Part shown: positions 1 to 35,882 of the stretch, piece after piece | How the letters are laid out: every line of letters starts with the position of its first letter | How positions within the stretch are numbered: the stretch's first letter is position 1 | Assembly: GCA_016342355.1 (NCBI GenBank) | Contig: JAEINP010000048.1 | Span: forward strand, 1 to 35,882 | Origin: Desulfatibacillum sp. | Lineage (GTDB): Bacteria; Desulfobacterota; Desulfobacteria; Desulfobacterales; Desulfatibacillaceae | Direction of reading: 5' to 3' | Length of the DNA: 35,882 nucleotides | Position numbers and translations under genes: made by a program | Notes under the pieces: model-generated | What the model saw: the letters and a program-made list of their open reading frames with translations, nothing else | The model's database searches: none | Told to the model about the DNA's origin: nothing

Positions 1-1758
1 ACGCGACTGGGCCGTGCTTATCGTCACGCCGATGATTTCGGCCACCTGGTGCAGAAGGCGCAATTCCCTTTCACCCAGATCGCGAAACGCCCCCAGCTCG
101 ACGACACCCTTCAACTCTCCATTGTCCAGCACGGGCATCACCACAATCGACGTGGGCCCCGCCGATCCGACCCCGGACCGCACCTTGATGTAGTCATCGG
201 GCACATCGGTCAATACGATGGTTTCCTTCTCGAGGGCCGCCTGCCCAACCAGCCCTTCGCCGATGCGGTATTCGTTCGAGAGGCCCTTGCGCAAGGTGTA
301 GGCATAACTGCCCACCAGTTTCAGAATCCCGGCATCTGAAACCATATAGAACGCCCCAATTCGAGCATCCAGATACTTGGCCAGAAACGTGATGACGTTT
401 CTTCCCAGCGTAGGCAGATCCTGTTCGCCCCGCGTCGCATCGCTCAGCCCCGCCTGCCCCGTCTTGAGCCAGTCCTCCGCCTCGCTGGCGGATGTTGCTT
501 CGCCAAGAGCAAGAAGCATGACCCGGAAGTTCGCCGCCAGGTCGCCGATCTCGTTGCGGACATTCACGGAAATCTCCTGATCGAAGTTCCCCGCTGCGAC
601 GCTGCGCGTCGTATCCGAAAGGGCCAGCAGGGGGCGGACGATCCGACGCGCCACGGAGATGGAGAGCAGAAAAACGAGAAGGGCCGTCCCCCCCACCAAG
701 ATCAGCGTCAACATGCCCAGGCTCCGGGCGTCGGCGAAAACTTCGCTCTCCTCGATCTCGGCCATCACGGCCCAATGTGTGTCGGCGATATGGATACTCT
801 GGTGGATCCCGAGCACGGAACGTCCGTCGTGAGGACCGGGATATATGATCGCCGGTTCCTCTATGTCGTCCGCTTCCTGCGCCCCCTCCTTGCCATGCTC
901 TTCGAGCCACAGGCGCACTTGCTCGGTGTCAATCTGCGTCTTGAGTGCTTTCGATTCGGGATTGAAGGCACAATCGGACCGCAACATCTTGTCGGGTCCG
1001 ATCAGATGGGTCTCGCCGGTTTTGCCAAGGCCGGTTCTCTCGTGCATGATCGCGTTGATGGCCTCGATAGGAATCTGAAGCGCGAGCACGCCGATTTTGT
1101 CGCCCGCCTCATCGACGATGACGTCCGCCACGAATCCCGCGACCTCGTTGTTGCTGGGGGCGTAGAGCTCGAGGTCCGAGAACGCCGGGCGCCCCGTTTC
1201 CAGCGCTTTGCGGCAGGCGTCCGCGAAGCGCGTCCCGGAGTACTCGCCGCTGAACAGGTTCGTCCCCAGATCGCTTTCGCCCGCGACGGAGAAGAGGATG
1301 TTGCCGTCCGAATCGATGAGGAACACGTCGTGATAGCCGAAGATGTTCCGGAGAGACTTGAAGTCGGCGGCGTGCTTGCCGATGAGAGCGGTCCATGCAT
1401 AGCTTTTGGTAAATTCTCCCGCTTCCTTGCCACTGGCCTTGAAGGCCTGCCGAAGCTCCGCCAGGAACCGGGTGTTTTCCAGACTGGTCGCCTGCGCTCT
1501 GAGGTTCAGGAAGTGCTCGGTAAACCAGTTATTGATGAAGTGCGTCTTCAAATTCGCGGTGGTCTCCAACGATATGATGGCCGAATCTTGAAGGCTGTTC
1601 CTCGCCTGCCGATAGCTGATTGCGTTGATCAGGGCGAGCGGCACAAGGGCCAGAAACAGGAACCACGCAACAAGCGTTCTGCTCAGCCCCCGCCTGAAAA
1701 TCATTCCTAAGACGCCTGCCTCTTTCTCCCGCGCCGTATCCGCATGATTCTCGTCCAT
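1..1758 (-). CDS. Cache-HAMP-GAF membrane sensor, probably hybrid histidine kinase (C-terminus outside window)
   Basis: An open frame runs from ATG at 1758 to the window edge without a stop (586 residues). The order is cytoplasmic N-tail, TM1 about 27-46, an extracytoplasmic double-Cache region about 47-340 (with the segment HDVFLIDSDGNILFSV), TM2 about 347-366, HAMP about 367-420 and a GAF domain about 430-580. The HAMP-GAF linker, containing WLKTGQAGLSD and RGEQDLPTLGRNVITFLAKY, is of the type I know from large hybrid histidine kinases, but the output domain is not in view. A methyl-accepting or diguanylate-cyclase output cannot be excluded. The start is supported by GAGGAG seven bases upstream, overlapping the stop of the binding-protein gene 11 bp away, so the two genes are probably one transcript and the binding protein may feed this sensor. 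Confidence 0.8.
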   Translation of the reverse strand, partial: MDENHADTAREKEAGVLGMIFRRGLSRTLVAWFLFLALVPLALINAISYRQARNSLQDSAIISLETTANLKTHFINNWFTEHFLNLRAQATSLENTRFLAELRQAFKASGKEAGEFTKSYAWTALIGKHAADFKSLRNIFGYHDVFLIDSDGNILFSVAGESDLGTNLFSGEYSGTRFADACRKALETGRPAFSDLELYAPSNNEVAGFVADVIVDEAGDKIGVLALQIPIEAINAIMHERTGLGKTGETHLIGPDKMLRSDCAFNPESKALKTQIDTEQVRLWLEEHGKEGAQEADDIEEPAIIYPGPHDGRSVLGIHQSIHIADTHWAVMAEIEESEVFADARSLGMLTLILVGGTALLVFLLSISVARRIVRPLLALSDTTRSVAAGNFDQEISVNVRNEIGDLAANFRVMLLALGEATSASEAEDWLKTGQAGLSDATRGEQDLPTLGRNVITFLAKYLDARIGAFYMVSDAGILKLVGSYAYTLRKGLSNEYRIGEGLVGQAALEKETIVLTDVPDDYIKVRSGVGSAGPTSIVVMPVLDNGELKGVVELGAFRDLGERELRLLHQVAEIIGVTISTAQSR

Positions 1759-1769
1759 GGGAACACTCC

Positions 1770-2873
1770 TCATTTCTCAGTGATTTCGGTTGCGAAACTC
1801 CCGTCAGCGAAGGCATCGATGTCGATGGCCTTTTTCAGAATCCCCCCCTCAACCGCCAGGTCCATGATCTGTTTCAGTCCGGCCTTGTCGAGGTTGAGAT
1901 GGCGGTAGTTGATCACGTTCAGATCCGGATGGAGGCTTTGGATTATGGCCTCCTCGCTGTGCTCGGGGATATGCTTGCGAATCATGTCCGAGATGGCGAC
2001 CATGCCCGCGCCGCCGGCCCTGCGCGCCTCCTCGATGTCCATGCCCGCCTGGTGGATGTAGTGGATGACCTCTTTGAGCGCAGCCTTTTTCTCCGCGATG
2101 CACTTGTCGGTCGCGATGGCGATGCACTCCACATGGCCATTGGGCCACGGCATCACGTCCTTCGAGTACCAGGCCACATGTCCGAAGCCTCCGCTCTCGA
2201 CCACATCGGCCCAGGGCAGCGACTGCTCGAACGAGGCGGGCTCACCGCGGCTGTTTTTCTTCTTGATGAAGGCCGGCGACTTGGGCGGCGGCACTTCGAT
2301 CGCCACTACATCCTTGTCCGCGCCCATACCCAGGGCCAGAGTTTTGCCGTGATCCTTGAGGTACTTGTAGAGCACGACGGTGTGGGTGGCATGCAAATGC
2401 GGCACCCCGCATTCGGTCGGCCGCCCGAGTTTCTTCTTCGCCTTGACAAAGGCTCCGGCCACCTTCCCGTCCGGCTTGCGGTCGCTGCGCTCCTTGGGCA
2501 GTTTGACATCCGCATTCAGCAGATCGTTGATCGCCAGGGCATTGCCGTCGCGGTGCAGCAGGCTCACCCAGCGGAAATTGGGCTTCTCGCGAAACATATC
2601 CATCGCCTGCGGGGAGATGATGTACGCCATATCCACCTCTCCGGACATGAAATAGGCGCGCAAAAGAGGCCAACTCTTCATCCGTTCGATCCTGTAATCG
2701 GCCTTTTCCATTTTGTCCCGGTATTTTTCATAGGCCACGATCCCGGGATAATGGTCGGCCAGGGGGATATAGATAGCTGTGATTGTCTGTTTTTCCCCGG
2801 CCCGAACACCGGAAACGCCGGTTATCAGAATAGCAATTAGCAACAAAGTTAGCTTTGATAGTCTTTTCTTCAC
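1770..2873 (-). CDS. Periplasmic substrate-binding protein, NMT1/NrtA-SsuA-like
   Basis: A 367-residue protein starting at GTG 2873, with AAGGAG seven bases upstream (an ATG at 2880 is out of frame). It has a Sec signal peptide with a hydrophobic core at residues 8-20 and a likely cleavage after VRA at about 25; there is no lipobox cysteine. The body resembles type 2 periplasmic binding proteins of the nitrate/sulfonate/thiamine-precursor group: an early strand before a tyrosine-rich segment, a repeated 'GEVDMAYIISPQAMDMF' type surface, and a long C-terminal helical tail. No permease or ATPase genes are adjacent. The next gene is a membrane sensor, so a ligand-sensing rather than transport role is plausible. 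The ligand is unknown. Confidence 0.75.
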   Translation of the reverse strand: MKKRLSKLTLLLIAILITGVSGVRAGEKQTITAIYIPLADHYPGIVAYEKYRDKMEKADYRIERMKSWPLLRAYFMSGEVDMAYIISPQAMDMFREKPNFRWVSLLHRDGNALAINDLLNADVKLPKERSDRKPDGKVAGAFVKAKKKLGRPTECGVPHLHATHTVVLYKYLKDHGKTLALGMGADKDVVAIEVPPPKSPAFIKKKNSRGEPASFEQSLPWADVVESGGFGHVAWYSKDVMPWPNGHVECIAIATDKCIAEKKAALKEVIHYIHQAGMDIEEARRAGGAGMVAISDMIRKHIPEHSEEAIIQSLHPDLNVINYRHLNLDKAGLKQIMDLAVEGGILKKAIDIDAFADGSFATEITEK

Positions 2874-3865
2874 TACCCATCTCCTTTCCGTATCCAGGCC
2901 CTAAGATTGTCGTGTGCATTGATCCGTTAACTCGACCTTTTATCCATTGTAACATTGTTACTGAAAAAATCGCCTTTCTCGAAGGTAATAATTATCAAAA
3001 ACATTCAATTTGCAGGAATCATGCCAGGAAAATGAGGGATTAGAACCGATAATAATTATGATAAATTACAGTTGGTTGTTAGGTTTTTGTTTTTTAGAAA
3101 TAGGAGAACGTGCTTTTTAGTCGAGTTTGATGTCAAAATTATGACGTTTGGAAGGGCTGGTTGGTGTTGGTGATGGCAGAAACTTTTAGTGAAGATGCAG
3201 TCATTCGATACGTTTCATAGAATCACTTTCGATCCAGATACCTTGCCAAACGTCCAGATATCTAATGGTTCCAAATATATGTGATGCGAATAACGTGTCT
3301 TGCGCTCAGTTGCAACATTTTAATGAAAACCTGGTCATCCCTTCAACGCTATATTATGGTATAATTTCGTTTCGATCCGTGCCGGTCTTGATTTGATGAT
3401 GTCTTGCCTGAATCATACATTTCTAAGAATTGAATATTTGGAACCCGAATCATAACCCTAAAATGGCATTTTCCCAAATACAAGATATGGGGGTCAATCG
3501 ATATTCATCAAATCCGGCGGTGGGTTTCCAATACTGGCCTTAAGCGAAACACCCGCCATACTCATGATTAGTCGCTGTATGTAAAAGTTTTCAATAACGG
3601 GAAAAACTCAACCATAGCTTGCAAATCATGATTTTGCCGATAGTTAAGTATCGTAAAGGTATTCTTAACTTAAATGGTGTACCAAAGCGCCTTATTCAAC
3701 CATGTGCCCACAGGTCAGAGGGATATCAGATTTTAAGAGAGATTCACAAGCATAGCTGTTTATTATTAACACAAATCTTGTTGAAATAGCAAATAATTCA
3801 AAGATGCTATAAAAATTGAGACCATATAATTGATTATGTGGGATGAGTTCTTCGGGGATTAGAAT
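2874..3865. other. AT-rich non-coding region, possible origin/partition or transfer region
   Basis: Nearly 1 kb without a credible gene on either strand, visibly more AT-rich than both flanks. It carries a perfect 5-bp-arm palindrome at 2949-2961, two copies of TAATAATTAT (2986-2995 and 3050-3059) and an ATTAT-GGT-ATAAT palindrome near 3353-3365. It lies downstream of the replication-relaxation gene and upstream of the binding-protein gene, so it must contain the latter's promoter. An origin or centromere function is inference from the par/rep neighbours; I see no regular iteron array. Confidence 0.35.
2949..2961. promoter_or_regulatory. Palindrome upstream of binding-protein gene
   Basis: GTAAC-ATT-GTTAC, a perfect inverted repeat with a 3-base centre, 76-88 bases upstream of the GTG start at 2873. 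The position suits an operator for the binding-protein/sensor transcript. No cognate regulator is identifiable. Confidence 0.3.
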
Positions 3866-4783
3866 CTATTTGATGCTGTCTATAACTGGGGTCTGGGTAG
3901 CCCGATCCGATCCTAAGATTGATTGCGGTGAACGGTCCAGTTTCCCACCCCGCGCCCATATTTCAGCCGATAAACCATCAGAAAACATTTTTTCCTGATT
4001 CGCGAGCCAGATGAAATCAGAGGGCGGCATCTCCTGGACAAGGCGAGAGAGGGAGGCTGACCTGGCAGGACTATTGGTCAGAAACAGAAGGCGGAACCCA
4101 TTGAACTTAAGACCAAAAATTTTCTCGAAACGTTTGTAGTGGCTGTTTCGGAATATCGCCTGATAGTTTAAAATCTTTTGCCGAACATCATTAGGGTTTC
4201 GGTCCAAGCTGGCTATGGATTCTGTGTCCATGTCCACCTCCAAAAAGAAAAGCAGGCCCTTTCCCAACCCTTTGTGCAAAATGGTAAATATTCCGTCCGG
4301 GATAAATTCAATAAGATCATCCTCTGATTCTATCCGAATGCGAGGATCGAAAAAAACATGGCTTCCCTGATTATTCATTAGAAACCCAGGGGAATAGGGT
4401 TTGATGGTTAAATCCGGAATCGATTTATCAAGCTGGATCAGGTGGATGAAAAACCAATTGATGAGCAGGTCATGGTCGACGGCAATAGCGTCGATATTTT
4501 TCGGAACAATCAAGGGGATGCTCTCTGAAAACAATCCTTCATCTTTGAAGATCCTGGCTGCTTTGTCCGCCAAAAATATGATCTCCTCTGGTCGGCCTGA
4601 ACTCCGCCCGAAACCCCGCATCCTTCTTATTATGAGGTCTTCGCCGAAAAAAAACCGGAGCCGCTTTCTTATAACCTGCCGACTCCTTTGGGTAAGGGCG
4701 GCAAGTTGACTCACCGTGAGAATCCGGTAAAGGGCAATCAAAGAGAGAATCTTCTTGTCCCCCTTGTTAAGTCTTGAATCCAT
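3866..4783 (-). CDS. Replication-relaxation family winged-helix protein
   Basis: A 305-residue protein from ATG 4783, chosen because GGGAGG lies six bases upstream; a TTG at 4801 would overlap the parB stop but has no such site. The N-terminus (about 8-65) is a MarR-like winged helix with a 'YRILTVSQLAALTQRSRQ' type recognition region, then a basic segment RMRGFGRSSGRPEEI that reads as the wing. The remainder matches the layout of the Replic_Relax family, whose founding members unwind or prime plasmid origins. It is the last gene of the par module, 14 bp after parB. There is no membrane segment or signal peptide. Assignment rests on domain layout and context, so it is reasonable but not certain. 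Confidence 0.65.
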   Translation of the reverse strand: MDSRLNKGDKKILSLIALYRILTVSQLAALTQRSRQVIRKRLRFFFGEDLIIRRMRGFGRSSGRPEEIIFLADKAARIFKDEGLFSESIPLIVPKNIDAIAVDHDLLINWFFIHLIQLDKSIPDLTIKPYSPGFLMNNQGSHVFFDPRIRIESEDDLIEFIPDGIFTILHKGLGKGLLFFLEVDMDTESIASLDRNPNDVRQKILNYQAIFRNSHYKRFEKIFGLKFNGFRLLFLTNSPARSASLSRLVQEMPPSDFIWLANQEKMFSDGLSAEIWARGGKLDRSPQSILGSDRATQTPVIDSIK

Positions 4784-4797
4784 CAATTCCCTCCCGG

Positions 4798-5697
4798 TCA
4801 AATACCATCATTTAGGTGGTTGCTTGCTTCCTCCAGGGCCGCCCGGATCAGATGGGCTTTCTCGGACGTATTTTGTTTTCCTTTGAATTGAATGGTTATT
4901 ACGAAGCCCTTGTGCTCTGGGGTCCAGGTCCATTTTTTGAATGATTTTTGAGTGCTATCACGTTTTTTGAGAGGATTTTCATCAGGGGAATTTCCCCCAA
5001 TAAGATCTTCCCGGATCTGTCTGACGGTCTGGCCTTCACTCGATGCTTTTTTCAGGATTTTGACCTGCTTTTCCGGATCTTTTTCCCTTGATGCCTGGAT
5101 CAGGGCCTCTTTAGAAAGTTCAGACGTCTGAACTATTTCTTTGGCTGGCGGAGTCAGCCTCTCCAAGCCCAAAGTCTGGCTGACATAACTTCTCGATTTA
5201 TTAAGAATTTTGGCTGCTTGTGTCTGGGAGTACCCGTACTTTTCAATCAGTGTCCGGATTCCTGCCGTTTCTTCAAGGGGGGTGATATTTTCCCTTTGAA
5301 GGTTCGCGATAAGCTGCAAAAGGATCCTTTTCTTATCATCCACCTCTTTCAGAATGCAGGGAAGTGTTTCCAGTCCCACCAGTTTTGCCGCCCGGAAGCG
5401 CCTTTCCCCGCTTAGGATCCTGAAAATATCTTCCTTTTCATCATATTCCACGGTCAAAGGATCGATGATTTCCCCCAGTTCTCGGATAGATTCGGCAAGA
5501 CGCTCCAATGAATCCTGGTCAAAATTTTTCCTGGGCTGGTCCGGGTCCGGTTTGACCCGCTCAATGTTGATAAACCTGGCTTCTCTGAATGGTACCGTGT
5601 CCTGTCTTTCACCTTTTCTATATTCATCACCTTGAAGCGGGACCGGATTCAGGAAAGCGGAGCTTGCCTCTGCACTTTGCAAATAGCTCTTACCCAT
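4798..5697 (-). CDS. parB: ParB-family partition protein
   Basis: A 299-residue DNA-binding partition protein. It shows the ParB/Srx CTP-binding N-domain (about 40-130), with VKPDPDQPRKNF and the arginine-rich box GERRFRAAKLVG. The linker ANLQRENITPLEE follows, then the KorB-type HTH about 160-185 (YSQTQAAKILNKSRSYVSQ). A lysine-rich C-terminal dimerisation tail follows. AAAGGAGG is placed correctly before ATG 5697, and the start overlaps the end of parA by 8 bp, so translation is probably coupled. It should bind a parS site and stimulate the ParA ATPase to segregate the element. Confidence 0.9.
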   Translation of the reverse strand: MGKSYLQSAEASSAFLNPVPLQGDEYRKGERQDTVPFREARFINIERVKPDPDQPRKNFDQDSLERLAESIRELGEIIDPLTVEYDEKEDIFRILSGERRFRAAKLVGLETLPCILKEVDDKKRILLQLIANLQRENITPLEETAGIRTLIEKYGYSQTQAAKILNKSRSYVSQTLGLERLTPPAKEIVQTSELSKEALIQASREKDPEKQVKILKKASSEGQTVRQIREDLIGGNSPDENPLKKRDSTQKSFKKWTWTPEHKGFVITIQFKGKQNTSEKAHLIRAALEEASNHLNDGI

Positions 5698-6448
5698 TGA
5701 TGACCTCCTTTCCGAGTTCTCTGAAGGCCTCGGCCTGTTCGCTCTTTGGTGCCAGAAAGGTGATCGGTTTTCCCGTTGTTACGGCCTCGACATATTTTAC
5801 GGAGTCCTTCAGAGCCTGTTTAAAGACCTTTTCCCCGAGATGTTTCTCGATGATGGTCCTGAAATCCTGTTCGATCCGCCTTCTGCCATCGTAACGGTTG
5901 ATCAAATAACCCAAAATGGTGAGTCGGGGATTGGCGCGCTTCCTTACCTTCTCGATTACCCCGTGTACGTAGCCGGTGCCTTTGAGGCTGTAATCCTGGG
6001 CCTCCAAAGGAATGATGACCCCGTCGGAAGCGGTAAAGATAGACCAGGTTGCCAAGCCCAGGTTGGGAGGCGCGTCCACGAGGATAAAGTCATAATCCGA
6101 TTCAACCTGCTTCAGTTTGTCGGCCAGATAATAATGGGAATCCCTGTCGGATAGCAGCTCGCTTTCGATTTTGCTCAGGCTGAGATTGGCGGGAACAATG
6201 TCGATGTTTTCAAACGCTGTTCTGACAATCGCGTCTTTAAGGGATATTTGTCTGTTGAGAAGGACGTCCGTGATCACCAACGGGAGGTTATTGGTGTTGG
6301 GAAGGAACGAGGAACTCAAGGATCCCTGTTGATCCATGTCGACCAGCAGGACCTTTTTCCCCATTTCGGCGAGTGCCCCTGCAAGGCAAAAACAGATCGT
6401 GGTTTTGCCGACACCCCCTTTATTGTTGCAAATGCCTATTTTTTTCAT
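5690..6448 (-). CDS. parA: ParA-family partition ATPase
   Basis: A 252-residue ATPase from ATG 6448, with GGAGG six to seven bases upstream; the longer frame upstream lacks a site. Deviant Walker A CNNKGGVGKTT at residues 7-17 with the signature lysine K10, switch I LLVDMDQQGSLS about 34-45, and Walker B FILVDAPP about 120-127. It has no N-terminal HTH, so it is a type Ib/chromosomal-style ParA, and repression may be supplied by the upstream HTH protein, whose coding end overlaps this start by 29 bp. With ParB it forms an element stability system. Confidence 0.92.
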   Translation of the reverse strand: MKKIGICNNKGGVGKTTICFCLAGALAEMGKKVLLVDMDQQGSLSSSFLPNTNNLPLVITDVLLNRQISLKDAIVRTAFENIDIVPANLSLSKIESELLSDRDSHYYLADKLKQVESDYDFILVDAPPNLGLATWSIFTASDGVIIPLEAQDYSLKGTGYVHGVIEKVRKRANPRLTILGYLINRYDGRRRIEQDFRTIIEKHLGEKVFKQALKDSVKYVEAVTTGKPITFLAPKSEQAEAFRELGKEVING

Positions 6449-6866
6449 CGCACACCTCCTTTGTACCATTATTTTTAGTACCGGATTTCAGTCGGTCGAA
6501 CGCCTGCAACTGTTTTTTTGGGGATGAAAGTCCGGCAATTTTTCGAAGCTTTCTTTCCGTGAAATACCGTTGTTCGGGTTGGGACATATTTAAGATTTCC
6601 TCTTTTATCCTGGATTCGAGATTGAGGAGGTTCATGATTTGTGTGACACGAGCCCGGCTCATGCCATGCTGGCGGGCCAGATCGGCCTTGTTAACCGATC
6701 CGGCTTCTATTTGGTTTTGGAACTTTTTAGCGATATGAAAAGGGTGGGGGCCAGGTGGGGTTTTCTTTTTGACCCTCGAAGAAGCCTCTGTTTTCAGTGA
6801 CTTAGGTTTGTATTGAAACGTATCTGAAAGGTTCTTGCAGTTGTCCAGTTCGGGGAGCCAAAAAAT
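6420..6866 (-). CDS. ParB-type HTH protein, frame opens into the att site, start codon unclear
   Basis: The frame is open from 6866 (stop TGA at 6867-6869) to the TGA at 6420, up to 148 codons. A clear KorB/ParB-like HTH is encoded at about 6655-6715: IEAGSVNKADLARQHGMSR followed by ARVTQIMNLLNL. The first in-frame ATG (6662) lies inside the HTH, so it cannot be the natural start. There is no ATG, GTG or TTG upstream, only ATT and CTG codons, and the 5' end of the frame runs through the tRNA-Asn fragment. Either initiation uses a rare codon, or integration has cut the gene and its true start sits at the other end of the element. It heads the par operon and could be its autoregulator. Confidence 0.6.
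   Translation of the reverse strand: MFWLPELDNCKNLSDTFQYKPKSLKTEASSRVKKKTPPGPHPFHIAKKFQNQIEAGSVNKADLARQHGMSRARVTQIMNLLNLESRIKEEILNMSQPEQRYFTERKLRKIAGLSSPKKQLQAFDRLKSGTKNNGTKEVCDEKNRHLQQ
6843..6860 (+). other. Attachment-site remnant: 3' end of tRNA-Asn
   Basis: The 18 bases GTCCAGTTCGGGGAGCCA match the T-stem 3' strand, acceptor 3' strand, discriminator G and CCA of bacterial tRNA-Asn; the usual form has C where this has the seventh-base T. The rest of the tRNA is missing upstream, where the par-operon HTH frame is found instead. Such a fragment beside a native terminator is typical of attR after site-specific integration. Another tRNA with a GGGGAGCCA end is possible, but tRNA-Asn is the usual owner. 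Confidence 0.6.
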
Positions 6867-6868
6867 TC

Positions 6869-6903
6869 AAGGGGTTAGCTCACAAGGGCTAACCCCTTTT
6901 TTT
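6869..6903 (+). terminator. Rho-independent terminator (native tRNA terminator)
   Basis: Perfect 11-bp stem AAGGGGTTAGC (6869-6879) / GCTAACCCCTT (6888-6898), an 8-base loop, then seven T residues at 6897-6903 on the plus strand. It sits eight bases after the tRNA CCA. Read on the minus strand the stem is followed by TTGAATTTTTT, so it can also stop transcripts coming from the etf operon. Confidence 0.85.
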
Positions 6904-6904
6904 A

Positions 6905-6928
6905 TCTGTGTGAGAGTCTGTGTGAGAC
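6905..6928. repeat. Tandem 12-bp repeat beside the att terminator
   Basis: TCTGTGTGAGAG followed by TCTGTGTGAGAC, two copies in tandem with one mismatch, directly after the terminator. Function unknown. The 220 bp from here to the amidotransferase stop at 7152 hold nothing else I can support. Confidence 0.6.
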
Positions 6929-7151
6929 TTTTTCCCGGCTCGCCTTTGCGATTATGAGCTTCAGTACATCTTCCTTTGGGGGACTCCGTGGCGACTTGTC
7001 GCCTCGCCGCGCAAAAGGGAGGCGGCCGCATTGTTTCCGTGGGCCGGGTTCTCCTGCTGAGCATTAACGCTCCATGCATCATTTTCCAACAGGGATTGCG
7101 CATTTTCCGCCAGGATCATGCATTTCCAACCGGAACACATTTTGGCTGTTA

Positions 7152-7874
7152 CTATGAAATATCTCCGGTTGCGATGCTCACAAACCGCTTGAGCAGGGCG
7201 TTTGCCGGTCTTGTTTCGCGGGTTTGGGCGTGGAGGGCGGCAATGTCGTCGCCTTGGGCCTTCAGGGGTTCCGCCTGGAAATCAATGTACTCGTCCATAT
7301 GCTCCGTGGAAAATTCCGGGTGAAACTGGAGCCCCCAGGCTCGGTCACCCATCCGAAAGGCGTGGTGGGGCTCGAATGCATTATAGGCCAGCAGCACCGC
7401 GCCTTCGGGCAATTCCAAAACTGCCTGGGCATGGGTGGCGTGGCCGAAAAACACAGGGGGCATGTCTTTGAACAGCAGGTCATCGGCTGCGGCGGACGTG
7501 GTTCGGATTTCCCTGGTTCCCACTTCCCTGCCCTTGGGGTTATATCCGGCTTTTCCCCCGGCGGCTCTGCCCAACAATTGATGCCCGAAGCAAATTCCTA
7601 AAAATGGAACGTTGGCTTGCAGCAATGTCTTGATGAACGCTTCGGTGCGGAGAATCCAGGGCGCCGGGTCCGTCACCATGTCGTGGGACCCGGTCATGAT
7701 CGCACCGGAAAACGCGCCCAACCCGGGCAGGGGGGCATCCTCCCGCACGTCCGCAATGATCGCCTGCTCTTTGGCGAGTCCTGCAAAATGCAGGGTCCAG
7801 TCTTCAAAATCCCCGTACTTTTCCCGGGTTTGGGTAAAGGTGGCGCCTGCCTTGATAATCAATAATGGCAACAT
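7152..7874 (-). CDS. Class I glutamine amidotransferase (GATase1, GMP-synthase-like)
   Basis: A 240-residue stand-alone amidotransferase. The nucleophile elbow is GICFGHQLLGRA with Cys95; the His/Glu of the triad are in GLQFHPEFS (His185, Glu187). The oxyanion strand TGSHDMV is at 61-67. Stand-alone proteins of this type are annotated as glutamine amidotransferase or gamma-glutamyl hydrolase-like, and the ammonia acceptor is unknown. It follows etfA by 72 bp on the same strand and is probably the third gene of that transcript. The start ATG 7874 has AGGA upstream. Confidence 0.85.
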   Translation of the reverse strand: MLPLLIIKAGATFTQTREKYGDFEDWTLHFAGLAKEQAIIADVREDAPLPGLGAFSGAIMTGSHDMVTDPAPWILRTEAFIKTLLQANVPFLGICFGHQLLGRAAGGKAGYNPKGREVGTREIRTTSAAADDLLFKDMPPVFFGHATHAQAVLELPEGAVLLAYNAFEPHHAFRMGDRAWGLQFHPEFSTEHMDEYIDFQAEPLKAQGDDIAALHAQTRETRPANALLKRFVSIATGDIS

Positions 7875-7946
7875 CTTAAAGTCCTGAAACCGCGTCAGGG
7901 CCTGTGCGTCCCGGCGGTATGCGGCAACGTTTTTCGGCCCGTGGGC

Positions 7947-8918
7947 CTATTCTTTTTCCCGGGCAGCCTTAACAAAGGCCGGCAAGAATTCCATGACGTC
8001 CTCCACAATGCAGTAGTCTGCAATGGAAAAAATCGGGGCCTGGGGATCGGTGTTCACCGCCACCACAAACTGGGACCCGCTCATGCCAACCACATGCTGA
8101 AAAGCCCCGGAAACCCCGCATCCCATGTAGAACTTGGGGGCCACGGTCTGGCCGGTGACGCCGATCTGCGCTTTATATGGGAGCCATCCCATGTCGCAGG
8201 CGATCCGGGACCCGGCCACGGCGGAACGGGGAAACAAGGCCGCGGTTTCCTCAAGCAGGGGGACGTTGTCTTCGCCGCCCATGCCGCGCCCGCCGCAAAT
8301 GACCACCTGGGCCTGGGCCAAGCCAAGATCCGGCCCTTCGCCTTCCGCCGCACCCACATAGACCGTGCGGGCAGGGGCTTTGTCCACGGTGACCAGTCCC
8401 ACCTTGCCGGGAGTCTGGGCCTTTTCCGCCTGGGCGAAACTGCCGGGAAGCGCCCCCACCACGATTGTTTCCGTAAGCGGCCTGACTTCCCGGGAGAATT
8501 TTCCGTTAAAAACCGGGCGGATAAACAGATTCTCCTCCGGTCTCACTTCCTGTGCGCCTGGCACAAACGCCGCGCCCAAATGGGCGGCCAGGGCAGGTCC
8601 CAGGTCCATGCCCAGGGAGGTATGGGGCAGGATAATCCAGGCATAGGGCTCCTGTTTTGCGCAATCCAGGATAACCTCCAGGAAGGCCTCTCCCGTATAA
8701 TTTTTCAGAAATTTTCCTGAAAAACCGGTTACTTGCACGCCATAGTCTCCAAGCTGCCCGGCCAGTTTTTCAGCCTCGCCAGCCAGGACAATACCATGAA
8801 TATTATCCAATGATCCCGAAAGGATACGGGCGCACTCCAGGGCTTCCAGTGTTGCGGGGGTGATTTTGCCGTCCTTGTGTTCCGCCACCACAAGGGCTCT
8901 TTTATCGACAGTACTCAT
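7947..8918 (-). CDS. etfA: Electron transfer flavoprotein alpha subunit
   Basis: A 323-residue EtfA. The C-terminal FAD domain carries the family signature at about 240-305: KFYMGCGVSGAFQHVVGM, then VVAVNTDPQAPIFSIADY and IVEDV. With EtfB it accepts electrons from acyl-CoA dehydrogenases and hands them to a membrane quinone reductase. ATG 8918 overlaps the etfB stop (ATGA), so the subunits are co-translated. No bifurcation-specific ferredoxin or Bcd partner is adjacent. In this window the three acyl-CoA dehydrogenases of the right-hand operon are obvious client enzymes. Confidence 0.95.
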   Translation of the reverse strand: MSTVDKRALVVAEHKDGKITPATLEALECARILSGSLDNIHGIVLAGEAEKLAGQLGDYGVQVTGFSGKFLKNYTGEAFLEVILDCAKQEPYAWIILPHTSLGMDLGPALAAHLGAAFVPGAQEVRPEENLFIRPVFNGKFSREVRPLTETIVVGALPGSFAQAEKAQTPGKVGLVTVDKAPARTVYVGAAEGEGPDLGLAQAQVVICGGRGMGGEDNVPLLEETAALFPRSAVAGSRIACDMGWLPYKAQIGVTGQTVAPKFYMGCGVSGAFQHVVGMSGSQFVVAVNTDPQAPIFSIADYCIVEDVMEFLPAFVKAAREKE

Positions 8919-9685
8919 AACAAGGCCCTCTCTTTCAGGATGGCGACCAGTTCCCTGGCCTTTTCGTTCGTGGATCCTTCCAGGAAAATTCCCTGGCCTT
9001 TTTGTTTGGGCAGGGTGGTTCCCACGATCTGTTCAAGTGGTTTACTGGGTGACTGGGCTACTGGTCCGACCTCTTCGATCTCCTGCTTGTTGGCCCGGAG
9101 CATGTTGGTGAGGTTGGGATACCTGGGCTGGCGGGTTCCGCTTTGGACGGTCAGCAGGGCAGGGAGGGTGAACTCCACGGTTTCCTGGACGCCCCCTTCC
9201 CCTTCCCGCTGGATGCTCACAGCGTTTTTGTCAGGCGTTTTTCCCAATGATACCACGGAAGTGGCCCAGGGAATATCCAGGATGCCTGCGATCATGGGAC
9301 CTACGGCCCCGGCCATCTCGTCCTCGGACATGACCCCGCACATGATCAGGTCGTAGCCCTTGTCTTTGGCCACGGATGCAATGAGGGAGGCGGTTTCGTG
9401 GGATGTGAGCACCCGTCCGTCGTCCACGGGGATGAAAATCCCGTGGGAAGCGCCCATGGCCAAGGCCCGGCGCAGGGTGGCCTCGGCCCGTTCCGGCCCG
9501 ACGGTGACGGCCTCCACGGTTCCCTGGCCCAGGCATTCGCACAGGCACAGGGCTTCTTCCATGGCGTATTCGTCCAGGCGGTTCATGACAAAAGAATCCC
9601 GCTTGGTGACCACGCGGCCTTCCGGCGACAGCTCCAGGTCCACTTCAGGATCGGGAACCTGTTTGACGCATACCAGAATTTTCAT
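8915..9685 (-). CDS. etfB: Electron transfer flavoprotein beta subunit
   Basis: A 256-residue EtfB with MKILVCVKQVPDPE at the N-terminus, the adenine-nucleotide region ending GVMSEDEMAGAVGPMIAG (about 115-133), and the beta-subunit signature region around ALLTVQSGTRQPRYPNL. It begins at ATG 9685 with AAGGAG six bases upstream and is the first gene of an etfB-etfA-amidotransferase transcript. Electron carrier of beta-oxidation; soluble, heterodimeric with EtfA. Confidence 0.95.
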   Translation of the reverse strand: MKILVCVKQVPDPEVDLELSPEGRVVTKRDSFVMNRLDEYAMEEALCLCECLGQGTVEAVTVGPERAEATLRRALAMGASHGIFIPVDDGRVLTSHETASLIASVAKDKGYDLIMCGVMSEDEMAGAVGPMIAGILDIPWATSVVSLGKTPDKNAVSIQREGEGGVQETVEFTLPALLTVQSGTRQPRYPNLTNMLRANKQEIEEVGPVAQSPSKPLEQIVGTTLPKQKGQGIFLEGSTNEKARELVAILKERALL

Positions 9686-9727
9686 TCCGACTCCTTATGG
9701 CGAATGGAAAAATTATCAGTTATATAT

Positions 9728-9765
9728 TTGACCCTGTTTCCCAAACCGTTGTATACCAGGGTCAA
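9728..9765. promoter_or_regulatory. Inverted repeat upstream of etfBA
   Basis: TTGACCCTG (9728-9736) and CAGGGTCAA (9757-9765), perfect 9-bp arms with a 20-base spacer, 43-80 bases upstream of the etfB start and in the 175-bp gap to the divergent YihY gene. The arms contain TTGACC, so they could be operator half-sites overlapping a -35 element. The cognate regulator is unknown. Confidence 0.4.
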
Positions 9766-9859
9766 GCCCGGTAATCATAGCAAACGCCCGTTGGTTTCAG
9801 CAAGTTTTCGGACAGAATTTTCAAATCAAAAGCCCATTTTCCAGGCCGGGAGCCAATTT

Positions 9860-11212
9860 ATGAGCGGTATTCTCCAAAAAATCGTCCATCAGCCTTATCG
9901 TTTTTTTCAGCAGGACCTTTGGGAGATCAAAACCCGGGACCTCTCCAGGATAACGGCCCTGGGGGTCCGGTTTTTGCGGGTGCCCGCCCTGGCAATCAAT
10001 GATTTTTTGCGGGACAATTGCTGGATGCGGGCTTCGGCCCTTACCTATTATACTCTCCTTGGGATTGTGCCTCTCCTTGCCATGATCATGGGGATTGCCC
10101 GGGGCATGGGTTTTGAAACCCGGATTGAAGAACTCCTCATGCTGGAATTCGGAGCCCAGAAGGAGATTTTAGTCCGAATTCTGGAGTTCGCCAAGGCCAT
10201 GCTGTCCAACACCAAGGGCGGGGTGGTCAACGGCCTGTGGCTGTTGCTGTTGCTGTGGACCGTCATCCGGCTGTTCGGCAACATTGAAATGGCTTTCAAC
10301 CAGATTTGGGGATTCGCCAAGGGGCGCAGCCAGATCCGCAAGATCATCGACTATCTGGCCGTGGCCCTGCTCGTGCCAATTTTATGGCTGCCCGCCAGCA
10401 GCGCTCAGGTGCTTATCGCCAGCCGGATTGAAGAACTTACCCAGTGGGCCTTTATGCAAAACGTGGGCGACATCATCCAGTTTACGCTTTTGTTTTTCCT
10501 GCCTTTTGTCATGATCTGGGTAATGTTTTCGTGCCTGTATATTTTCATGCCCAACGGCCCCATTAGCTGGAGTTCCGGGATGGTGGCAGGCATCGTGGCG
10601 GGCACTGCATACCAGTTTTTCCAAAATTTTTACATTGAATTTCAGGTGGGTGTGGCCCGGAACAACGCCATATACGGCAGCTTTGCGGCCCTGCCTTTGT
10701 TCCTTATTTGGTTGTATATGTCCTGGGTGATTGTGCTGTTTGGCGCGGAGATCGCCTTTGCCCACCAGCATTCCCGGGACAACGATTTCGCCCCCAATAT
10801 CCGGAACGCCAGCTTTTCCCTGAAAAAATTCGCGGCCCTGCAAATCATGGAACTCATTGTTCAGGATTTTGTCACAGGAGAAATCCAACGGAATGAAAGA
10901 CAGATTATCAACACCCTGGACCTGCCTCGGAGCCTGGTTACCGATGTCCTGATTATGCTGGAACAGGCGGGCCTGGTGCTTGCCGTCCAGGGAAACGGAA
11001 AACTCCCTGCCTACATGCCGGGATTGGATACAAACACCCTCACCTCCCAATTGGTACTGGAGCGCCTGGAACATGTGGGCACAAACAGCTTCAAACAAAT
11101 GGATCATCCCACCGCTGACAACGCACGCGACACCCTGGACCAGTTCAGCAAGGAGCTTAAAAAATCCCCGGCAAACAAACCTTTTAGTAAAATCCCGGTC
11201 TGCAAAGAATAA
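9860..11212 (+). CDS. YihY/BrkB-family inner membrane protein with C-terminal winged-helix-like tail
   Basis: A 450-residue protein. The start at ATG 9860 is preferred (GGGAG at about eight bases) although the frame is open further upstream, where it overlaps etfB. The signature N-terminal region has LRDNCWMRASALTYYTLLGIV, and about six membrane segments follow up to roughly residue 310 (e.g. VVNGLWLLLLLWTVIRLFG; ALPLFLIWLYMSWVIVLFG). The last ~130 residues are soluble, with a helical DNA-binding-like pattern (DLPRSLVTDVLIMLEQAGLV). The family was once called RNase BN in error. Its role is unproven, with envelope or transport functions proposed. Confidence 0.85.
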   Translation: MSGILQKIVHQPYRFFQQDLWEIKTRDLSRITALGVRFLRVPALAINDFLRDNCWMRASALTYYTLLGIVPLLAMIMGIARGMGFETRIEELLMLEFGAQKEILVRILEFAKAMLSNTKGGVVNGLWLLLLLWTVIRLFGNIEMAFNQIWGFAKGRSQIRKIIDYLAVALLVPILWLPASSAQVLIASRIEELTQWAFMQNVGDIIQFTLLFFLPFVMIWVMFSCLYIFMPNGPISWSSGMVAGIVAGTAYQFFQNFYIEFQVGVARNNAIYGSFAALPLFLIWLYMSWVIVLFGAEIAFAHQHSRDNDFAPNIRNASFSLKKFAALQIMELIVQDFVTGEIQRNERQIINTLDLPRSLVTDVLIMLEQAGLVLAVQGNGKLPAYMPGLDTNTLTSQLVLERLEHVGTNSFKQMDHPTADNARDTLDQFSKELKKSPANKPFSKIPVCKE

Positions 11213-11398
11213 CCCGGGACAAAAAACAGGGACAAACGGATTCAAAGAGCCAGGTTTCCGGGAGTTGCCCAGCCAGCAGGGTTGTTTAACGCGTCATCAT
11301 TATTCTCATGCAATAGGGTGTGGTACACATTCATTCGGGTGCTGAGTCCACATAATTTTGAGAACTTTTATACGACCGGCTTTGGCAACCACCGCCTC

Positions 11399-11408
11399 GG
11401 GGGGGGGG
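11399..11408 (+). repeat. G10 homopolymer in the ribosome-binding position
   Basis: Ten consecutive G residues, five bases before the ATG of the glycoside hydrolase gene at 11414. They occupy the place of the Shine-Dalgarno sequence. Length change by strand slippage would alter its strength or spacing. Confidence 0.6.
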
Positions 11409-11413
11409 CGTTT

Positions 11414-13435
11414 ATGAAAAAGAATAGCGACAAGGATCGGAAGAAGGCTGAGAGCCTTCTCGCCAGGATGTCTTTGGATGAAAAAATCCGGCAGATGGCG
11501 GGGCATGGGGGATTGCACTCTGCGCTTCCTTTTACTTATACTCTGGCCCCTTATCCCACGCCGGACAACAAGCGTCTGAAAATCTCCGGGTTGATATTCA
11601 CTGACGGCCCCCGGGGGATCAACCTGGGAAAATCCACCTGTTTTCCCGTGGCCATCGCCAGGGGGGCGACATGGGATCCGGAGTTGGAAACGCGGGTGGG
11701 GCATGCCATGGGTCTGGAGGCAAGGTCCCGGGGCGCCAACGCCTTGGGGGCTGTCTGCGTGAATGTGGTGCGGCATCCTTCGTGGGGGAGGTCCCAGGAA
11801 ACCTTTGGCGCGGACCCCTGCCATATCGGCGTGATGGGGGCTGCGTTGACCACCGGGCTCGCTCAGAATGTGATGCCGGTGATTAAGCATTTCGCATGCA
11901 ACAGCATCGAGAACTCCCGGTTCAAGGTGAACGTGCAGGTTGACGAACGCACCCTGCGGGAAATCTACCTGCCTCATTTCAAAAAATGCATAGACGCCGG
12001 AGCAGCCTGCGTCATGACCGCTTATAACCGGGTCAATGGGAATTTTTGCGGTCAGAACAATCATCTGATCAACCATATCCTGAAAGGCGAATGGGCCTTT
12101 GACGGCTTTGTAATGTCGGATTTTCTTTTGGGATGCCGAAACACGGCGATGTCTTTGAATGCGGGGCTGGACATGGAAATGCCCCAGAGGTTCTTCTATT
12201 CCAAGGTTGCGATTAAGAGGTCTATGGCCGAAGGAAAAATCAGCCTGGATACCATTAATAAAGCGGTAGCCAGGATTCTCCTTCAAAAAGTCCGGTTCGG
12301 CCTGACTGGGGAAGGTGAGGTTAAAACGGGTCGGGGACCGAAAATCCATCCCGCTCTTGCCTTGGAAGCCGCCCGGAAAAGCATGGTGCTATTAAAGAAT
12401 CAGGATAGGGCGCTTCCCCTGGAACGAGGCAAAATCAAAAGCATTGCTGTTATTGGGAAGCTGGCAGGTTTGGCCAATATGGGCGCCATAGGCAGTACGC
12501 AGGTCAATCCGCCTTATTCGGTTTCCCCCCTGGAAGGCCTAAAAAACAAGGCTATGGGTATTGAGATCCGGCATTGCCCATGGAAAGGGGGGAGATTTAA
12601 AAAGGCTCTGGATCTAGCCCACAGGGCGGATGCAGCCATTGTTTTTGCCGGACTGACCCGTTATGACGAAGGGGAGTATTTTCCGTTTATCTGCGGGGGA
12701 GACCGGAAATCCCTGGAATTGCCCCGAAATCAGGAAGACCTTATTTTGTCTGTTGCGAAGGTTGCGAAAAAGGTAATTGTTGTGCTTCAGGGGGGCGGGG
12801 CAATCGCATGCGGAGCATGGATAGACCACGTTGACGGCCTGATTATGGCTTGGTATCCCGGAATGGAGGGAGGGAACGCCATTGCGGAAGTGCTTTTGGG
12901 TGACGTGAACCCCAGTGGAAAATTGCCGCTCAGCTTTCCCGTTTCCACGGATCAGTTGCCTGAATTTGATTGTAAGGCGCGTCAGGCCACCTATGATTAT
13001 TGGCATGATTACAGGTATTTTGATCACATGGGCGTCCAGCCCCTGTTTCCTTTTGGTTTTGGCTTAAGCTACACCCGGTTCACATATTCTGATTTGCGCA
13101 TTGAGCAGGATCGCATTGGACCTGAAGTAAAAATTGCGGTATCTTTTGACGTAACCAATACAGGCAAACAAGCGGGGGAGGAAACGGCGCAAATTTATGT
13201 GGGGTTCAAAAACTCATCCATAGACCCCCGGTCCCACAAGGAGCTCAAAGGCTTTGGCAAATGCCTTTTGCAGCCCGGCGAAACCAAAACGCTAAATGTG
13301 GAGATCCAGGGCAAGGATCTTGGATATTATTGCGAAGCAGACCGATCCTGGAAGGTGGAGCAAATGGTTTACAGCGTCTATGTGGGCGCCTCAGCAAGGG
13401 ACATCCATTTGACCGGTTCATTCCGGATTATTTGA
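11414..13435 (+). CDS. Glycoside hydrolase family 3 (beta-glucosidase/xylosidase-like)
   Basis: A 673-residue GH3 enzyme: N-terminal TIM barrel about 10-300, alpha/beta sandwich about 330-540, and a C-terminal fibronectin-III-like domain about 570-670 that begins near YTRFTYSDLR. The nucleophile Asp236 is in VMSDFLLG (the usual motif is SDW). Other motifs: GRSQETFGADP, VIKHFACNS (Lys-His) and the sandwich loop GGDRKSLELPRNQEDLI. No signal peptide, so it should be cytoplasmic and act on imported oligosaccharides or glycosides. No sugar transporter is adjacent. The start ATG 11414 is the first plausible Met; the site upstream is only a G tract. Confidence 0.9.
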   Translation: MKKNSDKDRKKAESLLARMSLDEKIRQMAGHGGLHSALPFTYTLAPYPTPDNKRLKISGLIFTDGPRGINLGKSTCFPVAIARGATWDPELETRVGHAMGLEARSRGANALGAVCVNVVRHPSWGRSQETFGADPCHIGVMGAALTTGLAQNVMPVIKHFACNSIENSRFKVNVQVDERTLREIYLPHFKKCIDAGAACVMTAYNRVNGNFCGQNNHLINHILKGEWAFDGFVMSDFLLGCRNTAMSLNAGLDMEMPQRFFYSKVAIKRSMAEGKISLDTINKAVARILLQKVRFGLTGEGEVKTGRGPKIHPALALEAARKSMVLLKNQDRALPLERGKIKSIAVIGKLAGLANMGAIGSTQVNPPYSVSPLEGLKNKAMGIEIRHCPWKGGRFKKALDLAHRADAAIVFAGLTRYDEGEYFPFICGGDRKSLELPRNQEDLILSVAKVAKKVIVVLQGGGAIACGAWIDHVDGLIMAWYPGMEGGNAIAEVLLGDVNPSGKLPLSFPVSTDQLPEFDCKARQATYDYWHDYRYFDHMGVQPLFPFGFGLSYTRFTYSDLRIEQDRIGPEVKIAVSFDVTNTGKQAGEETAQIYVGFKNSSIDPRSHKELKGFGKCLLQPGETKTLNVEIQGKDLGYYCEADRSWKVEQMVYSVYVGASARDIHLTGSFRII

Positions 13436-13439
13436 TTGA

Positions 13440-13541
13440 GGCATTAATAAAGCAACGGTGGCCATGGCAAACAAGATGGCCCGCATTGGCTGGGTGATTC
13501 CAAGGAACAACACAAGCTATCGTCCGTCGCCAGGGCCTTAG
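13440..13541 (+). pseudogene. C-terminal remnant of IS110/IS1111-family transposase
   Basis: The frame encodes GIN KATVAMANKMARIGWVI and ends at TAG 13539-13541. The block K-A-x-V-A-x-A-N-K-M-A-R-I-x-W is the conserved C-terminus of IS110-family (DEDD) transposases. Only about 33 codons survive, preceded by a stop at 13437-13439 and directly after the glycoside hydrolase stop. The rest of the element is deleted. Confidence 0.65.
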
Positions 13542-13842
13542 GCCTGCTGACAAAAAATGAAATTGAAAGCCGGAATAGAAGTGCACTCGCCTGGAATTGC
13601 GAAGGCTTAACTTGGAGTGATGACACAACAAGTCAGACTGGCCCATCGAAAACCGGGAGGGTGCGGGAGTTTTTCAAACCGAGCTGACGATAAGGAAGAT
13701 GCGCGCAGATTTCATCGAGGCCCAAGAGATTCAAGCCAATCTGAAATTCTCTTATAAAGAGGCCGGATATTCGAACGCAATCTTATCCTTGTCACACACA
13801 CTGCAAAAAGCCCTGCGAATAAGGGGGGAGACCATATATGCA

Positions 13843-13869
13843 CCCAGGCAACAAACGCCGTTGCCTGGG
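13843..13869. repeat. Perfect 10-bp inverted repeat
   Basis: CCCAGGCAAC (13843-13852), seven-base loop, GTTGCCTGGG (13860-13869). No T tract follows, so it is not a classical terminator. It could be an IS-end remnant or an mRNA 3'-end hairpin. Confidence 0.5.
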
Positions 13870-14092
13870 CCACCCAAAAATCCTGGGCCGGAGGGGGGAT
13901 GCAGGCCGGAATTTTTCATATTGCATTATTAAGGCTTAATGGCCCATGGGGCAGCAAGCGTTATTACATAACCAAAACCCCATATGAGCAACAGGAGTAC
14001 AAATTTTATAGGCCGCTCCGTCAAAGTGACCCACCCATCCTGTAGGGTTGTCGTTTCCCTGTTTGCAATGGCGGGCAGCTTCCTTTTCAATA

Positions 14093-14860
14093 CTACCCTT
14101 TCCTGGATGAAACACCCTGTTTGTCCGAGATTAGCAAACTCAGGAGCGTGGCGCCCGAAGCGGTGATTTCCGTGACTCCGGCTTCCAGGGCCTGCTTGCG
14201 CCAGTTGGCGGCGGCCCACCGGCCGCAATGGATGAAAAATGGAATATCCTTATTCATAGCCCGGATTTTCCGGGCCAGTTCAATGCCTGCCTTATCGCCC
14301 TCGGGCCGTCCCATGTCCGAAATCACAAAATCATAGGCCTGGGACTTGAACTTTTTAATCCCTTCGTCCGTGGTCAGGGCAATATCAACCCGCACTCCCC
14401 GTTCTTCCAGGGACTCCATCAAGTAGCTGTTATTCCTTGGGTTGTTGTCCACCCATAAAATCCGCTCCGTGCCTGACAGCATTTCCCTGGCAGGCGGCGG
14501 GAGCTCAACCTCATATTCCTCCCTTTTTCCAGGCCAGGATTTACCCGGCTCCAGCCCTGAAATGGCAGCGGCCTTGGTTGTCAGAAGCGTATCCTTCATA
14601 AAGGCCATTTTCGTTCCGACTTTAAAGCGGTTTTCCATCTCGACGATTTTATCCTGCATGTCATTGATTATTTTTCGTTGCTGCTCCGAGGCCTCCTCCA
14701 TGGTCAATTCGTTGCCCGCAACCTTGATGGTGAATTTCCTCCCCGTGGCCGAGTTGATGAGCTTGGACAAAGGCTCCTGGAACTTCACCAGCAGCAGCAC
14801 GAATATGGCCGGCCACGCCAGCGAGGATAAGGCGGATATCAATTTGGCGAACGCGTCCAT
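14093..14860 (-). CDS. Membrane-anchored protein with degenerate receiver domain
   Basis: A 255-residue protein from ATG 14860 (AAGGAGAG seven bases upstream). One N-terminal membrane segment about 12-26, a charged coiled-coil stretch about 52-82 (MEEASEQQRKIINDMQDKI), a proline/glycine linker, then a CheY-like receiver about 132-245. The phosphoacceptor Asp182 is present in ISDMGRPEGD and the acidic pocket is reduced to VDNNPRNN (Asp138). The switch position reads HCGR and the usual C-terminal Lys-Pro is replaced by a TASGATLL segment. I recognise this receiver subtype from other bacterial proteins but not its output. It is divergent from the PP2C phosphatase gene, which suggests shared signalling. 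Confidence 0.7.
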   Translation of the reverse strand: MDAFAKLISALSSLAWPAIFVLLLVKFQEPLSKLINSATGRKFTIKVAGNELTMEEASEQQRKIINDMQDKIVEMENRFKVGTKMAFMKDTLLTTKAAAISGLEPGKSWPGKREEYEVELPPPAREMLSGTERILWVDNNPRNNSYLMESLEERGVRVDIALTTDEGIKKFKSQAYDFVISDMGRPEGDKAGIELARKIRAMNKDIPFFIHCGRWAAANWRKQALEAGVTEITASGATLLSLLISDKQGVSSRKG

Positions 14861-15207
14861 TTTCCATCTCTCCTTGATCAAACGGATTGCTAAAAAATCA
14901 AAAGGCTGCCATGGGCTGGCAATAGGAAACCCAGAGTGCAGCCCACAGTCTTCCTGCGCCAGGAATCTTATCAGTTAAAAATCAAATCTGTATTGGTTCT
15001 GTATGAATTATATTATGGCAGGTTTTCAGGCATGTCCAGTGGAATCGTTTCGCTCATGGCGAATTTTTCAATGCAATCCGGGGACAATGCGATTCGAGGT
15101 CATACATGGTTCAAGCTCTTTCCCGTTGACACCCCTCACTCCGGCGTATCATAATATTTTTTCCGGCGTCCATTGGCCCCTTAATTCAACTTGTTGAATT
15201 TGTTAAA
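14861..15207. other. Divergent promoter region between receiver-like and phosphatase genes
   Basis: About 350 bp separating two outward-facing signalling genes; it must carry both promoters. Apart from the 18-bp palindrome at 15183-15200 I see no RNA gene or conserved protein. Confidence 0.5.
15183..15200. promoter_or_regulatory. 18-bp palindrome at the phosphatase gene start
   Basis: AATTCAACTTGTTGAATT: perfect 8-bp arms around TT, ending seven bases before ATG 15208, where a ribosome-binding site would normally be. Bound protein or an RNA hairpin here would block initiation. Confidence 0.45.
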
Positions 15208-17040
15208 ATGTATACATTCAAGACAATAAACAGACGGATCATGGCCCTTTTGCTCGTCCCTGTGGGCCTTCTATTGCTGGTCATGGGCTGGACCGGCTAT
15301 GACCTGGCCAGCGACCACCTTTTGGATTTGTGGGCCCAGGCCGCCTCCCTCCAACTCCAGCGGGCGGCCCACCAGGTGGACATGCGCCTGAAGGCCCCCA
15401 AGGCCTTTATCAACACCTTTGCCGAATCCGCGGGCAAAACAGGCTCCGCCCTGGTGCAGGAAATGGTTTTGGACCAATTGAGAAGCCTGGACGGGGTGGT
15501 GCGAGTGGACATCACTAATCCGAAGACTGACACCATAGAAACCAAACCGGATTCTATGCCTGAGAGAATGGGCCGAGGTTCCGGCGCCGTCCGTGGAATG
15601 GGGCTTTTTGGCGATATGCCGCTCCGGCGCAGAGGCAATATTCAGGTCACCCCCCCTGTGTTCGACACCCAGGGAAACCACAAAACCGTGTCTTTGGTCA
15701 GCGAGTTTCTGGACGAAAATGACAACGCGGTGGGAAGCCTGGATGTTGTTCTGGAATGGGATTACCTGATTGGGGCCGTGGAATCCGAGGGATTATGGAA
15801 GTCCCAAAAGGCCATTGTGTCAGATAACCTGGGAAACATATTGGCTTGCAATCTGCCGACGGATCGGAAGCTCCTTGGGGGAACGGGGGACCCTTTGGAA
15901 GAGGCCACCCTCCAGGCCATGAAGGAAAAACCCTTTGGCACCATTATTTACACTGAGGACCCTTTGCAGGTCAGCGGGTTTCACAGGCTCAAGCAGGCGC
16001 CCTGGACTATGGTCATAATCGCCCCTGGCAAGGAAATCCTGGCCCCTATTGTGAGTTTCAGGAATTATTATATTGCCGGAGCCATAGCGGAATTTTTCAT
16101 TATCCTCTTGTTAATCCGAATTGTTACAGCAAGAACCGTCGGGTCCATCAAGGAAGTCTCCGATGCAGCCCGCATGGTTTCCCGGGGGGACTATTCCCTC
16201 CAACTCCCGATTAAATCCCGGGACGAAATGGGGACCCTGATCCGGGACTTCAACACCATGGTGGTCCAACTGGAGGAAAGAGCCCGTCTGAAAACATCCA
16301 TCAACCTGGCCATGGAAGTCCAGCAAAACCTTTTGCCTCAAAAAGCCATTCAATTCCAGGGGCTCGACATTGCCGGGATCAGTGTCTATTGCGATGAAAC
16401 CGGGGGAGATTATTACGACTTCCTTCAATTTGAGGCACTGGGAAAAAACAGCATCGCCATTGCCGTAGGCGATGTTTCAGGCCATGGCATATCCTCCGCC
16501 CTGTTCATGACCACAGCCCGGGCCTTTATCCGCAGCAGGACCTCCCGGGGAGGCGGGCCTGCCCGGATTATTGAGGACATCAACCGGCTCCTTTGCACCG
16601 ACACCCAACAGTCCGGAAGTTTTATGACCCTGTTCTTCCTGGTCATCGACACCGGGAAAAACACTCTCACCTGGGTAAGGGCAGGGCACGACCCGGCCTT
16701 GCTGTATGATCCGGCCACCAGCTTTTTTGAGGAATTGGACGGCAAAGGCCTTGCTCTTGGAGTCCGGTGCCAGTGGGACTATGAGGAAAACCAGTCCTCC
16801 CAATGGGGTCCTGGCAGGATGATTTTTTTGGGGACCGACGGGATATGGGAAGCCCGCAACTCCCAAGGCGAACAATTCGGCAAGGAACGTTTTAAGGAAT
16901 CCATCCGAAAGTACGCCCGCCTTTCCTCCGAAAATATCCTGGATATGGTCCTGGCCGATCTGGCCGCCTTCCGCCAGGGCGCCCTCATCGAAGATGACAT
17001 CACCCTGGTGGTGGTCAAAGCCGACGCCAGACTGGTATAG
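15208..17040 (+). CDS. Cache-HAMP-PP2C sensor phosphatase (RsbU/SpoIIE type)
   Basis: A 610-residue membrane phosphatase. TM1 about 13-32, extracytoplasmic Cache-like sensor about 33-285, TM2 about 288-306, HAMP about 305-358, a short helix (LAMEVQQNLLPQ) typical before RsbU-type catalytic domains, and PP2C about 385-605. Metal-binding motifs are complete: ETGGDYYD (Asp401), GDVSGHG (Asp422), LGTDGIWE (Asp543) and EDDITLVV (Asp596/597). It should dephosphorylate an anti-anti-sigma (STAS) partner or similar in response to an external signal; no STAS or anti-sigma gene is present here. ATG 15208 lacks a good Shine-Dalgarno; ATG 15241 is the alternative. It converges with the ligase gene 24 bp away. 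Confidence 0.88.
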   Translation: MYTFKTINRRIMALLLVPVGLLLLVMGWTGYDLASDHLLDLWAQAASLQLQRAAHQVDMRLKAPKAFINTFAESAGKTGSALVQEMVLDQLRSLDGVVRVDITNPKTDTIETKPDSMPERMGRGSGAVRGMGLFGDMPLRRRGNIQVTPPVFDTQGNHKTVSLVSEFLDENDNAVGSLDVVLEWDYLIGAVESEGLWKSQKAIVSDNLGNILACNLPTDRKLLGGTGDPLEEATLQAMKEKPFGTIIYTEDPLQVSGFHRLKQAPWTMVIIAPGKEILAPIVSFRNYYIAGAIAEFFIILLLIRIVTARTVGSIKEVSDAARMVSRGDYSLQLPIKSRDEMGTLIRDFNTMVVQLEERARLKTSINLAMEVQQNLLPQKAIQFQGLDIAGISVYCDETGGDYYDFLQFEALGKNSIAIAVGDVSGHGISSALFMTTARAFIRSRTSRGGGPARIIEDINRLLCTDTQQSGSFMTLFFLVIDTGKNTLTWVRAGHDPALLYDPATSFFEELDGKGLALGVRCQWDYEENQSSQWGPGRMIFLGTDGIWEARNSQGEQFGKERFKESIRKYARLSSENILDMVLADLAAFRQGALIEDDITLVVVKADARLV

Positions 17041-17064
17041 GATCCCGCCCCCCATGCTTAGCCC

Positions 17065-18753
17065 CTAACGCAGGCGTTTTTTGTCGATCTTTCCAACAGC
17101 GGTCAGGGGCATTTCCATAAATTCCATAACCTTGGGGACTTTGTACGGCGCCAGTTTTTCACGGGCGAAGGCAAGGATTTCTTCCTGGACCTTTTCCCGC
17201 GACTGGCCTGCATATTCCGGGGATAACTGGGCCACCATCTTCACGATTTCAGTCTCGGGCCTATCCGGGTTCTGGACCCCCACAATGGCGCACATTGCAA
17301 TGGCCGGATGCTCGGACAATTTGTTTTCCACCTCCGTGGAAAAGACCTTGTAGCCGCCCACGATGATCATGTCCTTGGCCCGATCCACCAAATACAGGTA
17401 TCCGTCCTCATCCAACCTGCCCACGTCGCCGGTGCGCAGCCAACGCTCTCCGTCCTGTTCTACAAAGGTTTTGGCGTTCCCTTCGGGCTTGTTATGGTAG
17501 CCCTGCATGACCTGGGGGCCGGAAACCCATACCTCTCCAGGTTCGCCAGGGGGGGCTTCGGTTTCTCCGGTCAGCACGTCCATGATCCGAATGCGGGTGG
17601 AGGGCATGGGCAGCCCCACCGATCCCACCTTTTTGGAATTTTCCATATGGTCCATGGCGATCAACGGGCTGGTTTCCGTCATGCCGTAGAGTTCCCGCAC
17701 CTTGCCCTTGCCAATCACGGCTTCCAGGTCCCGGATTCCCTCGTCGGTAAAGGGCGCTGCCCCGGAATAGCAGACCTTGACCGTGGACCAGTCCACCTTG
17801 GTGACCATAGGATCATTAAGAAACATCAGATACAGGGTGGGCACGTTGACCAGAACCGTGGGCTTGTACTTGGCGATTTGCCCAAGAATCATGGATGTAT
17901 TCCGGGGGTCCGGGATGATCACCTGGGGGATGCCGAAAAACGGCCCCAAAAGGGATACCACCAAACCCGCCACATGGAACATGGGCAACCCGGCGCAAAA
18001 GCTGTCCACGCCGCTTTTCAAGGGCACAACAGCGCCGTACTGGGTCATGCAACTAATAAGGTTTCCGTGGGAGAGCAGCGCGCCCTTGGGATCGCCCGTG
18101 GTGCCGCCCGTGTATTGGATAAAACAAATGTCGTCCATGGCCGGGCGAATGCCGGGATTTTCGCCTGAAAAACTTTTCAATACGTCCTTGAAAGGGATGA
18201 TATTCACCCCTGGCAGGGGCGTGACATCTCCGGTGGGAATCTTTTTCAAAGCCTTGGCAAGAAACTGTTTGTAGGCCGGAAGCATATCCGCCAGACCTGT
18301 GGCGATAACGGTCTTTACGGTGGTGGTCTTGGCCGCCGCCTTGGCGAAGGTTGCGAATAACATGTCCGCCACCACCAGGGCCTTGGCCTGGCAATCGTTC
18401 AATTGGTATTCCATTTCACTTGCCGTGAGCAGGGGGGAGACATTGGATACCGCGCACCCGGCTTTGAAAGCCCCCAGAACGCTGATGGTGTATTGCGGGG
18501 TATTGGGCATGCAGATGGCCACCACGTCACCCTTGCCCAAACCCTTGGACAAGAGGGCCTGGGCAAAGTGATTGGAAAATTTGTCCAGTTGGGTAAAGGA
18601 GAGGGTTTTGCCTAAAAAATGAAGGGCCGGACCATGTGGAACCTTTTGGACAATCTGACTGAAGTGCTCCACAAATGTTTTCGTGGGAGGGGTTATGTTT
18701 ATGGGCACTCCAGGGGCATAGGATTTGAACCAGGGATATTCGTCGTGTGTCAT
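17065..18753 (-). CDS. Long-chain acyl-CoA synthetase (AMP-forming)
   Basis: A 562-residue ANL-superfamily ligase from ATG 18753 (AAAGGAG eight bases upstream). Phosphate loop YTGGTTGDPKGALLSH about 215-230, adenine motif YGMTETSPLIAMDH about 355-368, GDVGRLDEDGYLYLVDRAKD hinge about 440-460, and the catalytic lysine in TAVGKIDKKRLR at the C-terminus. All core residues are present, so it should be active, converting a fatty or related acid plus CoA and ATP to acyl-CoA, AMP and PPi. A sigma-54-like promoter candidate lies 70-86 bases upstream, which might place it under the neighbouring activator. Confidence 0.9.
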   Translation of the reverse strand: MTHDEYPWFKSYAPGVPINITPPTKTFVEHFSQIVQKVPHGPALHFLGKTLSFTQLDKFSNHFAQALLSKGLGKGDVVAICMPNTPQYTISVLGAFKAGCAVSNVSPLLTASEMEYQLNDCQAKALVVADMLFATFAKAAAKTTTVKTVIATGLADMLPAYKQFLAKALKKIPTGDVTPLPGVNIIPFKDVLKSFSGENPGIRPAMDDICFIQYTGGTTGDPKGALLSHGNLISCMTQYGAVVPLKSGVDSFCAGLPMFHVAGLVVSLLGPFFGIPQVIIPDPRNTSMILGQIAKYKPTVLVNVPTLYLMFLNDPMVTKVDWSTVKVCYSGAAPFTDEGIRDLEAVIGKGKVRELYGMTETSPLIAMDHMENSKKVGSVGLPMPSTRIRIMDVLTGETEAPPGEPGEVWVSGPQVMQGYHNKPEGNAKTFVEQDGERWLRTGDVGRLDEDGYLYLVDRAKDMIIVGGYKVFSTEVENKLSEHPAIAMCAIVGVQNPDRPETEIVKMVAQLSPEYAGQSREKVQEEILAFAREKLAPYKVPKVMEFMEMPLTAVGKIDKKRLR

Positions 18754-19054
18754 GGTCAAAGCTCCTTTACAACGGATCGTAGGGGAAAAGGAAAGAAAGT
18801 GGAGATTTCAGGGACCTATCATTACAAGGTCCATGCCAGTTTACAGGCGCATTATGCATGGAAGGGGAAACCCGGGGCCATCGTGCAAAAACATGTGAAT
18901 TTTCAGTGGTTTACTGGCTTGAATTGAGGGCGGCGGGCAATGAGGCCTGCCAGTTTATGGGGACCCTGGAGGAGCGTGTTCCACAGGATTTGGTGAGCAC
19001 TCCCAATATATGGAGACCCCCCGGGGAGAATAAGTGTATAGCCCGCCCAAACAA
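18754..19054. other. Upstream region of the acyl-CoA synthetase gene
   Basis: A 301-bp gap between the ligase start and the activator stop, both on the minus strand. It contains the sigma-54-like candidate at 18823-18839 and no supported gene or clear terminator. Confidence 0.5.
18823..18839 (-). promoter_or_regulatory. Candidate sigma-54 promoter for the acyl-CoA synthetase
   Basis: On the minus strand CTGGCATGGACCTTGTA has GG and the -12 element spaced by ten bases, as in the -24/-12 consensus, but the -12 dinucleotide is GT rather than GC. It lies 70-86 bases before the start codon. Weaker than the promoter at 22551. Confidence 0.35.
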
Positions 19055-22000
19055 TCACCCTGGCCGTTTGATCCCCAGTTTTTTCATATGAAAGGCCAGG
19101 GTGGACGGTGGAACCCCCAGGATCCTAGCGGCTCCGGTTGCTCCGGCGACTTTCCACCCGGTCCTTTTCAAGACCCGCAGGATATGGTGGCGTTCATTCT
19201 CCGCCAGGGTGGCGTTATCGTCCACCGTCAGGGGCGTGCAGTCGCCGCTTTGGAGTTCCGGCATGCGGAAATCCCTGCCCGCGCTTAAAATCACGCCTCT
19301 TTCAATCACGTTTTTCAGTTCGCGGACATTGCCTGGCCAGTCGTATTCCACCAGTCTGTCCATTTCCCGGTCGGAAAAACGCATGGCCTGCTTGTTCAAC
19401 TTTGCAGCATGGAGTTTGAGAAAGTGCATGGCTAAAAGGGGAATGTCTTCTCTGCGGTCCCGGAGCGGTGGGACGTAAATGGGGAACACATTGAGCCGAT
19501 AGTACAGGTCCGCCCGAAAACGCCCCTCCCGCACCAGGGATTCCAATTCCCGGTTGGTGGCCGCGATGAGGCGAAAATCAGACGAGAGGGTCTTCATCCC
19601 TCCTACTCTTTCAAACTGGCGCGTCTGAATAACCCGCAACAGGCGAATCTGGATATCCTGGGAAATGTCTCCGATTTCGTCCAGGAACAGTGTTCCCCCG
19701 TCCGCCAGTTCCAGGCGTCCGGCCTTGCGCTGGGTGGCGCCGGTAAACGCGCCCTTCTCATGGCCCAGCAACTCGCTGGCCACCAGTTCCCTGGGCAGGG
19801 CGCTGAGCTGCACCCCGATAAAAGGCTGTTTAGCCCGGCCACTGTGGCGCTGGATGGCCCGAGCCACCAACTCCTTGCCCACCCCGGTTTCCCCGGTGAT
19901 GAGCACCGTGGTTTCTGTATTGGCGACCTGCTCGATCTTGGACAGAACTTCCTTGATAACCGGGCTGTGGCCCACAATTTCGTCGAACTGGAGATAGCTC
20001 AGGTGGGCTTCTTCGTAATATTGTTTTTCCCGGCTCAGCTTGACGTTCCAGCGGCGTATCTGGTCATAGGCCCGGGCATTGTCCAGGGCGATGGCCGCCA
20101 GGGCCGAAAAATAGGACAGCACGTCCAGGTCTTCCTCCCGGAAGGCGCTGGCAAGCAGGCGATTGTCGTGATACAGGACCCCCACCACCTGGTCATGCAG
20201 GCTCAAGGGCACGCAGATTTTAGACTGGATGGCCCCTTCGCTGCCGTAGCCTTCGGTATCCGCGGACTCCACACCCGCAATCAGGCCCTTTCCGGAAGCA
20301 GCCACCGTTTCTATCATTTTCATGGAGGAAACAAAGGAAGGATTGGCCACATGATCGCTGGTCAGGTTGCGGGAGGCTTTCAGACGCAATTCCGTTTTTC
20401 CCGAAGGGCCGGTTTCACTCATGAAAATGGCTCCGCGTTCCGCCCCCGTCACCCGATTGCCTGTTGAAATGATGCGTTGCACCAGCTCGTGGTAGTCGCG
20501 GATTTTGACCAGTTCCTGCCCCAATTCCAGGATTTCCCGAAGCAGTTTCTTGGAATTGGCGTCCCGGCTGACCATGTGGCGCAGGTCGTCCGGCACCAGC
20601 TTTTCATCCATGGAGGCCAAGCCCAGTGTGGCCTGGGCGGTGAGTTTTTCGGCCGATCCCGGGTCTCCGGTTTTCCTCAGGTAACGGGCCGCCTCCAGCC
20701 GGGAACGGATCAGGGACATCTGGTGCCCGGACTCTTTCAGGTAGCGTATGGAGGTCTCAAACGCCTCCAGAATTTTTTCGCCAGGGCCTTGTTCCCTCTC
20801 CATTTTCAGGGCCGCAAACCGCGCCCCGATTCCTTTCATATAAATATTGTTAGAGGCCTGCATGCGTTGGATTTCCACTTCCAGGGAAAGTCCCGGGATT
20901 GGGGGAAGCTCGCCGTCTTCCACGGCCAAGGCTAGGTGAAGCAGATAGGAGTAGGCCAGGACCCTGGTCTGGGCTTCTTCCCGGTATTCCAGGAATTCCT
21001 TCAGGTATTGGGCCGTCTGCTTTTTCTTCCCAAGCAGGAAATAGGTATAGGCCAGGAAAACCTGGAGAATCATCCACACCCAACGGTTGTTGGTCTCCTT
21101 GGCCAGCTTGAGGCTCATTTCCATGTACACCAGGGCCTCGTCCAAGCGCCCCAGCTTCAACATGATTTCGCCAATATTGCCAATGGCATAGGAAGCCAGG
21201 TACAGATCCCCCTTTTCCAGGCAATGGGTGCGGATGGAATCCAGCATGCCAATCCCCTGGGCGTAGTTGCCCACCTGGGCATAGCTGTAGCCCACCGTAA
21301 TGGCGCCCAGCAACGGAAACCGGGACCGGGGATATTGCTCCACGCCCGTAACCGCTCGCTCATAGCTGTCCACCGCCTCGGTAAACCGCCCCTCCCAATA
21401 GAGGAAAAAGGTGCTGAACGCCGTGACAGCGTCTGCCAGTTGGGGATCGTCAATGGTTTTGGCAAGGGCCCAACCCTTTTCAAAATGAGCCAGGGCTTGG
21501 TCGTAATGGGCGCTCAGCCATTCGTTTTTGGCGATATGCATTTCCAGCAAGGCCCTGTCAGCCCCGTTATTCCGCATTTTCGCCCGTTTCATGGCCCGGT
21601 GGAGCAGGGCCAGCACCCAGGTGGTGTCATGGCGGGCCGTGGAAATTTTCGAGTACTTGATGGCTGTTTCCACAAAAAGCTGATCCGCCGTCTCTCCGTT
21701 TTGATGATCCAGGTCCATCAACACCTTGTGATAACATTGAAAAGCCTGCTCGGCCCGAAAAGACCGGCGGTGCGCGTCACCGGCCCGGCACAGCATGCGG
21801 CAGCCGTCAATGTCGTTGGAAATTTCGATCAGATGGTGGGCCAGGCGTTCACATTTTTCATCGTCTTCCGGCAGGTCCCTCATGAGCAACGCAACAATCC
21901 GCTTGTGAAAGGCGGTTTTTGCTTCCGGCGTCAGGCGTCCACTCCATTTTTCCCGCTTTGCAGGAACACGAAAGGCATAGATTCCGGGCCGGGGACTGGT

Positions 22001-22162
22001 GAGGGTTTTTCGCTCCACTTCCCCTTGCAGCTCGGCCAGGACCTGATGGGCCTTGAGGCCGGTCAGTTCCGCCAGCCAGTCCAGGGTGAATTCTCCCTCC
22101 ATGAACGCGGCGGCTTCCTGGATTCTTTGGAGATCATTGGGCGGGGATAGCGGGGTAGTCAT
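19055..22162 (-). CDS. TPR-GAF-sigma54 activator (enhancer-binding protein)
   Basis: A 1035-residue regulator with AGGAG before ATG 22162. The N-terminal third to half (about 100-520) is helical repeat of TPR type, with pairs such as ALAHFEKGWALAK and EALVYMEMSLKLAKE. A GAF domain follows at about 550-700, then an AAA+ sigma-54 interaction domain about 727-960 with Walker A GETGVGKE (757-764), the sigma-54-contacting loop GAFTGA (804-809), Walker B GGTLFLDEIGD and the arginine-finger region. A Fis-type HTH is at about 985-1035. All activator motifs are intact. It is divergent from the acyl-CoA operon that carries a -24/-12 promoter, so that operon is the obvious target. The GAF or TPR part probably senses a CoA intermediate or a protein partner; there is no receiver domain. 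Confidence 0.93.
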   Translation of the reverse strand: MTTPLSPPNDLQRIQEAAAFMEGEFTLDWLAELTGLKAHQVLAELQGEVERKTLTSPRPGIYAFRVPAKREKWSGRLTPEAKTAFHKRIVALLMRDLPEDDEKCERLAHHLIEISNDIDGCRMLCRAGDAHRRSFRAEQAFQCYHKVLMDLDHQNGETADQLFVETAIKYSKISTARHDTTWVLALLHRAMKRAKMRNNGADRALLEMHIAKNEWLSAHYDQALAHFEKGWALAKTIDDPQLADAVTAFSTFFLYWEGRFTEAVDSYERAVTGVEQYPRSRFPLLGAITVGYSYAQVGNYAQGIGMLDSIRTHCLEKGDLYLASYAIGNIGEIMLKLGRLDEALVYMEMSLKLAKETNNRWVWMILQVFLAYTYFLLGKKKQTAQYLKEFLEYREEAQTRVLAYSYLLHLALAVEDGELPPIPGLSLEVEIQRMQASNNIYMKGIGARFAALKMEREQGPGEKILEAFETSIRYLKESGHQMSLIRSRLEAARYLRKTGDPGSAEKLTAQATLGLASMDEKLVPDDLRHMVSRDANSKKLLREILELGQELVKIRDYHELVQRIISTGNRVTGAERGAIFMSETGPSGKTELRLKASRNLTSDHVANPSFVSSMKMIETVAASGKGLIAGVESADTEGYGSEGAIQSKICVPLSLHDQVVGVLYHDNRLLASAFREEDLDVLSYFSALAAIALDNARAYDQIRRWNVKLSREKQYYEEAHLSYLQFDEIVGHSPVIKEVLSKIEQVANTETTVLITGETGVGKELVARAIQRHSGRAKQPFIGVQLSALPRELVASELLGHEKGAFTGATQRKAGRLELADGGTLFLDEIGDISQDIQIRLLRVIQTRQFERVGGMKTLSSDFRLIAATNRELESLVREGRFRADLYYRLNVFPIYVPPLRDRREDIPLLAMHFLKLHAAKLNKQAMRFSDREMDRLVEYDWPGNVRELKNVIERGVILSAGRDFRMPELQSGDCTPLTVDDNATLAENERHHILRVLKRTGWKVAGATGAARILGVPPSTLAFHMKKLGIKRPG

Positions 22163-22246
22163 GATGATTTCTCCTGGGGGACAGGTTTAAAGTCAGACCG
22201 TATCGTTTAGTGGTTCAGCCCGATTTGTTACCAGGACTGGCAAGGA

Positions 22247-22301
22247 GGTGTCAAAGTATTCCTGATATGTTGAGAACAAAAGTACAATATACTGCGACAC
22301 C
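22247..22301. promoter_or_regulatory. Inverted repeat, candidate enhancer site
   Basis: GGTGTC-aa-AGTAT (22247-22259) mirrored by ATACT-gc-GACACC (22289-22301), 11 of 13 positions paired, 29-base spacer. It lies 250-300 bases upstream of the -24/-12 promoter. A related half-site, ATATTGCGACCC, recurs at about 22450-22461. Confidence 0.45.
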
Positions 22302-22451
22302 CTCCCTCCCAAGGCCCTGTTCCGGGCCTTCCACCCGGCAATGGCGAGAGGGGCGGTCCTTGGAACAGCATTTTCAGACAAAACCCATTTAGGAAAAGGC
22401 CTTTCAGATCCCTTGTTCGGCCTGGTTCCCAGGCCCAAGTGTCTCAACATA
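22266..22451. repeat. Distant inverted 10-mers in the regulatory region
   Basis: TATGTTGAGA at 22266-22275 and its exact reverse complement TCTCAACATA at 22442-22451, separated by 166 bases. They could be two binding sites of one protein in opposite orientation that cooperate by looping. Confidence 0.4.
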
Positions 22452-22550
22452 TTGCGACCCATAACCATATCTTGAGCTTACCTGATAACCCGGTTGGTGC
22501 AGTGTAAATATAACTAACTGATTTCACTAACAATTATTTCATATATTTCC

Positions 22551-22567
22551 TTGGCGCCCCCCTTGCA
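22551..22567 (+). promoter_or_regulatory. Sigma-54 (-24/-12) promoter
   Basis: TTGGCGCCCCCCTTGCA: GG at 22553-22554 and GC at 22565-22566 separated by exactly ten bases, with the TTGG and TTGCA contexts of the consensus. Transcription should start near 22577, giving a leader of about 70 bases before ATG 22650. A sigma-54 activator is encoded divergently next door. Confidence 0.82.
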
Positions 22568-22649
22568 CTGTCTATCCCCACTATATCACGGGAGAACAAG
22601 GGCATCATGCCGCCCCCATTCCCATAATCACCCTCAGGAGGTTAACAGC

Positions 22650-24074
22650 ATGGGTTTGATGACAGCGCAAGAATATCTGGATAGTTTGAACGATGGCCGC
22701 ATCGTATATTATTTAGGCGAAAAAATAGCCAATGTGGCGGACGATCCCAACCTGGGCGTGTGCGCCCGGACCATGGCCCTGGACTATGAAATCGCCGAAA
22801 ACCCCCAATACCAGGATCTGGCTACGGTCTATGACGAGGAACTGGGCGAAAAAATCAGCCGGTATTATCACAAACCGCAAAACGCCGAGGAACTCATCAA
22901 GGCCCATGACCTCATCGTCACCTCCACCAGCATGGGCGACGGCATCATTCCCTTTTCCCATGATATCGGGTCCGACGCCCTCAACGCCTATTCCATCACG
23001 GCCCAGGCCATAGGCAATCCCGAATATATTGAGCGGGTGGAAAACTACCGCCGGTATCTCAAACAAAAGGACTTGGCCACCTGCGCGGCGGTCACTGATG
23101 TGAAGGGAGACCGCATGCTCCGGCCTTCCCATCCGGATCAGGCCCACGCAGATCAATACCTGCGGGTGGTGGAGCGCAACGACCAGGGCATTGTAGTGCG
23201 CGGAGCAAAAATGCACATTACCGGCGCCGCCTACTCCAACGAAATCCTTGTGGTTCCCTGCCGTGCCATGACGGAAAAGGACGTCGACTACGCCGTGGCT
23301 TTTGCCATCCCCGCCAACACCAAAGGCCTGACCCAGATTTGCCGTCCCTTTAAATCCAAGGTCAGTTCCCTGGAATTCCCCAGCAGCCGCCAGCATTTTA
23401 TCCACACCGACTCCCTGATTGTGTTTGACGACGTGCTGGTTCCCTGGGAACGGGTGTTCATGTGCGGCGAATGGCAACACGCAGCCACCATGGTGTACAA
23501 TTTCGCCCTCCTGCACCGGCGCACGGGCGTGGCATACCGGATTCCCATGTCAGAACAACTGGCGGGCGTTGCCATGGCCATGGCCGAGTATCATGGCGTG
23601 TCCCAGGCTCCCCATGTCCGGGAAAAACTCACCGACGTGCTGGTTTACCTGGAAACTCTGCGGTCCCTGTCCCGCTCCGCCTGCCTGGATTTCATCATGC
23701 GCGGCGGTATGGCGGTTCCCAACCCGGTAGTCACCAATATCGCCAAGTACCATTTTGCCAGCCAGTATCACCACATCGTTAAAATTATCCAGGACTTGGC
23801 AGGGGGAGCCCTGGTTACTTCCCCCACATACAAGGATTTCCAGGTACCGGAACTGAAAGGCTACATTGAAAAATACATGGTCGCCAAAAAGGGCGTGAGC
23901 GGCGAACAGCGGATGCGCATGATGGACCTGATCCGCCGGATTATCCCCGCGGAAAACGAAACCATCTGCCTCCATGGCGAGGGATCGCCCATGGCCGAAC
24001 GCATGACCATCTTCATGGAAGGCAAACGCACCCTGGCCCAATGCATGAAAATGGTGGAAGCCCAGGCCGGGTGA
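22650..24074 (+). CDS. HpaB / 4-hydroxybutyryl-CoA dehydratase-fold flavoprotein lacking Fe-S ligands
   Basis: A 474-residue protein from ATG 22650 (AGGAGG seven bases upstream). It aligns end to end with clostridial 4-hydroxybutyryl-CoA dehydratase as I recall it: LMTAQEYLDSL start, VTDVKGDRMLRPS about 148-160, IVVRGAKMHITGA about 181-193, VLVPWERVFMCGE, QDLAGGALVTSP, and LHGEGSPMAERM near the C-terminus. The dehydratase binds FAD and a [4Fe-4S] cluster through three Cys and one His. Here the two Cys before the DALNA motif are replaced (Pro101, Asp105) and the third is Tyr296; only His289 remains. It may therefore be an FAD-only isomerase/dehydratase, a flavin-dependent hydroxylase relative, or something new. 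First gene of the sigma-54 operon. Confidence 0.8.
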   Translation: MGLMTAQEYLDSLNDGRIVYYLGEKIANVADDPNLGVCARTMALDYEIAENPQYQDLATVYDEELGEKISRYYHKPQNAEELIKAHDLIVTSTSMGDGIIPFSHDIGSDALNAYSITAQAIGNPEYIERVENYRRYLKQKDLATCAAVTDVKGDRMLRPSHPDQAHADQYLRVVERNDQGIVVRGAKMHITGAAYSNEILVVPCRAMTEKDVDYAVAFAIPANTKGLTQICRPFKSKVSSLEFPSSRQHFIHTDSLIVFDDVLVPWERVFMCGEWQHAATMVYNFALLHRRTGVAYRIPMSEQLAGVAMAMAEYHGVSQAPHVREKLTDVLVYLETLRSLSRSACLDFIMRGGMAVPNPVVTNIAKYHFASQYHHIVKIIQDLAGGALVTSPTYKDFQVPELKGYIEKYMVAKKGVSGEQRMRMMDLIRRIIPAENETICLHGEGSPMAERMTIFMEGKRTLAQCMKMVEAQAG

Positions 24075-24079
24075 TCTCC

Positions 24080-24112
24080 CCCGGCAGGACGCTAAGGTGC
24101 CAATTTGCCGGG
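24080..24112. repeat. Intercistronic inverted repeat
   Basis: CCCGGCA (24080-24086) and TGCCGGG (24106-24112) in the 81-bp gap between the first two operon genes. The arms are short; it may form a hairpin in the mRNA. Confidence 0.35.
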
Positions 24113-24155
24113 AAAAATGCGAAAATTTTACCAACCTATCAGCAAGGAGCGCCCC

Positions 24156-25301
24156 ATGAGCAGCGGTTTGTCACGAGAGCAAAACGGATTCCGGGAAAAG
24201 GTCCGGTCATTTGTGGAACGGGAAGTGTCCGACGCCCGGGCCGCGGAAATGGACCGCACGGACGAGTTTCCCCACGACATCATGCATAAAATGGCCCAGT
24301 ACGGCCTGACCGCGGTCAATGTGCCCATTCAATACGGCGGGGAAGGCGGGGGAGACCTGGAAGTCATGATCCTCTGCGAGGAACTGTCCAGACAAAGCCC
24401 GGCCTTGTCCTGGACATTGGGCAACGTGATTCTTTACGGCAACAATATCATTGGGGTCAACGGCAGCGAAACCCAGCGCGAACGCTTTCTGCCGCTCCTG
24501 GCCAAGGGACAGCTCTATTTTTCCTTTGGCCTTACCGAACCCAACGCCGGGTCCGACGCCGCCAATATCGACACCTATGCCGAAAAGCAGGAAAACGGCC
24601 CATGGATAGTCAACGGCGGCAAAACCTTTATCACCGGAGGCACGGTGGCCAATTATGTGGTCACCTTCGCCCGCACCGCACCCTCCCGGTACAAGGGTAT
24701 CAGCGCCTTTTTGGTGGATACCCTGGACAAAGGATTTTCCTATTCCAAAATCCCCAAGCTGGGATTCCGGGGTTCGGACACCGCCACCCTGTACTTTGAC
24801 AAAGTGACGGTCCCGGAAGACATGATTCTGGGAGGCCCGGAGGGCCTTAACCAGGGTTGGGGCCAGATGGTGCGCCTGCTCAACGGAGAACGCCTGTCCC
24901 TGGCGGCATGCTCCCTTGGCATAGCCCAGGCCGCCTTTGACGCAGCTATCAATCATGTGCGGCAACTGCCCCCTCCAGCCATAGCCGGTTCGCGCCAAAG
25001 CGTGGAACACCGTTTGGCCGAAATGGCGGCGCAACTGGAAGCAGCCAGGGCTCTGGCCTATCGCACCGCCTGGATGCATACCAATAAAATGGAATGTGTC
25101 CGGGAAACCTCCATGTCCAAGTTTTTCTGCAGCGAAACCGCCAAACAGATCGCCGCCGGCACCATGGCTGTTATGGGGCCGGACGGATGCGACATGGCCC
25201 TGGCGGCCCAACGCCGGTTGCGGGATGTGCTCATTCTCTCCATAGGCGGAGGCACGTCGCAGATCCAAAAAAATATAGTTGCCAAAACGCTCGGCCTCTA
25301 A
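24156..25301 (+). CDS. Acyl-CoA dehydrogenase, FAD-motif-bearing subunit of a probable heteromer
   Basis: A 381-residue acyl-CoA dehydrogenase (AAGGAG before ATG 24156). It keeps the FAD/substrate strand FGLTEPNAGSDAAN (125-137) and the C-terminal GGGTSQIQKNIVAKTLG. The usual catalytic Glu of the YEGT motif is Gly365; Glu245 in LLNGERLSLA could serve as base, as in isovaleryl-CoA and long-chain dehydrogenases. The normal Arg-x-x-Phe-Gly segment that contacts FAD across the dimer is degenerate (RQLPPPAIAGSRQ, 269-281). It is followed after 37 bp by a second subunit that keeps that segment, so the two probably form one alpha2-beta2 enzyme. EtfAB is the likely acceptor. Confidence 0.88.
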   Translation: MSSGLSREQNGFREKVRSFVEREVSDARAAEMDRTDEFPHDIMHKMAQYGLTAVNVPIQYGGEGGGDLEVMILCEELSRQSPALSWTLGNVILYGNNIIGVNGSETQRERFLPLLAKGQLYFSFGLTEPNAGSDAANIDTYAEKQENGPWIVNGGKTFITGGTVANYVVTFARTAPSRYKGISAFLVDTLDKGFSYSKIPKLGFRGSDTATLYFDKVTVPEDMILGGPEGLNQGWGQMVRLLNGERLSLAACSLGIAQAAFDAAINHVRQLPPPAIAGSRQSVEHRLAEMAAQLEAARALAYRTAWMHTNKMECVRETSMSKFFCSETAKQIAAGTMAVMGPDGCDMALAAQRRLRDVLILSIGGGTSQIQKNIVAKTLGL

Positions 25302-25338
25302 CAGGTTTCCGGCGTGCAAAGGGCAAGGAGAATACAGC

Positions 25339-26463
25339 ATGGATGAAAAGTTGTCCCGAGAACACGAGATGATCCTGGATGCGGTCCGGTACTGGGTAAA
25401 AAAACAATGCCCCCGGACCGAAACCATGGCCTGGGATGAATCAAACCAACTCCCCCCGGAGATCCTCTCCAAATTCAAGGAACTGGACCTTTGGGCCATG
25501 GGAGTGGACGAACAATTCGGCGGAACCGGCCGCGACTGGCTGGGGATCACACTGGTCGTGGAAACCCTGGCCGAAATGGAGCCGGTACTCGCGGGTTTGT
25601 ACGCCACGGATATGTGGGGGGCTGCAACTATTGCAGCGATGGGTACGGAGGAGCAAAAAGCCAGTTTCCTGCCCCAATTGACCGAGGGAAAACTCCCTCT
25701 TGCCAGGGTCAAGCCCAGCCAACCCCTGGAGGAAACCATTCAATTCCGACAAGGACAAAGCGGCTGGATACTGAATGGCGCCTGCAAGCAGGTGGACTTC
25801 GCCCAACAGGCTCAAATGCTTGTGGTGCAAGCAACGGCTGAGAATAATCCGGACCTTACCAGCCAGTTTTTGCTCTCTCCATCCAGTGAGGGCGTGGAAA
25901 TTTCTCCGCTGGAAACCCTGGGGTACCGCAGCGCCGGGTCCTGCTCCATTGAGCTGCATGATGTTTACCTGTCCCTGGAGGCTATACTGGGCCAAGTGGA
26001 GAAGATAAACCCCATGGCAGCCGCTCTAGCGCAAGGAGCTTGGAATCTGCTCATGGCGGCCCAGGCAACGGGCATGGCCCAAGGCGCCATGGCCTATGCC
26101 CTGGAACACGCAAAAGGTCGCGTCCAGTTCAACCAGCCAATAGGCAATTTTCCGGCTATCCGGGAAAAACTGACGGAACTGTCCGTCATGATAAGGGCCT
26201 CCCGGCTCATGGTGCGGACGGCTGCAGCCCTGGCTGACGCAGGACAAAAATATCATGCCGAAGCTGCCCAGGCCCTGCTTATGGCGTCATCCACAGCGGA
26301 AAAGGCCGGGCTTGAAGGCATCCAGATTCTGGGAGGGTATGGCTACTCTCTGGAATATGACGCCCAAAGGTATTTTCGCAACGCCATGCAACTGGTGTGC
26401 AGCGGGGTGGAAAAATCGTCGCTCTATGCAACCATAGGCAAATCAATGGGGTTAACGCCATGA
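25339..26463 (+). CDS. Acyl-CoA dehydrogenase-like second subunit
   Basis: A 374-residue divergent member of the acyl-CoA dehydrogenase family (CAAGGAG eight bases before ATG 25339). The fold is recognisable throughout (FGGTGRDWLGITLVVE about 60-75, LGGYGYSLEYDAQRYFRNA about 331-349). The TEPxAGSD motif is replaced by RVKPSQPLEET (123-133) and the YEGT base by CSGVEKS (354-360). It retains the inter-subunit FAD segment GRVQFNQPIGNFPAIREKL (260-278). It is unlikely to work alone and complements the preceding subunit, as in the mycobacterial ChsE/FadE heterotetramers. Its end overlaps the SDR start by four bases. Confidence 0.82.
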   Translation: MDEKLSREHEMILDAVRYWVKKQCPRTETMAWDESNQLPPEILSKFKELDLWAMGVDEQFGGTGRDWLGITLVVETLAEMEPVLAGLYATDMWGAATIAAMGTEEQKASFLPQLTEGKLPLARVKPSQPLEETIQFRQGQSGWILNGACKQVDFAQQAQMLVVQATAENNPDLTSQFLLSPSSEGVEISPLETLGYRSAGSCSIELHDVYLSLEAILGQVEKINPMAAALAQGAWNLLMAAQATGMAQGAMAYALEHAKGRVQFNQPIGNFPAIREKLTELSVMIRASRLMVRTAAALADAGQKYHAEAAQALLMASSTAEKAGLEGIQILGGYGYSLEYDAQRYFRNAMQLVCSGVEKSSLYATIGKSMGLTP

Positions 26464-27197
26464 ACACCAGTTTCGACTTTAAAGGGCAAACCGCCCTGGT
26501 CACCGGGGCCGCCAGCGGCATAGGCTTGGCCGTTGCCCGGGCTTTCGCACGCAGCGGGGCTTTGGTATGCGCTGTGGACCGTGCGCCCGAAGTGGAGGGC
26601 GTCGCCCGTGAATTGAACGGGATTGGGCAGGTTGCCGACATATCCGACCCCTGTGCCGCCGGCCGTATTATTGCCGAATGCCGGAAACAATGTGGAGTTC
26701 CCCATGCTCTTGTCAATGTAGCCGCCATCAGCAAGCCGTGCATGGTGTCCGGGATGAGCTTCGCTGCATGGCAGGAAACCATTGACGTCAATCTTTCAGC
26801 GGTATTTTCCATGACCAAGGCCGTCCTTCCGGACTTGAGTGCGCGAGGTGGGGGCTCCATCATCAATTTTTCCTCCGTGCTGGCAGGCACTGGCGGCAAG
26901 TCATCAGCCCACTACGCCGCCGCCAAGGGAGGGGTTGAGGCTTTTACACGTTCACTGGCCCTGGAATACGGGCCAAAGAATATTCGCGTGAACGCCGTGG
27001 CTCCGGGTATGGTGGATACCCCCATGCTGGCTCTCATGAACGACGCCCAACGCGCAGCACTAAAAGCCCGCATCCCATTGAAGCGCATCGCAACCCCCGA
27101 GGATATAGCCGGGGTGGTGCTCTTTCTGGCGTCCGATGCCGCAGCCTATATCACCGGCCAAACCATCGGCGTCAACGGAGGGATGTACATGGGCTGA
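26460..27197 (+). CDS. Short-chain dehydrogenase/reductase (FabG-like 3-hydroxyacyl dehydrogenase)
   Basis: A 245-residue classical SDR. Cofactor motif TGAASGIG (15-22), Asp40 at the end of strand 2 (favours NAD), Ser139, Tyr152 and Lys156 in SSAHYAAAKGG, and a C-terminal AYITGQTIGVNGGMYMG typical of the family. ATG 26460 overlaps the preceding stop (ATGA). In this operon it most likely oxidises the 3-hydroxyacyl-CoA made by the MaoC hydratase or another alcohol of the substrate. Precise substrate unknown. Confidence 0.88.
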   Translation: MNTSFDFKGQTALVTGAASGIGLAVARAFARSGALVCAVDRAPEVEGVARELNGIGQVADISDPCAAGRIIAECRKQCGVPHALVNVAAISKPCMVSGMSFAAWQETIDVNLSAVFSMTKAVLPDLSARGGGSIINFSSVLAGTGGKSSAHYAAAKGGVEAFTRSLALEYGPKNIRVNAVAPGMVDTPMLALMNDAQRAALKARIPLKRIATPEDIAGVVLFLASDAAAYITGQTIGVNGGMYMG

Positions 27198-27275
27198 CCT
27201 CCAAGCGAGGGAAGGGTTGTGTATCAAAAGGGTGCGAACCACTTTTCATCAGCAAAGAAACAACCAGGAGGAAAT

Positions 27276-28463
27276 ATGAGCAATATTAAAGGAAAGGCGG
27301 CCATTGTAGGCATAGGAGAAATTCCCACTGGCCGCCATGCCGACAAGGCCGCAATCCATTTTGCGGTGGCTCCGGCCCGCGAGGCCATTGCCGATTCCGG
27401 CATTCACAAGGATGAAATCGACTTTGTCATGCCCACAGGCGCAGTGTTTAACAGCCAGTTCAACAACGATCTGGTGACCTGCCGTCTGGTGGAGGAATTG
27501 GGCCTGAAAAACGTCAAAACCAACGCCCAGGTTTTTGCGGGCGGGGCGTCCGGGTCCTGTCTGGTCAAAACAGCGGCCAGCCTCATTGCCGCAGGCATCG
27601 CCAAAAACGTGCTTTGCGTCCATGCCGACAAACTGGGAACCGGGCTGGCCGGAGGTCAGGCGGGCATTGACTTGTTTTCAACCGCAGGTATCTCCGGCGA
27701 ATGGGAAGTGCCCTATGGGCAGCATTATTCCACCATCGCGGCCTTGTCCATGACCCGCTATATGTACGAAACCGGCTGCACTCCCGAAGAGATGGCTGCG
27801 GTATGCGTGTCCAACCGCAAATGGGCCGAGTTGAACCCCAATGCATTTTTCCGCAAGCCTGTGACCATAGAGGAAATTCTGGCATCCAAAATGCTTTCCT
27901 GGCCCCTTAACGCCAAAATGAGCAACATGCTCTTCGACGGCGGATCAGCCTTTGTCATGACCTCCGCCGAACGTGCCAAGGACCTGCCCAACACCCCGGC
28001 ATACCTCCTGGGCGAAGGGTCCCGGGTTACGCACTTTGTCCACAGCCAGGAAAAGGATATCACCCGGTTCGGCTGGGCCGACGCTGGCCGGGACGCCTTT
28101 GCAGAAGCAGGCTTGACGCCCCGGGACATTGACGTGGCCGAAATCTACGACTCCTACCCCATTTATGAACTCATCACTTTCGAAGAACTGGGCTTTGCGC
28201 CCCGGGGAGAAGGGGGAAAGATGTTCGCAAGCGGCGCTACATGGCCCGGCGGAAAAATGCCCACCACCACCAACGGCGGCATGCTCTCCCAGGGGCACAC
28301 AGGCGCAGGCGGCGGCGTGGCCCTGGTGGTGGAGGCGGCCCGGCAAATCATGCACAAGGCAGGCGACCGACAAGTCCCCAATGCCCGCTTTGCCGTGGAA
28401 ACCGGAACAGGCGGCACCTACATGGATTCCCAGGTAACCATCTTTGGCAACGAAATTCCCTGA
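27276..28463 (+). CDS. Thiolase-fold protein without nucleophilic Cys (Ltp2-like aldolase or BbsB-like)
   Basis: A 395-residue SCP2/lipid-transfer-type thiolase homologue (AGGAGG before ATG 27276). The nucleophile position in the CASG motif is Gly90 (VFAGGASGSC, 87-95), and the C-terminal Cys-Gly motif is VETGTGGTYM. The His motif is GHTGAGGG (340-347) rather than GHPxGATG. The segment EIYDSYPIYELITFEELGF (289-307) and the following GEGG (311-314) match the Ltp2 type, where tyrosines drive retro-aldol cleavage. The next gene is a DUF35 protein, the obligate partner of Ltp2, BbsB and archaeal HMG-CoA synthase/thiolase complexes. Retro-aldol C-C cleavage is the best guess; Claisen cleavage is unlikely without the Cys. 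Confidence 0.85.
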   Translation: MSNIKGKAAIVGIGEIPTGRHADKAAIHFAVAPAREAIADSGIHKDEIDFVMPTGAVFNSQFNNDLVTCRLVEELGLKNVKTNAQVFAGGASGSCLVKTAASLIAAGIAKNVLCVHADKLGTGLAGGQAGIDLFSTAGISGEWEVPYGQHYSTIAALSMTRYMYETGCTPEEMAAVCVSNRKWAELNPNAFFRKPVTIEEILASKMLSWPLNAKMSNMLFDGGSAFVMTSAERAKDLPNTPAYLLGEGSRVTHFVHSQEKDITRFGWADAGRDAFAEAGLTPRDIDVAEIYDSYPIYELITFEELGFAPRGEGGKMFASGATWPGGKMPTTTNGGMLSQGHTGAGGGVALVVEAARQIMHKAGDRQVPNARFAVETGTGGTYMDSQVTIFGNEIP

Positions 28464-28493
28464 AACGCAGGGTGACTATAAACGGAGGCAACC

Positions 28494-28904
28494 ATGAACA
28501 ATTCTCCAAGAATCAGGCCCATTGTCAATCCCTGCGCACAGCCCTTTTGGGACGGAACCCGCCAGGAAAAGCTCCTGATACAACATTGCAAGGAATGCCA
28601 GGCAAACATTTTTTATCCCCGGCTTTTCTGCCCTGAGTGCCACTCCGACCAACTGGACTGGGTGGAAAGTGCTGGCAAGGGCACGGTGTATTCCTATACT
28701 GTGGTCTATAACAATTCCCCTTCAGCATTTTTGCAGGACATTCCGTATGTGGTGGCTATCGTCAAACTGAACGAAGGCGTCCAAATGTGCACCAACATCG
28801 TGGGGTGCGAGCCCGAAAAAATCCAGTGCGACATGCCTGTGGAAGTTGTCTTTGAAAAACTGGATGACGAATTTACCCTTCCTAAATTCAAACCTGCACA
28901 ATGA
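28494..28904 (+). CDS. DUF35 Zn-ribbon/OB-fold partner protein
   Basis: A 136-residue protein with a rubredoxin-like Zn ribbon (Cys32, Cys35, Cys46, Cys49: HCKECQ and FCPECHS), followed by an OB-fold domain about 55-130. This is the DUF35 layout of ChsH2 N-terminal domains, BbsA and the archaeal thiolase/HMG-CoA synthase linker, which bind the CoA of a thiolase partner. It lies 30 bp after the thiolase-fold gene, and its last codons overlap or abut the MaoC gene. Good GGAGG before ATG 28494. It probably makes a stable complex with the thiolase-fold protein and perhaps the MaoC hydratase. Confidence 0.9.
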   Translation: MNNSPRIRPIVNPCAQPFWDGTRQEKLLIQHCKECQANIFYPRLFCPECHSDQLDWVESAGKGTVYSYTVVYNNSPSAFLQDIPYVVAIVKLNEGVQMCTNIVGCEPEKIQCDMPVEVVFEKLDDEFTLPKFKPAQ

Positions 28905-28912
28905 GGCAAACC

Positions 28913-29362
28913 ATGGCGCAACAAAAATATGGAAACGACTTTCCTGTTGGAAGCACCTTCACCACTCAGGCCATCACAGTCACAGAGACCCACCTTGTCA
29001 ACTGGGCGGGCCTGACCATGGACTATTACCCCATTCACACGGACAAGGAATTCGCCGCAAAAAGCAGCTTTGGCGAACGTCTGGCCCATGGCCCTCTGAT
29101 TTTCGGCCTGGCCGTAGGCTTGGTGAGCATTTCCAATTATGGCGCTGATGCAGTCATCGCCTGGCTGGGCGCGGACAAAATGCGTATGACCGCTCCTGTT
29201 AAAATCGGGGACACCATCAAGGTTACCATTGAGGTGCTCTCGCACAAGGAAACCAAAGATCCTGCCAAGGGCGTTCAAACCTGGCGTTATACAGTCACGA
29301 ACCAGCGCGATGAAACCGTGATGCTCTTTGACTACACAATGATGTTCCATATGCGGGCCTGA
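28913..29362 (+). CDS. MaoC-like (R)-specific enoyl-CoA hydratase
   Basis: A 149-residue hot-dog hydratase. The hydratase-2 motif is complete: TMDYYPIHTD with Asp37 and His42 (spacing five, as in PhaJ), followed by FGERLAHGPLIFGL. I start at ATG 28913 (GAGG six bases upstream); ATG 28901, which overlaps the DUF35 stop as ATGA, would add four residues. It should add water to the enoyl-CoA made by the dehydrogenases. Adjacent to DUF35 and thiolase-fold genes, it recalls ChsH1-ChsH2-Ltp2, where hydratase and aldolase act as a unit. Confidence 0.9.
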   Translation: MAQQKYGNDFPVGSTFTTQAITVTETHLVNWAGLTMDYYPIHTDKEFAAKSSFGERLAHGPLIFGLAVGLVSISNYGADAVIAWLGADKMRMTAPVKIGDTIKVTIEVLSHKETKDPAKGVQTWRYTVTNQRDETVMLFDYTMMFHMRA

Positions 29363-29386
29363 AAATTAAGCGCGAAAGGAGACACC

Positions 29387-30937
29387 ATGACGCAAACATA
29401 CGATGCCATTATCATAGGGGCCGGTCTTGCCGGATTGTCCGCCGCAGCTATTCTGTCCAGGGAAGAAGGTAAAAAGGTCCTGGTGTTGGAAAAACAGGAT
29501 TACGTGGGGGGAAGGCTGGTTTCCTTTGCCGGAGAAGGCGACGGGCTCATGCTCAATGGCCGATCCCTGGACCTCAGGTCCTTTAAAAAAACCCTGGCCT
29601 CGGTATATGCCTGGGTGGCCCGCAGCGAACCCGACCTGGAAAGCATGTTCGAACAAAAGATGCTGGATGGATTCAGCTTTGAAGCGGGCGGCCACGCCAC
29701 CTTTTGGGGAACCAAGGGGCGGGTCGGCTGCCTGCTGGATTATCTCAATGAAAAAATCCCCCTGCCTGGTAATGAGGGCTTTTCCGTCCTGGACCCTGAC
29801 AACTCCACCCTGTATCCGGTGGAAAAGGGCGGAAGATATGAATGGATGAGCGAAGACTCCAACCGCACCGCCAAAAAACTCCTGCGTGAAATGGCCATGG
29901 CTGACGAAGACACCATGACGCAATGGGATACCATTTCCTTTGGAAAATGGCTGGATGACCGCACGGACGACCGAAAAGTCTACGAATACCTGGCCGCCGT
30001 GGCCTCCATCCACATGGTGATGGGAGAGCCGGACATGATTCCCGCCGGGGATTTTATCCGGTTCATGCGCACAGCCGTGCATATTGGCATGAACCTCATC
30101 AGCGGTTCCACCGGTATTGTTCCCAAACCGGGCTTCGTATACATCGGGGAGCGCTTGGCCGAGAATATAAAAAAAAGCGGCGGCGCCATTATCAACGGGG
30201 TAGGCGTGCAGGAAATCCTGTTTGAAGGCGGCAAGGTTGTTGGTGTGATCGCTGAAGGCCCCGACGGCCCGGTCCGTTATGAGTCCAAACAGGTTGTGTG
30301 CACCGTGCCCATACGCAAGATATTCAACTTCCTGCCCCGAAATCTTTTTCCTCAAAACCTGATAAAATCCGTGGACGAGGAATTTTTCAGCGTGGGCATG
30401 CTCACCGGATACATTGCCGTCAAAAGCAACCTGTTTGCCGATGCCGGAATACAACCCAAATCATGGATTCTTGTGCCCTCCATCATAAAAGCGGAGGAAG
30501 GCTTTATTGGAGATGTGGATATCATCTCCATCATGCCAAGCAACTTCGAGCCCTCTCTGGCCCCGGAAGGCAGTCATGTGATCGCCTATTCCATCGCCCT
30601 GACCGAGCACGAACTCCATGACAAAGACAAGGTCAACCGGGTTATCGATTTGGGAAGGGAAATCTTCCATAAGACCTTCCCAAAAATGAAAGAGGACACG
30701 CTCTGGGAAATCTGGACATGCTCTGACAAAGGCTTTGGCGACTGGCCCCCCCCTGGCGCTAAAAGGCCCGACACCACCCAACCCGGCTTGGAAGGACTAT
30801 TCTTTGCCGGAGACGGGTATGGGGCCAAAACCTGGGGCAGCGGCATGGACGCCGCCATCCACTCGGCCCTCCTCTGCGTGGATGCCATGACCGGCAAGGA
30901 TTACATGGAAAAAGTCCTGCCGGAATATCATCGGTAG
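29387..30937 (+). CDS. FAD-dependent oxidoreductase, phytoene-desaturase/amine-oxidase superfamily
   Basis: A 516-residue flavoprotein (AAAGGAG before ATG 29387). Rossmann motif DAIIIGAGLAGLSAAAIL (6-23) followed by VLVLEKQDYVGGR, the second GG-doublet typical of the amine-oxidase/phytoene-desaturase superfamily. The C-terminal FAD motif is GLEGLFFAGDGYGAKTWGSG. No signal peptide or clear membrane anchor. Such enzymes desaturate, saturate or isomerise C=C bonds. Its place inside an acyl-CoA operon suggests a redox step on a ring or polyene part of the substrate. Substrate unknown. Confidence 0.83.
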   Translation: MTQTYDAIIIGAGLAGLSAAAILSREEGKKVLVLEKQDYVGGRLVSFAGEGDGLMLNGRSLDLRSFKKTLASVYAWVARSEPDLESMFEQKMLDGFSFEAGGHATFWGTKGRVGCLLDYLNEKIPLPGNEGFSVLDPDNSTLYPVEKGGRYEWMSEDSNRTAKKLLREMAMADEDTMTQWDTISFGKWLDDRTDDRKVYEYLAAVASIHMVMGEPDMIPAGDFIRFMRTAVHIGMNLISGSTGIVPKPGFVYIGERLAENIKKSGGAIINGVGVQEILFEGGKVVGVIAEGPDGPVRYESKQVVCTVPIRKIFNFLPRNLFPQNLIKSVDEEFFSVGMLTGYIAVKSNLFADAGIQPKSWILVPSIIKAEEGFIGDVDIISIMPSNFEPSLAPEGSHVIAYSIALTEHELHDKDKVNRVIDLGREIFHKTFPKMKEDTLWEIWTCSDKGFGDWPPPGAKRPDTTQPGLEGLFFAGDGYGAKTWGSGMDAAIHSALLCVDAMTGKDYMEKVLPEYHR

Positions 30938-30958
30938 CTGCTGTTGCAGGTGAAGAAC

Positions 30959-30989
30959 GCCGTTTCCGGGCAATATGCCCGGAAACGGC
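30959..30989. repeat. Perfect 13-bp intercistronic hairpin
   Basis: GCCGTTTCCGGGC (30959-30971), loop AATAT, GCCCGGAAACGGC (30977-30989), in the 111-bp gap between the flavoprotein and the synthetase. No T tract follows, so it is more likely an mRNA processing/stability element or partial attenuator than a terminator. Confidence 0.7.
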
Positions 30990-31048
30990 AGTCCTGTTTA
31001 GTGCTTTCAACTCGTTAATAGAAACACTACATCCAATAGGAGGAGGCC

Positions 31049-32737
31049 ATGCTGCTTGTTCCGGAAGATAAAATCCGCAAATATACCGATGGGGGATATT
31101 GGGGTACGGAAACCATTACAGACCTGATCGCAGCCCGGGCCAAGGCAAAGCCGGATGACGAGGCCCTGGTGGACCCGGAAAACAAGGAAGCCTTGGTTCG
31201 GCTGACGCCCCAAAGGTATACTTATGCCGCCATGCAGACCGCCATTGATCGCCTGGCCTGCCGCCTGGTGTCCCTGGGCATGGAAACCGATGGAGTCATC
31301 CTGGTTCAGTTGCCGAACATTGCCGAACTGGTCATTTCGTTGTTCGCCGCCGCGCGGGCCGGTGTGGTGGTGAGTCCGGTTCCTGTGCAGTGGCGCAGCC
31401 ATGAAATCCGCCATGCCGTGGCCATGACCGGGGCCAGGGTCATGATTACCTCCCATTCCTTTGCAGGTTTTAACCATGTGGCCATGGTCCGCCAGGCCCT
31501 GGACGAAGAATACCGGCTCGACCATATCATCACGGTGGGTTCAGGCCCATGCGACGGCGCGCTCAACATGTCGGAAATCCTGGCGGATGCTGACACTCCA
31601 GACACCGAATCTCTTGTCAGCCGAAAGATGTCGGCCAACGACGTTTTCACCCTGTGCTGGACTTCAGGCACCGAAGCAGCCTCCAAAGCCGTACCCCGGA
31701 GTCACAACCAATGGCTGGCGATCTCGCGCATGGTGGTCGAGTCGTTTTTGCCGGACGAAGAATGCACCTATCTGTCCTTGTTTCCCGCCATCAATATGGC
31801 AGGGCTTGGCGCAGTGCTGGTTCCCTGGTGCATCACCGGCGGAAAAATGGTCCTTCACCATCCCTTTGACCTGGGCGTCTTTTTAAAACAACTGGTTGTG
31901 GAGGGGGTCTATTACACCTTGGCGCCTCCGGCACTTCTGGACAACCTGGCCAAATCCCCGGATTGGGGGAAAATGAACAAAGGGAACCTCAAGGTGATTG
32001 GCTCCGGGTCCGCGCCCCTTTCAGAATGGATGGTCTCCACCTTTCAGAACGAATTTGGCATTGGCATTGTCAATTTTTTTGCTTCCAACGAAGGGGTGGC
32101 CTTGTACAGCAGCCCAAAGGATTTCTCCGATCCGGCAACTCGCGCCAGTTATTTTCCACGATTCGGCACGCCGAACCTCACATGGCATTCCCAGGCGGCC
32201 AGGGGTATCCGGTCCCAGCTGGTGGATCCAGCCACTGGCATGGAAATCACGGAAAACGATGTGGTTGGCGAATTATGCTTTGACGGACCCACGGTTTTCT
32301 GCGGATATTACAAGGCCCCGGAATTGACCGCCAAGGCCTTTGACAAGGAGGGCCTTTTTAGGTCGGGAGATCTCTTTTCCATCACCGGCGACAATCAGGA
32401 CAAGTACCTTTTCCATGGCAGGCTTAAGGATCTCATCATCCGGGGCGGCATGAATATCAGCCCCGAAGAGATTGAAACCTTGGTAGTGGGTCACCCCAAG
32501 GTGGCCGAAGTCGCTGCCGTGGGCTATCCGGACGAACGCCTTGGGGAGCGGATTTGCATTGTGGTGGTCCCCGTCCCGGGCCAGTCAATAGCCCTTGAGG
32601 AAATCAACCAATATCTCAAGGCCAGGGATATCGCCAAATACAAATATCCGGAAGTTCTCAAGGTGGTGGACAGCCTGCCCAGAAATCCCCTGGGCAAACT
32701 GCTCAAGCGGGAATTGCGCCAAACTGTGGCTCCGTGA
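31049..32737 (+). CDS. Acyl-CoA synthetase, ANL superfamily, with divergent phosphate loop
   Basis: A 562-residue AMP-forming ligase (AGGAGGAGG before ATG 31049). The phosphate loop reads TSGTEAASKAVPRSH (205-219): the lysine is kept but the glycines and proline of the usual TSGTTGxPKG are changed. The PRSH ending is like aryl-acid-activating members. The adenine motif is FFASNEG rather than YGxTE, with the Glu kept. Hinge GRLKDLIIRGGMNISPEEIE and catalytic lysine in NPLGKLLKREL are normal. It probably activates the operon's substrate acid to its CoA thioester. Specificity is unknown and likely not plain long-chain fatty acids. Confidence 0.87.
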   Translation: MLLVPEDKIRKYTDGGYWGTETITDLIAARAKAKPDDEALVDPENKEALVRLTPQRYTYAAMQTAIDRLACRLVSLGMETDGVILVQLPNIAELVISLFAAARAGVVVSPVPVQWRSHEIRHAVAMTGARVMITSHSFAGFNHVAMVRQALDEEYRLDHIITVGSGPCDGALNMSEILADADTPDTESLVSRKMSANDVFTLCWTSGTEAASKAVPRSHNQWLAISRMVVESFLPDEECTYLSLFPAINMAGLGAVLVPWCITGGKMVLHHPFDLGVFLKQLVVEGVYYTLAPPALLDNLAKSPDWGKMNKGNLKVIGSGSAPLSEWMVSTFQNEFGIGIVNFFASNEGVALYSSPKDFSDPATRASYFPRFGTPNLTWHSQAARGIRSQLVDPATGMEITENDVVGELCFDGPTVFCGYYKAPELTAKAFDKEGLFRSGDLFSITGDNQDKYLFHGRLKDLIIRGGMNISPEEIETLVVGHPKVAEVAAVGYPDERLGERICIVVVPVPGQSIALEEINQYLKARDIAKYKYPEVLKVVDSLPRNPLGKLLKRELRQTVAP

Positions 32738-32793
32738 GATTGTAAGGTTGGCGTTTCCCTTTGAAATCGGCAAGCATATAAGGAAGGCGACTC

Positions 32794-33687
32794 ATGAAAA
32801 TTTCCACACCCCTCACGGCCATGCTGGGCATTGACCTTCCCATTATCGGCGCGCCCATGTTCCTGGTTTCCTACGAGGAACTGACCATCGCCGTGTCCGA
32901 GGCCGGAGGCCTGGGCATGTTCGCCCTGCCCAATTACCGGACCGTACCCGATCTTGAGGCGGCCCTGGAGCATATCCGGCGGCGCACAGACCGCCCCATC
33001 GGGGTGAATATTCATCTGTCGGGCCGATTCGAGTGGCAGGCGCAGCTTGAGGTTTGCCTGGACTACGGGGTGACCTTTTTTATTTCCTCCCTGGGAGATC
33101 CGCGCCACATTCTGGAGCCGGTGCATGCCCGGGGCGGATTCGTATTCGCCGATGTGATTTCCCGCAGACACGCACTCAGCGCCAAGGAGAAAGGCGTGGA
33201 CGGCCTAGTGGCGGTCGCCGCCGGCGCCGGAGGCCATGCAGGGCAAACCCCGACCATGGTCCTGGTCCCCTACCTGAAAGCGCTCACCGGGTTGCCGGTG
33301 CTTGCAGCGGGTGGAGTGTCCACCGGTCAACAACTGGCGGCGGCGTTGACTCTGGGCGCATGCGGCGCCGTGGTGGGCACGCGTCTGGTGGCGTCCCGGG
33401 AAGCAGGCGCGTCGGAGGCATACAAACAGGCTGTGGTCGATGCGGACCCGGACGACATTGTGTACACAGACCAAATCACCGGCAACCCGGCGAACTGGCT
33501 GGCCCAAAGCATAGATCGCTTTGACGGACAGCCGGACCTGAGCTCCAAAAAATGGCTGGATCTTTGGAGCGCGGGCCGCAGTGTGGCCCAGGCGGACGCA
33601 ATTCTTCCCGCAGGGAGAATTGTTTCGGAAATGGCGGAGGAATGCGCCGCAACCCTTTTGCAGATGCCAAAACTTATTGAGCCTTAA
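32794..33687 (+). CDS. FMN-dependent nitronate-monooxygenase/enoyl-reductase-II family protein
   Basis: A 297-residue TIM-barrel flavoprotein (AAGGAAGG before ATG 32794). It begins LPIIGAPMFLVS and carries AAGAGGHAGQTPT (about 147-159) with the conserved His, then VLAAGGVSTGQQLAAAL and GACGAVVGTRLVAS, the FMN phosphate-binding region. The family includes nitronate monooxygenase, FabK and IpdC, the last a flavoenzyme of mycobacterial cholesterol ring C/D catabolism. In an apparent anaerobe with acyl-CoA genes, a reductase or dehydrogenase role on a cyclic or unsaturated CoA ester is more likely than nitronate oxidation. Confidence 0.83.
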   Translation: MKISTPLTAMLGIDLPIIGAPMFLVSYEELTIAVSEAGGLGMFALPNYRTVPDLEAALEHIRRRTDRPIGVNIHLSGRFEWQAQLEVCLDYGVTFFISSLGDPRHILEPVHARGGFVFADVISRRHALSAKEKGVDGLVAVAAGAGGHAGQTPTMVLVPYLKALTGLPVLAAGGVSTGQQLAAALTLGACGAVVGTRLVASREAGASEAYKQAVVDADPDDIVYTDQITGNPANWLAQSIDRFDGQPDLSSKKWLDLWSAGRSVAQADAILPAGRIVSEMAEECAATLLQMPKLIEP

Positions 33688-33718
33688 CAACCCAAATCTC
33701 AACGATATGATGATGCAT

Positions 33719-33752
33719 GGCCGCCATCCAGCAAAAAACGCCCATGGCGGCC
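33719..33752. repeat. Intercistronic inverted repeat
   Basis: GGCCGCCAT (33719-33727) and ATGGCGGCC (33744-33752), perfect 9-bp arms with a 16-base loop, in the 119-bp gap before the last operon gene. No T tract. Confidence 0.5.
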
Positions 33753-33806
33753 TGTTTACGATGGTTTTATCATTAGACAATGCACACTTGAATGAAAGGA
33801 ACCCAA

Positions 33807-35621
33807 ATGGGTCAACAAATCGCAGACCGCAGGGACATCGAGTTTGTCCTTTACGAACAATTTGATGCTGAAGGATTGGCAAGTGACGAGCGCTATCAAG
33901 GATTAAACAGAAAAGCCTTTGACCTGATTCTTACCGAAGCGCGGACCTTCGCCATTAAGGAACTCCTGCCCATCATGGCCGAAGGAGACCGCCAGGGCGT
34001 TCGCCTGGAGGAAGACGGCGTCAAGGTCCCCGATTGCTTTCGGGAACCCTTTGCACGCTTTGTTGAAAACGAGTGGATGTCGCTTACCGAAAGCCAGGAA
34101 ATGGGAGGCCAGGGCCTGCCCCATCTTGTGGCCACCGCCGCCACAGAATACCTTGTGGGTCCCAATTTCGCCTTTGCAGGATATCCGGGCATGGGTCACG
34201 GAACCGGTAAGATGATTGAACTATACGGAACCGAGGCCCAAAAGGCCCTGTTTGTGAAAAATCTCTACACCTGCCGCTGGGCGGGCACCATGATGCTTAC
34301 CGAGCCGGAAGCCGGTTCGGACGTGGGCGCTCTTACCACCACGGCGGTTCCCAATGAAGACGGGTCCTATTCCATTACCGGAAATAAAATCTTCATCACC
34401 GTGGGAGACCATGACCTGACGGAGAACATCATCCACGCTGTTTTGGCGCGCATTGAAGGCGCCCCGGCAGGCACCAAGGGTATATCTCTCTTTATTGTGC
34501 CCAAAATCCGGGTCAACGAGGACGGGAGCCTGGGAATTCCCAACGATGTCGTCTGCACCGGCGTGGAAGAAAAAATGGGCATTCACGGAAGCGCCACTTG
34601 CAGCATGGCCTTGGGCTCCAAAGGCCAATGCCAGGGCTTTTTGCTGGGCGAGCCCAACAAGGGCATGCGCGTTATGTTCCATATGATGAACGAAGCCCGC
34701 CTGGCGGTTTCCATGCAATCTCTGGGCATCGCCTCCGCCGCCTACCTCCATGCCGCCAACTACGCCAAGGAACGGGTTCAGGGCAGGGATCTCGCCGACA
34801 TGCTCAACAAGGATGCCGCCTCGGTCCCCATCATCCGCCACCCGGATGTCCGCAGAATGCTGACCTGGATGAAGGCCTATGTGGACGGCATGCGCAGCTT
34901 TGTCTATTTTATCGCGGATTGCATTGAAAAAGAGGAAAACGGGAACGACCCGACAGAAAGCAAGCGTTGCAAGGGTCTGGTGGACCTTCTGACGCCCGTC
35001 ATCAAAACCTATAACGCCAAGTACGGGTTCGAGATTTGCGTTCAGGCCATGCAGACATACGGGGGATACGGCTACATCCGCGAATTCCCCGTGGAGCAAC
35101 TCATGCGAGACGCAAAAATAACCTCCCTCTACGAAGGCACCGACGGGGTCCAGGCCATGGACCTTTTGGCCCGGAAAATCGGCATGAACCAGGGCGCCGT
35201 GTTCCAATCCTTTATGCAGGAAATCAACAATGTCATAGATCGAGCCCGCAAATGCGGGGATTTGTCGCCCCTGGCCGATGTCATGGCCCAAAGCCTGGAA
35301 AACCTTTCGGCCCTGGCCATGAAACTGGGCGCCACCGCCATGTCCGCGGATTTTAAAACAGCCTTTGCCCATTCCGTGCCGTTCCTGGAAATCTTCGGGG
35401 ATATTGTCATGGCATGGATGCTCCTGTGGAGAGCCTCCGTTGCCTCGGAAAAACTGGGTGGAAAGGTTAAAAGCAAAGACGTGGCCTTTTACAATGGGCA
35501 GATCAAAACCGCCCAATTTTTCTTTGGAACAGTCCTGCCCATAACCCAGGGACGCATGAAATCCGTGGAAAACATGTGCCCGGCTGCCCTGGAAATGGAC
35601 GAAGCCGCCTTTGGCGGCTGA
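33807..35621 (+). CDS. Acyl-CoA dehydrogenase, ~600-residue (DmdC/AcdA-like) type
   Basis: A 604-residue enzyme from ATG 33807 (AAAGGA seven bases upstream; ATG 33792 lacks a site). It has the extra N- and C-terminal helical extensions of the long acyl-CoA dehydrogenases. The motifs are intact: MLTEPEAGSDVGA, GGYGYIREFPVEQLMRDAK and SLYEGTDGVQAMD with the catalytic Glu. It should be an active homodimeric dehydrogenase, unlike the paired subunits earlier in the operon, so the pathway likely has at least two desaturation steps. Last gene of the operon; terminator 30 bp downstream. Confidence 0.92.
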   Translation: MGQQIADRRDIEFVLYEQFDAEGLASDERYQGLNRKAFDLILTEARTFAIKELLPIMAEGDRQGVRLEEDGVKVPDCFREPFARFVENEWMSLTESQEMGGQGLPHLVATAATEYLVGPNFAFAGYPGMGHGTGKMIELYGTEAQKALFVKNLYTCRWAGTMMLTEPEAGSDVGALTTTAVPNEDGSYSITGNKIFITVGDHDLTENIIHAVLARIEGAPAGTKGISLFIVPKIRVNEDGSLGIPNDVVCTGVEEKMGIHGSATCSMALGSKGQCQGFLLGEPNKGMRVMFHMMNEARLAVSMQSLGIASAAYLHAANYAKERVQGRDLADMLNKDAASVPIIRHPDVRRMLTWMKAYVDGMRSFVYFIADCIEKEENGNDPTESKRCKGLVDLLTPVIKTYNAKYGFEICVQAMQTYGGYGYIREFPVEQLMRDAKITSLYEGTDGVQAMDLLARKIGMNQGAVFQSFMQEINNVIDRARKCGDLSPLADVMAQSLENLSALAMKLGATAMSADFKTAFAHSVPFLEIFGDIVMAWMLLWRASVASEKLGGKVKSKDVAFYNGQIKTAQFFFGTVLPITQGRMKSVENMCPAALEMDEAAFGG

Positions 35622-35651
35622 CGCTGCCTGGAAAAATGTGCAAAAAGAGAA

Positions 35652-35690
35652 AAAGGGGTTGGCCGATTTGGCTAACCCCTTTGATTTTAT
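35652..35690 (+). terminator. Terminator of the acyl-CoA operon
   Basis: Stem AAAGGGGTTGGCC (35652-35664) / GGCTAACCCCTTT (35670-35682) with one G-T wobble and a five-base loop, then a T-rich run GATTTTAT. It begins 31 bases after the last stop codon. The stem sequence is nearly the same as the terminator at 6869. The rest of the window (35691-35882) shows no supported gene. Confidence 0.8.
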
Positions 35691-35882
35691 TATGGTTTAG
35701 CTGAGGAGTGTTAATATCAAGTTGCGTTCACAAAAGTAGATTCGAATTAGGGGGACACGACTCTTATCTCTTGAAGCAACGATAACAGCTAATAAATTTA
35801 AATGGTTGAGATAAAGATCGTGTTTGAATGCATAAGTACTTGCCTTTTAAAGGAGACCCCCTCGGTGGTATAGGATAGGCTG

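Follow-up and report, generated by a model that had tools for sequence, protein, structure and literature searches.

A 4-hydroxybutyryl-CoA dehydratase relative lacking cluster cysteines leads a run of acyl-CoA genes in Desulfatibacillum

Introduction

4-Hydroxybutyryl-CoA dehydratase (4HBD) is the classic enzyme in which FAD and an iron-sulfur cluster together serve a dehydration without net redox change. From its structure paper, we take C99, C103, H292 and C299 to be the ligands of the [4Fe-4S] cluster. In the mechanism of Zhang et al. (2015), Y296 is said to be deprotonated by E455 and then to reduce FAD as a one-electron donor; E257 and T190 reportedly give a proton. 5-Hydroxyvaleryl-CoA dehydratase of clostridia, an enzyme of the acyl-CoA dehydrogenase family, is an anaerobic case in which a hydroxyacyl-CoA is dehydrated with FAD alone.

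The flavin-semiquinone proposal of Zhang et al. for 4HBD is summarised in PMC13101534, and Archaeoglobus fulgidus is credited with three 4HBD homologues in PMC3949148. Elimination by flavin is described for BbuA, an FAD-dependent, acyl-CoA-dehydrogenase-like protein that releases trimethylamine from gamma-butyrobetainyl-CoA. As set out in PMC8364193, BbuA suffices in vitro to eliminate from C4 of a CoA ester without net redox change, and works with oxidised flavin. Its authors compare BbuA with 4HBD and put the two at about 10% identity (PMC8364193). The two-component flavin monooxygenases HpaB and TftD share fold and Pfam domains with the protein described here, and also have no iron-sulfur cluster. 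PMC10537072 presents Arg100-Tyr104-His142 (TtHpaB numbers) as a key site that is conserved in HpaB.

We analysed a 35,882-nucleotide stretch of Desulfatibacillum sp. DNA (the window). One of its genes had been predicted to encode a 4HBD-fold protein in which three of the four cluster ligands are replaced.

Results

The open frame at 22650-24074 (+) translates to 474 residues. AGGAGG precedes the ATG at 22650. A TTG at 22551, chosen mechanically as the ORF start, is 99 bases further upstream and coincides with a sigma54-like site. It is an unlikely start and was set aside in favour of the ATG. The protein matches Pfam domains HpaB_N (280.9 bits) and HpaB (175.3 bits), both well above cut-off. 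Scores for the NCBIfam models HpaB-1 (212.5 bits, cut-off 480.2) and HpaB-2 (120.2 bits, cut-off 885.2) were below. Acyl-CoA_dh_M was the sole Pfam acyl-CoA dehydrogenase domain matched, at 24.5 bits against a cut-off of 33.3.

Among solved structures, the best sequence match was 4HBD (1u8v, E 2.6e-69, query residues 3-460). The N. maritimus 4HBD (6vjr, E 1.6e-64, residues 5-455) was second and T. thermophilus HpaB (2yyg, E 5.4e-51, residues 5-421) third. In bits, 4HBD scored 237 and HpaB 177. An AlphaFold2 model, built from 49 homologues, had a mean pLDDT of 93, with weaker stretches near Glu444 (78 for residues 431-440, 73 for 441-450). VIA-align of this model gave Z 42.5 for 6vjr (rmsd 2.4, 425 aligned) and Z 42.4 for 1u8v (rmsd 2.3, 429 aligned). 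The HpaB-type entries listed ranged from Z 36.7 to 39.6, and acyl-CoA dehydrogenases were at about 20. The protein is nearer to 4HBD than to the aerobic hydroxylases in sequence and, modestly (Z 42.4 versus 39.6), in the model. The expectation that it follows the dehydratase over its whole length was borne out for nearly the full length in sequence, and the structural alignment proposed as a check placed 4HBD entries best and HpaB next. The structural alignment spans residues 2-434 only, and the model is weaker around Glu444. Hence, the column of Glu444 was assigned by sequence, within an ungapped HGxGSP stretch. This C-terminal stretch is a further tie to 4HBD.

In pairwise and multiple alignments alike, C99, C103, H292 and C299 of 4HBD align with P101, D105, H289 and Y296, as originally predicted. 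To place these letters in a family, homologues were collected from the window's own genome (3 matches) and from overlapping genome samples. These comprised 59 relatives (22 with a match at E 0.001, homologues of all kinds), 389 genomes of the same order (31 at E 1e-90) and 395 of the same phylum (37 at 1e-86). One protein per locus was aligned for 79 loci, together with four references. The ligand columns read P-D-H-Y in 42 rows and C-C-H-C in 18 (two references included); the other 23 fall into smaller sets. The 42 of 79 loci with P-D-H-Y include the window and some near-copies, and the loci are best matches, not a random sample. P-D-H-Y persists down to 40% identity. Its recurrence takes the pattern of absent ligands beyond chance and, with the frame open, rules out a frame or sequencing error. 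The same genome encodes a paralogue, L002, with all four ligand letters. Hence, the organism has a normal homologue of the cluster type as well. Locus L004 encodes an 86% homologue of the window protein.

A 94-row tree, extended by 10 plasmid-borne homologues, two more Rhodococcus members and a second L057 copy, was built without the ligand columns and the C-terminal motif columns. It separates HpaB-type proteins (9 rows, support 98), Fe-S-type proteins (25 rows, support 99) and the present clade (60 rows, SH-aLRT 96). A 54-row tree agrees (HpaB-type 100/100, Fe-S-type 99/95, present clade 90/93 with 30 rows). For both trees the program warned of long branches, HpaB rows among them. Fragments L050 and L104 were omitted from both trees; the smaller tree also omits L015, L017, L108, TftD, six more rows of the Fe-S type and 30 of the clade, the latter for the most part near relatives. 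All four ligand letters are present in 21 of the 25 Fe-S-type rows, the others reading CCHF (1), TCFC (1) and C-HC (2). Two homologues on the Fe-S side, L003 and L020, appear to be another variant of the family: C-x2-C stands where C-x3-C is usual, there is one additional Cys, and the Y296 and E455 columns hold Lys and Trp, respectively. In the present clade, the ligand cysteines are absent from 54 of 60 rows. The odd ligands are therefore real, but they mark a conserved family (60 rows) and not the single member first noticed.

Several columns unite this clade with 4HBD. Lys153 and Gly154, in the KGDR loop of 4HBD, are present in 60/60 clade rows but each in 1/9 HpaB-type rows. For His188 and Arg293, the counts are 60/60 and 0/9. 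By its near full-length match and its Lys-Gly, His188 and Arg293 columns, the protein belongs to the 4HBD-type acyl-CoA branch. With 4HBD (the aminobutyricum enzyme and 6vjr) it shares fold, length, KGDR loop and acyl-CoA context, together with the His188, Arg293, His292, Glu/Asp257 and Thr/Ser190 columns. It differs in having no Cys at three cluster positions and no counterparts of Tyr296 and Glu455. Instead, Tyr stands in place of Cys299 and Glu in place of Ala460.

The same contrast is seen between whole clades (Table 1). In Fe-S-type rows, Tyr occupies the Y296 column in 22/25 and Glu the E455 column in 22/25, whereas neither residue occurs there in any of the 60 clade rows; at the A460 column, Fe-S-type rows have Ala (23) or Gly (2). 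Column 105 varies within the clade (Asp 40, Glu 11, Cys 6, Phe 2, Ala 1). His442 is fixed in all 60 rows, with a counterpart in 22/25 Fe-S-type rows too. D105, H289, Y296, H442 and E444 form a new conserved residue set, shared by the 40 tree rows that read PDHY. The T190 column is Thr or Ser, and the E257 column Glu or Asp, in 60/60 clade rows (Thr191 and Asp254 here, the latter a conservative change). HpaB-type rows also have Thr and Asp (9/9), so this match to the 4HBD relay is weak evidence. Given an invariant His289 and Glu460, no Tyr296 or Glu455, and Tyr at Cys299 in 54/60 rows, the active site looks rebuilt. If the mechanism reported for 4HBD is right, the clade would keep its proton side without its Tyr-Glu pair, a change that the original prediction had not noted. 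The clade Tyr sits three residues, and the Glu five residues, beyond the Tyr296 and Glu455 columns of 4HBD. Tyr296 and Glu444 may come together in the pocket left free by the absent cluster.

Cys38 and Cys272 had been named as residues that, if placed at the cluster, would overturn the ligand assignment. Neither occupies a ligand column, and Cys is found at these positions in 11/60 and 36/60 clade rows (7/25 Fe-S-type rows for Cys272). The most frequent cysteine of the window protein, C231, occurs in 40/60 clade rows and also in 7/9 HpaB-type rows. Among the columns of the 60-row clade alignment, no other group of conserved cysteines that might hold a cluster was seen. Other cysteines as cluster ligands were rejected, as no column fits.

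The six remaining clade rows (L045, L097, L099, L100, L101 and L102) are nested inside the clade and keep three of the four ligands. They have Cys103, His292 and Cys299, with Val for Cys99, and also carry Asp at the 455 column and Glu at the 460 column. The K in their aligned letters VCHK is an alignment shift, since Cys follows at His+6 as in 6vjr. A three-ligand or open-site cluster is possible in these proteins. Within the clade, they adjoin a PFHY pair (support 99, 94-row tree). With three of the six rows used, topology tests rejected both a grouping of all Cys-free rows without the three-ligand rows (p 0.020) and a union of the three-ligand rows with Fe-S-type rows (p 0.005). Hence, ligands were regained in this subclade, or cysteines were lost more than once, and not every member need be cluster-free. 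The phylogeny proposed as a check set the clade apart from HpaB-type proteins, but did not mark it as uniformly devoid of ligand cysteines. That three of four ligands are absent also stood; to call them replaced assumes an ancestor with a cluster. The tree places the clade beside, not inside, the Fe-S-type enzymes. With HpaB as outgroup, a lineage that never had a cluster fits at least as well as one that lost it.

Nine named relatives in GTDB contigs come from Desulfobacterales, Deltaproteobacteria and Syntrophaceae MAGs, with one contig binned as Lokiarchaeota. The protein on a contig binned as Candidatus Lokiarchaeota CR_4 (L058) has the Syntrophaceae MAG protein L057 as its closest tree neighbour (support 100), which could be either gene transfer or mis-binning. 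Two homologues are labelled only '4-hydroxyphenylacetate 3-hydroxylase N-terminal domain-containing protein'. Three Rhodococcus plasmids carry clade members. Rhodococcus is aerobic; hence, an O2-dependent reaction is possible for the family. The original prediction had placed the gene in an anaerobic acyl-CoA operon. Acyl-CoA genes do surround it, but these plasmids show that the family is not confined to anaerobes.

The positions of the HpaB triad are occupied by His104, Ala110 and Ala146. Across the clade these columns hold Arg in 3, Tyr in 0 and His in 0 of 60 rows, compared with 9, 6 and 7 of 9 HpaB-type rows. The window's genome (5.26 Mb, 142 contigs, listed as 100% complete) gave no match to the PF01613 family of HpaC-type flavin reductases, for which 13 of 14 control genomes were positive. 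On both counts, the protein does not look like a standard HpaB. In the same genome, dsrA was detected above cut-off (598 bits), COX1 was not found, and no BamA family protein (TIGR03200, aromatic benzoyl-CoA pathway) scored above cut-off, the best reaching 87.8 against 464.45 bits. The host probably lives by sulfate reduction.

The HpaB-like gene leads a same-strand run that extends to 35621, with gaps of -67 to 111 bases between mechanically chosen starts (Table 1). The catalytic-Glu positions given for acyl-CoA dehydrogenases 1 and 2, and the meaning of NGERL, are those we take to be usual. The second of these proteins may be a partner subunit, the inactive half of a heteromer. The sigma54-like pattern was fitted after the site had been seen by eye. 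It matched once in the window, against a mean of 0.11 in shuffled sequences, 8 of 100 of which had at least one match. Allowing up to 3 mismatches, sites were found in 3 of 8 related loci (L060, L061 and L063), where roughly one is expected from a background of 0.08 per kb and strand. Hence, conservation of the site is weak. From the site and the divergent activator gene, the acyl-CoA gene run is probably under sigma54 control.

Across 45 neighbourhoods, the FAD oxidoreductase family to which the 29387-30937 protein belongs was present at all 10 loci of the window's subclade and at none of the 35 others. Of those 10 loci, some of them short, 5 have the genes for the thiolase-fold protein and its OB-fold partner, and 4 have the MaoC gene. 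The 29387-30937 protein has a monoamine-oxidase/CrtI fold (model pLDDT 77, best Foldseek match 3ka7); no NCBIfam match came near a cut-off. Genes for a branched-chain-type ABC transporter adjoin the HpaB-like gene in L121 and, by clustering, also in L120. ETF genes lie in the window at 7947-9685 (-). At 3866-6469 (-), ParA- and ParB-like genes stand beside a replication-relaxation-domain gene, possibly a plasmid or integrated element at the contig end.

Table 1. Coordinates of genes, codons and the promoter-like site in the window; row counts refer to the 94-row tree.
Position	Strand	Feature	Basis
19055..22162	-	divergent sigma54-dependent activator (TPR, GAF, AAA+, Fis-type HTH)	
22551..22567	+	sigma54-like promoter TTGGCGCCCCCCTTGCA, 82 bases before the start codon	pattern match
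22650..24074	+	predicted cluster-free 4HBD-type flavoprotein, HpaB_N and HpaB Pfam domains	sequence, model
22950..22964	+	codons P101 to D105; P101 and D105 in the columns of 4HBD Cys99 and Cys103	alignment
23514..23516	+	His289, column of ligand His292; 60/60 clade rows	alignment
23526..23528	+	Gly293, column of 4HBD Tyr296; clade Ala 43, Gly 17 of 60	alignment
23535..23537	+	Tyr296, column of ligand Cys299; Tyr in 54/60 clade rows	alignment
23964..23966	+	Ile439, column of 4HBD Glu455; Glu in 0/60 clade rows	alignment
23979..23981	+	Glu444, column of 4HBD Ala460; Glu in 60/60 clade and 0/25 Fe-S-type rows	sequence alignment
24105..25301	+	acyl-CoA dehydrogenase 1; keeps the isovaleryl-type Glu (..NGERL..)	domain match
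25279..26463	+	acyl-CoA dehydrogenase-like 2; no Glu at either usual catalytic position	domain match
26397..27197	+	short-chain dehydrogenase/reductase	domain match
27219..28463	+	thiolase-fold protein, lipid-transfer/Ltp type (thiolase or retro-aldolase)	
28494..28904	+	zf-ChsH2/OB-fold protein; probable partner of the thiolase-fold protein	
28901..29362	+	MaoC-type hydratase	
29387..30937	+	FAD oxidoreductase, amine-oxidase/CrtI fold	
31049..32737	+	AMP-forming acyl-CoA ligase	
32794..33687	+	FMN-type nitronate monooxygenase/FabK-like protein	
33792..35621	+	long-form acyl-CoA dehydrogenase with extra C-terminal domain	

Discussion

The fold, the missing cluster cysteines and the conserved new residue set are evident from sequence. 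We infer that FAD alone is bound, as the original prediction had it, that O2 is not needed, and that the substrate is a CoA thioester from the operon's ligase. Taken together, the protein would be a cluster-free, O2-independent FAD enzyme acting on acyl-CoA, a sister of the [4Fe-4S] 4HBDs and likeliest a redox-neutral isomerase or dehydratase. We judge this reading to be evenly poised between right and wrong. BbuA is a works-like precedent from another sequence family.

Speculatively, the CoA ester would lie against the flavin, with Glu444, Asp105 or both taking an alpha- or gamma-proton. In the room taken up by the cluster of 4HBD, Tyr296 and His289 could supply an acid and hydrogen bonds. 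The flavin might accept, and then give back, an electron or hydride. Overall, a cyclic or branched acyl-CoA would undergo an elimination or a double-bond shift with no net redox change. The acyl-CoA dehydrogenases of the operon, its MaoC hydratase and its Ltp/OB-fold aldolase or thiolase could then process the product further. Sets of Ltp, OB-fold and MaoC proteins resemble those that remove side chains from ring carbons. Hence, a cyclic or branched acid as substrate is a reasonable guess only. In a bolder version, which we think improbable, flavin and a tyrosine of the protein would suffice for 4HBD-like radical or ketyl chemistry on CoA esters, the Tyr-Glu pair having moved to Y296/E444 in the emptied pocket. 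Such a metal-free dehydratase or isomerase, perhaps oxygen-tolerant, would serve sulfate reducers and aerobes.

The gene context suits an acyl-CoA dehydrogenase almost equally well. In that case, the CoA ester would undergo alpha,beta or vinylogous oxidation by FAD, and electrons would pass to ETF or to the operon's amine-oxidase-type flavoprotein. The superfamily is the same, as the sub-threshold Acyl-CoA_dh_M match and the Z of about 20 illustrate. ETF genes are at hand in the window, and the FAD oxidoreductase family accompanies all 10 subclade loci. However, the run already has acyl-CoA dehydrogenases, two of them with what we take to be a recognisable catalytic Glu, and 4HBDs, the closest characterised relatives, are redox-neutral overall. 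We regard a dehydrogenase as doubtful, though as the strongest of the alternatives. A mononuclear metal might instead replace the cluster at D105, H289, Y296 and E444, or at H289, H442 and E444, and, as a Lewis acid, help a hydroxyl group to leave. Invariant H289, H442 and E444 (60/60 each), Asp or Glu at 105 (51/60), Tyr at 296 (54/60) and the H-x-E spacing at 442-444 are compatible with such a site. As His442 has its counterpart in 22/25 Fe-S-type rows, it is not specific to the clade, and we consider a metal site quite improbable.

Pfam domains and the Rhodococcus plasmid homologues could also be read as signs of an HpaB-like two-component enzyme that hydroxylates aromatic compounds with O2 and is found by chance among acyl-CoA genes. 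This is very improbable. Unlike HpaB and TftD, the protein has no catalytic triad (Tyr104 and His142 are absent from 60/60 clade rows, and Arg is at the Arg100 column in 3/60), lies in an acyl-CoA gene context and falls in a separate clade. Its genome has no PF01613 reductase, and has dsrA with no COX1 detected; the HpaB-1 score is 212.5 against 480.2. A dead or structural relic of cluster loss, suggested by the absence of the characterised ligands and of Tyr296 and Glu455 counterparts, is scarcely credible given an open frame, a different residue set conserved in 60 rows with invariant Glu444 and His289, and an FAD oxidoreductase gene retained at 10/10 subclade loci.

In open-access titles and the starts of abstracts, which leave subscription literature mostly outside, we found no description of cluster-free 4HBD relatives or of an anaerobic HpaB-type family. 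The residues of the family point to chemistry on CoA-bound acids by flavin alone. As nature provides it with the 4HBD fold but no cluster cysteines, it is a ready-made control for the role of the cluster. If the chemistry is alike, an oxygen-robust catalyst might result.
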